This document shows positions 1 to 64,000 of a stretch of DNA of 64,000 nucleotides, piece after piece. Source of the DNA: Clostridium sp. (GTDB taxonomy: Bacteria > Bacillota > Clostridia > Lachnospirales > Lachnospiraceae). The notes under the pieces are model-generated. The model was not told the origin of the DNA. It made no database searches and worked only from the letters and a program-made list of their open reading frames with translations. The translations under genes were made by a program, and so were the position numbers. The stretch lies in the NCBI GenBank assembly GCA_023667695.1, contig JAMOZY010000010.1:1-64000 (forward strand), in the 5' to 3' direction. Every line of letters starts with the position of its first letter. Within the stretch, counting starts at the first letter, position 1.

Positions 1-70
1 AACAGAACCGGGGCAGCTCTGTCTATTTAATTCCTACAGTAAATTTACGCTATCTTTTCTGTATATGAGA

Positions 71-99
71 TTGAAGATTGAAAAAAAATATGCTATTCT
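71..99 (+). promoter_or_regulatory. Possible promoter of the first small gene
   Basis: TTGAAG at 71-76 and TATTCT at 94-99 are separated by 17 bases. A good ribosome site (AAGGAGG, 105-111) follows, eight bases before the ATG at 120. The match to consensus is partial. Confidence 0.4.
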
Positions 100-119
100 T
101 ATTCAAGGAGGATTGAAAG

Positions 120-472
120 ATGTCTAAAAAGATAAACATAATATTAGAAGGAATGTATAAAGATAAAAGAATATATATATCTTCTGATAAAAAAATTTGG
201 AAACATCTGGTATAGGTTGGAATTTTACAAAAAAGAATATTTCTTTTTACCAAGTCCTGGATGAAAACAGTAAAAACTCATCCGAATATTCTTTCTGGAA
301 AGGTGCCTTGGGAGTAGCACTACTTGGGAATATTGGTGCTGTCGCAGGAATTGGTGGTAAAAATAAATCCTCCAAAGAATATCTTATATCAATCGAGTGG
401 AAGAGTGGTGAGAAGTCACTCATATTACTCGATGATAAATATTATAAAGTGTTTATGAAGAGTATGTTTTAA
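120..472 (+). pseudogene. Small hypothetical protein with a homopolymer frameshift
   Basis: The reading frame starts at ATG 120 behind AAGGAGG and stops at 213-215. A second frame continues from 197 to 472 with no ribosome site of its own. The frames join at a run of seven A (189-195); one extra A would restore a single protein of about 118 residues. Its middle is glycine and alanine rich (LLGNIGAVAGIGG) and is followed by a beta-rich lysine-containing tail, which resembles small PH-like or SHOCT-like proteins only loosely. It lies on the opposite strand to the phage tail genes and just before a bidirectional terminator, the same arrangement as the zinc-ribbon genes further right. Function is not recognised. 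The frameshift could be natural decay or a sequencing error in the A run. Confidence 0.5.
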
Positions 473-550
473 TGCTTGTGTGTAATTAATTGCCTTTTGT
501 TATCACATCCTTTCTGAATTAATACAATTTGATAGATAAATGAGTAAAAA

Positions 551-598
551 CACTCTTTAAGTTATATTAGAATTAATATAGCTTAGACAGTGTTTTTT
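551..598. terminator. Bidirectional terminator hairpin, copy 1
   Basis: CACT...AGTG arms enclose TAAGTTATATTA / TAATATAGCTTA, followed by TTTTTT on the plus strand and preceded by AAAAA (a T run for minus transcripts). Near-identical hairpins occur at 2747-2793 and 5458-5503. On the minus strand the stem overlaps the last codons of the tape-measure reading frames (…LSKLY then stop). Confidence 0.7.
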
Positions 599-729
599 CT
601 GTGTCCGTTCAGCCGTCTTGATATGATAACTCAATGCTGTCGTAACAGCGGCTGTCAGTTTTGCTATTTCTAAATCTGCAACATTGGTTACAATTGTAAG
701 CCTCATGTGATTCATGATGGCTTTGGTAT

Positions 730-1190
730 TCATATATTCAATCTCACTCTATACTGCTTCTCGAAGTTGCCTTCTTGTCGGTCTGGTTACCGGCGAGCAT
801 AGACTACCACATGGTTCTCAGGCATATGATAGAAATTGGACTGTCTTTCTGAATCTTATTCATAAGACCCTGTGCCTTACAGTCTCTGAGCCTTCACCCT
901 CGTTCAACGTAGGAGAGCAGGCTTCCAACCCTGCTCCGAGTGCCTTACATTCACTCAGCTTGGTGTCGCGATATCTCATCTTGTCTATTTACTTCCCATT
1001 GCAAATAGACCGGTTACTTAGCATTATTGGTTCGCATATAACCAAATATCCGTTGTTTCTGCCTTTCAGCACCTTAGTATAGCTGTTACCGGTTATACCG
1101 TGGTGGATATTAATAAGAGAGTCCCCGATGTATTACTTGGCTTGCACCTTTCATACTTTGACACGTTTTATTTCTTGCAACATGGACTTA
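730..1190 (-). ncRNA. Probable group I intron (or relic) in tape-measure gene
   Basis: No gene fills 600-1187. Read on the minus strand, the segment has group I core-like elements in order: a P-like stretch ending CGGGGACTC near 1117-1130, a possible Q near 967-981, an R-like GCTCAGAGACTG near 880-893, and S-like AGACAGTCC at 838-846. GACTGT of R and ACAGTC of S can form P7. About 60 bases around 1030-1105 (CCGGTAACAGC…GAAAGGCAGAAA) align with the clearer intron at 4631-5039. It directly follows the broken end of the tape-measure reading frame. There is no internal ORF. Both splice sites are estimates, and the 3' end could lie anywhere between about 620 and 830. Confidence 0.5.
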
Positions 1191-2603
1191 CACCCATGAA
1201 GGACAAAATCGTTGTTTTGATTCATCTTTATTGAAAAATGCCAGAATACCGCCTCCGGCAATGGTGAGCGCACTCGATGTACCCAGTGTATCTGTAGTTT
1301 TATTGATTAGATTCAGTAATTCATTAAATCCATTAATGACAGAAATAATCATATCGGAATCTACTATGTTCCCAACGGTATCCGTCCATGTATTGGACAA
1401 GCGGTTCAGACTGCCTTCCCAGGAATTGGCTGTTTTTTCTGCTTTGGCAGCCAGTGTGTCTGTTCCTTCCCCGTATTCCCAGAGCATTTCTTCGTAAAGG
1501 GAATAGTTCTCCAGTAGAGCGTTTAAGGTAGTTGCTCTGTCTTGACCGCCTGTTGCGTCCAGCAGATTTCTGCGTTTCGCATCCGATTCATCAAGCCGGG
1601 TATATTCTTCCGATAATTCTTTCAGAATCTGCATTGGTTCTTTCAAGGAAACTGTACCATTGCTGATTGTGGTAAGAGATACACCCAGGGCTTCACAAGC
1701 TTCCCGATATCGGTCCAGGGCTTCTTTGTCAATGGCATTGCCGCCATCTTTAATCTTACCGGTTACCTGTCTTACATTCATCAGGATGCTGTTAAAGGAA
1801 TTTCCGATTACGCTTCCATCCTGTTGGGTTACGGCAAGTAATGCGGCGATTGCAGCAGTAGTTTCATCCAGTTCCATCTGGGAGGAAGCCGCCTGAGTTC
1901 CTACAATGGACATGGCTTTCGCTAGCTCGGACATACGGATTGCATGCTGACCGGACAGATAACTTGCTCCGTCCAATGTTTCTGTAAGCTTTTTTACAGA
2001 ACCGTCTAATTCATAGGCTTTATCTGTGGTAAAGATATATCGGTTTGCAAGCTCTGAAGTGATATTGTCTGCGGCTTGGAGTGCTGTGGATAATTCTGCT
2101 ATGTTTTCTGTATTTTCATATCCGGCATTCAGCACTTCTTTGAAGTTTGTTAAATACTCTACTGCTTTTTTGCCGTATTTACTGGCAGTTTCAAACGAAT
2201 TGCCGCCGATTTCTTTCAGGCTGGATACAGAAAGATTCGTGTTTATTTTGCCGATTTCAGCAAGGACGGTATTTATCTCCTTTAATTCTGCTGCAGCGGT
2301 CATGATTTTTGAAATTACAGCCATGATAACATTGGAATCAGTGATTTTTTGGAATCCGGCGGATAATGAATGATTTAACATTTTTTCCATACCGTCAGTC
2401 TGTTCTTCATAGATTTTTCTGGTGCCGACCGTAATTTCTTTGTAGAAATCAGCCGCCCACTGCTTTGCCAGCTTGTCATCAACCGTGATACCCACATTGC
2501 TAAAAGATTTTTGTAGCTCAGCTGCCAGATTTTTTTGAAGCTTAGATAAGCTGCGCTTATCTAATTTGGTGTCAATCGTTATCTGATAATGATTTGTTTC
2601 CAT
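1188..2603 (-). CDS. Phage tail tape-measure protein, N-terminal part
   Basis: These 471 residues match the start of a TP901-type tape-measure protein, which sets tail length by spanning the tail tube. Evidence is the long helical alanine/glutamate/lysine-rich sequence, the block around residues 230-300 (QMELDETTAAIAALLAVTQQ) typical of this family, and the position downstream of tail and lysis genes. Start is ATG 2603 with AAGGAGG at the right distance. Tape-measure proteins are usually far longer. Here the frame passes AGGGILAFF and stops 14 residues later, where the group I intron-like segment begins, so this is best read as a 5' exon or a truncated gene. The two orphan modules to the right (2764-3906, 5472-6152) look like the missing C-terminal half. 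Confidence 0.75.
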   Translation of the reverse strand: METNHYQITIDTKLDKRSLSKLQKNLAAELQKSFSNVGITVDDKLAKQWAADFYKEITVGTRKIYEEQTDGMEKMLNHSLSAGFQKITDSNVIMAVISKIMTAAAELKEINTVLAEIGKINTNLSVSSLKEIGGNSFETASKYGKKAVEYLTNFKEVLNAGYENTENIAELSTALQAADNITSELANRYIFTTDKAYELDGSVKKLTETLDGASYLSGQHAIRMSELAKAMSIVGTQAASSQMELDETTAAIAALLAVTQQDGSVIGNSFNSILMNVRQVTGKIKDGGNAIDKEALDRYREACEALGVSLTTISNGTVSLKEPMQILKELSEEYTRLDESDAKRRNLLDATGGQDRATTLNALLENYSLYEEMLWEYGEGTDTLAAKAEKTANSWEGSLNRLSNTWTDTVGNIVDSDMIISVINGFNELLNLINKTTDTLGTSSALTIAGGGILAFFNKDESKQRFCPSWV

Positions 2604-2746
2604 AATAAGCCCTCCTTATAAAATTGGTTTATGTGTTTATTGGAATTTAAACAGCTGTGTTCTGCTTTTGTTTCCAGATTTGCAATTGTTTGCTATCACA
2701 TCCTTTCAGATAAATAAAATTTAATAATTGAATGTATAAAAACACT

Positions 2747-2793
2747 CTTTAAGTTATATTAGATTAATATAACTTAGACAGTGCTTTAATCGC
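2747..2793. terminator. Bidirectional terminator hairpin, copy 2
   Basis: AAAAACACTC TTTAAGTTATATTA / TAATATAACTTA GACAGTG, near-identical to the hairpins at 551-598 and 5458-5503. The preceding 50 bases (TATCACATCCTTTCAG and on) are also conserved in all three, so the repeat unit is about 100 bp. On the minus strand the stem encodes the final residues ALSKLY and the stop of the tape-measure module. Confidence 0.7.
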
Positions 2794-3906
2794 ATCCCTT
2801 GTCAGACTAAGAAACCATTCCCTGGTAAGCTCATTATATTCAACTTTTAAATCGGTTCCTAGGGAGGAATTGACAATATCAGCAACCTGGTTCATTAATG
2901 CCTGACTGTCCAGACCTGCCAGATAGGTGCTTGACAGGGAAAATGTCTTGCCCCCAGCCTCATCGGCAATCCCTTTTAAATCTGTGATAAAGTAATTCTT
3001 GTTGTCAAAGAATTCCAGATTTCTTGTATAGCTCTGCAAGTCCTTATTGGTCTCTCTGGTATCCTCATAGATACCCTTGAAAACGGCAGAAAGGTTTCCT
3101 TCCGTTTCTTCTGCAATCAGATTTCGATATGCTTCCACTAAATGGTTGATTTTGGCAGAAGCATCCGCTGCACTGTTTCCAAGGCTTACAATGCGGTTGC
3201 CTTCCTTGTCTAAACCAACTACCAGTTCCGGAAACAGGTCTGCCAGTTCATTGCCTGCACTTATGAAATCTGCATATTCTTCCTCTGAGAGACTCAGATT
3301 GGTATGATTGGAGGCATCAACGCCTTTCATCAGTTTTGTATAAGCATCCAAGGCATTGTTCGTAGAAGAAGAGAAGGAATCCAAATCATTTTGTAAGGAT
3401 TTGATTTCCTCTCTGGCAGCAGCACCGGCTTCCTTTAACTTCTGCCGGTGTTCCTCAATCTTTTTGTTGATGGTAACAACGGTGGCAGTAACTGCTACAA
3501 CAGCAGATGCAATGCCGATGATTCCGCCTGCCGGGTTAGCAGTAATGAATGCCCAGATGGAAGTAGCAGTATCCTTAATTTTTAACTTTAGTCCCTGGAA
3601 GGCTGTGCCAAGATTCTGTGTGATACGGGCAGCTTTGGTTTGGGATGAGGCGAGGGTAGCAGTGGCTATTGCCTGGTTCAGTTCTTCACCTGTTAGTCCT
3701 TTGGCTTGAAATATGGCTTTTGCCTGTGCTTCTGTCAATACTATCTGGGATGTTGCTAGTTTTAAAACTTCTGTTGAATAACCTTTAGCTGTATCCTGTA
3801 AGGATTGTATGCTACTCTTACCATTATTTATACCTGTAGAATTTGATAATATGTTTTGAATATCATTTACTGCATTTATCGAATTGCCTAGATTCTTTAG
3901 CTGCAT
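2764..3906 (-). CDS. Orphan C-terminal module of a tape-measure protein
   Basis: 380 residues. A short lead-in (QLKNLGN) is followed by a conserved helical part, a hydrophobic glycine/alanine segment (residues about 118-148, ITANPAGGIIGIASAVVAV), a coiled coil (EEHRQKLKEAGAAAREE) and a C-terminal domain ending ALSKLY. The hydrophobic segment and coiled coil are usual for the middle of tape-measure proteins. The ATG at 3906 has no ribosome site and an in-frame TAG lies a few codons upstream, so translation alone is doubtful. The 390 bases from about 3345 to 3735 are nearly identical to 5535-5930. It looks like a cassette detached from an N-terminal half. The divergent zinc-ribbon gene starts 78 bases away. 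Confidence 0.6.
   Translation of the reverse strand: MQLKNLGNSINAVNDIQNILSNSTGINNGKSSIQSLQDTAKGYSTEVLKLATSQIVLTEAQAKAIFQAKGLTGEELNQAIATATLASSQTKAARITQNLGTAFQGLKLKIKDTATSIWAFITANPAGGIIGIASAVVAVTATVVTINKKIEEHRQKLKEAGAAAREEIKSLQNDLDSFSSSTNNALDAYTKLMKGVDASNHTNLSLSEEEYADFISAGNELADLFPELVVGLDKEGNRIVSLGNSAADASAKINHLVEAYRNLIAEETEGNLSAVFKGIYEDTRETNKDLQSYTRNLEFFDNKNYFITDLKGIADEAGGKTFSLSSTYLAGLDSQALMNQVADIVNSSLGTDLKVEYNELTREWFLSLTRDAIKALSKLY
3345..3735 (-). repeat. Tape-measure repeat, copy 1 (pairs with 5535-5930)
   Basis: About 390 bp coding for the hydrophobic and coiled-coil part of the tape-measure module are repeated about 2.19 kb to the right with only scattered substitutions (for example TANPAGG versus TASPAGG). 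Identity looks above 90 percent by eye; it was not computed. Confidence 0.75.
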
Positions 3907-3984
3907 ATAAGAAAAATACTATTTGTTGCTATCAAATATATTTTATGGTAAGATTATATAAAACAGAATATTGAGGTAATAGTT

Positions 3985-4371
3985 ATGAATTATGATGAAG
4001 CTCACAATTATTTATATAATGAAATTAGCTTTGATAATACATATATTATGTTGGAATTATTAGCTGATGACAATATGATTGAAGGATTAAAACTTATAAA
4101 AAATTTAACATTTTGTGATGATAATGCAGCAAAACTATTGTGGAGTGATTTAAAGTGTGATTTTGGTGCAAGAGAGAACAATCCAATTATTCAACAAAGA
4201 GAAGAAAACGAAAAACTTAGAAAGGAAAATATAAATACATATATACCCAAATGCCCAACCTGCGGTTCCATTAATTTAGAAAGGATTGGCTTTTTTGAAA
4301 CATATCTTGATATAAGTTGTGGAACGAATACTGCCACTTTCCGATGTGAAAACTGTGGATATAGGTGGTAA
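3985..4371 (+). CDS. Small zinc-ribbon protein A
   Basis: 128 residues, ATG start with a weak GAGG-type site. The N-terminal two thirds are acidic and helical. The C-terminus is a zinc ribbon: CPTCGS, about 30 residues, then CENCGYRW. The last 45 residues are almost the same as in the protein at 6184-6534 while the N-termini differ, so the ribbon and downstream sequence belong to a repeated block. It is transcribed away from the orphan tape-measure module at 2764-3906 and ends at a bidirectional terminator. The pairing of each module with one such gene is striking. Possible roles are transcriptional control or an immunity-like partner, but nothing in the sequence decides this. Confidence 0.7.
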   Translation: MNYDEAHNYLYNEISFDNTYIMLELLADDNMIEGLKLIKNLTFCDDNAAKLLWSDLKCDFGARENNPIIQQREENEKLRKENINTYIPKCPTCGSINLERIGFFETYLDISCGTNTATFRCENCGYRW

Positions 4372-4426
4372 TAAGAAGTTACAAATATTTATCATATCCT
4401 TCAATGATATAATTATGACTCAAAAG

Positions 4427-4473
4427 CACTCTATGCAGTACACAGAATTAGTGTAGTTCATAGAGTGTTTTTT
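4427..4473. terminator. Bidirectional terminator after zinc-ribbon gene A
   Basis: CACTCTATG…CATAGAGTG arms with an inner TACAC/GTGTA match and TTTTTT following on the plus strand. AAAA precedes the stem for minus transcripts. The same hairpin is present at 6590-6636. Confidence 0.75.
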
Positions 4474-4630
4474 GATTTTATATACACTTCTGTTCCATCC
4501 AGACAATCTAAGTGTAAGGATTGCTTAGCAACACAATGGCTTGTGACTGGTACGGCAAGGAACCTGCCGATGAATTTTCTAGCAGAGCAGCAATCATATG
4601 AAATGCTGCAAAGGATATACAGAAGGATTC
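4458..4630 (-). pseudogene. Minus-strand coding fragment downstream of the intron
   Basis: On the minus strand an open frame reads through …GRFLAVPVTSHCVAK… and ends …VYIKSKNTL at the stop 4458-4460, inside the terminator stem. It directly follows the 3' end of the group I intron, so it may be the 3' exon of the gene whose 5' exon is 5040-5330. It lacks a start codon of its own. A nearly identical fragment is at 6621-6793. The protein family is not recognised; joining the two exons in frame depends on splice sites that could not be fixed by eye. Confidence 0.35.
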
Positions 4631-5039
4631 ATGAACTTCCATATATCACTATACCTTAAAAGCATATTCCATAAGGCGGAAGATACTCTGAGGATCGGTA
4701 GTCGTTGAACATCCATTCTCATGCATCGGTTTAGTCCCGTCTATAGGGGTTATACGGTTAGATGGTTATCCTGAGAATGTGTGCTGCTGATTTTCACCTT
4801 GTGAATGGCACTTAGGCATACCCTGCGTTTGCACGCAGGTTACCTTATGCCGAATATTCTGTTTTTTCTGCCTTTCGCACGCTTACGTTTACCGTCACCG
4901 GTTCCGCTTTCGTCGAATATTCCTGAGTGTCAGTTCCAGCAATTACTCCTCGTTGGTTTCTTTTCGAACTCCCAAACGCATAGACTTGTACTATGAACCC
5001 TTTTATCAGTTCCTTATCTATGTTAGACCAACTTAAAAT
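4631..5039 (-). ncRNA. Group I intron (no internal ORF)
   Basis: Read on the minus strand the four conserved core elements appear in the right order: P (AATTGCTGGAAC, near 4937-4948), Q (AATCAGCAGC, near 4775-4785), R (GTTCAACGACTA, near 4703-4714) and S (AAGGTATAGTG, near 4655-4666). TGCTG of P pairs with CAGCA of Q (P4), and GACTA of R with TAGT of S (P7). A possible P1-like hairpin is CTTAAAA/TTTTAAG at the 5' end. The segment lies between the stop of the 96-residue tape-measure start and an exon-like fragment, and the repeat copy at 6410-6850 lacks the core. About 400 nt, no homing endonuclease or transposase. Exact splice sites are uncertain: the apparent boundary falls in a GAAT duplicated at both ends. 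Confidence 0.75.
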
Positions 5040-5330
5040 CTAGGCAGTTTTAAGCACCTTTTGGTGATCTAAGTTCTTTTTAAAGCTATTTACTAAATTT
5101 TCTCCTTCATCGATGGTATTCTTTAGTTTTATCAATTCTGAAACACCGAGAGCTTTAGTCTGCTGTTTTGCAGACTTCTGGGCAGTCTTATTATCCAGCT
5201 CCACATCCAATTTAATCTTATGGTTTTTCTGCAGCTCTTTCGTGAGAGTAGACAGCTGTTTGTTCAGATTGGCTCTGGTTTTGGTTTCATCCAGGGAACC
5301 CTCCAATAACACTTTGTTTTGTTCTGTCAT
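5040..5330 (-). pseudogene. Second tape-measure N-terminal fragment (5' exon)
   Basis: 96 residues from ATG 5330, with a strong AAGGAGG. The sequence is lysine/leucine-rich and helical (LSTLTKELQKNHKIKLDVEL), resembling the first hundred residues of tape-measure proteins and in style the start of the 2603 gene, though not the same sequence. It ends HQKVLKTA then stop exactly where the group I intron starts, so it is probably the 5' exon of an intron-split gene or a remnant. It is followed on the same strand by the fragment at 4458-4630. Confidence 0.55.
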
Positions 5331-5457
5331 AGATTTTTCAACCTCCTTGTAAAATATGTTTTATCTGGCTATATCCAAGTGTTATCGCTTGGTTTATAAT
5401 TATATTTTTGTTATCACATCCTTTCAGATAAATGGAAGCGGATAATTGAATGTATAA

Positions 5458-5503
5458 AAACACTCTTTAAGTTATATTAGATTAATATAACTTAGACAGT
5501 GCT
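5458..5503. terminator. Bidirectional terminator hairpin, copy 3
   Basis: Same AAAAACACTC…TAAGTTATATTAGATTAATATAACTTA…CAGTG arrangement as at 551 and 2747 (the stem arms are 12 bases each). It overlaps the end of the truncated tape-measure module. Confidence 0.7.
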
Positions 5504-6152
5504 TTGATTTCATTCCGGTATTCTTTATCATCAAGTTATCCAAGGCATTGTTCGTAGAAGAAGAGAAGGAATCCAAATCATTTTGTAAGGATTTGATTTC
5601 CTCTCTGGCAGCAGCACCGGCTTCCTTTAACTTCTGCCGGTGTTCCTCAATCTTTTTGTTGATGGTAACAACGGTGGCAGTAACTGCTACAACAGCAGAT
5701 GCAATGCCGATGATTCCGCCTGCCGGGCTGGCAGTTATAAATGCCCAGATAGAAGTAACAGTATCCTTAATTTTTAACTTTAGTCCCTGAAATGCTGTGC
5801 CAAGATTCTGTGTGATACGGGCAGCCTTGGTTTGGGATGAGGCGAGAGTAGCAGTGGCTATTGCCTGATTTAGTTTTTCACCTGTTAGTCCTTTGGCTTG
5901 GAATATAGCTTTTGCCTGCATTTGTGTTAGATTCATTTGATTTGCTGCTGCAGTGATACATTTTAAGGAATAATCTTTTAATCCGACTTTTAACAGGTTA
6001 GTGGTATTAGTAAGATTGCTTCGGGTAACTACTCCTACACTATCAAAGATATTCGTTATTGTTCTGATTGCATTTGGAAGATTGCCTAGATTCTTTAATT
6101 GCTTATATGTGGAAATATTATAATTGCCATTTATAATAGCTTCTGTTATTAT
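5472..6152 (-). pseudogene. Second orphan tape-measure module, internally deleted
   Basis: The open frame begins after a stop at 6153-6155 and has no ATG until 5936. It reads KQLKNLGNLPNAI…, corresponding to the start of the module at 3906, continues through the same hydrophobic and coiled-coil parts, then after SSTNNALD jumps into the last codons. Compared with 2764-3906 about 230 residues are missing. The deletion has shifted the frame: the correct end (EIKALSKLY) is still present one frame over. So this copy is a broken relative of the neighbouring module. The first 70 residues differ from the other copy while the middle is almost identical, which suggests cassette exchange at the QLKNLGN junction. 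Confidence 0.65.
5535..5930 (-). repeat. Tape-measure repeat, copy 2 (pairs with 3345-3735)
   Basis: Nearly the same bases as 3345-3735; see that entry. Together with the zinc-ribbon repeat this shows that a unit of about 2.2 kb was duplicated and then diverged at its ends. Confidence 0.75.
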
Positions 6153-6183
6153 TTAATAAAAATAAAATTTGAGGTGCGAGAAT

Positions 6184-6534
6184 ATGACCAAAAAGGAAGT
6201 TCAAGATATATTGATTGCTGTTGATGTTGATTGTAAATCAGTAGACCCTATTATAATGGAAGGTGGAAATTATGAAAAATCAGCCAATTATATTATGGAA
6301 GTAACCGGTTGTGATAAAGAAATGGCGATGGAAATAGCATATGAAATTTATCCGCCAGAAGACTATGAAAGGGATATGGCTGAAGCTGCCAAAGCGAGAG
6401 CCAGAATGCCCAAATGTCCAACCTGCGGTTCCATTTTTTTAGAAAGGGTCGGCTTTTTTGAAACATATTTTGATATAAGTCATGGAACGAATACTGCTAC
6501 TTTCCGATGTAAAAACTGTGGATATAGGTGGTAA
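6184..6534 (+). CDS. Small zinc-ribbon protein B
   Basis: 116 residues from ATG 6184 (GAGGTG seven bases upstream; an in-frame GTG at 6169 is the alternative). The N-terminus is acidic, with a short helical domain that looks like a UBA/TS-N style fold (EVTGCDKEMAMEIAYEIYP), and differs from protein A. The C-terminal zinc ribbon (CPTCGS…CKNCGYRW) is nearly identical to protein A. It is divergent from the deleted tape-measure module at 5472-6152 and convergent with a minus-strand exon fragment, separated by a terminator. Function unknown. The constant ribbon with variable N-terminus mirrors the cassette structure of the tape-measure modules. Confidence 0.7.
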   Translation: MTKKEVQDILIAVDVDCKSVDPIIMEGGNYEKSANYIMEVTGCDKEMAMEIAYEIYPPEDYERDMAEAAKARARMPKCPTCGSIFLERVGFFETYFDISHGTNTATFRCKNCGYRW

Positions 6535-6589
6535 TAAGAAGTTACAAATATTTATCATATCCTTCAATGATATAATTATGACTCAAAAG

Positions 6590-6636
6590 CACTCTATGCA
6601 GTACACAGAATTAGTGTAGTTCATAGAGTGTTTTTT
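6590..6636. terminator. Bidirectional terminator after zinc-ribbon gene B
   Basis: Same hairpin as 4427-4473 with TTTTTT on the plus strand. Confidence 0.75.
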
Positions 6637-6793
6637 GATTTTATATACACTTCTGTTCCATCCAGACAATCTAAGTGTAAGGATTGCTTAGCAACACAAT
6701 GGCTTGTGACTGGTACGGCAAGGAACCTGCCGATGAATTTTCTAGCAGAGCAGCAATCATATGAAATACTGCAAAGGATACACAGAAGGATTC
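6621..6793 (-). pseudogene. Second copy of exon-like coding fragment
   Basis: Minus-strand frame ending …KSKNTL at 6621-6623, nearly identical to 4458-4630. It is preceded by an intron remnant (P element only) rather than a full intron, and no start codon is visible. It is probably a non-functional duplicate. Confidence 0.35.
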
Positions 6794-6886
6794 CTGAGTG
6801 GCAGTTCCAGCAATTACTCCTTATTGATAAAATGAGTGATAACCAATTCTGTCTATGATAATTCGTATTTTGCAGCAGTTGTGAAA

Positions 6887-6910
6887 GAGAGGGCAGTAAA
6901 CCGCCCTCTC
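6887..6910 (-). terminator. Terminator of the phage lysis gene cluster
   Basis: GAGAGGGC and GCCCTCTC form an 8-bp stem with an 8-base loop, followed on the minus strand by TTTC. It lies directly after the stop of the last small gene (6909). Confidence 0.6.
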
Positions 6911-7067
6911 ATGAACCTATCTCTGGCATTGCATCCCATCCGTAGTAACCAGTCGGAATGACCGGTCTGTATGGGAAATCATGCACCGGATATGTTAGTA
7001 AAGTGAATTTCCTGAATTCCATTGCCAACCGGAATTCTGTAGGAATCATATCATGGATATCTGCCAA
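6909..7067 (-). CDS. Small phage protein of about 52 residues
   Basis: Open frame on the minus strand from TTG 7067 (or ATG 7049) to the stop at 6909-6911, ending PTGYYGWDAMPEIGS. It starts a few bases after the stop of the 62-residue gene, which suggests translational coupling, and ends at the terminator hairpin. Aromatic and proline-rich; similar short proteins accompany phage tail genes, but no family can be named. Confidence 0.45.
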   Translation of the reverse strand: MADIHDMIPTEFRLAMEFRKFTLLTYPVHDFPYRPVIPTGYYGWDAMPEIGS

Positions 7068-7076
7068 AGCATGGCA

Positions 7077-7265
7077 TTACTCTGACGGATGGATTCCTTC
7101 CAGCAGACTTTTTACTTCCTCGGTGTCGAAGGCATTCGCAGCGGCGGCAATGGTTTCTGCTAAGTCCGAGATGGTAGTAATGATTTGATTGATTTTCTGT
7201 AGGGAATCTAAGGTCAGTTCCCGCATCTGTTTCTTTTGTGCAAAATAAGCTTTTAGTTTCTTCAT
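7077..7265 (-). CDS. Small phage helical protein
   Basis: 62 residues, ATG 7265 with AAGGAGAAGG upstream. The basic N-terminus (KKLKAYFAQKKQM) is followed by an amphipathic helix rich in Ile, Ala and Thr. It belongs to a tight series of small genes after the lysis genes. Function unknown. Confidence 0.55.
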   Translation of the reverse strand: MKKLKAYFAQKKQMRELTLDSLQKINQIITTISDLAETIAAAANAFDTEEVKSLLEGIHPSE

Positions 7266-7277
7266 GTTCCTTCTCCT

Positions 7278-7376
7278 TTATTCTTCCATAATTTCATACA
7301 AGCCTACAAGTGCCTCAGGGGATAATCCCTTATTAAATACTTCTCTTTCCTTCTGGCGTATGACTGGTTTTTCCAT
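7278..7376 (-). CDS. Small phage protein overlapping its upstream gene
   Basis: 32 residues (MEKPVIRQKEREVFNKG…EIMEE) from ATG 7376, which lies inside the end of the 7333-7830 gene in another frame, to the stop at 7278-7280. The stop is followed by the ribosome site for the next gene. The overlap and spacing fit a coupled phage operon; XkdX-like short proteins occupy this place in other phages, but similarity is not demonstrable by eye. Confidence 0.45.
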   Translation of the reverse strand: MEKPVIRQKEREVFNKGLSPEALVGLYEIMEE

Positions 7377-7830
7377 AGTATAGCTTGGTTTCTACCGGGA
7401 TGATTGGTAAATGCTGCATACAATATTCATACTTGGCGTCACCGGAATGATTGCCACCGACGCCCTTATAGGCAGCGTGGAGCTGTTCAAATTCATCCAC
7501 TTCATCCTCTGGGATGCCGTTTAATTGCAGATAGTATTTATATCGTTGGTTAATGCGGTCCCCTAAGGCCTCTCTGGAAGCAGCCTCTGCCAATTCATTT
7601 TTGATACACAGCCCGTCGATTTGTATGCCGATTTTGTGAATGGAATCCGACAGACCCTCCAGGCTGCTTCTGATTTCCCGGTTATTCCGCATCCATCTCC
7701 ATTCGATTCCAAGCTTGCTGCACAGCCATTCCAGAATGGAGGCGGCAAACCGTATGGCACTCAGAATTATGAAAATCCCCAGGATAATGGAAGGAAGGTC
7801 CAGGTTCAGGAAGGCAGTTATTTCATTCAT
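7333..7830 (-). CDS. Phage membrane-anchored protein
   Basis: 165 residues. Residues 12-40 are a membrane segment (PSIILGIFIILSAIRFAASILEWL) followed by a soluble helical part with a conserved-looking ending GDAKYEYCMQHLP. It starts with ATG 7830 just after the amidase stop. Position next to holin and amidase suggests a lysis or tail accessory role (for example a spanin-like or second holin function), but this rests on position only. Confidence 0.6.
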   Translation of the reverse strand: MNEITAFLNLDLPSIILGIFIILSAIRFAASILEWLCSKLGIEWRWMRNNREIRSSLEGLSDSIHKIGIQIDGLCIKNELAEAASREALGDRINQRYKYYLQLNGIPEDEVDEFEQLHAAYKGVGGNHSGDAKYEYCMQHLPIIPVETKLYYGKTSHTPEGKRSI

Positions 7831-7847
7831 AGTCCTACCTCCATCCT

Positions 7848-8897
7848 TTATTCAATAACAACCTGTATTTTATCGATGGCAGTTCCAAAGACACCGGCAT
7901 AACCGTCCATGGAAGGCTTCTGTACTTCATCATCCAGCTGCCAGGCATAGTAAGATGTACTGCCAATGGGGGAAACCCGGTATTTTACCTTGCGGTAACC
8001 ACCGGACTGGATTTGCTCCGAAGGAGTATCATAATACATGCGAAGAGCATCAATGACCTTACCGTTTCCAGCGTAGCCGTTTTGAGCATCCTTCCAGTTG
8101 TAACCGTCTACATAAGGCAGCCAGCCACCGCCTAAAACATGGACCTGATACTTTAAGTATCCCTGGTCTGCCTTTGCCATAAAACCGATAATTTTGCGAT
8201 TTTCCAGACCGGCATAGTCTGACAGATTGGTAACCGGAGGCAGTATTCTGCCACCCTCCAGCATAACCGCATATTCCACATTGACCGATATTTGGGCGGA
8301 ATCCATAACCAGCTTTTTCTGTGATACAGGAACAGACTCCGTTACGGAGGCTGCATCCGAATCGGCTTTCAGGGATGTGGTAGCTGCGTTTTCCTTTTTG
8401 GCACTTTCATGGTTATCCTGCAGATAAGCCTGTACCATATCCAGAAACCGCTGCCATCCCAGCTCCAGGGTTCGATGGGGACAGTATTTACCGGACCAGT
8501 CCTGATGCTTCTTTACCCGATTGATATCCCATCCCCGTTCCCGTAAGAGTTTGGCAGTAAGATAAGCAGCGTTTTGCTCCGCTTTTAAGAAGCGTTCTCC
8601 GCCGGATTTGGAGTAGCAGATTTCAATGGAAATGGAGGCACGGTTTCCTTTTCCGTTTCCGTCCCCTGCATTCCAGGTATTTCGTTCAAGAGGAATACCT
8701 TGGACTGCACCGGTATCATCGACTGCAAAATGATAGGAAACCTGGTTATTATTGTTTATCATGTAAGCGACCTCTGCCATGGCAGATGCATCATTGGCAG
8801 TGTTGTGGATGGTAATATAATCTGCCTTCATGACATACGGACATTTCACGGGATATTTTTCCGGCGGGCATAACATTTGTGTAATCGATACGTTCAT
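7848..8897 (-). CDS. Phage N-acetylmuramoyl-L-alanine amidase (endolysin)
   Basis: 349 residues. The N-terminal 160 residues are an Amidase_2 (PGRP-like) domain that cuts the amide bond between muramic acid and the stem peptide. Visible zinc and catalytic features are YITIHNTAND (His31), the NISYHFAVDD-type strand (QVSYHFAVDD), WNAGDGNGKGN, and the HQDWSGKYCPHR motif. After a low-complexity linker (about 165-195) comes a C-terminal domain of about 140 residues containing VHVLGGGWLPYVDG, probably for cell-wall binding. No signal peptide, so it needs a holin; the holin gene ends two bases upstream. Start ATG 8897 behind AAAGGATG. Confidence 0.9.
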   Translation of the reverse strand: MNVSITQMLCPPEKYPVKCPYVMKADYITIHNTANDASAMAEVAYMINNNNQVSYHFAVDDTGAVQGIPLERNTWNAGDGNGKGNRASISIEICYSKSGGERFLKAEQNAAYLTAKLLRERGWDINRVKKHQDWSGKYCPHRTLELGWQRFLDMVQAYLQDNHESAKKENAATTSLKADSDAASVTESVPVSQKKLVMDSAQISVNVEYAVMLEGGRILPPVTNLSDYAGLENRKIIGFMAKADQGYLKYQVHVLGGGWLPYVDGYNWKDAQNGYAGNGKVIDALRMYYDTPSEQIQSGGYRKVKYRVSPIGSTSYYAWQLDDEVQKPSMDGYAGVFGTAIDKIQVVIE

Positions 8898-8899
8898 AG

Positions 8900-9193
8900 C
8901 TATTCATCCTTTCCTGATTGTTTAATCATCTGATTCACATAGGTGCTGAGACTGGCAGCCAGAATTCCCTGGACAATTCCCGTGAAGATTCCCCTCAGGA
9001 TATTCTGTGCCGTGCTGATATCGCTGTTTGCCAGTACATAAATCAGAGAAAGGATAATTCCTGTCAGTCCCAGGAGGGCAGGGATGAATTTATCGGCTAT
9101 GGTTTCTGCATTCTTGAGCATTCTGCCCAGAAAGTATAATGCAATTGCCAGAACCACCAGCTCTGGCTTGATATAATTTAAGATTAGCTCCAT
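8900..9193 (-). CDS. Phage holin
   Basis: 97 residues with three hydrophobic segments (about 10-28, 39-58, 68-86) and a charged C-terminus (QMIKQSGKDE), the layout of Hol44-type holins (phage_holin_3_5-like). It makes membrane lesions that release the amidase encoded immediately downstream. Start ATG 9193 with GGAGCT upstream. Confidence 0.8.
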   Translation of the reverse strand: MELILNYIKPELVVLAIALYFLGRMLKNAETIADKFIPALLGLTGIILSLIYVLANSDISTAQNILRGIFTGIVQGILAASLSTYVNQMIKQSGKDE

Positions 9194-9213
9194 ATTTTCA
9201 GCTCCTTTTCATT

Positions 9214-9245
9214 GCTGCAGAAGAGTAGTAGTAATCTTCTGCAGC
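9214..9245 (-). promoter_or_regulatory. Hairpin in front of the holin gene
   Basis: GCTGCAGAAGA and TCTTCTGCAGC form a perfect 11-bp stem with a 10-base loop, ending about 20 bases before the holin start. There is no T run, so it may act on mRNA stability or holin translation rather than termination. Confidence 0.45.
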
Positions 9246-9251
9246 CGTGTG

Positions 9252-9295
9252 AAAAAAGGGATATATACGCATTCATAATGAACGGTATATATCCC
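9252..9295 (-). terminator. Strong terminator between tail and lysis genes
   Basis: On the minus strand GGGATATATAC, a 16-base loop, GTATATATCCC, then TTTTTT. It should end transcripts coming from the tail gene, so the holin/amidase set depends on readthrough or an own promoter. Confidence 0.85.
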
Positions 9296-9406
9296 GATTT
9301 GTATTGTGTTAGCAATCACGATTCATTATCATTTTCTGTGATACCGCACAGGTTCTGTGCCGTTGGTATGGCTGTTCCACGCCAGGAGAGGCGGATTAGT
9401 CTGCCA

Positions 9407-10204
9407 TTAGTCCTCGGAAATGATGATATCAAACAGACGGGCTGTTTCATCGCAGTAAGACTTCTGCAGCTTATACTCAGCGCCATGCTTTCCATCTGGC
9501 GTCAGATTAATCTCTACAGATTCCGGATTAATCTTGGCTCTCGGAACAGAGATGACACCGGCATATACCAGATTGGTATTGCAAGGGTCATGGAAGATTG
9601 CATGAATCAGCAGAGATTTCACCTCTGGTATGCCATCTGTTTTCTTCGTTACCTTTACCGCACTTGCAGTCTCTGCATCGTATCTTACGAATACACGGCC
9701 GGTTACACCTTCCGGAAGCGTAATGGTCTTTGCTGCTGCATCTAAGGTGAACTTGCCTTCTCCGGCAGTCGGAGCAAGCTCATAGGTATCTCCAAAGGTA
9801 TTGTTTTCATTGATAACCTTTACATATTTTACTTCTGCGCCGGCAGCACCGACCGGAGTATACTTTAATACAACCTTTCCCTCGGCACCGATGGTAATGG
9901 TTTCAGATACCGGCTTGATAATCTTATTGTCATCACTGGCAACGTCCTTTTTAGAGCCAAACTGAGATGCAGCAAGGTCAAGAGAGAACAGGCTGTTGCT
10001 AAAGCTGAAGGTACCGGTCTGGGCATTGTAGAAGGTTACAATCTCCGCACCCATGGCGTCTGTTACCTGGGTTCCTTCTGCTGAAGTCTTTAAGCTTGGT
10101 TCCTCAATCTGGGTATAACGGCCGATTAGCTCATTTGTAGCCGGGTCGTATTCCTCTACCGCTCTGATTTTTTCAAGTACTAATTCATTTGGATTAAATG
10201 CCAT
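9407..10204 (-). CDS. Phage major tail (tube) protein candidate
   Basis: 265 residues from ATG 10204, chosen because AAGGAGGAAT sits directly in front of it; an upstream in-frame ATG (10222) lies inside that ribosome site. The sequence is beta-rich with many Thr, Val and Gly, and a central Ig-like stretch (around 95-170: ETITIGAEGKVVLKYTPV). This is the style of tail tube proteins with an inserted Ig-like domain. It precedes a strong terminator, as expected for an abundant structural protein. The family assignment is inferred from composition and context. Confidence 0.6.
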   Translation of the reverse strand: MAFNPNELVLEKIRAVEEYDPATNELIGRYTQIEEPSLKTSAEGTQVTDAMGAEIVTFYNAQTGTFSFSNSLFSLDLAASQFGSKKDVASDDNKIIKPVSETITIGAEGKVVLKYTPVGAAGAEVKYVKVINENNTFGDTYELAPTAGEGKFTLDAAAKTITLPEGVTGRVFVRYDAETASAVKVTKKTDGIPEVKSLLIHAIFHDPCNTNLVYAGVISVPRAKINPESVEINLTPDGKHGAEYKLQKSYCDETARLFDIIISED

Positions 10205-10249
10205 AATGTATTCCTCCTTCATAATCTGGTCAGACAGGGAAAGAACCGA

Positions 10250-11005
10250 TTAGTCCAGTTCTCCCAGCCAGTCTAACTGTTTGGTTGATATTTCCTTGAG
10301 GTTCACTCCGAAGCCGGAGTAACCACTTTGCAATAATAAATCTGCATGTTTCATCTTGCTGATTCGTCTGACAGAATCAATAAATGCATGGATTTTCATA
10401 TTCCAAACCTCATCGTGGTTATATTTGAAACCATCACAATTAATCATGGCGGATACCATGTTTTTTAATTGTGAATGATATTCCCGGTTTTTATTTCGAA
10501 GATAGTCCTCCCGGGCATCCTCAATCAGAATCTGCTTGGTAGCTTCGTTTGCAGGCAATTGATTGTTTCGCTTCAGGCCATGGATGCTTCGAAGCACATC
10601 AGCGATAACCAGATAGGTATATTCATCGATTTCAATGTTGGTTTCCCTATCGTACATGACGATATCTTCGGAATCCTTTTTTTGAAATATCTGAAATTTG
10701 GGAAAATCCAGATTCCCCAGCAGAATCGCTGTCTGTTCCTTTGAAAAGCTTCGGCTTAAGAGTCCGTAGAATAACTGAAAGTCCGATATGGTGGTGTAAT
10801 CAATCCCCATATCAAAGAGCTGGAACTTCATATCCGCCCCTACGGAAGTAAGGGTATAGACCATAGACCAGTATTGTCGTTCGCCATAATTACATATTTC
10901 ATCCAGGGTAGGCTGGTGAATGACAATTCCTTCTTTTACGAAGAAGTCCTTTCCCCGATAGATTTGAAGCTCGTCGTTTATGATTTCTTCCAGATTGTTC
11001 ACCAC
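10250..11005 (-). CDS. Phage protein, possibly tail assembly related
   Basis: 251 residues, acidic, mostly helical, no recognised motif. The start is uncertain: GTG 11005 lies right next to the only purine-rich site (AAAGG). It lies between a zinc-ribbon protein and the major tail protein, a usual place for tail assembly or connector genes. Residues near 60-95 (FDMGIDYTTISDFQLFYGLL) are reminiscent of tail assembly proteins of Gram-positive phages, but this is weak. Confidence 0.5.
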   Translation of the reverse strand: MVNNLEEIINDELQIYRGKDFFVKEGIVIHQPTLDEICNYGERQYWSMVYTLTSVGADMKFQLFDMGIDYTTISDFQLFYGLLSRSFSKEQTAILLGNLDFPKFQIFQKKDSEDIVMYDRETNIEIDEYTYLVIADVLRSIHGLKRNNQLPANEATKQILIEDAREDYLRNKNREYHSQLKNMVSAMINCDGFKYNHDEVWNMKIHAFIDSVRRISKMKHADLLLQSGYSGFGVNLKEISTKQLDWLGELD

Positions 11006-11170
11006 CTTTGCATAAGAAGGGCAGCCGGATGCTCATGGAAGATGAACCGCCGGCTGCCGGTAAGAGAAGCAAGCATATATGCCAGGAATAAGCAGTCCTG
11101 TTGGAGTTATCCACTACTGTATATATACGAAGGGAATATGCCTGCTTTTGCAGATAAATACGGTAAAAAC

Positions 11171-12007
11171 TCAGGATTTCAGCTTTTCCACACGGTAGCT
11201 TCGCTGCTTTTCCGTTTTATTCCTGCGGTTAAAGCTGGCCTGACAGCCTGGACACCGCTTCTGATTATAGCTGTGAAGCTCGAACAGACAGCCACAGTCT
11301 ATACATCTACGGTATCGCTGATGCTCCCGGACACCGTAATACTGCTTCTGCCACTTCCGAAGGTCACCCTCCAGACTTTGGCAGAAGTATCGTATGTAGA
11401 AATTATCCTCATTCATAAAATCATAGATGCGTTGGAATTGCCCCGGTGTTTCGTATTCCTCCAGCCGCTTACAGGTACGAAAGTGATTCTGCAAAAATCC
11501 CTCCATCAGTTGTGTATATTCCTGCCAGGACAGCACCATTTTTTGATTTTGATAGGCCGCCTTTAGCTGTTCCGCCCGGCTCATAGCATCCTGAATGGCA
11601 GTATCCAGTTCTCCGGCCTTCCATTCCCGGCCGCTTCGCCACTGATAGTATAATTCCTTTGGCGTATGCAGCAGCTCCAGATAGTCTTTCTGTAAAACGA
11701 CTTCCTTATCAAAGTATCTGGTATACAGATTGTTGATTTTTTGTCGTATCAGACTGCACCAATCGGTTTCCTTTGAACTGGATTGATATCCCTTGTATTC
11801 CAGCCGGGACCAGGCATCAAATATCTGTCCGGTTCTGGTTTGTATGAAGGGTTCTTCTACAGAATAACGAATCACTTTGGTATAAACCCTTCGTTGGTTC
11901 CGGCTGGACCAGAGAGAAGAGCAGAAGTCCTGAAATACGGCCGCTTGTTCCTCTTTGGATTCTGCATCCTTATAATCTTCGATTTGTTCGTATAAGTAAT
12001 CAGCCAT
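11171..12007 (-). CDS. Phage zinc-ribbon protein paired with polymerase gene
   Basis: 278 residues, mostly helical and charged. Near residues 236-260 there is a zinc ribbon CIDCGC…KRCPGC followed by a very basic tail (RRNKTEKQRSYR). The start ATG 12007 overlaps the end of the polymerase-like gene by eight bases, so the two are translationally coupled. A nucleic-acid-binding partner of the polymerase is a reasonable guess. Function is otherwise unknown. Confidence 0.55.
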   Translation of the reverse strand: MADYLYEQIEDYKDAESKEEQAAVFQDFCSSLWSSRNQRRVYTKVIRYSVEEPFIQTRTGQIFDAWSRLEYKGYQSSSKETDWCSLIRQKINNLYTRYFDKEVVLQKDYLELLHTPKELYYQWRSGREWKAGELDTAIQDAMSRAEQLKAAYQNQKMVLSWQEYTQLMEGFLQNHFRTCKRLEEYETPGQFQRIYDFMNEDNFYIRYFCQSLEGDLRKWQKQYYGVREHQRYRRCIDCGCLFELHSYNQKRCPGCQASFNRRNKTEKQRSYRVEKLKS

Positions 12008-14633
12008 CTTTTGTCACCTCCGTATAAGTATAGTATTTTCCCAGATATTCATAGGTCTGCTCTGTCGGTTCGGCTGCCTCCCGAATGGAAATGGTTTTCC
12101 TGCAATCGGAGTTGGACTTCAGGTTCCGGATGATATAGTCTCCATAGCCGCCCCATGCCAGGGACTTGCTGATGGAAAGACTGGAATAGGATACCTGAAT
12201 CACATAGTTGGCAATTTCTTCCTCATTCAGAGGAAGGGTTTCCGCCAGTCTGCTTTTGAACTGGTCTGTAATCTCCGCTATATGAAAGCCGGAGCTGTAT
12301 TCCTTTGACGAAGCCTTGTGAAGCTCCATGTGTCGGCGCAGCTCATCCGCATATGCGTTAATATACCGCCGGATTAGCTTTATGATTTCTTTGTCAGATA
12401 CATCCAGTGCATGGTTCAAAAAGAGCCTGCGGGATTCCTGTAGGTCTATGGTGTCATGATTCCACAGGATACACTTCTTTTCCCAGGTGCAGATATAGCT
12501 GCACAATTCATTCATAGGCGAAGGAGAGTAGTAAGCATTCAGGTTGACCGGAGCTTCCTCTTCCTTCTGCCGTTTTTTCTTTTCCTTCAGGCTTTGATAG
12601 GTTTTCATTTTATCCGGATAATTGTAAAGCAGGAAATAAGGCAATTGCTTTGACCGCTTCCGCAAGCCTGCATTCATATGCCATCGGACTCCGGTTTTTA
12701 AGAAATCAATTTCCTTGCCCTGAAAGACACGGAGCAAAGAGGCAGAATCGGAATATAACTGCCGGATTTCTTCCTTTGTAGTATATCTGTTTTCAATACT
12801 GGTTGCCGCATTGGTAATCTCTCCAATCCGGTTATCCCGGGTCATGATTTCATATTCAATGATGTTGTCCCGGGTATAGGGCTTGGGCAGAGCAGCTGCC
12901 TTGTCCTCGAAGTCCAGGATAACAGGCTTATGGATTTTCGAGTGAATCAGAATCGGGTCATTGCATAGGAAGAAGATGTCGCCGTCGAAGTCGGCACCAC
13001 CCTGCTGGGGTGCCGAGATATCATACAGATTGAACATCACCACATCCTGTCCCCGGAAGTATCCGAACCATTGGTCAATCACTGGATTGCCGGCAATCCG
13101 AAGGGAATTGACCTCCGAAGGGTCAACCAGCGGGGAACGAAAGGAAAGGATATCCCCGCAATCAAAATTCCCGCTATAGATTTCCCGTTCCTTCAGACAT
13201 CCGGTTGGTGCTTCGCCTGCTGCGTATTGCAGATATCCAATCATATCGCCCACACCGGTATGATAAAACCCGGAGCAGTAGATTTTCCCTACCTTGGCTT
13301 CGTCAATGGACTTTTTCAGCTTCCGGTATAGGTACTGCTTTACAGCCGGGTCCTTCCACACGGCATCATGAATCAGTGCCGCTTCCAGATACCGGCTCGC
13401 CGGTTCCGTATCCTCCGAATTGGTCATTCCCAGAAACTTATAGGTATAAAACAGTTCTCCCTTGATTATTTTTTCAAACAGGGTAGTGGTATACCTTGCC
13501 AGCTTGATGATTTTTCCATCATTTTCCGGATTCAGAATATCGTAATCCTCCAATCGGTTCTGTTCAAAGCACTCCACATATCCGGGATTCCATAGGTCCA
13601 GACACTGCAGATACTGAAAGTTCATACGGGTGTATCGGTTCAGATTCTTTATGTGATGGCTGTATTTGCTGATGCCCAGTTTAAATTGGTATTTGCGGAT
13701 GGTATGCATGTATTCCTTCCATGCCTCTGCTCCGTATTGCTTTACAAATAACGAATGTCCCTTGAACATGGATGTATTCCAGATACAGTCAACGGTATCT
13801 ATCGGATGAACCTCTCCATAGATATCCGTAATGGTTTCATACCCCCATTCCTTCAAAAGTCTCCGAAAGGGAACATAGACAGAGAAGCCTTTCATAAAAG
13901 GAAGCCGAATCTGCGTTCCGATTGCATTATAGTCCAGACCAAGCTGGGCGCTGACCTGTTCCATGAATTCCCACTCGTGGCAGCCACAGCCGTCAAAGGG
14001 AGAGATTTTCACATCCCGCCATCCTTCTTCGATGATTCTTGCCTTATAGGTCTTTGGTTCCCCGGTTTCCGGGTCTGTGAACTCCTTTTCCTGCTCGACA
14101 ACATATTTGACAAATTGGTGTTCTATTTGCTTTTCATATTCCCCGATAATAATGATATTGGGCATATAGTCATGAATCAGGGTACAGGAACTGAAAATCA
14201 GACAGCGCTGGGCTTCGTATTTGGAAATGATGCATTCCTCCACCGGAATATCCATTTGTGTAATGCGGTATAACTCATCATAGATACTGTCACAGACAAA
14301 TGCAGTAATACCATCCTTGCCCTGGGAGGCGGATTTGCCAAATCGGGCATAGTGGATTCCGTTATAATAAAAGCCATTTTTTAATACATTGCGTAAGGCT
14401 GTTTCCTGCTTTGGATTTTTCTTTGCCACCACCAGAATCACTTCTTCTATGTGTGAGACGGTTCTGCCCCGAAGCCGTTCAATCTGGTCCAATAGTAAAG
14501 AGTTTTCCTGTGTGATGCGGTATTCCTGCTCCAGCTCTGCTGCCCGGTCCATATGGACATCAAAGCGCTGAGTAATCAGTTCCTGTAAGGGAAGCTTGAT
14601 AAGTGTGTATTGTGTAGATGAAATGTTTTTCAC
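12000..14633 (-). CDS. Single-chain YonO-like RNA polymerase
   Basis: 877 residues. The key feature is DFDGD at residues 548-552 in the context GGADFDGDIFFLCND, the metal-binding signature of the double-psi beta-barrel RNA polymerases (DFDGD in the beta-prime subunit and YonO, DxDGD in eukaryotic RDRs). Length is close to SP-beta YonO (about 840 residues), a known single-chain DNA-dependent RNA polymerase that transcribes late phage genes. Other support: a basic segment after the motif (RKRSKQLPYFLLYN) and a location at the head of tail and lysis genes. Start ATG 14633 follows AAGG. It overlaps the zinc-ribbon gene downstream. Inference: it may transcribe this phage's late genes. RNA-templated activity cannot be excluded from sequence. 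Confidence 0.75.
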   Translation of the reverse strand: MKNISSTQYTLIKLPLQELITQRFDVHMDRAAELEQEYRITQENSLLLDQIERLRGRTVSHIEEVILVVAKKNPKQETALRNVLKNGFYYNGIHYARFGKSASQGKDGITAFVCDSIYDELYRITQMDIPVEECIISKYEAQRCLIFSSCTLIHDYMPNIIIIGEYEKQIEHQFVKYVVEQEKEFTDPETGEPKTYKARIIEEGWRDVKISPFDGCGCHEWEFMEQVSAQLGLDYNAIGTQIRLPFMKGFSVYVPFRRLLKEWGYETITDIYGEVHPIDTVDCIWNTSMFKGHSLFVKQYGAEAWKEYMHTIRKYQFKLGISKYSHHIKNLNRYTRMNFQYLQCLDLWNPGYVECFEQNRLEDYDILNPENDGKIIKLARYTTTLFEKIIKGELFYTYKFLGMTNSEDTEPASRYLEAALIHDAVWKDPAVKQYLYRKLKKSIDEAKVGKIYCSGFYHTGVGDMIGYLQYAAGEAPTGCLKEREIYSGNFDCGDILSFRSPLVDPSEVNSLRIAGNPVIDQWFGYFRGQDVVMFNLYDISAPQQGGADFDGDIFFLCNDPILIHSKIHKPVILDFEDKAAALPKPYTRDNIIEYEIMTRDNRIGEITNAATSIENRYTTKEEIRQLYSDSASLLRVFQGKEIDFLKTGVRWHMNAGLRKRSKQLPYFLLYNYPDKMKTYQSLKEKKKRQKEEEAPVNLNAYYSPSPMNELCSYICTWEKKCILWNHDTIDLQESRRLFLNHALDVSDKEIIKLIRRYINAYADELRRHMELHKASSKEYSSGFHIAEITDQFKSRLAETLPLNEEEIANYVIQVSYSSLSISKSLAWGGYGDYIIRNLKSNSDCRKTISIREAAEPTEQTYEYLGKYYTYTEVTKDG

Positions 14634-14669
14634 CTTCCTTCGGTATGTGTCGGTTTGCGTTCCGGTATT

Positions 14670-14873
14670 TCATTGCTGCCATGGCTTGACGGCAAGATGA
14701 TTTTTGTAGTAAGCGTCCCGTATTTCCAGCTCCTTATTGGTATAAGCGTATTTTTTCTGCGTGTTGGGATAGCAGGTGCTGAAATCATGAATTGTAAGTT
14801 CTCCTGCAAATTCCCGCGGGTCCGGCTGATACCGGTAAGGGTCTTTGGTAGTTGGTATGAATGTTGTTATCAA
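14670..14873 (-). CDS. Small phage protein at head of operon
   Basis: 67 residues from a TTG at 14871-14873, supported by GGAGGAGG seven to nine bases upstream. Rich in Tyr and Pro (PTTKDPYRYQPDPREF), no motif recognised. First gene after the minus-strand promoter and 36 bases before the polymerase-like gene. Confidence 0.6.
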   Translation of the reverse strand: MITTFIPTTKDPYRYQPDPREFAGELTIHDFSTCYPNTQKKYAYTNKELEIRDAYYKNHLAVKPWQQ

Positions 14874-15041
14874 ATCGTTCCTCCTCCTTTCATATGAACT
14901 CCTGCGTTTGGTGACGGTTCCACAGGCTTCCGTATGGTTTGCGTGTAAAACATTGTGTGTGAAATATTGTTTGAAGCTTGGTTAGTAAAGGCTCCGGGCT
15001 TTCATTCGCCAAAATGAAGGCTGGATTGCTAACTGAGACTG

Positions 15042-15070
15042 ATTATAATACCCGAACATATGTTTGTCAA
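15042..15070 (-). promoter_or_regulatory. Consensus promoter of the phage operon
   Basis: On the minus strand TTGACA (15065-15070) and TATAAT (15042-15047) are separated by exactly 17 bases. ACATATGT in the spacer is a small palindrome that could be an operator. The leader from about 15035 to 14873 is about 160 nt with no gene. A host-type promoter here would let host polymerase make the YonO-like enzyme. Confidence 0.8.
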
Positions 15071-15098
15071 TATGGATTTTTTCCGTAAATATCAAAAA

Positions 15099-15161
15099 GA
15101 ATACAGTCACTCGTAAGCTCAAGCGGTGTTGGCGCACCTCGCTGTTCCTGTGACTGTATTC
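15099..15161. terminator. Long hairpin at the phage block boundary
   Basis: GAATACAGTCAC and GTGACTGTATTC form a perfect 12-bp stem, with an inner partial stem (AGCGGTG/CACCTCGCT). On the minus strand TTCTTTTTG follows; on the plus strand TTCTTCCCTTT. It separates the chromosomal CAP gene from the phage operon promoter and probably insulates it. Together with 15042-15070 it is the main content of the gap 14874-15396; the rest of that gap shows nothing clear. Confidence 0.6.
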
Positions 15162-15396
15162 TTCCCTTTACTAACAATTGAGATAGGTAAATACCTAAGA
15201 ATTGTTACGTGAGATTTCACGCAAGGTAATTATAGCAAGGTATCTCTTTGGAAGTCAATAAGAACTTAGGGATGTGGTCTGAGGATAGTATTTCCATCAC
15301 AAATCCGTTGCTATTATCGGCAAACTGATTTATTATTAAGATTAGTAAATAATACAGATTGACGATTGGACCTTATCACGAAAGGGGAAATGTTGG

Positions 15397-17034
15397 ATGA
15401 AACGAATGAAATGGATAAAAGCAGTCATGGTATTACTGCTTAGTATGAATCTGCTCATAGTCAATGCTATGGCAGCAGAGCCTGGCACGATGCAGGCGGA
15501 TACGGTTTCTTCGGATGCAGTGCTGGATACGGGAGAAGCTGTACAGGAAAATGCAGCCAGTGAAAGTAGTTCCGTAATGAATTTAAGTATTTCCGGAACC
15601 TATGATTATGATATGGCATATGAGGTGCTTGCTCTGGTGAATCAGGAACGGCAGACGGAGGGTCTTTCACCTTTGGCTATGGACCAGGATTTATTAAATG
15701 CTGCCATGCTTCGGGCTGCAGAGAATGGTTTGTATTTTGGCCATACCCGGCCGGATGGTACGAGTTGTTTTACTGCCTCCGCAAAAATGTCCGGAGAAAA
15801 TGTAGCAGCCGGTTCCGGAACGGCCAGCGGGGTTATGGAGCTTTGGATGAATTCTTCCGGTCACCGGGCGAATATTCTGGGAAGTGATTATACCAGCATT
15901 GGAATTGGCTGCTTTATTCAGAATGGTATGCCATACTGGGTACAGGTCTTTGGAAGAGGCACGGCAACACCTGCAGTCAGACCGGGGAATCGGGCAGTAA
16001 CAGAGACCATCCGGGTGTCCTCCGAGCTGTTGGAGGGGGCAGACTTTCGTCTGCGTCCATCGGCATATTCTTATGGGAAGGGTGAAAAATTAACCTTGAT
16101 TCCATATGTTACCAATCTGGGTTGGGATTATGCTTCCTGTCAATTACTTCCATCCGCCTTTCAATGGAGTTCGAATCAGGCTGGCTTTACGGTAAATGAA
16201 AATGGCGTAGTGACACTAGGAGCCTATGGAAGCTTTACGATTACTGCAAAGCTAAAGGCCAGTCCGTATACGGAATTAAAATTTATCGGCGATTGTAATT
16301 CGGACGCCAATGAAACAAGATTGTTTGTGGAACGGTTATACGAGACCTGTCTGGGTCGGGATTCCGAGGTGGACGGTCTGAATTACTGGACGGAAGAATT
16401 GACTTCAAAACGTCAGAGCGGCACAGCAGTTGGATATGGATTTGTATTCAGTGATGAATATAAAAATAAGCATACAACAGATTCTGATTTTATAGAAATG
16501 TTGTATCTGGTCTTTATGGACCGTCCATCGGATGCCGGTGGCAAATCGTATTGGCTTAATCTGTTACAGCAGGGCTTGTCAAGGGAATATGTATTTGCAG
16601 GCTTCGCACATTCCCAAGAGTACACTTCAATCTGTAGTTCATATGGGATTACGCGGGGAACGGTGACACTTTCACAGCCACGGGACAAGAATCCGAATCT
16701 GACTGCTTTTGTTAATCGGATTTATGTTGAGGCCATGGGGCGTACCGGAGAAGCAGATGGCTTGAATTACTGGTGTCGGAGCATTCAGGCAGGAAACAGC
16801 CCAATCCGGGTAGCGGAATATTTTATCAATTCCGAAGAGTTTCGGAATAAGCATTTAAATAATACGGAATATATAAAGGTCTTATATCGAACCTTTATGG
16901 GACGGGAGGCAGACCAAAGCGGATTGGACTATTGGCTGGCACGCTTGGACCGTGGGGAAAGCCGGGAAACTGTTTTGAAGAGCTTTGCCGGTTGCCCGGA
17001 ATTCCGCAGCATTATAAAAAGCTTTGGTTTATAG
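15397..17034 (+). CDS. Secreted CAP-domain protein with DUF4214 repeats
   Basis: 545 residues with a signal peptide (KAVMVLLLSMNLLIVNAMA, cut near residue 27). Residues about 65-195 form a CAP/SCP domain as in YkwD-like proteins, with LVNQERQTEGLSPLAMD, FGHTRPDG, GENVAAG and SSGHRANIL. A linker domain of about 100 residues follows, then two or three DUF4214 repeats (about 305-540) marked by GRDSEVDGLNYW, MDRPSDAGGKSYW, GRTGEADGLNYW and GREADQSGLDYW. DUF4214 is common in cell-surface proteins of Lachnospiraceae and is thought to bind carbohydrate or matrix. Start ATG 15397 behind AAAGGGG. A terminator follows, so it is a single gene. Confidence 0.85.
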   Translation: MKRMKWIKAVMVLLLSMNLLIVNAMAAEPGTMQADTVSSDAVLDTGEAVQENAASESSSVMNLSISGTYDYDMAYEVLALVNQERQTEGLSPLAMDQDLLNAAMLRAAENGLYFGHTRPDGTSCFTASAKMSGENVAAGSGTASGVMELWMNSSGHRANILGSDYTSIGIGCFIQNGMPYWVQVFGRGTATPAVRPGNRAVTETIRVSSELLEGADFRLRPSAYSYGKGEKLTLIPYVTNLGWDYASCQLLPSAFQWSSNQAGFTVNENGVVTLGAYGSFTITAKLKASPYTELKFIGDCNSDANETRLFVERLYETCLGRDSEVDGLNYWTEELTSKRQSGTAVGYGFVFSDEYKNKHTTDSDFIEMLYLVFMDRPSDAGGKSYWLNLLQQGLSREYVFAGFAHSQEYTSICSSYGITRGTVTLSQPRDKNPNLTAFVNRIYVEAMGRTGEADGLNYWCRSIQAGNSPIRVAEYFINSEEFRNKHLNNTEYIKVLYRTFMGREADQSGLDYWLARLDRGESRETVLKSFAGCPEFRSIIKSFGL

Positions 17035-17074
17035 AATTCAGCGGGAAAGTGATTATAATTTCAGGATGAACAAA

Positions 17075-17120
17075 GAAGGTACGTTTTTATAAATGTAGGA
17101 ACGTGCCTTCTTATTTTATT
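17075..17120 (+). terminator. Terminator of the CAP gene
   Basis: GAAGGTACGTT…AACGTGCCTTC stem followed by TTATTTTATTT. The rest of the 340-base gap up to 17376 holds a promoter (17259-17287) and an AG-rich leader with no structure I could assign. Confidence 0.75.
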
Positions 17121-17258
17121 TAGAACGGATTTGGGGATTCTCAGTAACTGTTTTCCTCATGCCAGAGTGAACCCTAAGAGGGTTGTCTGACCGATATCAA
17201 TAAGCAGTACCCGGAGCGAAGGAAAGGAAATTAAGGATGAGAAAGCTGGGAGGAGACC

Positions 17259-17287
17259 TTGAGTCGGACTGCAGAAGAGTGTATAAT
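17259..17287 (+). promoter_or_regulatory. Promoter of the TPR-DUF4037 gene
   Basis: TTGAGT (17259-17264), 17-base spacer, TATAAT (17282-17287). The leader to the ATG at 17377 is about 80 bases. Confidence 0.65.
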
Positions 17288-17376
17288 GCAGTCAGAAATC
17301 ATATGTAACTATGCTACGGAGAATATGACGAAACATAACAAATCATCTCAGTGGAATCAATGGTGGAGGAAAAAAT

Positions 17377-19731
17377 ATGAATGTGGATAAATTTTTTAGC
17401 GGCTTAGACGACCTGTTTTCCAAGGGGGATATGGAGGCGGTAGAGCCTTATTTTCAAGAGCAGCAGAGACAGGCAGAGCAAGAAGGCGACCTTGGGGCGC
17501 AAATTACGATTCTGAATGAACGGATGGGCTTCTATCGGGAAACCAGTCAATATGAAAATGCAAAGCAGTGTATCCAGCAGGTCATGGAATTGATTGAACA
17601 GGCAGGATTGACGGATTCCCTGCCCCATGCAACGACCCTATTGAATTCCGCCAATGCGCTCCGGGCAGCCGGAGAACTGGAACAGGCTATGGAATATTAT
17701 AATCGTGTATTTGCATTATTCGAAGGGCAAGTGCCACAGATGGATTTCCGGTATGCAGAACTATATAATAATGTAAGTCTGCTCTATCAGGAGCTGGGAC
17801 GATATGACATGGCTTCTCAATGTCTGTTGCATGCATTAGCGATTGTACAGGAGCAGCCGGGAAAAGAATTCCAGCTGGCAGTCACTCTGACGAATTTAGG
17901 CAGTAGTCAATTACAGGAGGGAAAAATAGAAGCGGCCATTTCCCATTTGAGCCATGCCATCACATTATTCAAATCCATGCAGGTATCGGATACCCATATG
18001 GCGGCGGCACTGTCTGCGATGGGAGAGGCCTGCTTTCGGCAGAAAGAATTCTCCCAGGCAGAGATGTATTATCAGCAGGCACTGGAAATGATTGAAGCGT
18101 ATATCGGGCGGACAGATGCCTATAAAAGAGTAAAAGCAAGCCTGGAAGCGGTAAGGCAGCAGCGAAGAATGGAAGCAGAAGGAAAAACGGCAGCAGCAGA
18201 CCGCCGTTCCGGTCTGGAGTTGAGCCTTCAATTCTATAAGGAATACGGTGCGGATATGATTCATCAGCAATTTGCTGATTACGAAGCACGCATTGCAGTT
18301 GGATTTGCAGGAGAAGGCTCAGACCGGTTTGGCTTTGATGACATATGGTCAGAGGACCATGATTTTGGCGTCGGTTTTTCTATGTGGGTGAGTGATGAAG
18401 ATTATGAAGCCATTGGAAAGGAACTGCAGCAGGCATATGAGGAGCTGGTAAAAAAGCATGACAAGGAACAGCAGCATATGATATGGACCATCCATTCCCA
18501 GGGACGGTTTGGTGTGCGTAGGATGCATGACTTCTATGAACAATTGACCGGATATCCGGAGGGACCGGTAACCAGGGAGGAATGGATGGAAGCAGGGGAA
18601 GAACGATTGGCGGCTGCTACAAATGGAATGGTATTTCGGGATGATTTTGGGGAATTTTCACGAATTAGAAATCAAATAAAACGGTATTATCCTATGGATA
18701 TATGGTTATTAAAAGTGGCGCAGTATACCTCTCTCTTTGGACAATATGGGCAGTATAATTATCAAAGAATGGCGAAAAGACAGGCTTGGACAGCAGCTGC
18801 CATGATGCGGGAAAAGGCGGTAGAATATGCTTTGCATTCCGTGTACCTCATAAATCGGCATTTTTGCCCTCATGATAAGTGGTTACAAAGGGGAATTGAA
18901 GGATTTGAATTTTGTGAAGGTGTTGGAACGCTATGTGAGCAGATGATTTTTACGGATATCCGGAATATAAATGAAACCTGTGCTTACATGGAGCGGATTG
19001 CAGCACTGCTATTAGAAGGAATGGTGCAGCAAGGGATGGTTTATCCAAGAAAAAAGGGAGATGTCCTGTATTTGGAGACATATGGAAATGCATTGGCTCA
19101 AAAAGCGGAATGGGTGAGGTTAACGGTAGAGGAATTAGCGGAACGGATTGCTAAGATGGAATTTGAGGCCTTTGACAATGTAAAAAACGAAGGGGGAAGG
19201 GCAGATTGTCAGGATGACTGGCATACCTTTCGGATTATGCGGGTCAGCCAATATCTCACATGGACAAAGGAGATGCTTCTGCAATATGGGATGGACTTCC
19301 AGGGGGCATATGCAGATGGCTGGAATATGATTACGGAAAAATACGGACGAATGATGGAATCTACCGCACCGGACGCCTATGGGGAGCTGGAACCGGATTT
19401 ACCACCAGTATCGCAGGAAAAACGGAGTATTGTAGAGGAGATTGTAAAAATTCAGGTTGCATGGATGGAGGCGTTCCAGAACCGGTATCCAAAGCTGACT
19501 GCGAACGCGCGTGTGATTCATACCAGTGAGGATACACCATGGACAACTTCCTATGAAACCTATTTGCGCGGTGAACTGTTGACCTATACCGATACCATGC
19601 TGGTAATGTATGGGAGATTTGTTGCTCAGTTGATGAAGGATGGAAAAAATCTGGCGGAAATGATATTGAAAAATACGACGCTTCTTTATGGATATGAAGG
19701 CTTAGAGGCTGCGGAACAGGCACTTTCGTAG
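17377..19731 (+). CDS. TPR repeat protein fused to DUF4037 nucleotidyltransferase-like domain
   Basis: 784 residues, cytoplasmic. Residues about 15-255 hold five or six TPR units (for example AQCLLHALAIVQEQPGK, TLTNLGSSQLQEGKIEAAISHLSHAI). From about 280 a DUF4037 domain follows, with the strand pattern IAVGFAGEGSDRFGFDD then SEDHDFGVGF. GSD…D and EDHDFG resemble the G-S/D-x-D metal site of nucleotidyltransferases, so the domain may modify a nucleotide or small molecule; the substrate is unknown. TPR repeats probably recruit a protein partner. ATG 17377 has GGTGGAGG in front. The YkgJ-like gene follows 22 bases later and may be co-transcribed. Confidence 0.75.
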   Translation: MNVDKFFSGLDDLFSKGDMEAVEPYFQEQQRQAEQEGDLGAQITILNERMGFYRETSQYENAKQCIQQVMELIEQAGLTDSLPHATTLLNSANALRAAGELEQAMEYYNRVFALFEGQVPQMDFRYAELYNNVSLLYQELGRYDMASQCLLHALAIVQEQPGKEFQLAVTLTNLGSSQLQEGKIEAAISHLSHAITLFKSMQVSDTHMAAALSAMGEACFRQKEFSQAEMYYQQALEMIEAYIGRTDAYKRVKASLEAVRQQRRMEAEGKTAAADRRSGLELSLQFYKEYGADMIHQQFADYEARIAVGFAGEGSDRFGFDDIWSEDHDFGVGFSMWVSDEDYEAIGKELQQAYEELVKKHDKEQQHMIWTIHSQGRFGVRRMHDFYEQLTGYPEGPVTREEWMEAGEERLAAATNGMVFRDDFGEFSRIRNQIKRYYPMDIWLLKVAQYTSLFGQYGQYNYQRMAKRQAWTAAAMMREKAVEYALHSVYLINRHFCPHDKWLQRGIEGFEFCEGVGTLCEQMIFTDIRNINETCAYMERIAALLLEGMVQQGMVYPRKKGDVLYLETYGNALAQKAEWVRLTVEELAERIAKMEFEAFDNVKNEGGRADCQDDWHTFRIMRVSQYLTWTKEMLLQYGMDFQGAYADGWNMITEKYGRMMESTAPDAYGELEPDLPPVSQEKRSIVEEIVKIQVAWMEAFQNRYPKLTANARVIHTSEDTPWTTSYETYLRGELLTYTDTMLVMYGRFVAQLMKDGKNLAEMILKNTTLLYGYEGLEAAEQALS

Positions 19732-19753
19732 GTTTGAATTATGTGATTGAGAT

Positions 19754-20437
19754 TTGGAGCGGGGAAGAAAAATAGAACGGGAATGGGATTTGAATGAACG
19801 AACAGATGGAAAATTGTATGGCGCGGATGATTTGGTAAAGGTGGGATGCCGAGATTGTAAAGGCTGCTCTGCCTGTTGTCATGCTATGGGACAATCCATT
19901 GTACTGGACCCTTATGATATCTGGATGATGACGGATGGATTGCATATGACAGTGGAGGAATTACTGGTAAATGCTTTGGAATTAAATGTTGTTGACGGAT
20001 TGATTCTGCCGAATTTGAAAATGCAGGAAGGTACTGGCGCCTGTTATTTTCTAAATCAGGAAGGACGCTGTAATATCCATACATATCGTCCCGGTATCTG
20101 CCGGCTGTTCCCGCTGGGACGGCTTTATGAGGCGCAATCCTTTCAGTATTTTCTACAAATTCATGAATGCAAGGCAAAAAACCGGACAAAGGTAAGAATC
20201 CGGCAATGGCTGGGACTGTCCGATTATCGGCAGTATGCGGCATTTATTACAGATTGGCATTATTTTCTGAAGCAGTATCAGCTTCCAATAAAACAAGGCA
20301 TTCTACAGGGAGAATGCCTAAGAGAATTGAATCTTCAAATATTAAATGTATTTTTTCTGGCACCCTATCACAGAGATTGGGATTTCTATCAGCAGTATGA
20401 GCAGCGTAAAAATACCTTTAAGCCTTTAAGCGGTTAA
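19754..20437 (+). CDS. YkgJ-family cysteine-cluster protein
   Basis: 227 residues if the TTG at 19754 is used; TTG 19790 is an alternative, and no in-frame ATG is near. Metal-binding cysteines are clear: [16 protein letters not shown] near residues 33-48, [26 protein letters not shown] near 97-122 (YRPxxCRxFPLG is the family hallmark), and a later HECK. Members of this UPF0153 family bind a zinc or iron-sulfur centre; function is not settled. It directly follows the TPR-DUF4037 gene and its 3' end overlaps the convergent chemotaxis gene by 20 bases. Confidence 0.8.
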
Positions 20438-21881
20438 CGGAAGCGGAAAGCGTATCTATATGTTCTTTCATCTGTTCGGAAAGCTGGAGGTTATTCTGAG
20501 CTGTTTCATAGGTTTGCTGGGTTGTAGCAGATACCTCCTCACTAATGGCAGACATGATTTCTACGCTGGAAATGAGGTCGGTATTTACCGTTAGAAGCTG
20601 GCTGATGGATGCGGCTTCTGTCTGTGCATTGTCAGAAACAGAAGAAATTGCCTGACGGATTTTTTCAAAGGTAGACTTGGTATTCAAAATCAAATCATTC
20701 TGGCTGGAACCGGCAGTAACGACGGTATTAACCGCCCGATTTGCGGTGGCGGCTTCGGACTGCAGAGAATCCAGTAATTCCTTGATATTGGTTGCAGCAT
20801 CCGAGCTTTGCTGGGCAAGATTGGTGATTTCAGTAGCAACTACGGCAAAGCCCCGTCCGGCTTCACCTGCCCGGGCGGCTTCAATGGAAGCGTTTAATGC
20901 CAGCAGATTGGTCTGAGTAGCAATGTCCTGAATCATCTGAATGATTTCCAATGCCTGATTTGACCGTTCCACCAGGGTATTCATTTCGGAATTTAAGTTG
21001 GAATTAATTTGCTGTACATGCTCTGCACTATCGGTAAGGGCATCCATGTTCTTCATGCCGCTCTCAATATTTTCCTGGCTGTCAGCAAGGATATTCTGCA
21101 TATATTCAGAAATCGAATTTACATCTTCAATAATCTTTTGGATATGCTCCGTCTGCGTTAACTGTGCCTGTATGGATTCCGCCGTCTGTGCGGTTCCGGA
21201 AGAGATTTCATCCATGGAACGGGTCGTAACGGTAGAGGCTTCTGCTACCTGCTCCACCATAGCAAGAACAGAAGAGGTTTCCTCTGATACCGTATCCGCT
21301 ACCTGCAGGATTTCATTTAAGGTGTGTTCCGTCTGCTGTTCCTGCTCTAAAACGGTATTGATTTTATTTTGATTAATCTTATACTGCAGCTTGGTAGAAA
21401 GAAAGGTAAAAATCATACATAATAAGGTAGCTAAAAATTGAATTTCATAATCTGCGATATTGTCCGCAGTGGTTTCTTTTAAGATAATAATATGATACAG
21501 AATGGAAACCAGGTTGGCAGCAACCGCCCATGCGAGGGTTAAAGTCAATAACCGGGTATCTGCACAAACAATTAAAAAGGAAAGTGGTACCAAAACATAA
21601 ACAAAGGTCATCGGTGTATCACCGGTAATCAAAACCATGGTATACATGGCAAGGTAGCCAATCATATTAATATAACGGCAGATGCTCTGCTCCGGTCTGC
21701 TTTTGTATAATAACCAGGAAATGACATAGGGAATAAGGATAATGGAAGCCAGCAGAATATAATAAAAAAGACCTCGTTCCCCCTTGATTACTTCTATAAG
21801 ATATGCTAATAAAATGACTCCCTGCGCAACGCCGGTGGCGGTTAATAAAGAACGACTAATCTGTTTTACTTCTGTATTCAT
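20418..21881 (-). CDS. Methyl-accepting chemotaxis protein with multi-pass N-terminus
   Basis: 487 residues. The N-terminal 180 residues contain six hydrophobic segments and no periplasmic sensor domain or clear HAMP domain. From about 185 comes the cytoplasmic coiled-coil signalling domain with the hairpin tip [30 protein letters not shown], the CheA/CheW-binding site. Such receptors sense through the membrane part or an intracellular cue. ATG 21881 with GGGAGGA. Its 3' end overlaps the convergent YkgJ-like gene. Confidence 0.9.
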
Positions 21882-21896
21882 GTCTAATCCTCCCTA

Positions 21897-21925
21897 TTAT
21901 TATCGAACATATAATTATCTTACAA
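21897..21925 (-). promoter_or_regulatory. Promoter of the chemotaxis receptor gene
   Basis: Minus strand TTGTAA (21920-21925), 17 bases, TAATAA (21897-21902), about 15 bases before the start codon, so the leader is very short. Confidence 0.45.
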
Positions 21926-21982
21926 GAAATAACCCCAAAATGCAATAAAAAGGTTTCTGGCTGCAATGCCGGCCTATAATAC

Positions 21983-22012
21983 TTGCATTTGCCAGAGGAA
22001 TCATGCTATAAC
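21983..22012 (+). promoter_or_regulatory. Promoter of the 471-residue membrane protein gene
   Basis: TTGCAT (21983-21988), 18 bases, TATAAC (22007-22012), followed by AAAGGAGAAG just before ATG 22054. Confidence 0.55.
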
Positions 22013-22053
22013 TTGAATTAGACAGTACCAATATACATAAAGGAGAAGCGTTC

Positions 22054-23469
22054 ATGGGTGAATGGAAGGAATTATATAAATGGAATCGAAAGCAGGTTCG
22101 GATTTTCATTACGATTTTAACGGTTATGATATCCGTTGCAGTTGTATCCAGCAGCAGTACTTTGGTACATGCCTCCAGAGCGGAGCAGGCAGTAAATACG
22201 ACGCTGGGGGAGAACCTGGAAGCCTATGCAGGGATATTTTCTACCGCGGTTACCGCATCCGTTAATCCAACCGCAACGCTGGCGGCCCTGTCAATTCTGG
22301 GCATGGTGGAGAATGCAGACCGGTATTTTCCAGAGGTGGACTGGCTGGTTCAATCCGGCAATTTTTTAAGTGGAATTCCGTTTGTCCGAACGATTTCAGA
22401 CCTGCCCATTGCCAATCCCGTTGCTGCCATACTTCTAACGATTGTTGCGATTACCATGTATGTGATTCATTCCACCTCGGCATCTAAGATGTTCTCAAAG
22501 GCGACGATTGATAATATAGAGCAGTGGGGCGGCATGATTGTTACGGTTGCCCTGTCCTTACTGCCGCTGGCAACGACACAGGTAGTAGCGGCACAGAGTA
22601 CGGAAGTGAATTATGTATCGCCCGGAACCTATGGGGTTACCCTGATTCTGGCTATCCTGTCCGCTGTGTTCAATGCGGTGGTTTATATCTGCATCTACGG
22701 GTGTATGGATGGGGTGGAGCTGCTGGGAGCGGTGATTCCCATTAAAGGAATGAATGTAGTGATTGAGATATTAAAAGGGGTTCTGCATATGGTACTGCTT
22801 TTGTTGCAGATATTCAGTCCGATACTGAGTGTGGTCGTCAGTATTCTGGTAATGCTGGTGGGGGTTTTATTGTTCCGTAAAATGTCTGTGCTGTCAACCT
22901 ACTATATGTATATTTATGTAAAGCCATTGTGGAATCGCTTATGGCATAAGAATGATATGGTACCGTTTGTGCATCGGAAGTTTCCAAGGAAGGGACATAA
23001 GCGGTATCCTTCTGTGGAATTGGCGGTACCGGCGTTTTCCATGAATCAGGCCGGAAAAATAAGAAAGCGGGAACTGGTCTGGCTGATTCTGAAGGATCAG
23101 GTGCCGTATCTGGTTCGGATGAAAGCCTTTCGAAAGCCATGGGAGCTGCCGCTTTCCGAGCTGAATGTACATAAGGATGTATTATATTTACAAAAAACCT
23201 TTCGGTTTACCCGAATCCTGACCGAGGATAGGCAGGTAGAGCTGATTATCAGTAATGAATACAGCAGTCAGTGGCAGCAGATGCTGGAATGGCTGCAGCT
23301 ATCGGATTTCAAGGTAGTGGAGGAACGGAAAAAGCAGGAGAAGCAGACGGCAAAGGCTGCCAGGGAGGAACAGCGGAGAAGAAAGCGGGAGGAGCAGGAA
23401 CGGCAATGGGAGGAACGAATGGAGAAGTTTCAGATGCCGGAAATAATTAAGAAATCGTCTGAAAAATAA
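22054..23469 (+). CDS. Multi-pass membrane protein, unknown
   Basis: 471 residues. A short cytoplasmic start (WNRKQVRIFI) is followed by a first membrane segment (ITILTVMISVAVVSSSSTLV) and then at least five more up to residue about 285. A basic and aromatic domain follows and the C-terminus is a charged, very basic coiled coil (KKQEKQTAKAAREEQRRRKREEQE). The membrane half contains repeated alanine/valine stretches (ATLAALSILGMVENADRYFPEVDWL). No transporter or enzyme motif is recognised. It ends 28 bases before the CIRCE element of htpG and has no obvious terminator of its own. Confidence 0.65.
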   Translation: MGEWKELYKWNRKQVRIFITILTVMISVAVVSSSSTLVHASRAEQAVNTTLGENLEAYAGIFSTAVTASVNPTATLAALSILGMVENADRYFPEVDWLVQSGNFLSGIPFVRTISDLPIANPVAAILLTIVAITMYVIHSTSASKMFSKATIDNIEQWGGMIVTVALSLLPLATTQVVAAQSTEVNYVSPGTYGVTLILAILSAVFNAVVYICIYGCMDGVELLGAVIPIKGMNVVIEILKGVLHMVLLLLQIFSPILSVVVSILVMLVGVLLFRKMSVLSTYYMYIYVKPLWNRLWHKNDMVPFVHRKFPRKGHKRYPSVELAVPAFSMNQAGKIRKRELVWLILKDQVPYLVRMKAFRKPWELPLSELNVHKDVLYLQKTFRFTRILTEDRQVELIISNEYSSQWQQMLEWLQLSDFKVVEERKKQEKQTAKAAREEQRRRKREEQERQWEERMEKFQMPEIIKKSSEK

Positions 23470-23496
23470 AAGGATTCGACAGGAATCGACATATTA

Positions 23497-23523
23497 TTAG
23501 CACTCATTTGAAATGAGTGCTAA
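23497..23523. promoter_or_regulatory. CIRCE operator (HrcA binding site)
   Basis: A perfect match to the consensus: TTAGCACTC, nine bases, GAGTGCTAA. It lies eight bases upstream of the -35 box of the htpG promoter. HrcA represses heat-shock genes through this element. Confidence 0.95.
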
Positions 23524-23530
23524 TTTTCTG

Positions 23531-23559
23531 TTGACAAGAGAGAAAAGGAAGATTATTAT
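23531..23559 (+). promoter_or_regulatory. htpG promoter
   Basis: TTGACA (23531-23536), 17-base spacer, TATTAT (23554-23559), directly downstream of CIRCE. Confidence 0.8.
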
Positions 23560-23641
23560 TAGATACAGGGCGGATTCAGAGAAATGAATTCTCAGAAAAA
23601 GAATAGAAAAGAACGAATCGAAGTAAGGAGATGTAGTGAAA

Positions 23642-25660
23642 ATGGCAGCAAAGCAAGGAAGTTTAACGATTAACAGTGAGAATATTTTCCCAATTATTAA
23701 GAAATGGCTATATTCTGACCACGATATTTTTTTCCGGGAACTGATATCGAACGGATGCGATGCAATCACGAAGCTGAAGAAGCTATCTATGGTAGGGGAA
23801 TTTGAAGAGCCGGAGGAGAATCAGTATCGTGTGGATATCATTGTCAGTCCGGAGAATAAGACCATTCAGTTTATTGATAACGGACTTGGTATGACAGAGG
23901 ATGAGGTAAATGAATATATCTGCCAGATTGCTTTTTCCGGTGCGGCTGATTTTCTGGAAAAGTATAAGGATAAGGCCAATGACGACCAGATTATCGGGCA
24001 TTTTGGTCTGGGCTTTTACTCTGCATTTATGGTGGCAGATAAGGTGACCATTGAAACCTTATCCTATCAGGAAGGTGCAGAACCGGTATACTGGGAATGT
24101 GATAATGGTACGGAATATACCATTGGCAAGGGTGACCGGACCCAGCGGGGAACGGTAATTACCTTATATCTGAATGAAGACAGCTATGAGTTTGCCAATG
24201 AGTACCGGGCAAAGGAAGTGATTCAGAAGTATTGTTCCTTTATGCCGATTGAGATATATTTTACCAATGCAGATGCCCCCGAGGAGGAAATCCAGGAAGA
24301 GGAAGCACCAGAGGTATTGGATGCGGATGGCAATGTAGTGGAGCAGGAGGGTGCGGAAGAAGCAGAGGAAGCGGATGCAGAATCCGAAGATGGCTCCGAG
24401 GACGAGGAAGAATCGAAAGACGAAGCCCAGGCAGAGAAAAAGGAAACGAAAAAACCCCAGCCATTGAATGACACCACGCCGCTTTGGACGAAGCATCCCA
24501 ATGACTGTACGGAAGAGGAATACAAGGAATTTTACCGGAAGGTATTTATGGACTACCGGGAGCCGTTATTCTGGATTCATTTGAACATGGATTATCCGTT
24601 TAACTTAAAGGGAATCCTGTATTTCCCGAAGATTAATCTGGAAGTAGAGAATGCAGAGGGAAAAATCAAGCTGTATAACAATCAGGTATTTGTTGCGGAT
24701 AACATTAAAGAAGTAATTCCGGAATTTCTGCTGCTCTTAAAGGGTGTGATTGATTGTCCGGACCTGCCGTTGAATGTATCCCGAAGTGCGTTGCAGAATG
24801 ACGGATTTGTCAAGAAAATATCGGATTACATTACCAAAAAGGTAGCAGATAAGCTGTCCGGCATGTGCAAGACGGATAAAGAAAACTATGAAAAGTACTG
24901 GGATGATATCAGTCCGTTTATTAAGTATGGATGTCTGCGGGATGATAAGTTTAATGAGAAGATGACCGATTATATCATCTTTAAGAATCTGGAGGATAAG
25001 TATGTAACCCTGCCGGAATACTTGGAAGCTGGTAAGGAAAAGCATGAAAACCAGGTATTTTATGTGACGGACCGGAAGGAGCAGTCTCAGTATGTCAATC
25101 TGTTCCAGGAAGAGGGCATGGATGCGATTCTGCTGACGACGAATATTGATACTCCGTTTATTACCCATTTAGAGCAGAAGAATCAGAATGTGCATTTCTT
25201 AAGAATTGATTCGGATTTGTCCAGCAACTTTGTGGAGGAGACGGAAGAGAATGAGGAGACCGTAAAGGCAAATGCAGATAAGTTAACGGAAATCTTCCGC
25301 AAGGCGTTGGGCAATGATAAGCTGGAGGTCAAGGTACAGAAGCTGAAAAATGCCAATGTATCCTCCATGATTACGGAGTCGGAGGAAAGCCGCAGGATGC
25401 AGGATATGATGCGGATGTACAGTATGGGTGGCTTTGACCCGTCCATGTTTGGCGGAGCAGGCGGCATAACTCTGGTGCTGAATTCCGGCAATACTCTGGT
25501 TCAGTATGTACTGGAGCATGAGGAAGGCGAGCATACCAAGACGATTTGCCAGCAATTATATGACCTGGCGCTGCTTGCCCATAAGCCATTGGAGCCGGAG
25601 GCCATGACCAAGTTTATTAACCGCAGCAATGAAATTCTGAGTATATTGGCAAAGGAATAG
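23642..25660 (+). CDS. htpG: Hsp90-family chaperone HtpG with acidic linker
   Basis: 672 residues from ATG 23642; a GTG six bases upstream (23636) is closer to the AAGGAG site and may be used. The N-terminal ATPase domain shows ISNGCDAITKL, IDNGLGMT and GHFGLGFYSAFMVADK (GHKL Bergerat fold). The middle domain has the catalytic arginine region VSRSALQND. Between them, residues about 210-270, is an insertion almost entirely of Glu, Asp, Ala and Lys that resembles the charged linker of eukaryotic Hsp90 and is absent in Escherichia coli HtpG. The gene stands alone behind a CIRCE-controlled promoter, so heat-shock induction through HrcA is expected. It is ATP-driven and acts on client proteins in the cytoplasm. 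Confidence 0.96.
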   Translation: MAAKQGSLTINSENIFPIIKKWLYSDHDIFFRELISNGCDAITKLKKLSMVGEFEEPEENQYRVDIIVSPENKTIQFIDNGLGMTEDEVNEYICQIAFSGAADFLEKYKDKANDDQIIGHFGLGFYSAFMVADKVTIETLSYQEGAEPVYWECDNGTEYTIGKGDRTQRGTVITLYLNEDSYEFANEYRAKEVIQKYCSFMPIEIYFTNADAPEEEIQEEEAPEVLDADGNVVEQEGAEEAEEADAESEDGSEDEEESKDEAQAEKKETKKPQPLNDTTPLWTKHPNDCTEEEYKEFYRKVFMDYREPLFWIHLNMDYPFNLKGILYFPKINLEVENAEGKIKLYNNQVFVADNIKEVIPEFLLLLKGVIDCPDLPLNVSRSALQNDGFVKKISDYITKKVADKLSGMCKTDKENYEKYWDDISPFIKYGCLRDDKFNEKMTDYIIFKNLEDKYVTLPEYLEAGKEKHENQVFYVTDRKEQSQYVNLFQEEGMDAILLTTNIDTPFITHLEQKNQNVHFLRIDSDLSSNFVEETEENEETVKANADKLTEIFRKALGNDKLEVKVQKLKNANVSSMITESEESRRMQDMMRMYSMGGFDPSMFGGAGGITLVLNSGNTLVQYVLEHEEGEHTKTICQQLYDLALLAHKPLEPEAMTKFINRSNEILSILAKE

Positions 25661-25676
25661 CGGAACGAAAAGAAAG

Positions 25677-25732
25677 ATTCCCCTTCAGTAGACAAGGTAA
25701 AGAACCAAAATCTACCCAAGGGGGATTTTTTA
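25677..25732 (+). terminator. htpG terminator
   Basis: ATTCCCCTT … AAGGGGGAT arms with an inner GTAGA/TCTAC pair, then TTTTTTAT. Confidence 0.65.
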
Positions 25733-25977
25733 TGTCTAAGTCTTATGTACTTCAGGGTTGAGAACCTTCATTGCAGAGGAATATTTAGTGAAATGTAAGG
25801 CGAATTTCAGAAAAATGTCAGATATTACTTTTATAATGTAGAACAGGCAGGAGGTGATGGAAGGTATGCCGGGAAAGCAGAGTCTGGTACTGGAAAAGAA
25901 GAATTAGAAAATAGATGAGGTTTTTGTGTATATATGCTAAAATTATATGCATAAGAGCGGAATCGGGAGGAGGAAAA

Positions 25978-28593
25978 ATGACGGGATTTAAGCATTTTGA
26001 TGATTTGTTCTGGAAATATATGCTGGCATATAAGAAGCGGACGGTTTTCACGATTCTTGGCATTACCATGTCCGTTATTTTATTTTTTGGAGCAGGTACG
26101 ATTTATACTTCTATAAATCATGCATTTTACGAAATGAGCAAACAGGAGTATGGGGATTTTGATGCAAGGGGTACGGTAAGTGGAGAGGAATACCAAAGGC
26201 TGAAAAAGCTGGATTATATTGATGAGCTTCTGCTGACCGATGCAGATTCCTGGTGCTATGTTTCATTGGAGGATGATTCCAGAATTGATTTGACCCTGCG
26301 GTATTTGGAAACCTTTGACCAGACGATTTTTTCGTATAATCTGCTGGAGGGACGGTATCCGGAAAATGATTGCGAGCTTATGCTGGAGCAGTATCAGGCA
26401 GATTATTTTGGGGTGGAGACCGGAGATGTTCTGTCGGTTTCGGTTGATGCCTATTGGTATGAAGGGGAATTGATTGGCGATAACTCGGACGCGTTGGAGT
26501 TTATTTATTCCCATCGGGAGTGGGATGAAGATGGAAATCGAATGGAAGAAGGCATCACCAGAGAGGATTTGGAAATCCGGACCCAGACGGACAACTATCA
26601 GGTGGTCGGTATCTATATGGATGATAGTTCGGATTTATATGCCTTTGATCTGGACCAGATGCATGCACTGAGCCTGATGAATCGGGAGAAGCATTATAAT
26701 CGTCTGGATGTGTATGTCCGCTTTCAGAATCATAAGAATCATTTACCGGAATTGCAGGAGGAGGAAGGTATCTTTTTAGAGGAAAACAGCATCGTGACTG
26801 CCTATGAGAAGGGCTATAGTAGTAAAAATGTGGACCCCTTGTTAGAATACATATTATTTGTGATTGCATTTGCCATTTTATTCTGGATTGCGGTATTAAT
26901 CATCCGGAATGTATTCGTTATGACTATGGCAGAGCGTAGCCGGGATTATGGTATTTTACGCTGTATGGGAATCAGTCAGTACCGTCTGCGGGGGCTGCTC
27001 CGGAAGGAGGGCTTTGCCATGGCTGCCATTGGCTGTGTCCTGGGGATGGGGATTACCATTCTGGGAATCGAATTTGGAAAATATTTTAGCGGATTTCGGT
27101 TGTTACTAAAAATGCTGGGGATTTTTGAATATTTTCATGTTCACATTTCCTTCTGGATGGTGGCAGGCAGCGTTGCATTTACCTTTTGCGCCGTATTATT
27201 TTCTTTGCTGGAACCGGCAAGGCAGATTGGGGCTATGGCACCGGTAGACGCTATGATTGGGCGTGCCACCATTAAAAAAGAACGATTGAAACGGAGAAAA
27301 GGAACATGGATTCGCTGGCTCTTCGGTGTGGAGGGGGAATACGCATATAAGAATCTCCTTCGGAATAAAGGAAAATTCGTGGCCTCTGTGGTAGGAATTG
27401 TCATTAGTGTGATTGGACTGATGCTTAGCTTTGCTTTGATTCATATTATAAATTCCGAATTTTCAGATGATGAACCAGGGCAGATATTTGATGCGGATGC
27501 AAGTTTTTTGAATGACAGACGGAAAACGGATGCAGATGTGCAGCAATTGGAGGCGGATTTACTGGCATTAGAGAGTGTGGAAGCCGTGCGGTCTTTTTAT
27601 GCAATGTATATGCCTACGGACGGTAAGCGATATGGCCTGCTGACCAATCGCAACGGGGAAAAGCCGGATTATATCGATTATTATGCAAACGGCTGGACGG
27701 AAGAACAGATTGCAGAGCTAGAGCCGTATCTGCTGGAAGGGTCTTTGGATTATGCAGCATTGCAAAGCAATGGAGTCATTGTTTGCAGACATAACCTGAA
27801 ATATACCTATCTGGTGGATGAATGGGTTGAGAGTAAGCCCCAGGAAACGGATTTGCAGGTAGGGGATATGCTCTGGATTCCGAAGGATGCAGAAAGCATT
27901 ATGAGTAATGAATTATATGGGGTTTATCTGGATGATGGTACCCTGGATATGTCTAAAATGATGGCATGCAGAGTGATTGCCGTGGTGGATTACAATCCAT
28001 ATCCGGTATCCGGTCGTGCAGATGTGATTTTTGCAAAGGAATTTTATCAGGAGCATCTGGTTCCCTCTTATAGAGGGGCTGGCGGATTAAACTATGTAGG
28101 CGTCCTGTGCAGTGAACGTTATGATGTAGAGGAAATATATGAATTCCAGAAAACCCACAAGGGGTATTATTTTTCGGATTCTGGAATGCATGAGCTGGAG
28201 GAACAAACAAAGGGATGTCAGCAGTTAATTCTGCTTGTTGCAGTTATTATCATCGGAATCGGTGCCTTGAACATTTTTAATACCCTAAGCTCAAATATTG
28301 CACTTCGGAAGCAGGAATTCCGGATTATGAGTGCAATTGGAATGAGCCGGAAGCAGATTTTGAAAATGCTCAGTCTGGAGGGCGGATTATCTGCCATCCT
28401 GGGCAGCTTCCTGGGGATTATTCTTGGCGCAGTTACCGGCTACTGGCTGACCATGTTCGGACGGGAAATTTCACCAAGCATACAGTACCGGATACCCTGG
28501 GCCGGCATTATTCTGGCAGTAGCCCTAGCAATAGGGATTACGGGCATTTCACTGCTAATAGCAAGAAAGGATTTGATGACCTGGGAGGAATAA
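25978..28593 (+). CDS. ABC transporter permease, FtsX/MacB type
   Basis: 871 residues from ATG 25978, chosen for GGGAGGAGG right before it. The layout is typical of large FtsX-like permeases: membrane helix near 20-40, an extracellular domain (about 45-280), three helices (about 285-400), a second N-terminal-like helix (about 455-480), another extracellular domain, and three final helices. The ends of both FtsX units carry family motifs (RSRDYGILRCMGIS, KQEFRIMSAIGMSR). With the ATPase gene 14 bases downstream it forms a complete exporter, probably for peptides, lipids or antimicrobials; the substrate cannot be told. There is no two-component system beside it. Confidence 0.88.
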   Translation: MTGFKHFDDLFWKYMLAYKKRTVFTILGITMSVILFFGAGTIYTSINHAFYEMSKQEYGDFDARGTVSGEEYQRLKKLDYIDELLLTDADSWCYVSLEDDSRIDLTLRYLETFDQTIFSYNLLEGRYPENDCELMLEQYQADYFGVETGDVLSVSVDAYWYEGELIGDNSDALEFIYSHREWDEDGNRMEEGITREDLEIRTQTDNYQVVGIYMDDSSDLYAFDLDQMHALSLMNREKHYNRLDVYVRFQNHKNHLPELQEEEGIFLEENSIVTAYEKGYSSKNVDPLLEYILFVIAFAILFWIAVLIIRNVFVMTMAERSRDYGILRCMGISQYRLRGLLRKEGFAMAAIGCVLGMGITILGIEFGKYFSGFRLLLKMLGIFEYFHVHISFWMVAGSVAFTFCAVLFSLLEPARQIGAMAPVDAMIGRATIKKERLKRRKGTWIRWLFGVEGEYAYKNLLRNKGKFVASVVGIVISVIGLMLSFALIHIINSEFSDDEPGQIFDADASFLNDRRKTDADVQQLEADLLALESVEAVRSFYAMYMPTDGKRYGLLTNRNGEKPDYIDYYANGWTEEQIAELEPYLLEGSLDYAALQSNGVIVCRHNLKYTYLVDEWVESKPQETDLQVGDMLWIPKDAESIMSNELYGVYLDDGTLDMSKMMACRVIAVVDYNPYPVSGRADVIFAKEFYQEHLVPSYRGAGGLNYVGVLCSERYDVEEIYEFQKTHKGYYFSDSGMHELEEQTKGCQQLILLVAVIIIGIGALNIFNTLSSNIALRKQEFRIMSAIGMSRKQILKMLSLEGGLSAILGSFLGIILGAVTGYWLTMFGREISPSIQYRIPWAGIILAVALAIGITGISLLIARKDLMTWEE

Positions 28594-28607
28594 GGAGGAA
28601 GAAAATC

Positions 28608-29303
28608 ATGGATATCATTACAGTAAAAAACCTGACAAAAACCTATGGAAAAGGTGATTTGGAGATTCATGCGGTCAATCATATGGATTTGCGGATTGAT
28701 AAACGGGAAATTGTGGCGGTTACCGGTACCTCCGGTTCCGGCAAATCCACCCTGCTTCATCTGCTGGGAGGTGTGGGACTGCCTACCTCCGGGGAAGTAA
28801 TCATTGATGGTGAGGATATATATGCGCTCAATGATGACGGACGGTCCTCCATCCGAAGAAGAAAGATTGGGTTTGTATTTCAAAGCTATAATCTGATTCC
28901 CATTTTGACTGCGGAGGAGAATATAATCAGTCCGATTCTGCTGGATAAAAAAAAGCCGGACCCGGCGTATATTGATGAATTGCTGGAGATGCTGAATCTG
29001 GAGAAGTGGCGTACCCATCTGCCCAATCAGTTGTCCGGCGGGCAGCAGCAGCGGGTGGCAATCGGACGGGCGCTGGCAAACCGGCCCCGGCTGATTCTTG
29101 CGGATGAGCCAACCGGTAATCTGGATCATGAGCAGGCAATGGAAATCATGGAAATTCTGATTCATTCCGTAAAGAAATATCAGCAGACACTGGTCATGGT
29201 AACCCATGACATGGATTTGGCAAAGATGTGTGAGCGGATTATATCCATTCAGGATGGAAGGATTCTGTCGGATGTGCCCAATAAAAGCACACTTATTCTA
29301 TAA
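28608..29303 (+). CDS. ABC transporter ATPase, MacB/LolD type
   Basis: 231 residues. All motifs are present: Walker [10 protein letters not shown] (about 42-50), Q-loop [10 protein letters not shown], signature [15 protein letters not shown], Walker [13 protein letters not shown] and switch histidine VTHD. It belongs to the LolD/MacB/FtsE-like group that works with FtsX-type permeases, matching its neighbour. AGGAGGA precedes ATG 28608. The last residues overlap the convergent DUF5721-like gene by 11 bases. Confidence 0.95.
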
Positions 29304-29790
29304 TCAGCGTAATACCCTGTTCCCGAAGGAATTGGGACAGCATTTCGTCCCACATATGTTCCACTGTCTTATCCAGGGAGAATACGGTTAAGGCAGTTCC
29401 GGAGGACAGGGTAAGTACGTTATGCTCATAGCGGATATTCAGGTAAAGTCCGGCAATCTGTTCCGGCAGCAGGGAAATGTTATTGTTCTGTATAAAGTCT
29501 TTGGTCTGTTCTCGTCCAAGCATCAGCACGATTTTCATAGCAAGAGGAGTACGGGAGCCTTTGATGATTTGAAAGGCGACCGGTCTGCATTCCGACCAGT
29601 ATTGATAGATACGGCCGGAGGTCCGGTGTTCATCATCCGTATCATAAAAGTCTTTATTGATATGTCCATCTATCATATAGGTAGAGCCGGTCATAATGGA
29701 GGCTTCGCAGAGAAGAAAGGTATCAAAGACCCTTCCGGTAAGAAGCTGATTCATAAATTGTCTGGTGTCAGGGGTAGAAGCTGATAGCAT
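29293..29790 (-). CDS. DUF5721-like protein
   Basis: 165 residues. The N-terminus (MNQLLTGRVFDTFLLCEASIMTGSTYMIDG) resembles a Lachnospiraceae family known to me as DUF5721, usually a single conserved gene of unknown function. Mixed alpha/beta, no membrane segment, no catalytic motif. ATG 29790. It is convergent with the ABC ATPase and has a divergent gap of about 220 bases from the MoxR operon in which I see no clear promoter. Confidence 0.65.
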   Translation of the reverse strand: MLSASTPDTRQFMNQLLTGRVFDTFLLCEASIMTGSTYMIDGHINKDFYDTDDEHRTSGRIYQYWSECRPVAFQIIKGSRTPLAMKIVLMLGREQTKDFIQNNNISLLPEQIAGLYLNIRYEHNVLTLSSGTALTVFSLDKTVEHMWDEMLSQFLREQGITLIIE

Positions 29791-30010
29791 ATAAGGTCTC
29801 CTTACAAAATCGATTATATAGGTGAAGTGTTACACATTTTATGATAGAATTATGGTAGCATATTTGAAGAAAAAATTCTATAATGAATAAAGAAATCAGA
29901 AATATATTGACTTAGAGTATGGTTTAACTGTTAAAATCATCTTGAAAATCAGTGTATTTACAGAGGAATAGATTTGTTCAGAGAAATAAGAAAACAGGGA
30001 GGAATGACAG

Positions 30011-30934
30011 TTGGGTAAGATGGATGAAATACAGGCGGAAATTAATCAGGTGGTAAAAGGGAAAGAAGAAGTCGTTCGTAAGGTACTGGCTGCCATGCTG
30101 GCAGAGGGACATATTCTGCTGGAGGACATACCGGGAGTGGGAAAGACAACCTTAGCCATGACCATTGCTAAGTCGATGTCTATGGACTATAAGCGGACGC
30201 AGTTTACACCGGATGTTCTGCCCAGTGATATTTTAGGATTTTCCATGTATAACAGCCAGACCAAAGAGTTTGAGTATAAGCAGGGTTCCATTTTTTGCAA
30301 TTTATTTCTGGCAGATGAGATTAATCGGACTTCGCCAAAGACGCAGTCAGCCTTGCTGGAGGTCATGGAGGAAGGCAATGTTACCGTTGATGGTGTGACC
30401 AGGCAATTGCCGGAACCCTTTACCGTCATTGCGACGGAGAATCCTATCGGGTCTGCCGGCACCCAGATGCTGCCGGAATCCCAGCTGGACCGCTTTATGG
30501 TCTGTCTTTCCATGGGCTATCCATCCCATGAAGATGCGGTAGAGATTTTGAAAGGAAATGCATCCAAGCCCTTATCTCATGTGAAGGCGGTGATTTCCAG
30601 AGAAGAATTTGCCGGGCTGCAGAAGCAGGTAAATGATTTATTTGTTCATGAAATGATATACGGCTATATTACAACGTTGGTGGAGAAAACCAGGGAGAGT
30701 GAATTTGTAAGTCTTGGCGCCAGTCCCCGGGGCAGTATCGCTCTGCTTCGTATGGCAAAGGCAGTTGCGTTCATGCGGGACAGTGACTTTGTATCTCCGG
30801 AGGATGTGGAGGCTGTGTTCACGGATACCCTGGGGCATCGGGTGAAGATTAATACAAAGGCGAAGGCGGCAGGCCTGGATACGAAGGCTGTTTTGAGGAA
30901 AATCTTTAACAGCGTGGAAGCACCAAGGACTTAA
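30011..30934 (+). CDS. MoxR-type AAA+ ATPase
   Basis: 307 residues from TTG 30011, preferred because GGAGG lies eight bases upstream; ATG 30020 would be too far. Walker A GVGKTTLA, Walker B LADEINR (LFLADEINRTSPKTQSALLE), sensor 1 ATENPIG and the arginine region LDRFMV are all clear. MoxR proteins act as chaperone ATPases that assemble or activate complexes, typically together with a DUF58 protein and a transglutaminase-like membrane protein, which are the next two genes here. Confidence 0.93.
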   Translation: MGKMDEIQAEINQVVKGKEEVVRKVLAAMLAEGHILLEDIPGVGKTTLAMTIAKSMSMDYKRTQFTPDVLPSDILGFSMYNSQTKEFEYKQGSIFCNLFLADEINRTSPKTQSALLEVMEEGNVTVDGVTRQLPEPFTVIATENPIGSAGTQMLPESQLDRFMVCLSMGYPSHEDAVEILKGNASKPLSHVKAVISREEFAGLQKQVNDLFVHEMIYGYITTLVEKTRESEFVSLGASPRGSIALLRMAKAVAFMRDSDFVSPEDVEAVFTDTLGHRVKINTKAKAAGLDTKAVLRKIFNSVEAPRT

Positions 30935-31053
30935 CGCAGCATCCGGATATATTCGAATGATTGAAACAATACTGTACCGGCACAGGGCCGCTGAATACCC
31001 AAAAGAGAGCAGACCAATAAAGATGCTATGGAAATGACAGGAAGGGAAACGGG

Positions 31054-32124
31054 ATGATAAAGAGAATCCTTCGAATAATTGGATATATAGTATTATTTGC
31101 CGCCAATGCAGGACTGTTATGGTTTTTTCATGGCTTTCTGAATCTGGCCATAATGGCGGTGATGGTATTCCTTCCGGTTCTCAGTATCCTTGGAACAAAG
31201 TGGGTTTCCGGCCGTTTGGATATTCAATGGGAAGGACCCTATGAGAGCATGAATAAAGGAGAGGAATTTCTGGTGTATTGCCGGATACAGAATCCAACCT
31301 GGCTGGGGATTATGAATGCAAATCTAAGGATAACCGTTTCGAATTTGTTCTATGGCAGCAGCCGGGAGCATGGGATAAGGGTTCCCATCCGGGCAAGGAA
31401 GGGACAGACCATTACCTATCCGGTTGTGGTTTCTCAGTGTGGATATATTGAATTTCGGCTCCAGTCGCTGCAATTAGAGGATTTTCTTGGATTTACCACC
31501 TTTCACCGGGACTTTCCAACACCATATATTGCAGCGGTTCTTCCCAACAAGGAAGCGGAAGTAGAAACGAATCTGGATGGATATACGCTGGGCATGGAAG
31601 AGGTAGAGGAAAGCACGAAAAAGGGTTCTGATTTCTCGGAGGTTCAGGATGTACGGGAATATCAGCCGGGAGACAGAATGCAGAATATCCATTGGAAGCT
31701 TTCCGTAAAGAAGGATATTTTGATGGTGAAGGAACGGGTCAGCATGTCCTCCAGACAATTGTTTTTAGTATTGGAGCTTCATGATAATGAGGAACATTTA
31801 TTAGAGGAAATTCTGGATTGTACCTATGGAATTGCCTTGCTGATGCTGAAAAATCAGCTTCCCTTGTCTTTAGTCTGGTGGAGTGCAGCCACACAGGAGC
31901 TTATGTTTTGGAAGGTTGATTATGAAGCGCAGCTAGAGGAAGGCTTTCGGATGATGTACTATGATCAATTATACGATGAACAAACGTTAGGAAAAGAGAT
32001 GTTCCAAATGCTTCGGGGAAGCGATACCCAATTCCTTTGGGTTGGAAACCGGAATTTTGGTGTAGGGGATTCTCTGATGGACTATGGAACAGGTGTAGGA
32101 GTATTCTATGGGGTTCTTTCGTAA
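31054..32124 (+). CDS. DUF58 protein
   Basis: 356 residues. Two N-terminal membrane segments (about 9-28 and 30-48) precede a cytoplasmic or surface domain. The DUF58 signature REYQPGDRMQNIHWKLSVKKDILMV is at about 205-230, followed by a vWA-like part. It is the second gene of the MoxR-DUF58-transglutaminase set, about 120 bases after MoxR, and it overlaps the next gene by 17 bases. Its precise role is unknown. Confidence 0.85.
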   Translation: MIKRILRIIGYIVLFAANAGLLWFFHGFLNLAIMAVMVFLPVLSILGTKWVSGRLDIQWEGPYESMNKGEEFLVYCRIQNPTWLGIMNANLRITVSNLFYGSSREHGIRVPIRARKGQTITYPVVVSQCGYIEFRLQSLQLEDFLGFTTFHRDFPTPYIAAVLPNKEAEVETNLDGYTLGMEEVEESTKKGSDFSEVQDVREYQPGDRMQNIHWKLSVKKDILMVKERVSMSSRQLFLVLELHDNEEHLLEEILDCTYGIALLMLKNQLPLSLVWWSAATQELMFWKVDYEAQLEEGFRMMYYDQLYDEQTLGKEMFQMLRGSDTQFLWVGNRNFGVGDSLMDYGTGVGVFYGVLS

Positions 32125-34678
32125 GAAAAAAGTGAATACGGATATCTGCTTATCTGATGGTATTGTGATGAAACAGCCCTTGCAGATGGAGACTAGCAGC
32201 TGGCTTCAGAACTGTATGGTAAAGAGCCTTCTGGTATTCAGTGTGGTGTTTGGAAGTATCGGCTGCTTTTTGAGCAGCTTTGATTTAGAGTATTATATAC
32301 TTCCTTCCGCAGTGATTTTATTTGCTATGGCACTGCTGTTTACCACGATTTATTACCGCGGGTGGATTATGGATGCCGCCTATATTATATTTTTTGTCTT
32401 GTTTATTTTTCTGGTACGGGGATTTCAGATATATATTAACAGCGGATATTATCTGATTATCAACCGTATATTTGAAACAGTAGAGGCATATTTTGATTTG
32501 CCAGGTATGCAGTATTATGAGATTTCCGCCAGTAATGAATTATTGGCAGTTTCTGTTATTACGGTTTTTATAGGAACCGTCATGATGATTGTGGGTAACG
32601 TGATTATTTCCAGAACCATGAATGTATGGTTTCTGCTGGCAATGACAGGATTTTTATGGATTCTTCCGATGTATTTTCGTTTGGAACCGGATGCCTTTTA
32701 TGTGATTCTTCTGGTGACCGGATATATTGCGGTCTGGTCTATTCGAAGCAGTGGCGCCTATGGCATGGACCGAAAGCACAAGGACTATAAATGGAAGGAT
32801 AAAAAGGGAAAGAAGCTTCGTATCTGGTATGTGCAGGATGCGGCTACTATGCTGCAGGGCATGGCTGCTTTTATCCTTGCAGTTCTTCTGGTATACGGTA
32901 TGACCGCCATGCTTGGGGGAAAAGATACCTTCAATATCCGATATACACAGAATCCATATAAGGAAGAGTCGGAGGATTTTGTTCAGGAGCTTTCTACCAG
33001 GGGCTGGTCTTTTTTTGACCGATATGCATCAACCGGCGGCATCAGTGGCGGACAGCTCGGGGGTGTTGGCTCCGTCCGTCCGGATTATCAGACGGATTTG
33101 ATTGTTACCTTTGCTCCATATAGCTATGAACCGGTTTATCTAAAGGCATTTACCGGAATTGATTATATTTCCCAGGAATCCAAGTGGATTAATAGGATGG
33201 TCACAAATGAGGACTATGCATCGGATAAGACCGGATATGAAGGGGATTTTCTGAAATACCTATGGAACATCAAATATGATGGATATGCATGGCGTAACGA
33301 TATATATCCGGAGTTTAAGGCGGATTTTGAAATCGATGAGGCGGTCTTGGGAAGAGGAGTCATGCGGATTCAAAATGTAGATGGAGCGGTTGATTATCCA
33401 TATATTCCGTATTATACAATACCGGGAAGCTTCACAAAGTGGACCCAGGCAACTACCAGGTGGAATAACCAGACCCTTGCTGTGGATGAAAAAGATATCG
33501 TTTCCGGATATATCGGAAGAAATCAGATGGCAGTTTATGAATATTTTCCATTGCTAGAGGAAGAAGCAATACTGGAGCATATGGAACCGACAAATGAAAT
33601 GCAGGGGGAGGCATCCTATTCGATGGTATCGGAGGAGCAGCTTGCAGCAGCAACGATAGAGCTGGTAAATGAGGCGGATGTTGTTGTACAGGCAGAAGCA
33701 TTGTATCTGACTGTGCCGGAGGAATGCCGGGATGCAGTTGCCGCAGCTAGCGAGGCAGCCGGAATTATGGAAGGAGACAGCCGGGAAGAAATCATACAGA
33801 AGGTAAAGGATTACTTTGAAGCGGAATTTTTGTATACCACCCGTCCGGGAAGAACGCCGAATGGTGCGGATTTTATTACCCATTTTTTGGATGAGAAGCG
33901 GGGCTATTGTGCGCATTTTGCTACAGCCGCTGCTATGATTTACCGCTATAATGGAATCCCGGCACGATACATTGAGGGCTATGTCATTACTTATGAAGAC
34001 ATTATGAACAGCGATTTAAATGAAGATTATTCATATGAAAGCTTTTATTCCGGAGATTCCCTGCTGGGTGTCACCGGTGTGGTTGATGTAGAGGTTACGG
34101 ATGCCAGAGCCCATGCATGGGTGGAGGTATTTGACCCGGCATTTGGCTGGAAGCCGGAGGAAGTGACGACTGCGGCGATTGCGCCGGAGGAAGAGCTGGA
34201 GAGCTTCTGGGATGTATTTGGAGATGAGAGTGAGGATGGCGATTTACTGAATAACAACGGCTTTGAATTGGAAACCATGGATTTGAATCTGGATGATATT
34301 CAGGGCATCTGGATTGGCTTGATTATCGTATTGGTACTACTGCTTCTGCTATATGGGGGAAAGAGGGGATATCATAGCTGGAAGGATTATCGTTCCTGGC
34401 ATACAGAGGATTCCAATGAAAATGTGATTGCATATTATCATTTAATCAGTGAAAGACTGAGAAAAAGGGATTCTCGTTATGCACAATGTCCGACCTACCA
34501 GAAGCAGCTGCAATATATTGCTGGACGATGTGAGGAATGGAATTGGAATGCGGAGCAGATGGCAGAATTACTGGAGACTGCCTGCTATAGCAGAAACGGG
34601 ATTTCCGATTTTGACTGTAAGCGGCTGATGCTGGAGCTTGCAGATATTGAGAAGAAGGTGAAAAAATGGAAGCGTTAA
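32108..34678 (+). CDS. Transglutaminase-like membrane protein (TgpA type)
   Basis: 856 residues. Seven or so membrane segments occupy the first 270 residues, then an external domain, then a transglutaminase core with the triad Cys601 (RGYCAHFATA), His669 (ARAHAWVEV) and Asp676 (FDPAFGW). A last membrane segment (about 735-755) is followed by a cytoplasmic helical tail. This is the layout of TgpA/YebA-like proteins, which may crosslink or cleave peptides on the outside of the cell. AGGAG is placed correctly for ATG 32108 inside the end of the DUF58 gene, so translation is coupled. Confidence 0.9.
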   Translation: MGFFRKKKVNTDICLSDGIVMKQPLQMETSSWLQNCMVKSLLVFSVVFGSIGCFLSSFDLEYYILPSAVILFAMALLFTTIYYRGWIMDAAYIIFFVLFIFLVRGFQIYINSGYYLIINRIFETVEAYFDLPGMQYYEISASNELLAVSVITVFIGTVMMIVGNVIISRTMNVWFLLAMTGFLWILPMYFRLEPDAFYVILLVTGYIAVWSIRSSGAYGMDRKHKDYKWKDKKGKKLRIWYVQDAATMLQGMAAFILAVLLVYGMTAMLGGKDTFNIRYTQNPYKEESEDFVQELSTRGWSFFDRYASTGGISGGQLGGVGSVRPDYQTDLIVTFAPYSYEPVYLKAFTGIDYISQESKWINRMVTNEDYASDKTGYEGDFLKYLWNIKYDGYAWRNDIYPEFKADFEIDEAVLGRGVMRIQNVDGAVDYPYIPYYTIPGSFTKWTQATTRWNNQTLAVDEKDIVSGYIGRNQMAVYEYFPLLEEEAILEHMEPTNEMQGEASYSMVSEEQLAAATIELVNEADVVVQAEALYLTVPEECRDAVAAASEAAGIMEGDSREEIIQKVKDYFEAEFLYTTRPGRTPNGADFITHFLDEKRGYCAHFATAAAMIYRYNGIPARYIEGYVITYEDIMNSDLNEDYSYESFYSGDSLLGVTGVVDVEVTDARAHAWVEVFDPAFGWKPEEVTTAAIAPEEELESFWDVFGDESEDGDLLNNNGFELETMDLNLDDIQGIWIGLIIVLVLLLLLYGGKRGYHSWKDYRSWHTEDSNENVIAYYHLISERLRKRDSRYAQCPTYQKQLQYIAGRCEEWNWNAEQMAELLETACYSRNGISDFDCKRLMLELADIEKKVKKWKR

Positions 34679-35967
34679 CAAGAGTAATACAGGAAGGAGT
34701 AACCGCCTTTCATGTGGCTGCTTATGTGAAGAAGGAATTATTGGAGTGTGGATTTCAGGAATTAACCTATGGGGAGGCATGGCAGGTGGAACCGGGGAAG
34801 CAGTATGTGATTATGCCCTATCCATCGATGCTGATTGCAATCAGTGTAGGAGAGTTAAAAAATGATACTGCTTTACGGCTGGCAGTCGCCCATACGGATT
34901 CTCCATGCCTGAAGATAAAGTCAAATCCGGAATTGCCGGGGAATTACTATATTCGTATGAATGTAGAACCCTATGGCGGCCTGTTGAAGGACACCTGGTT
35001 TGACCGCCCTTTGGGAATTGCAGGCAAGGTGGTTTTAAAAGGCAGAGATGCATTCCATCCACAGATACGCTATATCAAGTCCGGGCAGGCCCTTTGTCTG
35101 ATTCCTTCTCTGGCACCTCATCTGGCGAAGGGAATGGATAAAAAGGAAATGAATGTACAGCAGGAACTCATTCCCCTTGTGGGTTTATATGGTTTGGAGG
35201 AAAAGGGAAAAGCAGAGGCTTCGGGGGATTTTTTATTAAGTTATCTGGAGCAGGGCTGGGAAATGAAAAAGGAGGAAGTTCTGGATTATGATTTATATCT
35301 TTATAATCCGGAACAGCCGGAGGCATTGGGTATCAACAGGGAATTGGTCAACGCACCGAGAATTGATAATCTGGCATCGGTGGCTGCCCTTCTGGAAGCA
35401 ATGCAGAGTATGAATTCCCACGCCCATGCCAATATTGCAGTAGCAGCAATGTTTGATAACGAGGAAATTGGAAGCCGTTCGAAGCAGGGGGCAGATTCCA
35501 TGCTTTTGCAGCAGATATTGCAGAAGCTGGGGAGTGCGTTGGATGTAGAAGATTCGCTATGGAATGATATGGTGGCGAAGGGCTTTTTATTGTCCATGGA
35601 TGGGGCGCAGGGACATCATCCCAACTATCCGGATAAAAGCGACCCTACCAATCCGGTTTATCTGGGACGGGGACCGGTGATTAAGACCAGTGCCAGCCAG
35701 CGGTATCTGTCGGACAGCCAGGCTTCCGCTATTATAAAAGCCTTGTGTCAGTATGCTGGTGTGCCGTGGCAGCAGCAGGTGAACCGTTCCGGTATGCCGG
35801 GCGGACAGACTCTGGGACCAATTTTATCCTCCTATCTTCCGATGCTGGGTGCAGATGTGGGGATACCGATGCTTGCCATGCATTCCGCAAGAGAACTGGC
35901 AGCCTGGGAGGATTATAAGGGCCTGGTGGAGCTGGCAAAGGCGTTTTATCAGTATAGCGCTGTATGA
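34666..35967 (+). CDS. apeB: M18 family aminopeptidase
   Basis: 433 residues, typical length. Zinc-site and family motifs are present: VAHTDSPCLKIK, GGLLKDTWFDRPLGIAGKV, NAPRIDNLASV, AMFDNEEIGSRSKQGADS, and the C-terminal MHSARELA with a zinc histidine. It removes N-terminal residues, usually acidic or neutral ones, from peptides in the cytoplasm. The gene overlaps the end of the transglutaminase gene by 13 bases and so belongs to the MoxR operon. Housekeeping in nature. Confidence 0.93.
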   Translation: MEALTRVIQEGVTAFHVAAYVKKELLECGFQELTYGEAWQVEPGKQYVIMPYPSMLIAISVGELKNDTALRLAVAHTDSPCLKIKSNPELPGNYYIRMNVEPYGGLLKDTWFDRPLGIAGKVVLKGRDAFHPQIRYIKSGQALCLIPSLAPHLAKGMDKKEMNVQQELIPLVGLYGLEEKGKAEASGDFLLSYLEQGWEMKKEEVLDYDLYLYNPEQPEALGINRELVNAPRIDNLASVAALLEAMQSMNSHAHANIAVAAMFDNEEIGSRSKQGADSMLLQQILQKLGSALDVEDSLWNDMVAKGFLLSMDGAQGHHPNYPDKSDPTNPVYLGRGPVIKTSASQRYLSDSQASAIIKALCQYAGVPWQQQVNRSGMPGGQTLGPILSSYLPMLGADVGIPMLAMHSARELAAWEDYKGLVELAKAFYQYSAV

Positions 35968-36056
35968 TGATTTGCCCACAATCCCTTGGATGTCCGGAAG
36001 GAATGGGATTGAGCTGGAATCCGGAAGGGTAAGGATGAAGTATAGGGTTTGAGAAA

Positions 36057-36719
36057 ATGAAGGAATCAAAAAGAACGAATGACCGTTCGGCGTTCGAAGC
36101 AGATATACAACAGATGCGAAAGCTGCAGGGAGAAATCCGAAGGCTGCAACGAGCCGGAGCAACGGAGCCGGGGGATAAGAAAATTCCAAAGAAAAGCAGA
36201 AAAATGATTGTGGCAGCAGGCGGGGGAATGCTTCTGATACTGTGTCTGTTCCTATGGATGCAATACCGGATGCGGCTCGGACCGTATTCAGCGAATCCGA
36301 AGCTGGAGGCGGTAGAGCTGGTCCGGGTAGTAGACGGGGATACCCTCATTGTTCAGTATAAGGATGAAGAAGTAAGAGTCCGGCTGCTGACAGTGAATTG
36401 TGAAGAATCTGTACATCCGGATGCGAACCGGAATAACGCAGAAGGAGAGGCAGCAAGTGCATTTACCAAGGAGTACCTGGCGGATTATCCGGTATTGTAT
36501 CTGCAGTTTGATGAGGCATTATATGACCAGTATGACCGTCTGCTGGCATATGTATGGCTGGAGGATGAAGTTTCCCTGGATTCGAAAAAGGATGTAGAGC
36601 AGTATATGTTCAATGCCATTTTATTAGAAGAGGGATATGCAGAGACAGTGGTTTATGAACCCAATCATCGCTATGCCCAGTGGTTCTATGAAATAGAGGC
36701 GGATGCGAACAGGGATTAG
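36057..36719 (+). CDS. Membrane-anchored thermonuclease-like protein
   Basis: 220 residues. A charged helical N-terminus (coiled coil, about 15-40) leads to one membrane segment (about 50-68), then an SNase domain facing outside. VRVVDGDTLIV and EVRVRLLTVNCEES correspond to the metal site and first catalytic arginine of staphylococcal nuclease, and DRLLAYVWL to the second. Calcium-dependent cleavage of extracellular DNA or RNA is likely. The gene lies at the end of the chromosomal block; a strong hairpin terminator follows. Confidence 0.8.
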   Translation: MKESKRTNDRSAFEADIQQMRKLQGEIRRLQRAGATEPGDKKIPKKSRKMIVAAGGGMLLILCLFLWMQYRMRLGPYSANPKLEAVELVRVVDGDTLIVQYKDEEVRVRLLTVNCEESVHPDANRNNAEGEAASAFTKEYLADYPVLYLQFDEALYDQYDRLLAYVWLEDEVSLDSKKDVEQYMFNAILLEEGYAETVVYEPNHRYAQWFYEIEADANRD

Positions 36720-36734
36720 CAAATAATTAGAGAA

Positions 36735-36790
36735 ACAATGGGTATCCATCCGTTACATGATTTGGATGAATACCCATTGTTGTTTGTTTA
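36735..36790. terminator. Terminator after the nuclease gene, bidirectional
   Basis: ACAATGGGTAT-CC-ATCC and GGAT-GA-ATACCCATTGT arms form a long stem followed by TGTTTGTTTA. On the minus strand it ends the small 52-residue gene as well. Confidence 0.8.
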
Positions 36791-36946
36791 GTGCTTCTGT
36801 TGATTTGCCGGATAACCGTTTCCCTGTAAATCTGTTGTGTTTGTAAATGGTTCCTCTGCCGTTTCTTTATTCTTTCTGGGAACACTGCTTTCCCACAGAC
36901 CCTTCGGCATGGTAGGAATCGGCTTCTTCTTATCTGTTATTTTCAT
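36788..36946 (-). CDS. Small basic protein of 52 residues
   Basis: ATG 36946 with CTGGAGG seven bases upstream, stop 36788-36790 at the shared terminator. The sequence MKITDKKKPIPTMPKGLWES… is lysine/proline-rich at the start and polar after. A genuine ribosome site and terminator make it a real gene candidate. Function unknown. It lies in the boundary region between chromosome and conjugative element. Confidence 0.5.
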   Translation of the reverse strand: MKITDKKKPIPTMPKGLWESSVPRKNKETAEEPFTNTTDLQGNGYPANQQKH

Positions 36947-37021
36947 AAAAACCTCCAGTGCTTTGTGATTTTTATTCCCACAATCAGCGAGCCAAGTAGC
37001 TGTCTGCAGCGGGGTTATTGA

Positions 37022-37129
37022 CTAGTATGCTGAAAATGAGCAAGAATATTTCTCCAATTTCTGCAAAATGGCATACAGCACCATTGCGATAATGCAGAGT
37101 AGAATAATACCCAGTAAAACCCAGTCCAT
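37022..37129 (-). CDS. Small membrane peptide of 35 residues
   Basis: Minus-strand frame MDWVLLGIILLCIIAMVLYA… with one membrane helix and a short charged tail, stop at 37022-37024. There is no strong ribosome site, so it is tentative. It resembles the small hydrophobic peptides of type I toxin systems in size only. The rest of 36947-37331 holds a strong hairpin (37205-37233) and the hicA promoter. Confidence 0.3.
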   Translation of the reverse strand: MDWVLLGIILLCIIAMVLYAILQKLEKYSCSFSAY

Positions 37130-37204
37130 CTTAAATACCTGTGTCTGTATGGTGATAGGATGTGTTATTGCTGTCCTATCGGCAATACGGGGACTCTTTT
37201 CTTA

Positions 37205-37236
37205 GGACCGGTGTGCTTCCCACATGCCGGTCCGTT
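37205..37236 (+). terminator. Strong hairpin before hicA
   Basis: GGACCGG…CCGGTCC with an inner TGTG/CACA stem, followed by GTTTTA. The T run is weak, so the terminator call is moderate. It could mark the edge of the conjugative element. Confidence 0.45.
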
Positions 37237-37267
37237 TTAGGGGAGTGATAGAAAATTTATGCAAAAT

Positions 37268-37285
37268 GCAACTAAATATAGTTGC
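37268..37285. promoter_or_regulatory. Probable HicB operator
   Basis: Perfect inverted repeat GCAACTA-AATA-TAGTTGC. It overlaps the -35 box (37282-37287), where binding would block transcription; HicB antitoxins with a ribbon-helix-helix domain normally repress their own operon. Confidence 0.6.
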
Positions 37286-37310
37286 AAGCAAACGCGGGAA
37301 ATGATAAAAT
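37282..37310 (+). promoter_or_regulatory. hicAB promoter
   Basis: TTGCAA (37282-37287), 17 bases, TAAAAT (37305-37310), 21 bases before the hicA start. Confidence 0.55.
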
Positions 37311-37331
37311 ACAGACGAGGAGCAATAAGAG

Positions 37332-37583
37332 ATGAGTAAAAAGGAAAAACTAATTAAACGATTATTAGCCATGCCAAAGGATTTTACCTTTGATGAAATG
37401 GTATCTCTGCTGGCTTATTTTGGATATGATCTGAAACAGGGTGGAAGTGGTTCCGGAATTAAATTCATAAAAGAAGGTTCCAATGAAGTGATTAATTTCC
37501 ATAAACCACATCCCAGCGGTATATTAAAGAAATACATATTACAGCAGGTAATTGAAAAGCTGAAAAAGGAGGGATTACTGTGA
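37332..37583 (+). CDS. hicA: HicA-like toxin (mRNA interferase)
   Basis: 83 residues with the double-stranded RNA-binding-like fold of HicA: KRLLAMPKDFTFDEMVSLLAYFGYD, GSGSGIKF, and the catalytic histidine in INFHKPHPSGILKKY. HicA cleaves mRNA and is neutralised by HicB. GAGGAGC precedes ATG 37332. The stop overlaps the start of hicB by four bases. Confidence 0.88.
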   Translation: MSKKEKLIKRLLAMPKDFTFDEMVSLLAYFGYDLKQGGSGSGIKFIKEGSNEVINFHKPHPSGILKKYILQQVIEKLKKEGLL

Positions 37584-37918
37584 GTAATTTATTATCGTAT
37601 AAGAATTACAATGGAAGTGTGGAGTATTCGGAAGAGGATGAATGCTTGTTTGGAAAGGTTGTAGGACTGAAATCCTTGATTTCATACGAAGGTGCTTCTG
37701 TACAGGAGTTAAAAAGAGCATTTGAAACAGCAATAGATGAATATCTGGAAGATTGCCAGGAGCGGGGTGTAGAACCAGAGCAGCCATATAAAGGTTCTTT
37801 CAATGTCCGGATTAGTCCGGAGCTGCATAGAAGAATAGCAGTTTATGCAATTCAGCATGGGAAAAGCCTGAATTCAGCAGTAGAGGAAGCCATTGGAAAT
37901 ATAGTTCAGAGTAATTGA
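37580..37918 (+). CDS. hicB: HicB-like antitoxin
   Basis: 112 residues from GTG 37580. N-terminal HicB domain (YSEEDECLFGKVVGLKSLISYEG) and a C-terminal ribbon-helix-helix (FNVRISPELHRRIAVYAIQHGKSLNSAVEEAI) for DNA binding. It should bind HicA and repress the operon through the inverted repeat at 37268-37285. Likely a stability module of the conjugative element. Confidence 0.9.
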   Translation: MSNLLSYKNYNGSVEYSEEDECLFGKVVGLKSLISYEGASVQELKRAFETAIDEYLEDCQERGVEPEQPYKGSFNVRISPELHRRIAVYAIQHGKSLNSAVEEAIGNIVQSN

Positions 37919-37936
37919 TTGCAGGAAGGATAAAAT

Positions 37937-38137
37937 ATGGAGCGGATTATTAAAAATTCGGTCAAATGTAATTTATGTGGCGATATTATTGTTTCTGCGT
38001 CCAGACACGATTTTGTTACCTGTACATGTGGTACTTGTAGTGTTGATGGTGGAAATGATTATTTAAGACGGACCTATAGGAATTCCCGTGAAGACTTTAC
38101 GGAATTAAGTGAATTTGAAGAATTAGAAATCTCATAA
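37937..38137 (+). CDS. Small cysteine-rich protein after hicAB
   Basis: 66 residues, AGGAAGG before ATG 37937. Cysteines CNLCGD and CTCGTCSVDGG suggest a zinc site; the end DYLRRTYRNSREDFTELSEFEEL is conserved-looking in similar small proteins of Firmicutes (DUF7695-like). It ends before a terminator, so it belongs to the hicAB unit. Function unknown. Confidence 0.6.
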   Translation: MERIIKNSVKCNLCGDIIVSASRHDFVTCTCGTCSVDGGNDYLRRTYRNSREDFTELSEFEELEIS

Positions 38138-38170
38138 ATGCGAAAAGGAAAATCAAATAAGAGAGTGAAG

Positions 38171-38206
38171 CAGGCTATGCAAAATAAAATTGCAGGCCTG
38201 TTTTTA
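38171..38206 (+). terminator. Terminator of the hicAB unit
   Basis: CAGGC-TATGCAA and TTGCA-GGCCTG arms with TTTTTA following. Confidence 0.6.
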
Positions 38207-38238
38207 TATTTAAAATAAAAAGAAAAGAGGTACAAAAC

Positions 38239-39036
38239 ATGGGAAAAATCATTGCAGTTGTGAATCAGAAGGGCGGTGTGGGAAAGACCACTACCACCCT
38301 GAACCTGGGCTATGCCCTGGAAGAAGCGGGAAAGAAGGTATTGTTGATTGACTTTGACCCCCAAAGCTCTTTAACGGTATGTATGGGCTATGACGATACG
38401 GACATTCTGCCATGCACCATAGCCACGCTGATGCAGCGAGTCATGGAGGACATGGATTTGCCGGAGGATGATTCCTATATCTATCATTCCTTATCCAGTC
38501 CAGGAATCGCACTGGACTTTATTCCCTGCAGCATGGAGCTGTCAGCAGTGGATGTCAGTCTGGTAAATGCTGTCTGCCGGGAAAGTATCTTAAAGGGAAT
38601 CCTGAGTGGTCTGGCAGATGCGTATGATTATATTATCATCGACTGTTCCCCATCTCTTGGAATGCTTACCATTAATGCACTGGTAGCAGCACAGGCAGTC
38701 ATTATTCCGGTGACACCGGAGTATTTATCCGCCAAAGGCCTGGAAATCCTGTTGAAGAATATACTTCGGGTCAAGAAGAAAATCAATCCGGAGCTGGAAA
38801 TCGAAGGCATTCTGTTCACCATGTTCCGGGAACGGATGCGTCTCACCCAGACCGTAGAGGACATTATCTATCATACCTATGGAGAAGCAGTTCCAATTTA
38901 TGAAACTAAGATTCCATGTTCCATTAAGGTAGGAGAATCTAATCTCCAGAGCAAGTCGATTCTCCAGTATGCAAAGCATAATAAAGTGTCTTTGGCATAT
39001 AAGGCATTGGCAGAGGAGGTGGAGCGGCATGAGTAG
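38239..39036 (+). CDS. parA: ParA partition ATPase
   Basis: 265 residues. Deviant Walker A KGGVGKTTTTLNLG at about 11-24, Walker A-prime VLLIDFDPQSSL and Walker B YIIIDCSPSLG are all clear. ParA moves ParB-bound DNA; on conjugative elements it supports maintenance of the excised circular form. AAAGAGG before ATG 38239. The stop overlaps the parB start by eight bases. Confidence 0.95.
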   Translation: MGKIIAVVNQKGGVGKTTTTLNLGYALEEAGKKVLLIDFDPQSSLTVCMGYDDTDILPCTIATLMQRVMEDMDLPEDDSYIYHSLSSPGIALDFIPCSMELSAVDVSLVNAVCRESILKGILSGLADAYDYIIIDCSPSLGMLTINALVAAQAVIIPVTPEYLSAKGLEILLKNILRVKKKINPELEIEGILFTMFRERMRLTQTVEDIIYHTYGEAVPIYETKIPCSIKVGESNLQSKSILQYAKHNKVSLAYKALAEEVERHE

Positions 39037-40060
39037 TCTGAGAACAAACCGGAAGTTAATCAGTCTGGATGATATGTTTGGAAATACAGGCGAGGATAGC
39101 ACCTTGGGAGCAGCTGGCATACCGGAAGGTGGGAAACCGGGAAAGGCGGCTGCACCCATGTCCCTTGCCATAACCAAGCTTTATCCCAAAAAGAACCATA
39201 AGTTCCAGGTCAACCTGGGGAAGAAGAATGATGACCTCTTGCAGTCTATCCGGGACTTCGGTGTTCTGGAGCCGGTCATTGTCCGTCCCATGGAGCATCC
39301 GGTAGAGACGGATGCCTATGAGATTCTTGCCGGTCACCGTAGAACCGCTATGGCAAAGGAGGCGGGACTGACGGAAATTCCTGTAGTGATTAAGAGGGGG
39401 CTTTCAGAAACCGAGGCGGATTTAATCGAGACGGAAACCAATCTGCTGCAGCGTTCCTGGGAAGATATGAGCCACAGCGAGCGAGCAGAGGTACTATATG
39501 CCCATTATCATGCAGTAAACCAGCAGGGTGTCCGAACCGGCTTTTTAGAGGAAATTAATGCAGAAATTAAAAGCATTGCAAAGCCAGTAAATTCAATGGC
39601 GGAAGAGGGTTTGTCCCTAATAGGGACAAAAGGTAATGTAAGAGAATCCGGAGAGGCATATGAGCTGTCAAAAAATACAGTGGCAAGGTACTTAAGAATC
39701 CATACTCTGACCAGTGAATTAAAGGACCGGATGGATTTGGATGAGATTGCCTTATATGCAGGTGTTGAAATATCTTATCTGACTCCGGAGCATCAGGACC
39801 TGCTGGCTACCCTGTTGGATGCTTATAAGCTGGATATCCAGAAGGCAAAGGGCTTACGGACATTGGAAATGCAGGGAAAGCTGCAGGAGGACAGCATGAA
39901 AGAAATCCTGGCCGGAAAAAAGATGAAAAAGCCGGGACGGCCAAAGGCGGTCAGGATTAATCCGAATATCATAAACCGGTATTTTGAGGCAGGCACAAAG
40001 CAGAAAGAGATTGAGGAAACCATTGAGGCAGCACTGGAAGCGTATTTTAAAGGTAGGTGA
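39029..40060 (+). CDS. parB: ParB-like partition protein
   Basis: 343 residues from ATG 39029 (GGAGG nearby, overlap with parA). The ParB/Srx nuclease-like fold shows IRDFGVLEPVIVRP, ILAGHRRTAMAKEAGL and the ETNLLQRSWEDMSHSERAEVL stretch. A helix-turn-helix follows (YELSKNTVARYLRIHTL). A basic stretch AGKKMKKPGRPKAV lies near the C-terminus. A palindrome inside the gene (39610-39630) and the 16-bp palindromes elsewhere are candidate binding sites. Confidence 0.93.
   Translation: MSSLRTNRKLISLDDMFGNTGEDSTLGAAGIPEGGKPGKAAAPMSLAITKLYPKKNHKFQVNLGKKNDDLLQSIRDFGVLEPVIVRPMEHPVETDAYEILAGHRRTAMAKEAGLTEIPVVIKRGLSETEADLIETETNLLQRSWEDMSHSERAEVLYAHYHAVNQQGVRTGFLEEINAEIKSIAKPVNSMAEEGLSLIGTKGNVRESGEAYELSKNTVARYLRIHTLTSELKDRMDLDEIALYAGVEISYLTPEHQDLLATLLDAYKLDIQKAKGLRTLEMQGKLQEDSMKEILAGKKMKKPGRPKAVRINPNIINRYFEAGTKQKEIEETIEAALEAYFKGR
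39610..39630. promoter_or_regulatory. Perfect palindrome inside parB
   Basis: TTTGTCCCTA, one base, TAGGGACAAA. Ten-base arms are unlikely by chance within a coding sequence. It codes for part of EEGLSLIGTK. It may be a parS site, an operator or a coincidence of codon choice. Confidence 0.3.
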
Positions 40061-40065
40061 CTGGT

Positions 40066-41637
40066 ATGGAAAAATGGTATGAGGAAATGGAATTAGAAGA
40101 TATCTGCATCTCCATTCAGAATGAAATCAGTGCAACCTGTGCCAGCTTTGTGGCAATCGGTTATTTTCTGAAACAGGTACGGGACAGAGAGTTGTATTTA
40201 CAGACCGGGTATAAGGATATCTGGGAATTCGCACAGGTGCAGTTTGGAATCAGTAAAAGCAGTGCCAGCCGGTTTATGAATATCAATGACCACTTTAGCA
40301 TTGGAGGGAACAGTCCGGAACTGTTAGAACAGTACGAGAAATTCTCCAGCAGTCAGTTGAGCGAGATGCTGACCTTAACTGACGGTCAGATGGAACAGGT
40401 TACGGTAGAGACCACGGTAAAGGAAATCCGGGCAATGAAGCCGAAGAAAGAGAAAAAGTGTGATGCGAAAGCGATTAATGGCACATGTTCAGATTGTTTT
40501 TACTATAAAGATGTTGGCTGTCCATTTCCGAAAGAAAAGGAATTACTGAAATGTAAGGAGAATCCAGATTATGTTTGCGGCATTGTAAAAGTGATAGAAG
40601 AACATTTTCTGGTGAAAGGAAATACAGAAGGATGTGTCGGGTGCTGCCGGTTTTGTCTGAAGAAAGAGAAATGCGAATATGTATGCGATTGTGTAAAGGA
40701 TAATGAGATAAATAATCCATTAGATGATTATTATCAACTTGCAGAACCGTTCGAGTGTTCCGACTGTATGTTAAATAATAATCCAGATGGCGGTATTCTG
40801 GAATGCCATCCGGAAATCGGGGAACATAAATGCTTTATGTCGGAGGATGAAGATAGAGCAGAGGAAGAAAATTCCGTTGCGACGTCGCAACAGATGTCAG
40901 AACCGGAAGGACAGGATGCGATTCATGAAGACGATCCGGAATATTTTAATCTGAGGGATGTGCAGGTTTTTCTGGATAAAGCAAATCAGAGGCTGCAGGA
41001 ATGCAGACAAAGGCCAGGTATGAATCCGGAGGCACACAGGCATCAGGCAATTGATGTAGCAGCTTACAGTCTGCTTGTTGACAGCTTACAGGATACGACT
41101 GCTGAAATAAAGCAGATGATTCAGACTGCAGTCAGATATTATAACCTAAATGATTACGGTTCAGCAGACTTTTATCTGTACCAGGCACGTAGGATATTAT
41201 ATGAGACGAAGGAGTTGGCTCAAAGCCCAATCAAGCCGGAAGTGAATGAACTTCCTTCAAAGCAGCCAGAGCTTCCGGTATTACGGAATAATGAGAAGCG
41301 TGGAGCATTTATTGGAGGATTTGAGGAATGGCCGGTCTGGATTGAATGCAAGGAGACTGGTGAGCGATATTGGCGTTACCAAATGGATAAAGATATCGCA
41401 ATCGTGGTAAAAGGAAATCAACGACACTTGTGGATAAGCGACAAGAGAAAGCGTTCCACAACAGAAACGGAGTACGCTGGTTATGAATACTACCTGCTGG
41501 GGGTAGAGATAAAGTATGGTAAAAAAGGATATGAATTTAAGAGGAATCCCCATAAGACATTTTTTGAATCAGTGACAAACCGTTCTGCTCTTATTGATTT
41601 CCTGAAGCAGTATCAGAAGGGAGGAGTGACTGGATGA
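40066..41637 (+). CDS. ICE protein with helix-turn-helix-like start and cysteine-rich centre
   Basis: 523 residues from ATG 40066, six bases after the parB stop, with a weak ribosome site (GGTAGGTGA). The first 120 residues (FVAIGYFLKQVRDRELYLQTGYKDIWEFAQVQFGISKSSASRF) look like a helical DNA-binding domain found in many clostridial conjugative elements. The middle (about 130-260) holds some twenty cysteines in CxxC pairs, so one or more zinc or iron-sulfur sites. The end (WPVWIECKETGERYWRY) is a separate small domain. Probably regulatory, but this is inferred from position behind parAB. Confidence 0.6.
   Translation: MEKWYEEMELEDICISIQNEISATCASFVAIGYFLKQVRDRELYLQTGYKDIWEFAQVQFGISKSSASRFMNINDHFSIGGNSPELLEQYEKFSSSQLSEMLTLTDGQMEQVTVETTVKEIRAMKPKKEKKCDAKAINGTCSDCFYYKDVGCPFPKEKELLKCKENPDYVCGIVKVIEEHFLVKGNTEGCVGCCRFCLKKEKCEYVCDCVKDNEINNPLDDYYQLAEPFECSDCMLNNNPDGGILECHPEIGEHKCFMSEDEDRAEEENSVATSQQMSEPEGQDAIHEDDPEYFNLRDVQVFLDKANQRLQECRQRPGMNPEAHRHQAIDVAAYSLLVDSLQDTTAEIKQMIQTAVRYYNLNDYGSADFYLYQARRILYETKELAQSPIKPEVNELPSKQPELPVLRNNEKRGAFIGGFEEWPVWIECKETGERYWRYQMDKDIAIVVKGNQRHLWISDKRKRSTTETEYAGYEYYLLGVEIKYGKKGYEFKRNPHKTFFESVTNRSALIDFLKQYQKGGVTG
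40876..40891. promoter_or_regulatory. 16-bp palindrome, copy 1
   Basis: GTTGCGACGTCGCAAC, a perfect 8+8 palindrome, recurs at 57212-57227, also within the ICE. Chance recurrence of the same 16-mer in 64 kb is very small. parS site is one possibility; shared codon use for VATSQ is the null explanation. Confidence 0.35.
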
Positions 41638-41786
41638 CAGAAGAAAAATCCGTAACGGAAATCATCGAGGAAGTAAAAGGACAGATGTGTGACCGGTATT
41701 GTAAATATCCGTCACAGTATACATCAGAAGAATGGGAGGAAGTTTTTGAAGAAATCTGTAGCGATTGTCCTCTGGACCGCTTATAG
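41634..41786 (+). CDS. Small four-cysteine protein
   Basis: 50 residues (MTEEKSVTEIIEEVKGQMCD…) from ATG 41634, with GGGAGGAG seven bases upstream, overlapping the end of the preceding gene by four bases. Cysteines fall in two CxxxC/CxxC pairs (CDRYC, CSDC), suggesting one zinc ion. Such small proteins often sit in these elements. Function unknown. Confidence 0.6.
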   Translation: MTEEKSVTEIIEEVKGQMCDRYCKYPSQYTSEEWEEVFEEICSDCPLDRL

Positions 41787-41836
41787 GGAGTGATGAAATT
41801 TCGTTAATTGCAATTACAGGAATTGGAGGTAAGCAG

Positions 41837-43402
41837 ATGGAGAAATATAGAATTACGGACCGACAGGAAAAAATACTACAGCATCTGAGTGACAACTTTA
41901 TGCAAGGCAGTATTGAAACAAAGATGATAGGAAATGATGTGGTTAAGGTGACGGAGCAAGCCGGAGAAAATCGGTATTTTTCTATTGACAGCGATGGAAG
42001 CATAACAGAGTCGGATACGTTAAGCATGGAGGAACTGCATCAGGATATGAATGAATATGTCTTTGAACATATGGATTCTGTATATCAGCCTCAGGTAGAG
42101 CATGACAGACAGACCCTGGTAATCAGTGCTTATGGTGGTCCCGGTTCCGGCAAGACGGTTGCCTGTATGGATATCTGCCAGCAGTTAAAGAAGCGGGGCT
42201 ACAATGCAGAGTATGTTTCTGAGGTAGCAAAGGATTATGTCTATGATGAAAACTACGACATGCTGGACGGAACACCGGAGCATCAGTATGAAATGCTTCA
42301 GGAGCAGCTAAAACGGGTAGACCGTTACATGGGCAAGGTAGATTTTGTGGTTACGGATTCACCGGTACTTTTGAACGGGATTTATAACCAACAGCTAACT
42401 CCGGAATATGAGCAGATGCTGCTGCGTCTGCATGAGCAGTACAATAATTTTGTCTTTGTGGTAAACCGGGATGCCGGACATTTCCAGGAGGAAGGACGGA
42501 TACATGATTTAGAAGAAAGCATGGAAAAGGATGCCCAGATTAGAGACATGCTGGATGAACATCAGATTTACTATGGCACCTATGAACACCGGACCGTTGG
42601 AAAAATCGTGGACAACAGCATTCATACCTTGAATCGTATCCGGCAGGAGCATGATTACAGCCTGCTTCGGGAATTTATTTCTGAGCATTACTATAAAGAT
42701 GCAATCGAAATTGAAGTTGCCAGCGACCGGATGTTTCAGTTAAAGGACCAGACGGGTGACAGTATTACCGTAGGCATTGAAGCAGGCCAGGTAAAGCTTC
42801 CGGAAGGATATGAGCCGACAAGCGGAATCCAGAACCTACAGCAAAGCCATTTTATTCATCCGGATACGGAAAAGATGACGCAGGTGCTGGGACAGTTTGA
42901 AACAGACTGTCAGGTGCCGGAGCATCTGAGACTGACCTGTCAATCCGCAAATGGAAGCAGTTACGAGCTGGTTCCCGGGGAAACGGAGGAGGAGATAATA
43001 CACCGCTACTGTCAGCAGGATTTAATGAAGCATGATTTGTGGAATATGAAATTCTGGGAGAGAAAGGGTGTTCCGGCAGCCCATCCAAGCCTGGAGGGAT
43101 ATACCTGGAATCACTTTGGCAGTGGATATGGATGCCTTCTGAATCCGGAGCAGGAAGCAGTAGCCCGTTACGGCAATTATCCGAAAATGGAAGGTGATAT
43201 GAAAGGCTGGAATGATGAAGTACAGAAATTCATGAGGGGAGCAGAGGCAAAAGAAGCGGAATCTATACAGGAACAAAAGCAGGAGGGAACACTGACAAAA
43301 GGGCAGTCCCCTTCTTTTTTTCAGGAAGAGGAGCTGATAAGTGAAGAAGAGCTGATGCTGTTGGAAGCTCAGGCAGAACAGGGCATGGTAATGGAACGAT
43401 AG
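41837..43402 (+). CDS. AAA ATPase/kinase-like ICE protein with shared C-terminal tail
   Basis: 521 residues from ATG 41837 behind GGAGGTAAG. The centre has a P-loop: SAYGGPGSGKTVACMD near residues 98-113, then VVTDSPVLLNG as Walker B; this resembles AAA_28/NadR-kinase-type ATPases. A later domain contains AHPSLEGYTWNHFGSGYGCLLNPEQ. The last 14 residues (LLEAQAEQGMVMER) are shared with the proteins ending at 44190 and 45595. Function is not known. The position in the early region and the common tail suggest a protein delivered to the recipient; this is inference. Confidence 0.6.
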   Translation: MEKYRITDRQEKILQHLSDNFMQGSIETKMIGNDVVKVTEQAGENRYFSIDSDGSITESDTLSMEELHQDMNEYVFEHMDSVYQPQVEHDRQTLVISAYGGPGSGKTVACMDICQQLKKRGYNAEYVSEVAKDYVYDENYDMLDGTPEHQYEMLQEQLKRVDRYMGKVDFVVTDSPVLLNGIYNQQLTPEYEQMLLRLHEQYNNFVFVVNRDAGHFQEEGRIHDLEESMEKDAQIRDMLDEHQIYYGTYEHRTVGKIVDNSIHTLNRIRQEHDYSLLREFISEHYYKDAIEIEVASDRMFQLKDQTGDSITVGIEAGQVKLPEGYEPTSGIQNLQQSHFIHPDTEKMTQVLGQFETDCQVPEHLRLTCQSANGSSYELVPGETEEEIIHRYCQQDLMKHDLWNMKFWERKGVPAAHPSLEGYTWNHFGSGYGCLLNPEQEAVARYGNYPKMEGDMKGWNDEVQKFMRGAEAKEAESIQEQKQEGTLTKGQSPSFFQEEELISEEELMLLEAQAEQGMVMER

Positions 43403-43413
43403 GGAGGAATATT

Positions 43414-44190
43414 ATGAGACGATTATCAGCAGTAACACTGGCATGGAGAAATTTTCTGTATGCAAATCCGGCAGGATATTGTAATAATCCGGAGGATTTG
43501 TGTGCGAGGGTATCCTTGATTCAGGATGAAAGAGAGGCCATTCTGAATCAGATGCTAAAGGATGAACCGAACATGAATGAAATACAGATGTCAAAAGAAG
43601 AGATTGCATTTCAGATTGAAAATCTGGAGGAGATGGCAGATGAGTTTGCCTGTTATGCAGATTGCTATCATTTTTATGAAACAACGAAAGAATTGCAACA
43701 TATGGTTTTGGATAATCTGCTTAACAATGGAACAGAAAGTGAATTTTACATCGTGGCAGATGAATGGAAAACATATGCTGAAAATGCAGATATGTTTGTA
43801 CGAGATATGAAAGAGCAATTTGGATATGTTGTTAATGGTAAGGAACAAAGGTTGTTGCGCCAGCTAATGGATTTGCAAATCCGGCCGGAAGAAAGAGAAA
43901 ACCTACAGACTGCGAAAAAACAGTTAGAAGAAAGAATTCAGCAGTCTATAGAGAAATATTTTTTTAGTGAAGAGAGCCAAACAAAAAACATTCCTGTTGC
44001 TGAAGATAATCATGAATTGGCTGAAGAAATAATTTGGCAGATGACAGAGGAAATGACGAGGAACGTTAAAAAAGAACAGGAATATCTTCCGGCTGCAGAA
44101 TCCGATATGGAGTTAGCAGAAGAAATGAGTGAAGAAGAGGCAATGCTGTTGGAAGCCCAGGCAGACCAAGGCATGGCAATGGAACGATAA
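43414..44190 (+). CDS. Unknown helical ICE protein with shared C-terminal tail
   Basis: 258 residues, ATG 43414 with GGGAGG. Acidic and almost wholly helical, no motif. It ends MLLEAQADQGMAMER, matching the tails of the genes before and behind. Between it and the next gene lies a short hairpin terminator. Unknown function. Confidence 0.6.
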   Translation: MRRLSAVTLAWRNFLYANPAGYCNNPEDLCARVSLIQDEREAILNQMLKDEPNMNEIQMSKEEIAFQIENLEEMADEFACYADCYHFYETTKELQHMVLDNLLNNGTESEFYIVADEWKTYAENADMFVRDMKEQFGYVVNGKEQRLLRQLMDLQIRPEERENLQTAKKQLEERIQQSIEKYFFSEESQTKNIPVAEDNHELAEEIIWQMTEEMTRNVKKEQEYLPAAESDMELAEEMSEEEAMLLEAQADQGMAMER

Positions 44191-44215
44191 TAAAATAGAA
44201 ATATGTGTTAACCAG

Positions 44216-44241
44216 TGTGGAGAATTTTCTCCACATTTTTT
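44216..44241 (+). terminator. Terminator between tail-sharing genes
   Basis: TGTGGAG, AATTTT loop, CTCCACA, then TTTTTT. A very regular intrinsic terminator. The next gene starts 16 bases later, so readthrough control of ArdC expression is possible. Confidence 0.8.
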
Positions 44242-44256
44242 AATGGAGGAAAGATT

Positions 44257-44391
44257 ATGGATATGGCGATAGTACAGGAAAATAGAAACATGGACGAATG
44301 GTGCAGAGCATTGGGAATTATCCGATATGAAGAGCCGGTGGTTGAGGAAGATGATGCAGAGGGGGAATACGAAGATGTCCGGCAGTTATGA
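44257..44391 (+). CDS. Small acidic protein upstream of ardC-like gene
   Basis: 44 residues (MDMAIVQENRNMDEWCRAL…) from ATG 44257 with TGGAGGA upstream. Acidic C-terminus (VEEDDAEGEYEDV). It overlaps the ardC-like gene by 17 bases. It may work as a leader for coupled translation or as a DNA mimic; neither is shown. Confidence 0.5.
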   Translation: MDMAIVQENRNMDEWCRALGIIRYEEPVVEEDDAEGEYEDVRQL

Positions 44392-45595
44392 TAAAGTGAT
44401 GGAAGAACGTAAGAAGCTGGTGGAAAAGATTATTGAAAATATGAAGCTGGGTTATGTGCTGCCAAAGCCGGATTGGAATCAGGCAGCATTTCCGGATACC
44501 AGAATCTGTAATCCGGTATCTGGAGCAAGATATCATGGCTCGAATCTCATCCGGCTTTATATCACGGGCTTGGAGAAAGGTTATACAGATGGACGCTGGA
44601 TGACATATAAGCAGGCACAGTCAGAGGGCTGGCAGGTGCGAAAAGGAGAGCAAGGTGTTCGATGTGAAAAATACATTTTCACAAGGCAAATAGAAGAAGA
44701 GAATCCGGATACTGGAGAGCTGGAAAAGAAGACGGTTCCTTTATCAAAACCAATGGTAAATACCTTTGTGGTATTCAATGCCCGGCAGATTGAAGGAATT
44801 CCGGAGCGTGTGAATGAAATATTAGAGCCATTAAAGCCAGATGAAATACTTGATATGGCTGAATTATTTCAGGAATCCAGCAGTTGTCCAATCAGAGAAA
44901 CCAATGAAGGAAAGGCCTACTATTCACCAGGAAAGGATGAAATTGTGCTGCCAAATCGGAATGCATTTTTAGATACCCAATCCTTTCTGGCAACCCAGTT
45001 ACATGAGATGGTACATTCGACCGGACATCCAGACCGGTTAAATCGTCCATTAACAGGTTTGTTTGGAAGTCCGGAATATGCAATGGAAGAACTGAGAGCA
45101 GAGCTTGGTTCTTTTTTTATTCAAAATGATTTGAATCTGCATTTTGATGCACAGCATTTTAATAGTCACACACAGTATTTAGAATCCTGGATCGGAGCAT
45201 TGGAAAAAGATCCGAATGAATTGTTCCGGGCCATTGCGGATGCACAGAAAGCGAGTGATTATCTGGAGGAACGATATGAATTGCTAAGAGAGCAGAAACT
45301 GGAAGCAAAGCAGGAGCAATTATTGAGTAAACAGCAGGAGGCTGTTGTCAGGATGGCGGTGAAGCATGAGGCAAAGCAGCCGGGAAGCGGAAGGGAGCAT
45401 CTGGAACGTTGGATTGAAAAAGATATTCTGAAATGTCAGGAATTAAAGCTTCCGGTACGTTATGAGGAGATAAACTATATGCGGGAATCCTTTGAGCAAT
45501 TAGCAACCGATTTGTTGCCGGCACTGGATGAGGAACAACTACAGCTTATGCTATTAGAAGCTCAAGCTGAGCAGGGGATGATATTAGAAATGTAA
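44375..45595 (+). CDS. ArdC-like antirestriction protein with zincin domain
   Basis: 406 residues from ATG 44375, supported by AGGGGG upstream; an earlier in-frame ATG (44327) has no such site. The N-terminal domain (CNPVSGARYHGSNLIRLYI… WMTYKQAQSEGWQVRKGEQG) is the ssDNA-binding ArdC_N type. A zinc metallopeptidase motif follows: ATQLHEMVHSTGH, with EELRAELGSFF as the third-ligand region. ArdC of plasmid pSa binds ssDNA and protects it after transfer, and is reported to be exported with the T-strand. The C-terminus has the shared tail MLLEAQAEQGMILEM. A role in shielding the incoming strand is likely. Confidence 0.85.
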   Translation: MSGSYDKVMEERKKLVEKIIENMKLGYVLPKPDWNQAAFPDTRICNPVSGARYHGSNLIRLYITGLEKGYTDGRWMTYKQAQSEGWQVRKGEQGVRCEKYIFTRQIEEENPDTGELEKKTVPLSKPMVNTFVVFNARQIEGIPERVNEILEPLKPDEILDMAELFQESSSCPIRETNEGKAYYSPGKDEIVLPNRNAFLDTQSFLATQLHEMVHSTGHPDRLNRPLTGLFGSPEYAMEELRAELGSFFIQNDLNLHFDAQHFNSHTQYLESWIGALEKDPNELFRAIADAQKASDYLEERYELLREQKLEAKQEQLLSKQQEAVVRMAVKHEAKQPGSGREHLERWIEKDILKCQELKLPVRYEEINYMRESFEQLATDLLPALDEEQLQLMLLEAQAEQGMILEM

Positions 45596-45655
45596 CAAAG
45601 GATTTTCAAAAAATATTCGTTGATTAAAACAGAATATTGGAAGTGAGGTGAGCAG

Positions 45656-46609
45656 ATGGGCTATCAGTATTTTACAGAAGAACAGATTAATTATGCGAAT
45701 CATGTCAATATCGTAGAATATGCCAGGCGTCAGGGCTATCCGGTCAAAGAATACCACCGGGGCTACTGGAAGATACCGGGCTATGGGGGCTTGCTGATTG
45801 AGCCGGATAAATGGTACTGGGAGGCAGAGCATCGGGGCGGCGGGCCGATTCAGTTTGTTATGCTGCTACAGAAGCTGTCCTGGGCAGAGGCGGTAAGAGA
45901 ATTATTGAAGGAATCAAATCCTGATTTCCTGTACCACCCAGGAGAAGCTCCGGTGCTGGCGCACAATAAATCAAAGGATAAATCAATATTCCGGCTTCCG
46001 GCCAAGAATACCACATTTGAGCATATATTCGCTTATTTAATCAAATCCCGGAAGTTAGACCAAGGTCTGGTGCAGCAGTTAGTAAAGGATAAGAAGCTGT
46101 ATGAGGATGTAAATGAGAACTGTGTTTTTGTAGGTCTTGATAAAGAAGGAACTGCCCGGTTTGCATCCATGCGGGGAACGAAAACAAAGCGGCCATATAA
46201 GGGGGATGCAGCCGGTTCGGATAAACGGTATGCCTTTTCCTGTCCGGGCAGTACGGATACGGTGTACATATTTGAAGCTGCCATTGACCTGTTGTCCTAT
46301 CAGACCTTATTAAAGCAATCCGGCATGGAAATCATGGACCATTATATTACCCTGGCAGGCATATCCATAGCGGCTCTGGAGCGGTATCTGGTGGATTATC
46401 CGGATATCCGGAAGCTGGTGGTTTGTACAGATCAGGACGAAGCCGGAGAGGAAGCCTTCCGGCAGATTTATAAAGTGTATGCCGGGGAGTATGAGGTCCG
46501 GCGGCAGTCACCAAAGCCCTATAAGGATTTCAATGATTACCTGGTGCGTAAGGAATTCCAGCGGTTTTTGGAAGAGCAGGGGCTGATGGCTGCCACAGGG
46601 ACATCTTAG
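45656..46609 (+). CDS. DUF3991/TOPRIM primase-like protein
   Basis: 317 residues, GAGGTGAG before ATG 45656. The N-terminal part (VNIVEYARRQGYPVKEYHRGYWKIPGYGGLLI) resembles the CHC2-like start of DnaG-type proteins without its cysteines. A TOPRIM fold follows: VYIFEAAIDLLSY and LVVCTDQDEAGEEAFRQIY with DxD. Such proteins accompany relaxases and are thought to prime the complementary strand in the recipient. It lies just before the oriT-like region and mobC. Confidence 0.8.
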   Translation: MGYQYFTEEQINYANHVNIVEYARRQGYPVKEYHRGYWKIPGYGGLLIEPDKWYWEAEHRGGGPIQFVMLLQKLSWAEAVRELLKESNPDFLYHPGEAPVLAHNKSKDKSIFRLPAKNTTFEHIFAYLIKSRKLDQGLVQQLVKDKKLYEDVNENCVFVGLDKEGTARFASMRGTKTKRPYKGDAAGSDKRYAFSCPGSTDTVYIFEAAIDLLSYQTLLKQSGMEIMDHYITLAGISIAALERYLVDYPDIRKLVVCTDQDEAGEEAFRQIYKVYAGEYEVRRQSPKPYKDFNDYLVRKEFQRFLEEQGLMAATGTS

Positions 46610-46619
46610 CGGATTTCTT

Positions 46620-46745
46620 TTCGGCATTACCCTACGAAGTAGGGGCAAGCTTCCCGATTGTATCACATTCGTGACACAATCAGCTTGTTAGGGAAGTATC
46701 CCTAAGACCCTCTTGCAAGTAAGTAGGTAAGTAGTAGAAATTACG
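46620..46745. other. Candidate oriT
   Basis: Non-coding segment before mobC with three stacked inverted repeats: CCCTAC-GAA-GTAGGG (46630-46645), GATTGT-A-TCAC / GTGA-C-ACAATC (46656-46681), and the outer CTTCCC/GGGAAG (46650-46655, 46691-46696). A sequence CCCTAAGACCCTCTTGCAAG follows at 46701-46720. Inverted repeats next to the relaxosome genes are the usual design of a transfer origin. The nick site cannot be named. Confidence 0.6.
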
Positions 46746-46761
46746 GAAGGGAGGCGGTTCT

Positions 46762-47247
46762 ATCGCAAAGACGGAAGACATTCATTTCCGGGTAAGACCG
46801 GAGCTGAAATCACAGATTGAGGCAGCAGCCAGCGAGGCAGGAGAATCCCTGACCGGATACTGTGAACGGGTGCTGGCAGCGTCTGCCGGATATGTGAAGC
46901 CGGTGACGCAGGAAACAGACCGGATAAAGGAGCCAAGGGAACGTACCGGGCGAAAGGATCAGTCCATTACCTTCCGGCTATCGAAAAAGGATAAGAAAGC
47001 AATCGAAGAGAAAGCCAGGCTGTGCCGGTTATCGGTGGGCGAATATCTGCTCCGGACAGTATTGGAGGATTCCGTCGTCGTTGTTGTAGAGGGCAAAGAA
47101 ATCCTCCATCAGTTATCCAAGCTTGGTACCAATCTGAACCAGTTGACGCTTCTGGCACACCAGGGGAAGATTACCTGTCCGGAGCTGGAGCCGACCAACC
47201 GTACCTTGAAAAAACTGTTACGGCAGCTGACCCGGTCACTGAAATGA
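46762..47247 (+). CDS. mobC: MobC-like relaxosome accessory protein, apparent ATC start
   Basis: 161 residues if started at ATC 46762. GGGAGG is placed seven bases in front of this codon and the homologous N-terminus (AKTEDIHFRVRPELKSQIEAAASEAG, a ribbon-helix-helix) begins right there; an in-frame stop lies at 46735-46737 and no ATG, GTG or TTG is found in between. The shorter alternative (GTG 46870) would cut that domain. A second ribbon-helix-helix (SITFRLSKKDKKAIEEKA) and the MobC-type end LHQLSKLGTNLNQLTLLAHQGKI follow. It helps the relaxase open DNA at oriT. Confidence 0.8.
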   Translation: MAKTEDIHFRVRPELKSQIEAAASEAGESLTGYCERVLAASAGYVKPVTQETDRIKEPRERTGRKDQSITFRLSKKDKKAIEEKARLCRLSVGEYLLRTVLEDSVVVVVEGKEILHQLSKLGTNLNQLTLLAHQGKITCPELEPTNRTLKKLLRQLTRSLK

Positions 47248-47257
47248 GGTGGAGCAT

Positions 47258-48283
47258 ATGGCAATCGTAGAATTTGCAAATGGAGAAGCATACTCCAAGC
47301 AGGGGAAATATCATGGTTATAAGACCCATGCTTCCATGCAGCGGTTAATTGACTATATCACCAATCTGGAAAAGACCAGGGTGGATTTAATGAAAGGACT
47401 GCATTGTTCACCTCAGAATGCATATGATGAGTTTCTTTTGAATAAGACAATCTGGAACAAGACAGAAAATAATGACCGACGGATGGTGATTCATTTCATT
47501 CAGAGCTTTCCCCCGGAGGAAGATATAACACCGGAGATGGCATCGGAGATTGCAGGTAAGCTTTTGGAGCATAAATTCTTCCATGGCTTTCAGGCGGTTT
47601 ATGCCACGCATCTGGACACGGATCATATCCATACTCATTTTGTCATTGATGCCTGTAATAAGGAAACCGGGGAACAGTGGCATTTCAGTAAGGAGGACCT
47701 GCAGGAAATTAAAGATTATTCGGACCAGCTCTGTCGGGAATACCAGTTATCCATTTGTCAGAAGAGGGAGAATTATACGGCTCCCCACCGGGGAAAGAAT
47801 GAATCGGAGGTCATAAAGCAGGGTGGGAGCTGGAAGGAGGAAATCCGGATTGCTGCCACCATATGCGCCCAGTCGGCAGTTAGTAAAGCGGATTTCATCC
47901 GGCAGATGAAGGAGCTTGGCTTTGGGGTGACCTGGAAGGACGAACACAAATACATTGTATTCCATGACAGACAGGGACACCGGGTAAGACATCACCGGCT
48001 GGAACCAGTAGAGGCATTTACCAAGGAGGCGCTGCTAAAACAATTTGAACTGAATCGGCAGGTATTAGAAATCGAGCGGGCAGAAGCAGCGGCAGACCGG
48101 ATGGAGGGCCTGGAAGCATACCAGGGAATCCGCAGCGCATTATTCGTAGCAAAGAATCTGATACAGGCGGCAGAACAGCCCTATCCGCTGCAGAATCATG
48201 ATGCCTTCAGCCGGACAGCTACCAAGGCAGCCATGGAGGAATTCGTGGCAGAACAGAAGAAAGGAAGAGGATATGAAAGATAA
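47258..48283 (+). CDS. Relaxase (MobA/VirD2-like)
   Basis: 341 residues from ATG 47258 (GAGGTGGAG upstream). The histidine triad HLDTDHIHTHFVIDA lies at about 122-136. The first part (HASMQRLIDYITNLEKT) is typical of Relaxase-family (Pfam 03432) proteins of clostridial elements. A tyrosine near the N-terminus (candidates in EAYSKQGKYHGYKTH) should attack the nick. It starts transfer by nicking oriT and staying bound to the 5' end. Its end overlaps the virD4 start by 11 bases. Confidence 0.92.
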   Translation: MAIVEFANGEAYSKQGKYHGYKTHASMQRLIDYITNLEKTRVDLMKGLHCSPQNAYDEFLLNKTIWNKTENNDRRMVIHFIQSFPPEEDITPEMASEIAGKLLEHKFFHGFQAVYATHLDTDHIHTHFVIDACNKETGEQWHFSKEDLQEIKDYSDQLCREYQLSICQKRENYTAPHRGKNESEVIKQGGSWKEEIRIAATICAQSAVSKADFIRQMKELGFGVTWKDEHKYIVFHDRQGHRVRHHRLEPVEAFTKEALLKQFELNRQVLEIERAEAAADRMEGLEAYQGIRSALFVAKNLIQAAEQPYPLQNHDAFSRTATKAAMEEFVAEQKKGRGYER

Positions 48284-50096
48284 GAAAACCAAAGTGCTTA
48301 CATGGATTGCATTATTGCTTGTCTGTGTGGTACTGAATACAATCCTGCTGCATAAGCTTCCCATCCGGGAAGGCAGTTATCTAAAGGTGGGATGCTGTAT
48401 GCTGGTACTGGAGGTCATGGGTATCTGGTATCTGATGATGGATGATAAGCAGTATAAGGCAGACATGATTCCAATCACACCGGATATTAAAACTCCGGCA
48501 CCGGCAGGGCAGGGACAGCATGGGACCGCCAGATGGCTGAAGGAGAAGGAATATGACCGGGTATTTTCTTCCTGTGTCATTGATGGAGATACAACGGAAA
48601 TTGACCAGGGTGGTCTGGTCATCGGCAAGAAGGATTTGAAAAACGGAGGCGAGAAGGTCTATTACATCAAAGACTTTATCCATTCCCTGACCGTTGGCTC
48701 CACCCGTTCTGGCAAGACCCGGCATGAGGTACTGGAAACTATCGGGTTATGCGGGCTGGCAGGCGAGAGCATGGTGATTACGGATATCAAGGGTGAGCTA
48801 TATGATTATACGGCTCCTTTTTTACGGGAGCAGGGGTATGGGGTTTATGTCATGGATTATGATGAACCCGTGCGTTCCGATGCCAATAATCCGTTGCAGC
48901 CGGTGATTGACCGGATTGATGCAGAGGATGTTCCGGCTGCCATAGATGCCTGCTGGGATATCGTGTCTCAGTTGGTCGGGGAGGCGAAGGGAGAGCGTAT
49001 CTGGAATGATGGTGAATGCTCGGCTATTGCCGGAGCAATCATGGCGGTCTGCTATGATAACCGGATGCCGGACCGGCATAAATACCGGAATATGACCAAT
49101 GTATATCATTTTCTGGTGGAAATGTGTACACCCGTTGGCAAGCTTCTGCCCCTTAATTATTACCGGGCAGGTCTGCCGGATCAGCATCCCTGTAAGGCAG
49201 TGCTGGCAGTGGCCAATATTGCACCCAGCCGGACCAGAGGCTCTTTTTATACCTCAGCACTGCTGACCCTTCGGTTGTTTTCCAATCCTTATCTTTACAG
49301 TATCACAAGGGAATCCGGATATGAACTGGCGGACTTTGGAAGGCAGAAGACGGCATTATTCATTATCCTGCCGGAGGACCGGCAGACCTATCATGCAGTG
49401 GCGACCCTGTTCGTAACACAGATATACAGCCGGCTGTCCCGTCTGGCAAAGGAGGAGGGTGGTGTCCTGCCGGTTCCCGTGAATTTCATCTGTGATGAAT
49501 TCGGTAACTTTGCTAAGATACCGAACTTTATCCAGATGCTGACGGTTGCTGGCGGCAAACAGATTCGGTGGCATCTGTTCCTTCAGGACTATGCCCAGTT
49601 GGATGATGTCTATGGCAGGGAGGCCGCAAAAACCATCCGGGGCAACTGTGAGATTAAGGTATATCTGCGGTCGGCTGACCCGGATACCAGGGATATTATT
49701 TCAAAGGACCTGGGGAAATACACCACAAAGGGATATTCCTTAAGCTACAACAGGCATCGGGCAGAGAATTCATCCTCCAATACCAATCTGGTAGGCAGGG
49801 AGCTGCTGACCGGAGATGAGGTAGGAAGGATTCAACGGCCCTATTCCCTTATCATGTCATCGGCTTATCCGGCCATTCTGTATGCGCCGGACTTAAGTCA
49901 GTGGTCCTTCAATGAACGGTTTGGCATGGGGGATAAGGAACATAATGCAAGGCTGCGGCAACAGCGGCATGAACAGCGGCCGGTTCATCCGGTGGAGCAT
50001 GTGGCTTTGTGGGGTATCTGGAAGAACTACCAGAGGAAAGCACAAAATGAACTGAAAAAGCAAATAGAAGCAGGATTAGGAGGAATGGAAGAATGA
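48273..50096 (+). CDS. virD4: VirD4-type coupling protein
   Basis: 607 residues from ATG 48273 (GGAAGAGGA). Two N-terminal membrane segments (about 9-27, 37-54), Walker A GSTRSGKTRHEV (about 146-157), Walker B NFICDEFGNFA and a C-terminal motif PYSLIMSSAYPAILYAPDLSQW. A hexameric ATPase that hands the relaxase-DNA complex and protein substrates to the mating channel. Its neighbours form the transfer operon. Confidence 0.95.
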   Translation: MKDKKTKVLTWIALLLVCVVLNTILLHKLPIREGSYLKVGCCMLVLEVMGIWYLMMDDKQYKADMIPITPDIKTPAPAGQGQHGTARWLKEKEYDRVFSSCVIDGDTTEIDQGGLVIGKKDLKNGGEKVYYIKDFIHSLTVGSTRSGKTRHEVLETIGLCGLAGESMVITDIKGELYDYTAPFLREQGYGVYVMDYDEPVRSDANNPLQPVIDRIDAEDVPAAIDACWDIVSQLVGEAKGERIWNDGECSAIAGAIMAVCYDNRMPDRHKYRNMTNVYHFLVEMCTPVGKLLPLNYYRAGLPDQHPCKAVLAVANIAPSRTRGSFYTSALLTLRLFSNPYLYSITRESGYELADFGRQKTALFIILPEDRQTYHAVATLFVTQIYSRLSRLAKEEGGVLPVPVNFICDEFGNFAKIPNFIQMLTVAGGKQIRWHLFLQDYAQLDDVYGREAAKTIRGNCEIKVYLRSADPDTRDIISKDLGKYTTKGYSLSYNRHRAENSSSNTNLVGRELLTGDEVGRIQRPYSLIMSSAYPAILYAPDLSQWSFNERFGMGDKEHNARLRQQRHEQRPVHPVEHVALWGIWKNYQRKAQNELKKQIEAGLGGMEE

Positions 50097-50395
50097 ATGT
50101 AATACCTTTTATGTTATTGGCAAATGTAATGTTGACCGGGAATAAGATACTGGATTCTGTATTTGGACAGGGACTGCAGAATCTGTTTCAGGATGGAATC
50201 GGAGCCGGGCAGGTACTCGGCGGCTTAATCGTTATCGTCGTATTTATTGTCATCAGTATAAAAAAGTCAGCGGAAGAGGAGCAGGAACGGAAGCGGTATA
50301 CCAAGTGGCAGATTGCACTGGTGGTAATCCTTGTATTGATTGCATTAGCCCAGGATTTGTTTAACATGGTGCTGTCCTACTTTGGTAAGGGGTGA
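50093..50395 (+). CDS. Small two-helix channel protein (VirB2-like position)
   Basis: 100 residues. Hydrophobic segments around 40-58 (QVLGGLIVIVVFIVISI) and 71-93 (KWQIALVVILVLIALAQDLF), separated by a short charged turn. The stop of virD4 overlaps the start by four bases. Size and position just after virD4 fit a pilin- or Maff2-like subunit of the conjugation channel, but sequence alone does not prove it. Confidence 0.6.
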   Translation: MNVIPFMLLANVMLTGNKILDSVFGQGLQNLFQDGIGAGQVLGGLIVIVVFIVISIKKSAEEEQERKRYTKWQIALVVILVLIALAQDLFNMVLSYFGKG

Positions 50396-50401
50396 TGGGA
50401 T

Positions 50402-51262
50402 ATGTGGCAGATAGTGCAGGACTTTTTATGGAATCTGGTCTTTGGAGATCAGGGACTGAACTGGTTTTATCAATACAATAATTTGAGAACCTTGTTTTTC
50501 GCTCTGGATATTCAGCTTTTTTTTGATAATGTTGGAATCAGCATGAAGGCAGTCTGTAATACCATATACATTTATTCCTTTTATCTGATCATCTTAAAGT
50601 TTGTGAAAAAGGTATTGGATATCTATGCCCTTCAGACGGACGGAGATGCTGGGACGGATGTGTTTGTCGTAATTGCAAATTTCTGTAAGGCTATGGTGAT
50701 TGCTATGTCCTTTACAACCATATGGAACTGGCTGCTGGAAATCGTGATTGATTTTAGTATGGATTTGATAAATACCATGAATCTGGGAGGCGGTACTACT
50801 TTGATGAATGATATAAAGGCAATCGGGGAAGCTTCGCCGGATACACCACTATTTATAATCATTCCGATTTTTGTGGGACTGAACAATATTCTTCTTTTGT
50901 GTCAGCTAAAAAATGCTTTGGAGCTATGGATACTCCGGCTTGGTGTACCCCTTGCCTGCTGTGGGCTTCTGGATGCGGACCAGGGTGTTTATAAGCAGTA
51001 TATGCGCTCCCTGTTCAAGGCGGTGCTGACCATTGTTATACAGGTGTTCCTAATGAATCTGGCACTTTACCTGATGACATTTATCCGGTTGGATGATTTG
51101 GCAAATTCTGTCCTGCTGGGAGCATATGCAATTATGACAGTCGTAGTGGCATTTGCCACACCGAAGCTGCTTAGTGAATTCTTGGTACCAAAGCAGGGCG
51201 GTGGCGGTAAGGTCATGCAGGCGGTCTATATGGGTTCCTTCCTGTTAAGGGGTGTGATGTAG
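50402..51262 (+). CDS. VirB6/TrbL-like membrane protein
   Basis: 286 residues, ATG 50402 next to GGGGTGATGGG. Five or more membrane segments, including IAMSFTTIWNWLLEIVIDF and AVLTIVIQVFLMNLALYLM. This is the pattern of polytopic VirB6/TrbL components that line the inner-membrane pore. Tight operon on both sides. Confidence 0.75.
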   Translation: MWQIVQDFLWNLVFGDQGLNWFYQYNNLRTLFFALDIQLFFDNVGISMKAVCNTIYIYSFYLIILKFVKKVLDIYALQTDGDAGTDVFVVIANFCKAMVIAMSFTTIWNWLLEIVIDFSMDLINTMNLGGGTTLMNDIKAIGEASPDTPLFIIIPIFVGLNNILLLCQLKNALELWILRLGVPLACCGLLDADQGVYKQYMRSLFKAVLTIVIQVFLMNLALYLMTFIRLDDLANSVLLGAYAIMTVVVAFATPKLLSEFLVPKQGGGGKVMQAVYMGSFLLRGVM

Positions 51263-51484
51263 ATGGATACGTTAAAGGACCTGGTGGATGCCCTGATTAT
51301 CATTACACAATCCGCACTGGTTCTCCGGTTCATCATCTGCTGTATCAAGGAAACGGACCAGGAGGACCAGCCACAGATGTATAAGAAGCAGAAGCGTACC
51401 GCATTAATCGCTTTTCTTGTGATTCTCTGTATCTATGATATACCGAAGCTGCTGGAGCGTTACATGGGTGTTACCGGACGGTAA
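51263..51484 (+). CDS. Small membrane protein of the transfer operon
   Basis: 73 residues starting right after the TAG of the upstream gene. Two hydrophobic segments (about 9-26 and 48-60) with a polar loop EDQPQMYKKQKR. VirB3 or TcpE-like role is possible by position only. Confidence 0.6.
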   Translation: MDTLKDLVDALIIITQSALVLRFIICCIKETDQEDQPQMYKKQKRTALIAFLVILCIYDIPKLLERYMGVTGR

Positions 51485-51497
51485 GAAAGGATAGGCT

Positions 51498-51827
51498 ATG
51501 GAAGAAAAAGAAAACAGGTTATTTATTCCCCAGGGCTTAAAGCCGGAGCGGGAATGGTATGAAGGATTTGGAAGAAAGGAACTGATGCAGGCGGTCTATG
51601 GTTCCATTGGAGTCGTGGTATTGGCGGTCCTGGCTTATGGATTGACCGGACAGACACTATATGTAGTCATTATGCTGCTGTTTGGCGAGACTGGGGTAAT
51701 GGCTATGGTGACCCGGTCACCGGTGACGAATCTATCAGTATTCAGTCAGCTTCAGGCAGTCATCCGGTACTGGAAGGAACAGCAGCATTATTCATATAAG
51801 CAGATGCGGGAGGAGGAACCCTTATGA
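51498..51827 (+). CDS. PrgI-family protein
   Basis: 109 residues, AGAAAGGA before ATG 51498. Two closely spaced helices (about 34-50 and 52-68) flanked by LFIPQGLKPEREWYEGFGRKEL and SQLQAVIRYWKEQQHYSYKQM. These ends are typical of PrgI-type proteins that normally precede VirB4 directly. Here virB4 is 9.4 kb away, with cargo genes between. Confidence 0.75.
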   Translation: MEEKENRLFIPQGLKPEREWYEGFGRKELMQAVYGSIGVVVLAVLAYGLTGQTLYVVIMLLFGETGVMAMVTRSPVTNLSVFSQLQAVIRYWKEQQHYSYKQMREEEPL

Positions 51828-51915
51828 ACGAAGTTCATAACTATAAATGGGTTCCGACGATATGCCGCTGAGTGAAACGAGGGGGCAATACATATTATAC
51901 GAGGAGGAATGGGAA

Positions 51916-53613
51916 ATGATCTTATATATGTCAGATGAAGCACACAGGAGATGGCTGGCCGGATTGGAACCGGAAGAGGTTCATGAAATGCAGGGGAAGA
52001 ATCTGGACATGCAGACGGTAATCCGCCAGCAGCTCCAGCATATGGGGTCCGTATCCCATATCATTGTGGAAGCCGGGGCAGTCCGGATGGATACCTGGGA
52101 GCCAGCAGCGGAGGCGCTTCAGATTACCAGAAAGACACCGTTATTGCTGCTGACAGAGGATGCAGAGCTGGCAGATACCTTTATCCGGAAGGAGCATTAT
52201 GATATCCTGAATCGGGCGCATAAGGATGTCCGGGAGTTAGTCCGTGACTGGATAGCTCACTGTCTGTCCCGGGAAATCAAAGCATTGAACCATATATGGA
52301 TTGCCATAGCCGGGCTGACACCTGGTTGTGGCACCACCGCTCTTGCTCTGCATCTGGCAGCTTACATTCAGAAGCAAGGACAGGAGGTATCTGTTACGGA
52401 ACGGGCAAATGTATTCCGTCAGTTGGCAGAAGCCTATAGCTGGGAGGAAACTGCACCGGACAGCTATCAGTGGGGTGGAATCGTTTATAACCATAATCAG
52501 ATTGATGAAGAAAGTCCATTTACCATATTTGACCTGGGTGTCATGGCATCCGGCAGTCATGAGGTCTGGAAGCAGTGCCAGGTTAAGATACTGGTGGCGG
52601 ATGGGAAGCCCTATCGGATTTCAGAACTGGAAGAGCGTCTAAAGGAGCTTCAGAAATATTCAGGAGAGGTTATCCTGGCATTTACCTTTGTTCCGGAAGC
52701 GGAAAAGCCGGCATTAAGAAAGAAATATGCTTTCCAGCAGGTACGGGTCTGGTTCGTACCGATGGAACCGGATTTATTCCTTACCTCGGATGACTATGGG
52801 GAGCTGGTACAGGGATATGTGAAGCCAGTGCCGGAAGAACAAAAGCCCAAGAAGGTTATTTCCTTCCGGATGCCGAAGCTGGCCGGAAAGAAGAATCAGA
52901 TACTGGTCGGAGGAATCATTCTGCTGGCATTGTGGAGCGGCTTTGGACTGGCGGAGCGGATATTTGCCTTCTCTGCCTTTTTGGATGCCCGTAAGGAGCA
53001 GCAGATGACACAGGTAGCGGTAGAATCGATTCCAAGAATGGATTTCACTGCTATTACCCGCATCCGGCTGATGCTGGCGGAAGAGCAGGCAGAGCAGACT
53101 GCGGAAGCGAATCTGGAACAACAGGCGGAAGAAGGAGAATGGCAGGCAACAGAGGAAGCGGTAACAGAAGTACCGGAATCGGAAGGTATGACAGAAGCTT
53201 TAGCAGAAGGTGCGAAAGGTTCGGATGCTACAGGGATTCCGCAATCGGGAAATCAGCAGAATACTCAGTCATTGGCACAGATGCCGACGGGGGCAGAAGC
53301 TCCTGCTACGGAAGCACCCAGGCAGGAGGTAAGCGTGCCGCTAACGCCTTCCCTAAAGGGATACCAGGGGCAGATATATACCGGAAGCCAGGTGGTATCC
53401 ATCATGAATAAATTTGCAGGACAGCCGGTGGCTATGCATTTGATTACCCGCTCATCGGATGGATGGTATAACTATTCCGTTGGAGGAGGGGGCTTAGCGA
53501 CTGCATCGGCAGTCAGCTCCGGAACGGCCATGTTGGATACACAGTGCAGCTTCCTGTGCCAGGTGGTGCAGGTGAATGGGGAGGATGTGGGGCTGGAGTT
53601 TGTGCAGCAGTAG
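51916..53613 (+). CDS. Single-pass membrane protein with degenerate MinD-like P-loop
   Basis: 565 residues from ATG 51916 (GAGGAGG eight bases before); earlier in-frame ATG 51847 lacks a ribosome site. Residues 125-310 look like a MinD/SIMIBI-type NTPase fold: GLTPGCGTTALALHLA replaces the P-loop lysine by glycine, and FTIFDLGVMA takes the place of Walker B. A membrane segment at about 334-352 is followed by a Gln/Glu/Ala/Thr-rich spacer and an external SAF-like or beta domain (GYQGQIYTGSQVVSIMNKFAGQPVAMHLIT). It may anchor or scaffold the channel in the wall. Family not named with certainty. Confidence 0.6.
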   Translation: MILYMSDEAHRRWLAGLEPEEVHEMQGKNLDMQTVIRQQLQHMGSVSHIIVEAGAVRMDTWEPAAEALQITRKTPLLLLTEDAELADTFIRKEHYDILNRAHKDVRELVRDWIAHCLSREIKALNHIWIAIAGLTPGCGTTALALHLAAYIQKQGQEVSVTERANVFRQLAEAYSWEETAPDSYQWGGIVYNHNQIDEESPFTIFDLGVMASGSHEVWKQCQVKILVADGKPYRISELEERLKELQKYSGEVILAFTFVPEAEKPALRKKYAFQQVRVWFVPMEPDLFLTSDDYGELVQGYVKPVPEEQKPKKVISFRMPKLAGKKNQILVGGIILLALWSGFGLAERIFAFSAFLDARKEQQMTQVAVESIPRMDFTAITRIRLMLAEEQAEQTAEANLEQQAEEGEWQATEEAVTEVPESEGMTEALAEGAKGSDATGIPQSGNQQNTQSLAQMPTGAEAPATEAPRQEVSVPLTPSLKGYQGQIYTGSQVVSIMNKFAGQPVAMHLITRSSDGWYNYSVGGGGLATASAVSSGTAMLDTQCSFLCQVVQVNGEDVGLEFVQQ

Positions 53614-53653
53614 GATATATATAATTGATTCCTTATGAGAGATAGAAAATGCT

Positions 53654-53712
53654 AAATAGCAGTATATTTTGTTGCTATTTGTCGAAATGTAATAATTGTT
53701 ATTTCGACAAAT
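53654..53712. promoter_or_regulatory. Nested inverted repeats before the TIR gene
   Basis: Two overlapping repeats: AAATAGCA (53654-53661) with TGCTATTT (53673-53680), and ATTTGTCGAAAT (53677-53688) with ATTTCGACAAAT (53701-53712), a perfect 12-bp pair with a 12-base spacer. They share ATTT, so only one hairpin can form at a time in RNA. Operator for an unknown regulator or a terminator switch are both possible. Confidence 0.6.
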
Positions 53713-53752
53713 ATGATTAATAATTATATTAGCAATAATAGAAGAGGTGGAT

Positions 53753-54607
53753 ATGATGATTAATTTAATAATGGTGTATGCTGATAATACATGGGATCAA
53801 TCTCCTGCTTTTATTAATCAGGAGCGCTGTCTTACGGAATATATTCTTCCAGAATATAAAGAAAAATACTCAGATTTTTCAATGGAATCTATTGAATTTT
53901 TAAAACAACTGCCTTGTATATTCGCATATGAAAGGCAAAAAAAGAAAGATGCTGTGATTGGATGTATCAAAAATATTGAAGTACAGCAAACCAATGTTCG
54001 TATTGACTATGAAATAGGTGGAGAGAGCATTGCCTTTGACAATTTTATTCAATTATCCGGTTTTCTTGATATGGGTACATGGGAATGGAATAGAACTCAT
54101 TGGACGATAAAAAAGACTAATATAGATGATTTAAAACCATATTTTAAGAATAAATGTATAAATAGGCCTAAAGTATTTGTCTCTTATAGTTGGAATCCAC
54201 CGTCTAATCAACAAAATGTTTTTGAATTAATAAAAAGGTTAGAGCAAGATGAAATAAATGTTATATATGATAGGAAAGATTTATATCCTGGACAAGATAT
54301 GAATTATTTTATGGAAAGTGTACTTGTATCAGATGAAATAGATGCAGTAATTATTATTTGTAATAGAGATTATGCTGAGAAAGCCAATAATCGTAGTGGT
54401 GGGGTAGGTTATGAATCAGAGTTGATTTTAACAGAGATTAAGAGTAAGCCATTACAAAGAAAATACATTCCAGTTGTGATTGATTATAATGAGAATGGCG
54501 AATTACCACCTCCGAATTTTTTGAAGTCTCGATATTGTATAGATTTGTCAAAAGATACTGGATATGATGATTTGTTAAACGCAATTAGAGAGTTGAAAGA
54601 AAAATAG
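53753..54607 (+). CDS. TIR/SEFIR-domain protein, defence candidate
   Basis: 284 residues from ATG 53753 (AGAGG five bases before; the next ATG is adjacent). The C-terminal half starts with PKVFVSYSWNPPSNQQNVFELIKRL, the first strand and helix of TIR/SEFIR domains, and continues with VIYDRKDLYPGQDMNYFMESVL, AVIIICNRDYAEKA and GVGYESELILTEI, where the glutamate after GVGYE- is the likely NAD-cleaving residue. The N-terminal 140 residues are a separate beta-rich domain of unknown type. Low GC compared with the transfer genes on both sides points to recent gain. It is probably a defence effector, co-transcribed with the membrane gene 43 bases downstream. Confidence 0.8.
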   Translation: MMINLIMVYADNTWDQSPAFINQERCLTEYILPEYKEKYSDFSMESIEFLKQLPCIFAYERQKKKDAVIGCIKNIEVQQTNVRIDYEIGGESIAFDNFIQLSGFLDMGTWEWNRTHWTIKKTNIDDLKPYFKNKCINRPKVFVSYSWNPPSNQQNVFELIKRLEQDEINVIYDRKDLYPGQDMNYFMESVLVSDEIDAVIIICNRDYAEKANNRSGGVGYESELILTEIKSKPLQRKYIPVVIDYNENGELPPPNFLKSRYCIDLSKDTGYDDLLNAIRELKEK

Positions 54608-54650
54608 TTGAGTTATAGTATACTTTTAGTTTGAATTTAAGGAGAAATAT

Positions 54651-55169
54651 ATGGTTATTGCACAACTGATAGTGGATATTTTTACTTGTGTTGGTATTAT
54701 AATTGCATTATTTGAATTTCATTTACTTAAGAAATCGACACTTGCAGATTGTGAAAGAACACAAAAGCAGGCAACAATGGATCTTTATATTGAAATTAAA
54801 GAAGAATTGTATATAACTAATCAAGAAATATATAAACGTTTTAAAAGAAATATAGTAAATTATGAAGATATTGAGAATAATGAAGAGATGCTTGCAATGA
54901 TAAAAAGATATCTTAATATAATGGAGTTAATGGCAGCCGGTATAAATACAGGTATTTATAATATTGATGTGTTTGATAGACTATATGGCGATGTTACAGT
55001 TCGGTTAGCAGATCAGTTACAAGATTATATACATAATCGAAGAAAAAGGGTAAAAGCACCAGAACTATATCTTGATTTTGAGTTGCTTGTTGTGAAATTG
55101 AAAAAAATGCATGAAAAAAGAGGACAGTTATTAAACCCAGATGCTTCAATTAAGCATAAGATTTTATAA
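54651..55169 (+). CDS. DUF4760-like membrane protein, partner of the TIR gene
   Basis: 172 residues, AAGGAG before ATG 54651. One N-terminal membrane helix (VIAQLIVDIFTCVGIIIALFEF), then a helical cytoplasmic domain with EEMLAMIKRYLNIMELMAAGINTGIYNIDVFDRLYG, as in DUF4760 proteins. As AT-rich as the TIR gene and directly behind it. It could sense or execute at the membrane in an abortive-infection type system. The pairing has not been tied by me to any named system. Confidence 0.6.
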   Translation: MVIAQLIVDIFTCVGIIIALFEFHLLKKSTLADCERTQKQATMDLYIEIKEELYITNQEIYKRFKRNIVNYEDIENNEEMLAMIKRYLNIMELMAAGINTGIYNIDVFDRLYGDVTVRLADQLQDYIHNRRKRVKAPELYLDFELLVVKLKKMHEKRGQLLNPDASIKHKIL

Positions 55170-55232
55170 AAATTTATTATTATAGGGCAAATCTTATCTG
55201 CAACCGAAATATCGTACTGAATTATTATTGGG

Positions 55233-55293
55233 AAAGATATCCACAAAAAGAATTGAATTTTCTCGTTCTTTATTAAGTTTATTATGATATAAC
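55233..55293 (+). repeat. Relic of the toxin promoter region
   Basis: AAAGATATCCACAAAAAG…CGTTCTTTATT…TTATGATATAAC matches 55564-55631 with several changes. No toxin frame follows it, so it looks like a decayed second copy. The stretch 55170-55560 is otherwise AT-rich with no gene I can support. Confidence 0.55.
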
Positions 55294-55563
55294 GGATTAT
55301 AAAAGACACCTAAAGTATCAAAGCATTAATGAATAAGGTATTGTATCTTTTAAAGGATAAATTACTTTTTATTAAAAATTGGAAAAGTGATAAGTAAATC
55401 TAAAAGATGTATTATTAGAAGTATTGGTATGCTTTTCAGATTTAAAATACGTAATTGTATAAAATCAACAAAGTATTTGGTTTTTATATTAAAGGAGATA
55501 ATTATTTTCAATTGATTTGAAAATGTTATCCACAACCTAAGGTGAAATCAGCATTTTTGAACC

Positions 55564-55631
55564 AAAGATATCCACAAAAAAAATTGAGTTTTCCCGTTCT
55601 CAGCATTTATTGAATCTGCTATAATATAACC
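55564..55631 (+). promoter_or_regulatory. Promoter region of the type I toxin, second repeat copy
   Basis: TATAAT at 55620-55625 with a weak TTCTCA 17 bases upstream. The sequence is repeated at 55233-55293. Confidence 0.5.
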
Positions 55632-55670
55632 ATGGGAACGGTTGACCCCTTGAGAAAGGGGGAGATGCCT

Positions 55671-55772
55671 ATGTATGTTACATATGATGAATTAATCCAG
55701 ATTGGATTATTCCTGGTAGCTTTAGTAGGTCTTGTTTACAAGATAAAATCCGATAAAAAGGACAAAAAATAA
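55671..55772 (+). CDS. Holin-like type I toxin peptide
   Basis: 33 residues, MYVTYDELIQIGLFLVALVG plus a lysine-rich tail (KIKSDKKDKK). GGGGGAG stands six bases before ATG 55671. The layout (short start, one helix, basic end) is that of the putative holin-like toxins of Firmicutes, related to TxpA/BsrG-like systems. Its mRNA ends at a perfect terminator that is shared, from the other strand, with an antisense RNA. It probably damages the membrane when the antitoxin is lost and so stabilises the element. Confidence 0.8.
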   Translation: MYVTYDELIQIGLFLVALVGLVYKIKSDKKDKK

Positions 55773-55801
55773 TCCGCCCCTCTGCCAAAGGCGGATTATT
55801 T
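55768..55801. terminator. Shared terminator of toxin mRNA and antisense RNA
   Basis: AATAATCCGCC / GGCGGATTATT, 11-bp perfect stem. TTTT follows on the plus strand and TTTTTT on the minus strand. Confidence 0.85.
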
Positions 55802-55848
55802 TCTAAATAAACGCTATTTGCAAGGGGTGCAACCTAGTACCACCTTGT
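55768..55848 (-). ncRNA. Antisense RNA antitoxin
   Basis: A minus-strand promoter is formed by TTGAAT (55878-55883) and TAATAT (55855-55860) with a 17-base spacer. Transcription from about 55848 leftwards ends at the shared terminator, giving about 80 nt complementary to the 3' end of the toxin mRNA, as in txpA/ratA-like pairs. Confidence 0.6.
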
Positions 55849-55958
55849 AAGGTTATATTACCACATGCTTCATGAGAATTCAATCAAAAATAATCCGGCA
55901 TCTGCCATCCTTTGGCAGTAGCCCGTGATAGGATAAAAGAAAACAGGAGGGAAATGCT

Positions 55959-56882
55959 ATGAGGACAATGAAACGAAGATTATCTGCATATATGTTAACA
56001 GGATTTATGCTGGTTTCCATGTGTGGCTGCAATGCAAAACCAGAACCAGCAGAGGATGCTTCTGTTCTGACACCGACAGAGATTGAGACGGAAGCAGAAG
56101 AAATCACTCGGCTTGCCATAGAGACAGAAAGCTTCCACCTGGCATTTCAGATGGAACCGGGAGAGAGCAGGCAGCTGGATGTGGATACCGATTACAAGGG
56201 AAGTCTGGAGTATTTAAGCAGTGATGCAGCCATTGCAGCAGTGGATGCGGACGGAATGGTTACTGCTCTTGCAGATGGAACTGTTACGATGACGGTTATT
56301 GCCGGGAATGCAAAGAGGACTGCCAATGTCATTGTAAGGACTTCGGAGCTGGAAGCAGGGGAACCTCTGGAGGAAGCAACAGCAGAGCAGACAGCTGCTC
56401 CGGCTGAAGGCAGTACCCCGTCCGGTACGGTTGCCAGTGCGCAGACCTCCGGCACTACAGGAAATAATGGAACTGTTAATACAACAGCAGGCAGTGGAGC
56501 AGACAATACAGTGGTCTCTGCAGCAGGCGGTACAACCCCGGCAGAGCCAGCTCCAACGGCAACAGAAGCTCCGGCGTTCAATCCGGCAGATTATTACCTG
56601 GACTGGTATTACATTCAGGATCAGGTCAATGCAAGGTTGCAGGCAGATTATCCAAACTGTACGATTGGGGCTAGTACGTGGCATGGTAGTGGACCTGAAG
56701 TTGATGGGATAGAAGGTATGAGATGGACAAACGAATCCATGATTGATAATATGTATTTATATATAAAAGGTCATTTAACGGATGTAGATTCTACTTATTC
56801 CGGTTCAATGGGAATGTTTGTAAATAGTATTACAGTTAATCCCGATGGGAGCAGAACCATATCCGTTACGACTTACCATTAG
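55959..56882 (+). CDS. Lipoprotein with Ig-like (BIG2) domain
   Basis: 307 residues, AGGAGG before ATG 55959. Lipoprotein signal: AYMLTGFMLVSMCGCNAK, with the second cysteine after Gly as probable lipidation site (about residue 25). Residues about 65-127 form a BIG2-type Ig fold (LDVDTDYKGSLEYLSSDAAIAAVDADGMVTALADGTVTM). A Thr/Ala/Gly-rich spacer (130-200) leads to a C-terminal domain with DWYYIQDQVNARLQADYPNC. Surface protein, cargo of the ICE. Confidence 0.75.
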   Translation: MRTMKRRLSAYMLTGFMLVSMCGCNAKPEPAEDASVLTPTEIETEAEEITRLAIETESFHLAFQMEPGESRQLDVDTDYKGSLEYLSSDAAIAAVDADGMVTALADGTVTMTVIAGNAKRTANVIVRTSELEAGEPLEEATAEQTAAPAEGSTPSGTVASAQTSGTTGNNGTVNTTAGSGADNTVVSAAGGTTPAEPAPTATEAPAFNPADYYLDWYYIQDQVNARLQADYPNCTIGASTWHGSGPEVDGIEGMRWTNESMIDNMYLYIKGHLTDVDSTYSGSMGMFVNSITVNPDGSRTISVTTYH

Positions 56883-57064
56883 GAAATAGCACAATAGAAT
56901 AAAGTATGAGAAAAGGAAGTCAGACCGGCTTCCTTTTTTCGTTGCCACGCATCCGTAAGAAGCTGCCGGTAGCAGGTTCTATAGGCGGGAAAATTCAGGG
57001 AATACCCATAGGGGTGTCCCCTTTTATGATAGATATACAAAATTTAAGGAGAGTGACTTTAGAA

Positions 57065-59893
57065 ATGAAACAATGGAAACAGATCATATATGCCATGGCA
57101 TGTATGATGGTATTCCTGTTTGTACCGCAGATGGCTGTACAGGCGCAGGAAATGACAACAGACATGGCAGGATGCATCACAGAGGAGATTCTGCCGGAGG
57201 CAGAAGAGGGAGTTGCGACGTCGCAACGGGAAGCAGATTTAGAAGAGCATCCGGAACCGTTGCAGGAGAATGATGCAGAGGAAGAAACCATTATGGATGC
57301 TGCGGTTTCGACAGAAGCAGAATATCCGGAAGAAAAGACAAATATGGAAATAGGAGAAGAGGATATGCCGATGGCTGCTGCAGTGGGAGATGATATGCTT
57401 CATGCCATGAATATCTGGAATGCGGATGGCAGCCATGGAAGCGGCAGCATGACCGTCTGGAAGAATGCATCCACCAGCGTCCAGGCACCGCAGATTATGT
57501 ATGCCTGGATTGGCGGTGACAGCTACAGCTTGTTCTGTATCGACTATGGAAAGGCAGCAAAAACAGGAGATAATTATGCCACAGATAGTGATTATAGCAA
57601 TTTGACACGGGAGCAAAAACATGCAATCGGTTATGTCTTAGGCTGCGCCCAGCGGGTGCAGGCACCACGGAATAACGGTTCCTTTAATGAATATGGCGGA
57701 GAAGTGACCTGGGAGAATTGGCGGTTATATAATTCCACCCAGTTGATGATTTGGTATTACATTGACCAGTATTATGAGCCGGGCATGAATGAAGGCATTG
57801 GCTGGGATGGCGTGGTCCAGACCTGTAATGCAGGCTGGGGTGATCTGGCAGAGTGTGAACGGATTAAGGGTATTGTGGACAACCTGTTTACAGTTCCCAG
57901 CTTTACCAGTAAGCGGGATGCAGCAGCTCCTTCCTACAGGCTGAACTATAATGCAGCAACCGGGCAGTATGAAGCCTTGCTTCAGGATACCAATGCAGTA
58001 TGCACCATTGGGAAATTCACCTGGTCCGGAGCCGGACTTGCCTTTACCCGGTGCAATGCTTCCGGTGTAGAGGATGCAGCCGGCACCTATCTGAAGGTAG
58101 CTTCTGCCAATACCATTACCAGTGGCATGCCTCTGGTTACCACCAATCAGTGTGAAGCACAGACTGGCAACATTACCTATGTCCGGAACCTGACGGATGC
58201 ACAGGATTTGATTCTCTGTACCAGTTCTCATCCGGACCCGATACAGGCATTTTTCAAGGTATATACGGAGTCTGCCTTACAGATTAGCAAGCAGGACATC
58301 ACCACTTCGGCGGAGCTGCCTGGAGCCACCCTTCAGGTGTCCTCCACAGATGGAAGCGTGGTGTATGATACCTGGGTATCCGGTCAGACACCCCATATGA
58401 TCCATGGGCTTGCTTCCGGCACCTATCGGCTGACAGAAGTGATTGCACCGGAGGATTACGCATTGGCACAGAGCATTACCTTTGCCTATGATGCCGATGC
58501 CGGAACCGTTCAGACCGTAGTCATGAAGGATGCTAAGACCAGGGTAGAGCTGCTAAAGACTGACGAGGCAGGGAATCCATTGTCCGGTGCTACGCTGGAG
58601 GTCTATGATGCAGCCGGCCGGTTAGTGGACCGCTGGATATCCAGAAAGAACGCCCATGTACTGGAAGGTCTGGCACATGGAACCTATGTACTGCATGAAG
58701 CAAAAGCGCCAGCCGGATGGGTTCTGGCAGCGGATGTTTCTTTTTCGGTAACGAACCAGCCACAGACGGTGCGGGTAGTCATGGAAAACCGGATGATACA
58801 GGGCAGGATTCTCATTAAAAAGACCGGGGCTCAGGTTCTGTCGGCACAGGAATATACTTCCATTTACGGGATATTCCAGCGGCTGACCTTTGGACAGCGG
58901 CCGCTGTCCGGTGTGGTATTCGGCATTTACCGGGCAGACGGGACTCTGGTGGAAAAAGTGGCTACTGATGCGGACGGACTGGCAGAATCGGGCAGCCTTC
59001 CATGGGGCGATTATTATATCGTTGAGTTAGAAACCCGGGCTGGGCTGGTGAATACCGGGGAGAAGCTTCCGGTGAAGCTGGAATGTCCGGAGGATTTCCA
59101 GGAAGCGGTCTATACAGCGGAAGTAAGCGTGGAGAATGCAGTCGGGGATACCGAGATTAATGTATATAAGCGGGGCGAGATTCTGAATATCGAGGATGGC
59201 ACCTATTCCTTTGGCACCAAGCCACTGGAGGGTGTCATTTTTGGTGTCTATGCCGGAGAAGATATCCTGGACTATATCGGCAACGTGGTGATTCCAAAGA
59301 ATGGGTGCATTGGCTTCATCCGCACCGGGGCAGACGGCAAGGCGGCCTTAAAGGATGCTCTGGTGGAAGGCAGTTATTATTACCGGGAGGTAAAGACCCT
59401 GGAGGGCTATATCCTGGATGACAGCCGGAAGGAATTTACCCTGACATTAGGAAATGAGACTCTGAATACCATGGAGGTAAACAAGGAGAATCCGGATGTA
59501 AATCAGCTATATAAGACGAAGCTGCGGATTGTGAAGAGTGACCGCGCCGACAGGGGCATTTTACTCAGCGGCGTGGAGTTTGAGCTTTACAATGAAAAGG
59601 ACGAGCTTATGGGCCGGTATGTGACGGATGAACAGGGACAGATTCTTGTGGACGGACTGCCATACGGTTCCTATTACTTCAAGGAAATCAAGACGGCAGA
59701 TGGGTATATCATTGATGCATCAAAGCAGGTGTTTACAGCGGATTCGCCGGAGCAGATGCTGGAGATTACCAATGACAGGACGCCAAAGACCGGGGATGGC
59801 TCCGTTCCATGGCTGGCACTGCTGGCAGGAATCCTATCCGGTATCGCGTTTGTTTGGACACGTTTGGAGGAAAGGAGGAGAAAATCCCATTGA
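57065..59893 (+). CDS. Thioester-domain surface adhesin with SpaA/Cna-B repeats
   Basis: 942 residues from ATG 57065 with signal peptide IYAMACMMVFLFVPQMAVQA; an in-frame ATG at 56906 would put 53 odd residues before it. After an acidic spacer comes a thioester domain: cysteine in SYSLFCIDYG and glutamine in NSTQLMIWYYIDQYY, which can form an internal Cys-Gln thioester for covalent binding to host amines. Five Cna-B/SpaA-type beta domains follow (GATLQV, GATLEVYD, GVVFGIYR, GVIFGVYA, GVEFELYN, each with LTE/HEAK/EVK-type glutamate). The end TPKTGDGS, membrane helix, RRRK is a sortase signal. No sortase gene is in the window. It may help mating-pair contact or host adhesion. Confidence 0.85.
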   Translation: MKQWKQIIYAMACMMVFLFVPQMAVQAQEMTTDMAGCITEEILPEAEEGVATSQREADLEEHPEPLQENDAEEETIMDAAVSTEAEYPEEKTNMEIGEEDMPMAAAVGDDMLHAMNIWNADGSHGSGSMTVWKNASTSVQAPQIMYAWIGGDSYSLFCIDYGKAAKTGDNYATDSDYSNLTREQKHAIGYVLGCAQRVQAPRNNGSFNEYGGEVTWENWRLYNSTQLMIWYYIDQYYEPGMNEGIGWDGVVQTCNAGWGDLAECERIKGIVDNLFTVPSFTSKRDAAAPSYRLNYNAATGQYEALLQDTNAVCTIGKFTWSGAGLAFTRCNASGVEDAAGTYLKVASANTITSGMPLVTTNQCEAQTGNITYVRNLTDAQDLILCTSSHPDPIQAFFKVYTESALQISKQDITTSAELPGATLQVSSTDGSVVYDTWVSGQTPHMIHGLASGTYRLTEVIAPEDYALAQSITFAYDADAGTVQTVVMKDAKTRVELLKTDEAGNPLSGATLEVYDAAGRLVDRWISRKNAHVLEGLAHGTYVLHEAKAPAGWVLAADVSFSVTNQPQTVRVVMENRMIQGRILIKKTGAQVLSAQEYTSIYGIFQRLTFGQRPLSGVVFGIYRADGTLVEKVATDADGLAESGSLPWGDYYIVELETRAGLVNTGEKLPVKLECPEDFQEAVYTAEVSVENAVGDTEINVYKRGEILNIEDGTYSFGTKPLEGVIFGVYAGEDILDYIGNVVIPKNGCIGFIRTGADGKAALKDALVEGSYYYREVKTLEGYILDDSRKEFTLTLGNETLNTMEVNKENPDVNQLYKTKLRIVKSDRADRGILLSGVEFELYNEKDELMGRYVTDEQGQILVDGLPYGSYYFKEIKTADGYIIDASKQVFTADSPEQMLEITNDRTPKTGDGSVPWLALLAGILSGIAFVWTRLEERRRKSH
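57212..57227. promoter_or_regulatory. 16-bp palindrome, copy 2
   Basis: GTTGCGACGTCGCAAC as at 40876-40891, here inside the adhesin gene. Confidence 0.35.
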
Positions 59894-59976
59894 AAATATC
59901 ATACATGCCCTCTATAATAATAGCAATCGGCTTTATATGTGCTGAATTACTATTACTATCAGGAGGAGAACAAGAT

Positions 59977-60522
59977 ATGGGTACAGCAGGTTGGATTTCC
60001 ATTACAGTTGCACTAATTGCGGTTGCCAGCGGGATATGGATGCAGATTATTCAGTTTAAGAAGGATGGTCAGCGTATTGACGGTGTAAATAAGACGACAG
60101 CAGATGTAAAGTCAGATACATCGGAGATAAAGCCCAAAGTCAGCAATATCGAAGAGCTTTCCAAACAGATTAGTCATGATATTGTCCGGACGATTCTGCC
60201 ACAGATGAATCATGTGGGCAGGATTGAAGAAAGCGTTGGCAAACTGCTGGAAGGATATCTGGTGGAAAAAGAGATGAAGAGCAGGGTATCCGCCAGTGTG
60301 AGCAATCCGGATTATTTTCTTGGAGGCATTCAGACTTTGTATGAGATAAACGCAGGGTATAATCAGCAGATTCAGAAGCTTACAAACGATAATCGTTTTC
60401 TTCAGAATGAAAACGAAGGATTAAGGAAGGAAGTGGAACGGTTACGGAAAGAAAATATGCGGTGGCAAGAATCAGAATGGAATCCGGAAATGCAGCGGGA
60501 TATTGATGATTTAGAGCGGTAA
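59977..60522 (+). CDS. Membrane-anchored coiled-coil protein
   Basis: 181 residues from ATG 59977, chosen for AGGAGGAG eight bases ahead; the same frame is open upstream into the adhesin gene (TTG 59890 is a second option). One membrane helix (GWISITVALIAVASGIWMQII), then a helical region and a C-terminal coiled coil (NENEGLRKEVERLRKENMRW). Unknown function; possibly structural in the transfer complex. Confidence 0.6.
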   Translation: MGTAGWISITVALIAVASGIWMQIIQFKKDGQRIDGVNKTTADVKSDTSEIKPKVSNIEELSKQISHDIVRTILPQMNHVGRIEESVGKLLEGYLVEKEMKSRVSASVSNPDYFLGGIQTLYEINAGYNQQIQKLTNDNRFLQNENEGLRKEVERLRKENMRWQESEWNPEMQRDIDDLER

Positions 60523-60643
60523 TAGAAAATCAATGCAGTATTCCGTTGCCGGATTGGGTAGTGACAACACTGTAATTATATCACAGACAGGTTGCTGTCA
60601 CAATTAACTGGTATATAAGAAAACAAGCAAATAAAAGAAATGA

Positions 60644-60672
60644 AAATGAGCCATATACCGGCTCATTTTTCA
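60644..60672 (+). terminator. Terminator before ssb
   Basis: AATGAGCC, ATATACC loop, GGCTCATT, then TTTC. It is 29 bases before ssb, so ssb and virB4 either need a promoter close by (none clear) or readthrough. Confidence 0.75.
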
Positions 60673-60700
60673 GTTTAAAGATCAGAAGGAGGGATCATTT

Positions 60701-61141
60701 ATGAACAAGGTTATTTTAATGGGACGGCTGACCCGTCCCCCGGAGGTCCGGTATTCCCAGGGCGAGAGTCAGACCGCAATCGCAAGGTTTTCCCTTGCGG
60801 TAGACCGCCGGTGGAAGCGGGAAGGAGAGCCGGATGCGGATTTCTTTAACTGTACCGCATTTGGAAGGCTGGCGGATTTTGCGGAGAAGTATCTGAACCA
60901 GGGGACAAAGGTTATCGTTGTCGGACGGATTCAGAATGACAATTACACTAACCGGGAAGGACAGAAGGTTTATTCCGTACAGGTTCTGTTAGATGAAATC
61001 GAGTTTGCAGAAAGCAAAAGTGCTTCTGCATCCAGTGTCGGTACGGCGGCACCTCAGACAGGGGGAAGGTCAGCGCCGGAGCAGGCATCCAGTGACGGTT
61101 TCATGTCTATACCGGATGAGGAGGAGCTGCCCTTTAATTAA
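60701..61141 (+). CDS. ssb: Single-stranded DNA-binding protein
   Basis: 146 residues. OB-fold motifs MNKVILMGRLTRPPEVRY, FSLAVDRRW, FFNCTAFGRLADFAEKYL, KVIVVGRIQNDNYTNREGQKVY and the acidic tip DEEELPFN that binds repair proteins. Conjugative elements often carry their own copy to coat incoming DNA. AGAAGGAGGG before ATG 60701. Confidence 0.95.
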   Translation: MNKVILMGRLTRPPEVRYSQGESQTAIARFSLAVDRRWKREGEPDADFFNCTAFGRLADFAEKYLNQGTKVIVVGRIQNDNYTNREGQKVYSVQVLLDEIEFAESKSASASSVGTAAPQTGGRSAPEQASSDGFMSIPDEEELPFN

Positions 61142-61223
61142 TGGGAAAAGAACCGGAGAAATCCGGTAAATAACAGACAGCTGCCGGGGATGGTTGAGCG
61201 TTCCCGGCAGAGAAAGGAGTCAT

Positions 61224-61892
61224 ATGAAGATAGTGTTTTTATTGGTCATGGCACTGGTGGCTGCAGGGTTTTACCTGTACAGCACGTACCGGGGCAAAAA
61301 AACAAAGGATGGGAGTAGCCGGAAGAATGTTCAGGAATTCATGAATGTAGTGGATATTGAGAATTCATTTATTTATACAAAGGATAATTATCTGATTGGA
61401 TTCTTGCAGATTTCCGGCAGAAAGACGGATTTGCTGAGCGGACGGGAAAAGGCAGCGCTGACCCAGCAGATGACAGCAGAGGCAGCGACGATATCCTCTG
61501 CCTGGCAGATTCTTGCCGTATCCCAGCCGGAGGATAATTCAGCGCTGATTGGCCAGTATCAGGAAATGATGGATACCACCAATCCCATCCGGAAGAAGCT
61601 GCTGCGGGAAGCCATCCGGTATCAGAATGGACTGCTGTTATCCGGAGAGAACATGGAGCGGCAGTTTTACTTAAAGCTTTGGGAATATCAGAAGGACGGG
61701 GCGGAGAAGGAACTGATGGAGAAGCTGAATCAGTTTGCCAAGTGCTTTGATATCAGCGGATATTCCTGTGAGATTGTAAACCGGGAGGAAGTGATCCGCC
61801 TCTGCAACCTGGTACATAATCCATCGGCAGTCTTATATGAAGGGGAAGAGATTCAGACCGGGCTGCCCAGACTGGAAGGAGGAACAGCATGA
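61224..61892 (+). CDS. Separate VirB4 N-terminal domain protein
   Basis: 222 residues from ATG 61224 (AAAGGAG). One membrane helix (VFLLVMALVAAGFYLYSTY), then a soluble part starting NVQEFMNVVDIENSFIYTKDNYLIGFLQI, the usual beginning of VirB4/TrbE-like proteins. The following gene starts four bases before its stop and supplies the ATPase part. So virB4 is split in two coupled genes. Confidence 0.7.
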   Translation: MKIVFLLVMALVAAGFYLYSTYRGKKTKDGSSRKNVQEFMNVVDIENSFIYTKDNYLIGFLQISGRKTDLLSGREKAALTQQMTAEAATISSAWQILAVSQPEDNSALIGQYQEMMDTTNPIRKKLLREAIRYQNGLLLSGENMERQFYLKLWEYQKDGAEKELMEKLNQFAKCFDISGYSCEIVNREEVIRLCNLVHNPSAVLYEGEEIQTGLPRLEGGTA

Positions 61893-63703
61893 AAAAGGAC
61901 AAGCTGCAGCCAAACGCTGCATTATTAAATATCATATCGCCCATGAATCTGGACTATCAGCATACATCCATGCAGATTGGCGAGAATAAGGCGAAGGGCT
62001 ATGGAATCATACGATATGCATCAGATAATCCCTATGGCTGGTTGTCAAAGCTGACCAACCTGCCCAGCTCCATTGTGTCCATTACCTATGATCCTCTGGA
62101 TGCGGAAGAAATGATTGGGATTATGGACAGCAATATCAGTGCGGCCAAGAAGCGTATCATGGATGCAAAGAAGGCATCCGAAGAGACCAGGGCAGAGAAA
62201 GCCATCCGGCACAGTGTCAAGCTGCTGGATGAAATTGATGATAAGAATGAATCCATTGGACTGATGTCTACGGTAATCATGCCACTGTCTGGTGAGGATG
62301 CATTTGAAAAGGCAGAGCGGAAGGCGAGGAGTACGGCCAAGAAGGCGGCCTGCAGGCTGCGCTGCATGACCAACATGCAGAAGGAGGTTTATCAGCAGAT
62401 ATCACCGGCCTATGTACCTTCTGAGCGTATCCGGGATATCGTGGGAAGGGTGACGCCGTTATCCACCCTGCTGGGAGGCTTTCCATTTTCCAAGTCCGGC
62501 TTAAATGACGGGGAAGGTTATTATCTGGCTAAGGATGATGCCGGCGGCATTATTACCATGAATCCCTGGAAGCGGTATGGGGACCGGACGAATTCCAACA
62601 TGGCATTCCTGGGCGGCTCCGGCGTGGGAAAGTCCACCAAGATGAAGGATTTGCTGACCGATGAATACATGATGGGAAGCAGGATTATTGTGATTGATCC
62701 GGAGGATGAATATAAGGAGCAATGCAGTATTTTCTCCGGGAACTGGCTGAATGCAGCCGGAGGAGCAAAGTGCAGGATTAATCCATTGCAGGTTCAGACC
62801 ATACCCCAGGAAGAAGGGGATGAGTATTACAGGGATGAAGGAAATGGTATGGGCGCCCTTGCCTTATACTTAAAGCATCTGGAAACCTTTTTCTCCCTGT
62901 ATCTGCCAAGCATGGATGATTACCTGTTATCTCATCTGAAAATGCTGCTGATTGATTTATATCAGTCCCATGGGATTACCTTTCAGACGGATGTAAGCAC
63001 CTTGAGGAATGAGGATTATCCGGTCATGGAAGAACTGGTCGGTCTGGCACAGGAGCGGGCAAAGGAATTTACGGAAGCAGGCAGTGTCGGGACAAATTAT
63101 TATGACAAGCTTGCCATTCTGCTTTGGGATGCAGCCTTTGGGGCGGATTCCTTTTTGTTTAACGGATATACCAGTATTCATACAGATAGTCAGTATATCT
63201 GTATTTCCACCTCCGGACTGACGGATTCTTCGGACCGGATTAAGCGGACTCAGTATTTCAATATCTTGACCTGGGCATGGAATGAGATTAGCCGGAACCG
63301 GCAGGAGCGGGTCATACTGGTGTGTGATGAAGCCTATCTGCTGGTGGACCCGGAGATTCCACAGTCATTAATTTTTCTTCGGAATGCCATGAAACGGGCC
63401 AGAAAGTATGAGGCGGCTATCTGGGTGATTACACAGAACATAGTGGATTTCCTAGGGGAAACGGTTAAGACCTATGGACAGGAGCTGTTGGATAATCCCA
63501 CCTATAAGGTGCTGATGGGAGCGGATGGTGCCAATCTGGAGAAGCTGGTGGAGCTGTACCGGCTGACGGAGCAGGAAATTACCATGCTGGAGGCAAAGCG
63601 CAGAGGGCAGGCAATCCTCATGCTGGGAGCCAGACGGATGAAGGTGAAATTCGATATCCCGGATTATAAATTTCAATACTTCGGAACGGCAGGTGGCAGG
63701 TGA
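61889..63703 (+). CDS. virB4: VirB4-type ATPase
   Basis: 604 residues. Walker A FLGGSGVGKSTKM at about 245, IIVIDPEDEYKE, Walker B VILVCDEAYLLVD and the C-terminal TQNIVDFLGE typical of VirB4/TraC. It powers assembly and DNA passage of the mating channel. It overlaps the gene before by four bases and the gene after by one base (TGATG). Confidence 0.95.
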   Translation: MKKDKLQPNAALLNIISPMNLDYQHTSMQIGENKAKGYGIIRYASDNPYGWLSKLTNLPSSIVSITYDPLDAEEMIGIMDSNISAAKKRIMDAKKASEETRAEKAIRHSVKLLDEIDDKNESIGLMSTVIMPLSGEDAFEKAERKARSTAKKAACRLRCMTNMQKEVYQQISPAYVPSERIRDIVGRVTPLSTLLGGFPFSKSGLNDGEGYYLAKDDAGGIITMNPWKRYGDRTNSNMAFLGGSGVGKSTKMKDLLTDEYMMGSRIIVIDPEDEYKEQCSIFSGNWLNAAGGAKCRINPLQVQTIPQEEGDEYYRDEGNGMGALALYLKHLETFFSLYLPSMDDYLLSHLKMLLIDLYQSHGITFQTDVSTLRNEDYPVMEELVGLAQERAKEFTEAGSVGTNYYDKLAILLWDAAFGADSFLFNGYTSIHTDSQYICISTSGLTDSSDRIKRTQYFNILTWAWNEISRNRQERVILVCDEAYLLVDPEIPQSLIFLRNAMKRARKYEAAIWVITQNIVDFLGETVKTYGQELLDNPTYKVLMGADGANLEKLVELYRLTEQEITMLEAKRRGQAILMLGARRMKVKFDIPDYKFQYFGTAGGR

Positions 63704-64000
63704 TGAAGCATATATGGATTGGCGTAGGCATCTTTGGTTTTCTGCTGCTTGCCATTGCCTATTTTCTGATGACTCCTCTCTCAAGGCTTGTAGCAGATGG
63801 TGGCAGTAAGGAAGGATGGACTCAGGCAGTGACGGACTTTAAGGGCAGATATGAAGCGGTCAGCCGGCAGTATGGGTATTATGACTGGGAGGAAATGGAA
63901 GTCCTTCCGGGAGAAATACCGGTGGTCTATTTTAATCAGGCAGACCCGGCATGGGGAAGTTCGTATTATGATACCAGAAGAGTGAAGAAGCAGACCATCC
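63703..64000 (+). CDS. Start of a membrane-anchored C39-like peptidase or wall hydrolase (partial)
   Basis: At least 99 residues, cut by the window end. N-terminal membrane helix (IGVGIFGFLLLAIAYFLM), a short spacer, then VVYFNQADPAWGSSYYDT, the start of a papain-like C39 or NlpC-type domain with the conserved glutamine-rich entry. Wall-opening proteins follow virB4 in related elements. Confidence 0.65.
   Translation, partial: MKHIWIGVGIFGFLLLAIAYFLMTPLSRLVADGGSKEGWTQAVTDFKGRYEAVSRQYGYYDWEEMEVLPGEIPVVYFNQADPAWGSSYYDTRRVKKQTI

Follow-up and report, generated by a model that had tools for sequence, protein, structure and literature searches.

How a YonO-type RNA polymerase finds its promoters, and what such an enzyme does in a bacterial chromosome, are questions raised by a locus at one end of a Clostridium sp. 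contig. YonO synthesizes RNA from DNA and transcribes the late genes of SPbeta as one operon, but its characterization left open the promoter, any accessory factor, and how enzymes of this type find promoters at all (Forrest et al. 2017, PMC5467207). We analyzed a stretch of 64,000 nucleotides starting at the first base of the contig (the window), in which a first-pass annotation had placed a YonO-like polymerase at the head of a phage tail operon.

A YonO-type polymerase and its zinc-ribbon partner

The gene at 12000-14633 (minus strand, as are all features below unless stated) has a GTG start and encodes 877 residues, including a DFDGD motif at residues 548-552 (12978-12992). The first-pass annotation had rested its assignment on this motif, and the assignment is upheld by the open reading frame and by homology. 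The protein matches the Pfam RdRP family PF05183 with 66.4 bits (cut-off 23.8; E=2.7e-18) across 609 residues (77-685), covering profile positions 55-556 of 582, a coverage that lends no more than indirect support to two double-psi beta-barrels in one chain, and it matches PHROG 8308 at E=1.7e-62. SPBc2 yonO itself was reached by tblastn (E=5e-7), and the profile comparison with YonO that the annotation had suggested (hhalign against the SPbeta YonO family) returned a probability of 100 and E=8.3e-43 over 656 columns. In an alignment of 33 relatives, D548, D550, G551, and D552 are invariant, and the D548/D550/D552 triad aligns with YonO in the profile-profile comparison. An isolated DFDGD match, which would have refuted the assignment, is thus excluded by homology over most of the polymerase and by the invariance of the triad. 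Among PDB sequences, the single-sequence query found QDE-1-type RdRPs at E of about 0.07, and a profile search with the 33-row alignment found matches at chance level only. Scans of IMG/VR queried with the window polymerase alone, the polymerase of locus L033, and that of phage TR-TP1 produced no matches. Overall, these comparisons confirm that the product of 12000-14633 is a YonO-type RNA polymerase by family; that it synthesizes RNA is inferred. The gene is present in one copy in this genome, and it belongs to a polymerase sub-family, found in Lachnospiraceae chromosomes and phages, whose zinc-ribbon partner is a separate gene.

That partner (11171-12007) is a protein of 278 amino acids. Its coupling to the polymerase, suggested at first pass, is borne out by an 8-nt overlap between the two genes and by the same arrangement in 48 loci, where the genes adjoin or, in most cases, overlap. 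The ribbon (C235-x2-C238 ... C252-x2-C255; 11243-11305) has four cysteines that are invariant across 35 aligned sequences, and it resembles the C-terminal ribbon of SPbeta YonO. In both SPbeta YonO and Perkons the ribbon is fused to the polymerase, a Rosetta-stone fusion. Preceding the ribbon is a central domain (residues 57-228; 11324-11839). We found no significant Pfam or PDB match relating the zinc protein to sigma-70 or TFB, and a profile search of PDB sequences with its alignment gave only chance-level matches. With no such homology found, the protein could be sigma-like in role only.

The operon's inferred promoter and its tail genes

Upstream of the polymerase lies the best promoter match of the region, with TTGACA at 15070-15065, a 17-nt spacer, and TATAAT at 15047-15042. 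This inferred host sigma-A-type promoter (15042-15070) agrees with the consensus at 12/12 positions. The first-pass reading of a host-type consensus promoter therefore stands, with the refinement that it is apparently an SOS promoter, since its spacer contains an exact match to a LexA/SOS box, CGAACATATGTTTG (15053-15066, no strand assigned). The chance expectation for such a box with at most one mismatch is 0.28. The genome's own lexA locus carries the box TTGACAAAAGAACATTGGTTCGATATAAT in the same layout. Of 33 host-embedded tail clusters, 28 have LexA boxes ahead of the polymerase operon, as against 0 of 21 phage-type loci (Fisher p=1e-10, an optimistic value given that the loci are related); the box is single at the window locus and paired in most relatives. 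The operon's first gene is a small open reading frame of 67 amino acids (14670-14873) that is conserved in the same genus (82%). The polymerase operon thus appears to be under LexA control, with LexA binding and induction by DNA damage inferred from the boxes.

Downstream of the zinc gene, the transcript would begin with a leader hairpin (11020-11058) with a stem of about 15-18 bp and a UUC loop. Across 16 hairpins, each picked as the best hairpin, 241 of 256 stem cells are paired, with many different pair types; pairs were counted on centered windows, and the MAFFT alignment was poor. The first late gene (10250-11005) encodes a 251-aa protein of the phrog_4051 family, of unknown function (E=5.5e-11). 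It is followed by a 271-aa protein (9407-10222) that we assign to the tail-tube slot by position only, a slot that phrog_2729/807 proteins occupy in relatives. Next come a Hol44-family holin (8900-9193; PF16079, E=3.3e-23), an N-acetylmuramoyl-L-alanine amidase, or endolysin (7848-8897; PF01510, E=6.3e-21), and a conserved 165-aa cluster protein of family C3 (7333-7830; 21 homologues in 19 loci). The tape-measure region (1188-5936; PF10145, E=5.9e-14 at 1188-2603) is split and contains repeats, including a near-duplication of ~2.2 kb. It is cut by the contig start at window base 1, so the remainder of the tail operon is missing and no fibre genes are visible. The claim that the polymerase precedes tail and lysis genes accordingly holds, with the holin, the amidase, and tape-measure fragments added and with the proviso that the tape-measure region is broken up.

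The description of the whole as a phage tail operon needs more revision. The completed clusters of relatives, such as that of [Clostridium] asparagiforme DSM 15981, encode tail, fibre, and lysis functions, with Dit, minor tail, and fibre proteins among them. The clusters also carry a likely fibre-variation cassette alongside their own lysis genes. Head genes were sought in two ways, through annotation of four near-complete clusters and through searches with terminase, portal, and capsid queries drawn from two phage groups: no terminase or portal homologue was detected in the 33 tail loci or in four downstream stretches, compared with matches in 9 of 24 other loci. No sheath match was found among the proteins scanned (not every gene was), and tape-measure, Dit, and minor tail matches were present. 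Given tail, lysis, and fibre genes without a terminase or portal homologue, the host-embedded clusters look like tailocins, that is, headless tails; the formation of particles and the killing of related bacteria are inferred. Here and in most chromosomal relatives, the operon appears to be a headless, LexA-controlled cluster and not an intact phage.

Two other explanations of the locus must be weighed. In a satellite or split-phage element, the tails would join the heads of another phage. The lack of detected head genes fits this, but the only terminase-like match in the host's own genome is weak (E=8e-4) and lies elsewhere than the locus (the window contig being cut), and the likely fibre-variation cassette and dedicated lysis genes fit a bacteriocin better; we regard such an element as very improbable. 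Alternatively, the locus could be a decaying prophage remnant in which the polymerase persists and the cluster no longer makes anything. The split and duplicated tape-measure region and the truncated contig are what one would see in a remnant, and the window copy itself may indeed not make particles. Decay is nonetheless a distinctly unlikely account, given that the polymerase's catalytic residues are invariant and that the headless layout recurs in many species, where the polymerase, the zinc protein, the LexA boxes, and the motif (see below) are all intact.

A conserved motif after the zinc gene

Motif discovery followed by a leave-out scan identified an AT-rich motif of ~34 nt, CATATTCCCTTCGTATATATACAGTAGTGGATAA, at 11107-11140. 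Nearly all relatives have it behind the zinc gene, beginning 14-55 nt past the stop codon. In the leave-out scan, 38 loci had a match no more than 80 nt past the end of the zinc gene. The 2.0 Mb of strand scanned held only five other matches, each of them in a tail cluster and on its operon strand. When its last 23 nt were searched with ≤3 mismatches, 11107-11140 was the only match in the 3-Mb genome of the host. IMG/VR records of up to 150 kb, searched with a short core pattern, each held at most one strong copy and a few weaker, chance-like matches.

The motif is shared by phages with quite different downstream genes. Conversely, no copy of it was detected in G022/L033, where the tail genes share 60-67% identity with those of the window and the polymerase only 26%. 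On these two grounds, the motif tracks the polymerase sub-family and not the tail genes. It is degenerate or was not found at the expected place in four loci (G279/L057, L048, L045, and L056); in L045 and L056, copies lie farther along the operon, downstream of that place. By eye, no similar motif was seen after the partner gene of TR-TP1, PMBT24, CB457P1, BUCT082, or Perkons, or in the yonN-yonK gap of SPBc2, where the exact SPbeta start site was not placed. In most relatives a sigma-factor gene runs divergently from the operon. We weighed it as a candidate factor for the late promoter and set it aside: motif-bearing phages, and the window locus too, lack it beside the polymerase.

The speculation that the polymerase uses its own late promoters thereby gains comparative support, and 11107-11140 is the best candidate for such a promoter, a role inferred from conservation and position. 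The motif could be an element other than a promoter. Host polymerase might read through the late genes from the SOS promoter, with the motif serving as a processing, repressor, or recombination site and the YonO-type protein acting elsewhere, for example on RNA templates. The genes are co-directional, PF05183 is named after RNA-dependent polymerases, and L045 has two exact motif copies ~4 kb apart flanking an insertion, all of which would suit this account. We nevertheless consider it highly improbable, because YonO, the closest characterized protein, has a strong preference for DNA templates and late genes depend on it (PMC5467207), and because the motif lies on the operon strand ahead of late genes that differ among the phages sharing it.

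The motif occurs in two variants, and which of them a locus carries goes with the sequence of the zinc protein's central domain and not with that of the polymerase. With the polymerase corrected for, the partial Mantel correlation between variant and central domain is 0.41 (0/1000 permutations reached it); the reverse test, variant against polymerase corrected for the zinc protein, gives -0.26. The association peaks in the central domain and is absent from the ribbon, which physically lies between that domain and the motif. Linkage as the sole cause is therefore disfavored, although the ribbon may simply evolve fast. The co-variation rests on a single origin when the variants are placed on the zinc-protein tree (about 3-4 origins when they are placed on that of the polymerase), and one locus, L040, is odd. 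This analysis was exploratory: the pattern was noticed after seeing the data, and independent events are few.

The co-variation points to the zinc protein as a sigma-like specificity factor, lending comparative weight to the same suggestion in the first-pass annotation; the role itself is inferred. Alternatively, the polymerase may recognize the late promoter unaided, leaving the zinc protein a part in elongation, structure, or assembly. Phage P23-45 has single-chain two-barrel polymerases that are linked to promoter motifs of their own and, in the portion of that report available to us, to no named partner (PMC10770324), and the partner gene of more distant relatives (TR-TP1, L033) has no zinc ribbon. 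Recognition by the polymerase alone is unlikely but credible; what tells against it is that the variant follows the central domain after correction for the polymerase and not the reverse.

A proposed two-step module and its relation to known systems

We propose that a damage-triggered, two-step transcription module drives the headless, tailocin-like operon, and we put the probability of this at roughly 0.7 in the absence of expression, binding, or particle data. In the first step, DNA damage would lead to LexA cleavage, allowing host RNA polymerase to read the polymerase and zinc-protein genes from the LexA-blocked promoter at 15042-15070. In the second, the zinc protein would join the YonO-type polymerase as a sigma-like subunit and, through its central domain, recognize the AT-rich sequence at 11107-11140. 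The polymerase would then transcribe the hairpin leader and, as one late operon, the tail, holin, amidase, tape-measure, and fibre genes, and cell lysis would release tail particles. A bolder version, which we hold tentatively and at slightly less than even odds, is that the zinc protein is an unrecognized non-sigma specificity subunit, that the TATATATACAGTAGTGGATAA motif is its cognate promoter, with two variants matching two forms of the subunit, and that the pair is an orthogonal, SOS-armed switch that fires a headless tail weapon of Lachnospiraceae.

These loci offer a precisely placed candidate for the promoter, a putative specificity subunit in which particular residues stand out (73, 81, 82, 152, 195, and 199), and natural variants of both, making the promoter question directly testable with two proteins and one 60-bp DNA. 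If the proposal is true, they would represent an unusual kind of tailocin, common among gut Lachnospiraceae, that brings its own RNA polymerase, and they would also provide anaerobes with a compact, orthogonal system for expression.

Several known systems share parts of this arrangement. F-type tailocins (F-pyocin, monocin, and rhizoviticin, PMC10811719) likewise combine non-contractile tail, fibre, and lysis genes with SOS control and without detected head genes, although for the clusters described here the non-contractile type of tail and the SOS control are inferred from sequence. The window cluster differs in having its own RNA polymerase, for which we found no precedent among described tailocins in the literature searched, and in that its particles and killing are inferred. 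Phage P23-45 also has single-chain two-barrel polymerases and an AT-rich promoter motif that tracks the presence of the enzyme, the barrels and the promoter role being inferred at the window locus; it is, however, a Thermus phage with a virion enzyme fused to the tape measure, and a zinc partner is not described in the part of the source available (PMC10770324). In Thomasclavelia phage TR-TP1 and Enterocloster phages CB457P1 and PMBT24, the polymerase and then a partner gene similarly precede the late genes. Those polymerases are 23-28% identical to the window's, the motif is not evident past their partner gene, and they are whole phages with terminase and portal. SPbeta YonO shares with the window a single-chain two-barrel-type polymerase (the fold being inferred here) with a DxDGD triad and an associated zinc ribbon, encoded just upstream of one late operon in a system induced by DNA damage (again inferred here). 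In contrast to YonO, for which no promoter was known, the window locus shows a candidate promoter; its polymerase is about 21% identical over the tblastn match, its zinc ribbon is encoded by a gene of its own that overlaps the polymerase gene and specifies a large additional domain, and the operon it heads, a tail cluster apparently without head genes, comes directly under LexA boxes.

Polymerase identity and operon layout

The first-pass annotation had proposed that the 877-residue protein encoded at 12000-14633 on the minus strand, with DFDGD at residues 548-552, is a YonO-like single-chain RNA polymerase. Database comparisons bear this out: the protein matches PF05183 far over the curated Pfam cut-off, PHROG 8308, and, by tblastn, SPBc2 YonO. 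Profile comparison with the YonO family gave E=8.3e-43 with the aspartate triads aligned, and the triad shows no variation across 33 relatives, so the DFDGD match is not isolated. Double-psi barrels are expected from this homology to YonO and PF05183 alone.

The gene belongs to a single co-directional block on the minus strand, extending from 15070 to about 1188. A perfect host promoter is followed by a 67-aa ORF, the polymerase gene, and an overlapping gene for a 278-aa zinc-ribbon protein (11171-12007, minus strand; hereafter the zinc protein). After a 165-nt gap come a phrog_4051 protein, a putative tail structural protein, a holin, and an amidase, and then a 165-aa protein and tape-measure pieces. 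Because the contig begins at base 1, the operon is cut off. The tape-measure region contains a near-duplicate of ~2.2 kb (2689-6705; blocks 90–97% identical) in which repeats able to form hairpins occur; antisense to it lie small ORFs for zinc-ribbon proteins (3985-4371 and 6169-6534), and antisense genes of similar kind occur within the tape-measure region of several relatives.

Probable SOS control and the two layouts

We sought relatives in genomes of the same family, in GTDB genomes, and in IMG/VR, and recovered about 50 related loci with polymerases 55–85% identical. These divide into two layouts. Type A loci are embedded among host genes, with genes for tail, fibre, and lysis functions following on. 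Type B comprises phages and phage-like stretches, and many of these extend as far as terminase and portal genes. Queries for terminase, portal, and capsid matched none of the 33 type A loci, nor four stretches further downstream, and matched 9 of the 24 non-A loci. In annotated complete or near-complete clusters, including that of [Clostridium] asparagiforme DSM 15981, the phage genes that could be recognised were those for a tape measure, Dit, minor tail protein, fibre, and endolysin, with a recombinase gene at one end. At the end of the [Clostridium] asparagiforme cluster (L093:10736-16149), short reverse-orientation ORFs resembling repeated fibre ends accompany genes for integrase-type recombinases, an arrangement that hints at a receptor-binding cassette able to invert.

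The host-type consensus promoter noted earlier proved to be a perfect match, and its 17-nt spacer holds a predicted LexA box, CGAACATATGTTTG. The lexA locus of the same genome has an identical design (TTGACAAAAGAACATTGGTTCGATATAAT). LexA boxes, usually paired and spaced about 28–34 nt, precede the polymerase operon in 28/33 type A loci, whereas none was found there in 21 type B loci; the p-value for this contrast is optimistic because the loci are related.

The two layouts are intermixed on the polymerase tree, requiring 6 changes, at least 3 of them forced by well-supported branches; the module has therefore passed repeatedly between phages and tail clusters. In genome G022 (locus L033), two tail proteins are 60–67% identical to those of the window while the polymerase, of a different sub-family, is only 26% identical, a mix suggesting that polymerase modules are exchanged between tail clusters.

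Most tail clusters also carry a gene divergent from the polymerase operon (L030:13099-14790, minus strand, and equivalents in about 29 loci), encoding an ECF-like sigma factor; a GmrSD_N/DUF262 protein is either fused to this factor or encoded after it. No such gene lies next to the window's polymerase copy or in phage-type loci. Its position is held in the window by a 545-aa ORF (15397-17034, plus strand), immediately ahead of the presumed SOS promoter and on the opposite strand, which by eye only resembles a secreted CAP-domain/DUF4214 protein.

A candidate late promoter and its possible reader

Motif discovery in 400 nt around the zinc gene end returned a single strong motif on the operon strand, beginning 14–55 nt past the zinc-gene stop codon (window 11107-11140, minus strand). 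It exists as variants I (TATATATCAAGTATGGA) and II (TATATATACAGTAGTGGATA), usually with a T-tract ahead of both. When each locus and its near-copies were excluded from the model, 38 loci had a site above 18 bits no more than 80 nt from the zinc stop; elsewhere in the 2.0 Mb of strand covered, only five sites passed this threshold, each of them in a type A cluster and on its operon strand. In the 2.99-Mb genome itself, the last 23 nt occur once at ≤3 mismatches, precisely at this locus. Phage records hold at most one strong copy each of a short core pattern, along with a few weak matches; the pattern is missing from three. Since the motif is common to phages differing in late genes and was not detected in G022, it follows the polymerase sub-family. 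The earlier suggestion that the module uses its own late promoters thus gains a conserved motif tied to that sub-family, but its role as the polymerase's late promoter is only a candidate one. Locus L045 (14670-18696) has two exact copies about 4 kb apart, flanking genes for 565-aa and 214-aa proteins, with small repeated paralogues nearby.

In about half of the loci, the sequence past the motif can fold into a hairpin of about 35–41 nt with a UUC-type loop. The architecture of the window's hairpin in the late leader (11020-11058, minus strand) is kept in 17 relatives, with quite different stem sequences between loci. In 16 hairpins, 241/256 stem cells are paired, with many pair types per position; these were chosen as best hairpins, which biases the count upward, although neither the uniform size nor the loop was a criterion of the choice. 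The hairpin could stabilise late mRNA or signal the polymerase.

The zinc gene lies directly 3′ of the polymerase gene in 48 loci, mostly overlapping it, and four cysteines are invariant in 35 sequences. In SPbeta and Perkons, unlike here, the polymerase itself ends in a matching ribbon at its C-terminus (hhalign E=8e-6, probability 84); in phages BUCT082 and PMBT24 the partner is again separate, with the ribbon cysteines. This natural fusion, set against separate partners elsewhere, argues for the zinc protein being a physical partner of the polymerase. On the zinc-protein tree, the loci with promoter variant I group in a single clade, except for locus L040; on the polymerase tree, by contrast, the variant requires four changes. 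After correction for the polymerase, similarity between promoters correlates with that of the central domain of the zinc protein (residues 57-228; 0.41; 0/1000 permutations), whereas the reverse test gave a negative correlation. The association is strongest over two segments, residues 57-116 and 177-228. It disappears in the ribbon, whose coding DNA separates the central domain from the promoter. No other evidence speaks as strongly for the central domain being what reads the promoter. The ribbon's lack of association could instead be explained by fast evolution. The proposal that the zinc protein is a specificity factor is thus favoured through its central domain, but the co-variation is exploratory and involves few independent events.

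Proposed course and known systems

Upon DNA damage, LexA would be removed, and the host polymerase would make the YonO-type enzyme together with the zinc protein. This pair would then fire the single late promoter, and tail and lysis proteins would be produced and tails released. Judged from sequence, this course is the most likely one, with evidence of differing strength for the first three steps; for the release of particles and for killing, gene content is the only basis of inference.

Both YonO-type polymerases (PMC5467207) and SOS-controlled F-type tailocins (headless phage tails) are known. The literature searched yielded no tailocin that encodes a polymerase of its own, nor any tailocin of such a kind from Lachnospiraceae; novelty is not certain because most subscription papers were outside this search. 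The YonO promoter and any factor were left open when YonO was characterised (PMC5467207). In SPbeta, transcription of one late operon by YonO begins upstream of yonK, near yonO itself (PMC5467207), and the position of the candidate late promoter in the window mirrors this layout.

What the first reader, a model, noticed from the sequence alone, without database searches (positions are those of the whole stretch)
43340..45595. Common C-terminal tail on three unrelated ICE proteins: possible type IV secretion signal
Three consecutive proteins (ends 43402, 44190, 45595) differ in sequence and domain but end in LLEAQA-E/D-QGM-x-x-E-R/M. One is ArdC-like; ArdC of pSa is reported to be moved into recipients with the T-strand. 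Type IV substrates often carry C-terminal signals, so this may mark a set of proteins sent along with the DNA to protect it. A degradation tag or an interaction motif is the alternative.
Basis: partly seen in the sequence, partly recalled or inferred. Interest (0 to 1): 0.8.

Follow-up and report, generated by a model that had tools for sequence, protein, structure and literature searches.

The report
Machine-matched tails on conjugation cargo proteins
Mobile DNA elements of gut-type Clostridia put the same short end-tag on many unrelated helper proteins (such as anti-restriction proteins), the tag's style goes with the element's own DNA-export machine, and it most likely marks proteins to be sent into the recipient cell together with the DNA.

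Summary
Three unrelated neighbouring proteins (AAA_28; an orphan of 258 aa; ArdC-metallopeptidase) end in MLLEAQA[ED]QGM-x-x-E-[RM]. The DNA has diverged at synonymous sites (tail pN/pS about 0.2), so the shared peptide is under selection.

The literal peptide is private to this element. The phenomenon is general. In a related element six proteins (ArdC, ArdA, pentapeptide, DUF4116 and two more) share tails of EEALEAAELQExxFEMEM type. In another, ArdA, AAA and the orphan's homologue end in EEMLLEAQ[AS]ASQGP[VI]LGM. Across 14 elements with this coupling-protein lineage (A), cargo proteins (anti-restriction, RadC, helicase-methylase, primase, ParB) end in an acidic-hydrophobic motif: 40/98, against 2/49 transfer-machinery proteins.

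Elements with another T4SS lineage (B) use basic tails ending in Arg. In a test fixed in advance: 59/96 cargo, 0/31 machinery; 11/14 relaxases, the obligate T4SS substrates, also end in Arg (counted afterwards). ArdC and AAA homologues with 66-70% identical bodies carry different tails in different elements, even within one genome.

Export itself was not tested. The first validation of the acidic motif fell short of its preset rate (17% against 20%).

The parts
41765..43402 (+). AAA_28 P-loop protein carrying the tail (start codon uncertain: TTG 41765 or the in-frame ATG 41837)
   Evidence: 70% identical homologue with its element's own tail in L086, 66% identical AAA domain with a basic tail in L093
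43349..43399 (+). tail 1: ELMLLEAQAEQGMVMER
43414..44190 (+). 258-aa orphan protein (no Pfam or NCBIfam match; low-confidence all-helical model) carrying the tail
44137..44187 (+). tail 2: EAMLLEAQADQGMAMER
44327..45595 (+). ArdC-like protein (ArdcN + zincin MPTase-PolyVal) with a helical C-terminal extension of about 100 aa that R388 ArdC lacks
45542..45592 (+). tail 3: QLMLLEAQAEQGMILEM, part of the terminal helix 402-421 of the ArdC model
38969..40060 (+). ParB-like protein, untailed here (its homologues in L173, L176, L178 and L222 end acidic)
45656..46609 (+). DUF3991/Toprim primase, untailed here but tailed in most relatives
46870..47247 (+). NikA/MobC relaxosome accessory protein
47249..48283 (+). 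MobA/VirD2-type relaxase, ends KKGRGYER
48198..50096 (+). T4SS coupling protein, NCBIfam CD1115 family; candidate receptor of the tail (inferred; likely start 48270)
50402..51262 (+). TrbL-like channel protein (machinery, untailed)
61889..63703 (+). VirB4-like ATPase (machinery, untailed)

Best explanation
The tail is a short, swappable C-terminal recruitment signal for the element's own type IV secretion system. The coupling complex (VirD4-like CD1115-family T4CP or a partner) binds the last ~8-20 residues of a set of otherwise unrelated proteins and passes them, with or beside the relaxase-DNA complex, into the recipient. There anti-restriction proteins (ArdC, ArdA), methylase-helicases, primase, RadC and others protect and establish the incoming single strand. 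The code is specific to each T4SS lineage: an acidic-hydrophobic end, extended to an element-specific helix in the window's subclade, for lineage A; a basic end closing in -(E)R for lineage B. Shown here: sharing, conservation at protein level, confinement to cargo and relaxase rather than machinery, and match to T4SS lineage. Inferred: binding to the coupling complex, export, and function in the recipient.
For: Tails shared by non-homologous proteins in 6/20 lineage-A loci, 2/11 other T4SS loci and 0/52 others, 0/3944 protein pairs. Cargo against machinery: 40/98 v 2/49, other loci 18/593 (motif chosen on this set). New lineage-A elements: 13/77 v 2/61 (p=0.012), and 10/20 v 2/37 where the relaxase is homologous. 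Preset lineage-B test: C-terminal Arg 59/96 v 0/31. Relaxases end in Arg in 11/14 lineage-B elements; four lineage-A relaxases end in the cargo motif (TEELDEMEF twice, WEHESEREL, WETDWEI). Tail exchange: ArdC L088/L093 67-68% identical to the window's but ending in CSR; ArdC L087 56% identical but with an acidic tail; in genome G398 AAA domains of two elements ~70% identical with tails QGPVLGM and SNKRSPKR. Primase tails: mean charge about -3.3 in lineage A v +1 to +3 in other lineages. pN/pS 0.09-0.22. Tailed proteins are early-entry effector types (PMC5512222). Family-level counts: 11/23 v 0/9 (B), 11/45 v 2/38 (A).
Against: No transfer or binding data. Many cargo proteins lack the tail (in the window ParA, ParB, the 526-aa protein and the primase). 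The overall rate in new lineage-A elements (17%) missed the preset 20%, and elements with a non-homologous relaxase show little of it (3/57). The window's relaxase ends GYER without the LLEAQA helix. Element-specificity within lineage A is significant only because of the window's subclade (without it 701/5000 permutations reach the value). Family-level p-values are only 0.01-0.03. R388 ArdC is not needed from the donor (PMC7213743).
Confidence: 0.7

Rival explanations
1. Docking tag without export: the tail gathers cargo onto a common donor-side or recipient-side partner (relaxosome, replication or partition complex), like the SSB C-terminal tail, and the proteins are not translocated.
For: Relaxases share the signature, so binding could be to a relaxosome hub. 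ParB and primase are among tailed proteins. Nothing here shows export.
Against: Tail type goes with the T4SS lineage although replication and partition modules are homologous across lineages. The cargo includes proteins useful only against recipient defences (ArdA, ArdC, methylase-helicase).
Confidence: 0.2
2. C-terminal degradation tag read by a host protease (ClpXP/Lon), limiting these proteins in the donor or recipient.
For: C-terminal location; several unrelated proteins tagged.
Against: Two elements in one host genome use different tails on ~70% identical AAA domains, and tails differ by T4SS lineage. The ends are acidic or -ER, unlike the nonpolar ssrA-type end (from general knowledge). 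No other copy of the tail in the own genome.
Confidence: 0.04
3. DNA-level accident: gene ends copied between neighbours by recombination, or Shine-Dalgarno sequences of the next gene read as Glu/Arg codons, with no selected peptide function.
For: Tails do spread by copying: in L086 the ArdA and AAA genes share a ~60-aa terminal segment at 65% identity. The Arg-end rate is higher when the next gene starts within 20 nt (39/53 v 20/43).
Against: pN/pS 0.09-0.22. 3' flanks differ. Motif rate unchanged when the next start is 20 nt or more away (29/63 v 21/55 lineage A), still 20/43 in lineage B with 24/59 terminal Arg codons of CGN type. Tightly packed machinery genes lack it (2/72 and 0/20 with a measured gap).
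Confidence: 0.05

Closest known systems
C-terminal T4SS translocation signals of VirB/D4 substrates (Agrobacterium; positive charge, Vergunst et al. 2005, cited in PMC8406263)
   Same: Short C-terminal signal shared by unrelated substrates. Lineage-B tails are basic and the relaxases carry the same signature.
   Different: Lineage A is acidic-hydrophobic. Here the tags sit on anti-defence and establishment proteins of Gram-positive ICEs and switch with T4SS lineage. Export not demonstrated.
Legionella Dot/Icm E-block (acidic Glu-rich C-terminal motif bound by DotM, PMC5802825)
   Same: Acidic C-terminal peptide recruiting many unrelated effectors to a coupling complex; DotM interfaces are proposed there to have co-evolved with tail type.
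   Different: Different machine. The motif here is acidic plus hydrophobic at the very end (e.g. DDWELEV) or a helix with LLEAQ, and sits on conjugation cargo rather than host-cell effectors. No DotM homologue was sought.
F-plasmid protein co-transfer / 'conjutome' (PMC8406263, PMC11288057)
   Same: Conjugation systems do deliver ParA, ParB, SSB, PsiB and other proteins to recipients; C-terminal residues can suffice.
   Different: Those signals are diverse, internal or terminal; no shared tail on a defined cargo set is reported in the passages read.
Polyvalent proteins (Iyer et al. 2017, PMC5512222)
   Same: Same domain repertoire (ArdC-MPTase, methylase-helicase, RadC, Toprim primase, ArdA), predicted to enter with the DNA through T4SS.
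   Different: In the passages searched, the paper describes domains and no shared C-terminal delivery tag; it also covers phage versions.
ArdC of R388/pSa (PDB 6sna, 6i89; PMC7213743)
   Same: ArdcN + MPTase core (E 2.8e-40).
   Different: R388 ArdC is 305 aa and lacks the extension and tail; it acts when made in the recipient and was not needed from the donor.

Membership tests
C-terminal T4SS translocation signal | Located at the extreme C-terminus of several unrelated proteins of one T4SS-bearing element | tested here: met
C-terminal T4SS translocation signal | Absent from transfer-machinery proteins and from non-conjugative loci | tested here: met
   2/49 and 18/593; 0/31; 0/52 loci
C-terminal T4SS translocation signal | Shared with the relaxase, the known substrate | tested here: inconclusive
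   Met in lineage B (11/14 end in Arg) and in four lineage-A relaxases; in the window only a weak GYER/MER resemblance
C-terminal T4SS translocation signal | Matches T4SS lineage rather than protein body or host | tested here: met
C-terminal T4SS translocation signal | Necessary and sufficient for transfer of a reporter into recipients | not testable with these tools
   needs mating assays
Agrobacterium-type positively charged signal | Net positive C-terminal tail | tested here: not met
   Window tails have charge -1 to -2. Lineage-B primase tails are +1 to +5, two at 0
Dot/Icm E-block system | Acidic Glu-rich C-terminal motif | tested here: met
   Lineage A mean charge of last ten residues -2.23 v -0.18 thirty residues upstream
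Dot/Icm E-block system | DotM/IcmSW-type receptor encoded by the element | not tested
   No DotM or IcmSW search was run
ArdC family | ArdcN domain plus zincin MPTase with HExxH | tested here: met
   LHEMVHSTGH in the 44327-45595 protein
ssrA-type degron | Nonpolar C-terminal end used across host proteins and independent of the element | tested here: not met
   Acidic or -ER ends, element-specific, no other copy in the own genome

The most novel reading that the evidence does not exclude
Bacillota conjugative elements use a modular postal code: every T4SS lineage reads its own short C-terminal tag, and any protein that gains the tag joins a cargo of anti-defence proteins injected with the DNA. 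The tag alone would then predict the injected proteome of each element, and swapping tags would re-route cargo between conjugation machines.
Probability: 0.55. Interest if true: 0.92.

Novelty: new variant of a known kind. Interest (0 to 1): 0.83.

Why it matters
How conjugative elements survive the first minutes in a restricting recipient is an open question, and which proteins Gram-positive elements send along is essentially unknown. A tag visible in sequence turns this into a testable list: it nominates hundreds of candidate injected proteins (anti-restriction, methylase-helicase, RadC, primase, unknown families), proposes the receptor side (coupling complex), and offers natural tail-exchange pairs as ready-made specificity tests. 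It also gives a handle on proteins of unknown function: a tail marks them as likely early anti-defence factors.

Tried and rejected
Exact-peptide searches in 84,980 species and IMG/VR gave 48 hits, none within 8 codons of a stop in a long frame: the literal tail does not generalise. Tail pattern at up to 3 mismatches in 397 family genomes: own genome only. Relatives in IMG/VR by the 258-aa, AAA or T4CP proteins: none. T4CP in plasmids: one distant record. Host-protease degron, DNA-level copying without selection and Shine-Dalgarno read-through were considered and disfavoured. Structure of the 258-aa protein: mean pLDDT 43.7, not interpretable, so no fold search was made. General element-specificity of the acidic tails was not supported outside the window's subclade. 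The first preset threshold for the acidic motif was missed overall, although the motif is enriched. A literature search of the held library found no report of such tails in Gram-positive ICEs; most subscription papers are not held.
Full report
**Observation.** Three consecutive genes of an integrative conjugative element end in ELMLLEAQAEQGMVMER (43402), EAMLLEAQADQGMAMER (44190) and QLMLLEAQAEQGMILEM (45595). The proteins are an AAA_28 P-loop protein, an orphan of 258 aa, and an ArdC-like protein with ArdcN and zincin metallopeptidase domains. The back-translated core occurs three times in the window and in none of 100 shuffles, and nowhere else in the 2.99 Mb genome at up to 2 mismatches. 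The DNA of tails 1 and 3, and of 2 and 3, differs at 7 synonymous codons of 17. Pooled pN/pS of the tails is 0.22, 0.09 and 0.11 in the three elements examined, so the peptide is under selection. Downstream flanks are unrelated. A fourth protein of the element, outside the window (C1:73113-74969, just upstream of a gene that looks like a recombinase), ends EEQMRLEAQAEAMEPEMEMVM.

**The literal tail is private, the phenomenon is not.** The exact core has 48 matches in GTDB species genomes and IMG/VR, none at a C-terminus, and no other of 397 genomes of the family has the 11-residue pattern at 3 mismatches. The nearest relatives have other tails that are again shared inside each element. In G398 (L086) AAA, the orphan's homologue and ArdA end in EEMLLEAQ[AS]ASQGP[VI]LGM. 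In G188 (L087) ArdC, ArdA, a pentapeptide-repeat protein and a DUF4116 protein end in EEALEAAE[LV]QExxF[ED]MEM, and two more proteins have variants.

**Lineage A (CD1115-family coupling protein, 40-68% identical to the window's).** Loci were fetched by relaxase similarity. Cargo genes are same-strand genes upstream of the relaxase; machinery genes are those downstream. Cargo often ends in an acidic-hydrophobic motif such as DDWELEV, DDWEIEI, DDWEIEL (three proteins of L175), DEEMEL, EEWELEI. With the motif 'at least 4 acidic and at most 1 basic residue in the last ten, hydrophobic end', cargo scored 40/98, machinery 2/49 and other loci 18/593. Mean charge of the last ten residues was -2.23, against -0.18 thirty residues upstream. 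The motif was chosen on that set, so I wrote it down and tested new elements found by the coupling protein: cargo 13/77, machinery 2/61, p=0.012, under the 20% I had set for cargo. In the six new elements with a homologous relaxase it is 10/20 against 2/37; in the others 3/57. Tailed proteins include ArdA, ArdA-DUF3846, ArdC, RadC/JAB, SNF2-helicase with N6-methylase (1570-2368 aa), Toprim primases, ParB, AAA_28, DUF5688, NT5C and a ToxN homologue. Relaxases of L218 and L219 (TEELDEMEF), L221 (WEHESEREL) and L228 (WETDWEI) end like the cargo.

**Lineage B (another coupling-protein lineage, 24-26% identical to the window's).** ArdC, primases and other cargo in other T4SS elements had basic ends, often closing in Arg. 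Post hoc, C-terminal Arg was 28/87 against 56/528 in background loci. I preset a test and fetched 14 new elements by the L168 coupling protein. Cargo ends in Arg in 59/96, machinery in 0/31 (p=7e-11). In L242 three cargo genes end in QPER. Eleven of 14 relaxases, which I had excluded from the cargo, also end in Arg. The relaxase is the obligate T4SS substrate, so this is the strongest hint that the tag concerns the export channel. Counting protein families instead of proteins: 11/23 against 0/9 (B) and 11/45 against 2/38 (A), p=0.013 and 0.031.

**Natural tail exchanges.** ArdC of L088 and L093 is 67-68% identical to the window's ArdC but ends in KCCSR or KKARCSR; ArdC of L087 is only 56% identical but has an acidic tail. 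AAA of L093 (basic end) is 66% identical to the window's over the AAA domain, while AAA of L230 (36%) ends NEDMEI. In one genome, G398, two elements hold ~70% identical AAA domains with tails QGPVLGM and SNKRSPKR. A host-determined function such as a protease tag is therefore unlikely. Primase tails are negative in lineage A (mean about -3.3) and positive in the other T4SS elements compared (p=1.5e-4).

**Controls.** Non-homologous proteins sharing a C-terminus (score at least 36) were found in 6/20 lineage-A loci, 2/11 other T4SS loci and 0/52 other loci, 0/3944 pairs. Shine-Dalgarno sequences of the next gene do not explain the motif: the rate is 29/63 with the next start at least 20 nt away and 21/55 otherwise in lineage A. 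In lineage B it is 20/43 and 39/53, so some contribution is possible, but 24/59 terminal Arg codons are CGN and machinery is 0/20. Within-element similarity of tails exceeds all 5000 permutations overall, but not without the window's subclade (701/5000). Long element-specific tails are thus a feature of the subclade, and the short lineage-wide motif is the general rule. Proteins within a lineage are related, so per-protein p-values overstate independence.

**Structure.** The ArdC model (mean pLDDT 79) has the R388 ArdC core (PDB 6sna, 305 aa) followed by helices from about 297 to 421; the tail forms the last helix 402-421 with falling confidence. R388 ArdC has no such extension.

**Interpretation.** The simplest account is a C-terminal recruitment signal read by the coupling complex of each T4SS lineage and carried by proteins to be delivered with the DNA. 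This matches the predicted role of the same domain set as early-phase effectors (PMC5512222), the demonstrated protein co-transfer by F systems (PMC8406263, PMC11288057), and the acidic E-block read by DotM in Legionella, where co-evolution of receptor and tail was proposed (PMC5802825). Export, the receptor and the benefit in the recipient are inferred. R388 ArdC was not needed from the donor (PMC7213743). A docking tag without export remains the main rival. The searches of the held literature found no report of such tails in Gram-positive elements.

Noticed in passing
53747-54607 (+): TIR/SEFIR-domain protein matching the PADLOC bSEFIR model (E 3e-53), next to a DUF4760 protein (54651-55169), inside the transfer region between TrbL and the adhesin: a defence gene carried by the ICE.
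   Followed up: partly
56906-59893 (+): 995-aa protein with thioester (TED) and five SpaA prealbumin-fold domains: probable surface adhesin for mating-pair formation.
   Followed up: no
L084:13113-14969 (contig C1:73113-74969): 618-aa protein with repeats around 'QMKQLRLGL..GLDV..Y', variant tail RLEAQAEAMEPEMEMVM, just upstream of a gene that looks like a large recombinase.
   Followed up: partly
L230:5415-5954: ToxN (type III toxin-antitoxin toxin) homologue ending NIDEDMEL, i.e. with the acidic cargo motif; a toxin or abortive-infection factor as possible cargo.
   Followed up: no
L242:12149-13501: Two cargo genes ending KKNQPER and KKQQPER, with a third ending KTQPER (7239) in the same lineage-B element.
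   Followed up: partly
L084:9432-12215 (contig C1:69432-72215): 927-aa helicase-like protein weakly matching Mokosh MkoA/MkoC defence models, minus strand, beside the element's end.
   Followed up: no
3985-4371 and 6169-6534 (+): Two small ORFs with nearly identical C-terminal 30 residues (..TNTATFRC[EK]NCGYRW), a local duplication unrelated to the ICE tails.
   Followed up: no
L090:8153-11022: ArdC homologue and the adjacent 399-aa protein share a terminal segment EKLAEK[KH]SELG, another candidate shared tail in a different T4SS lineage.
   Followed up: no
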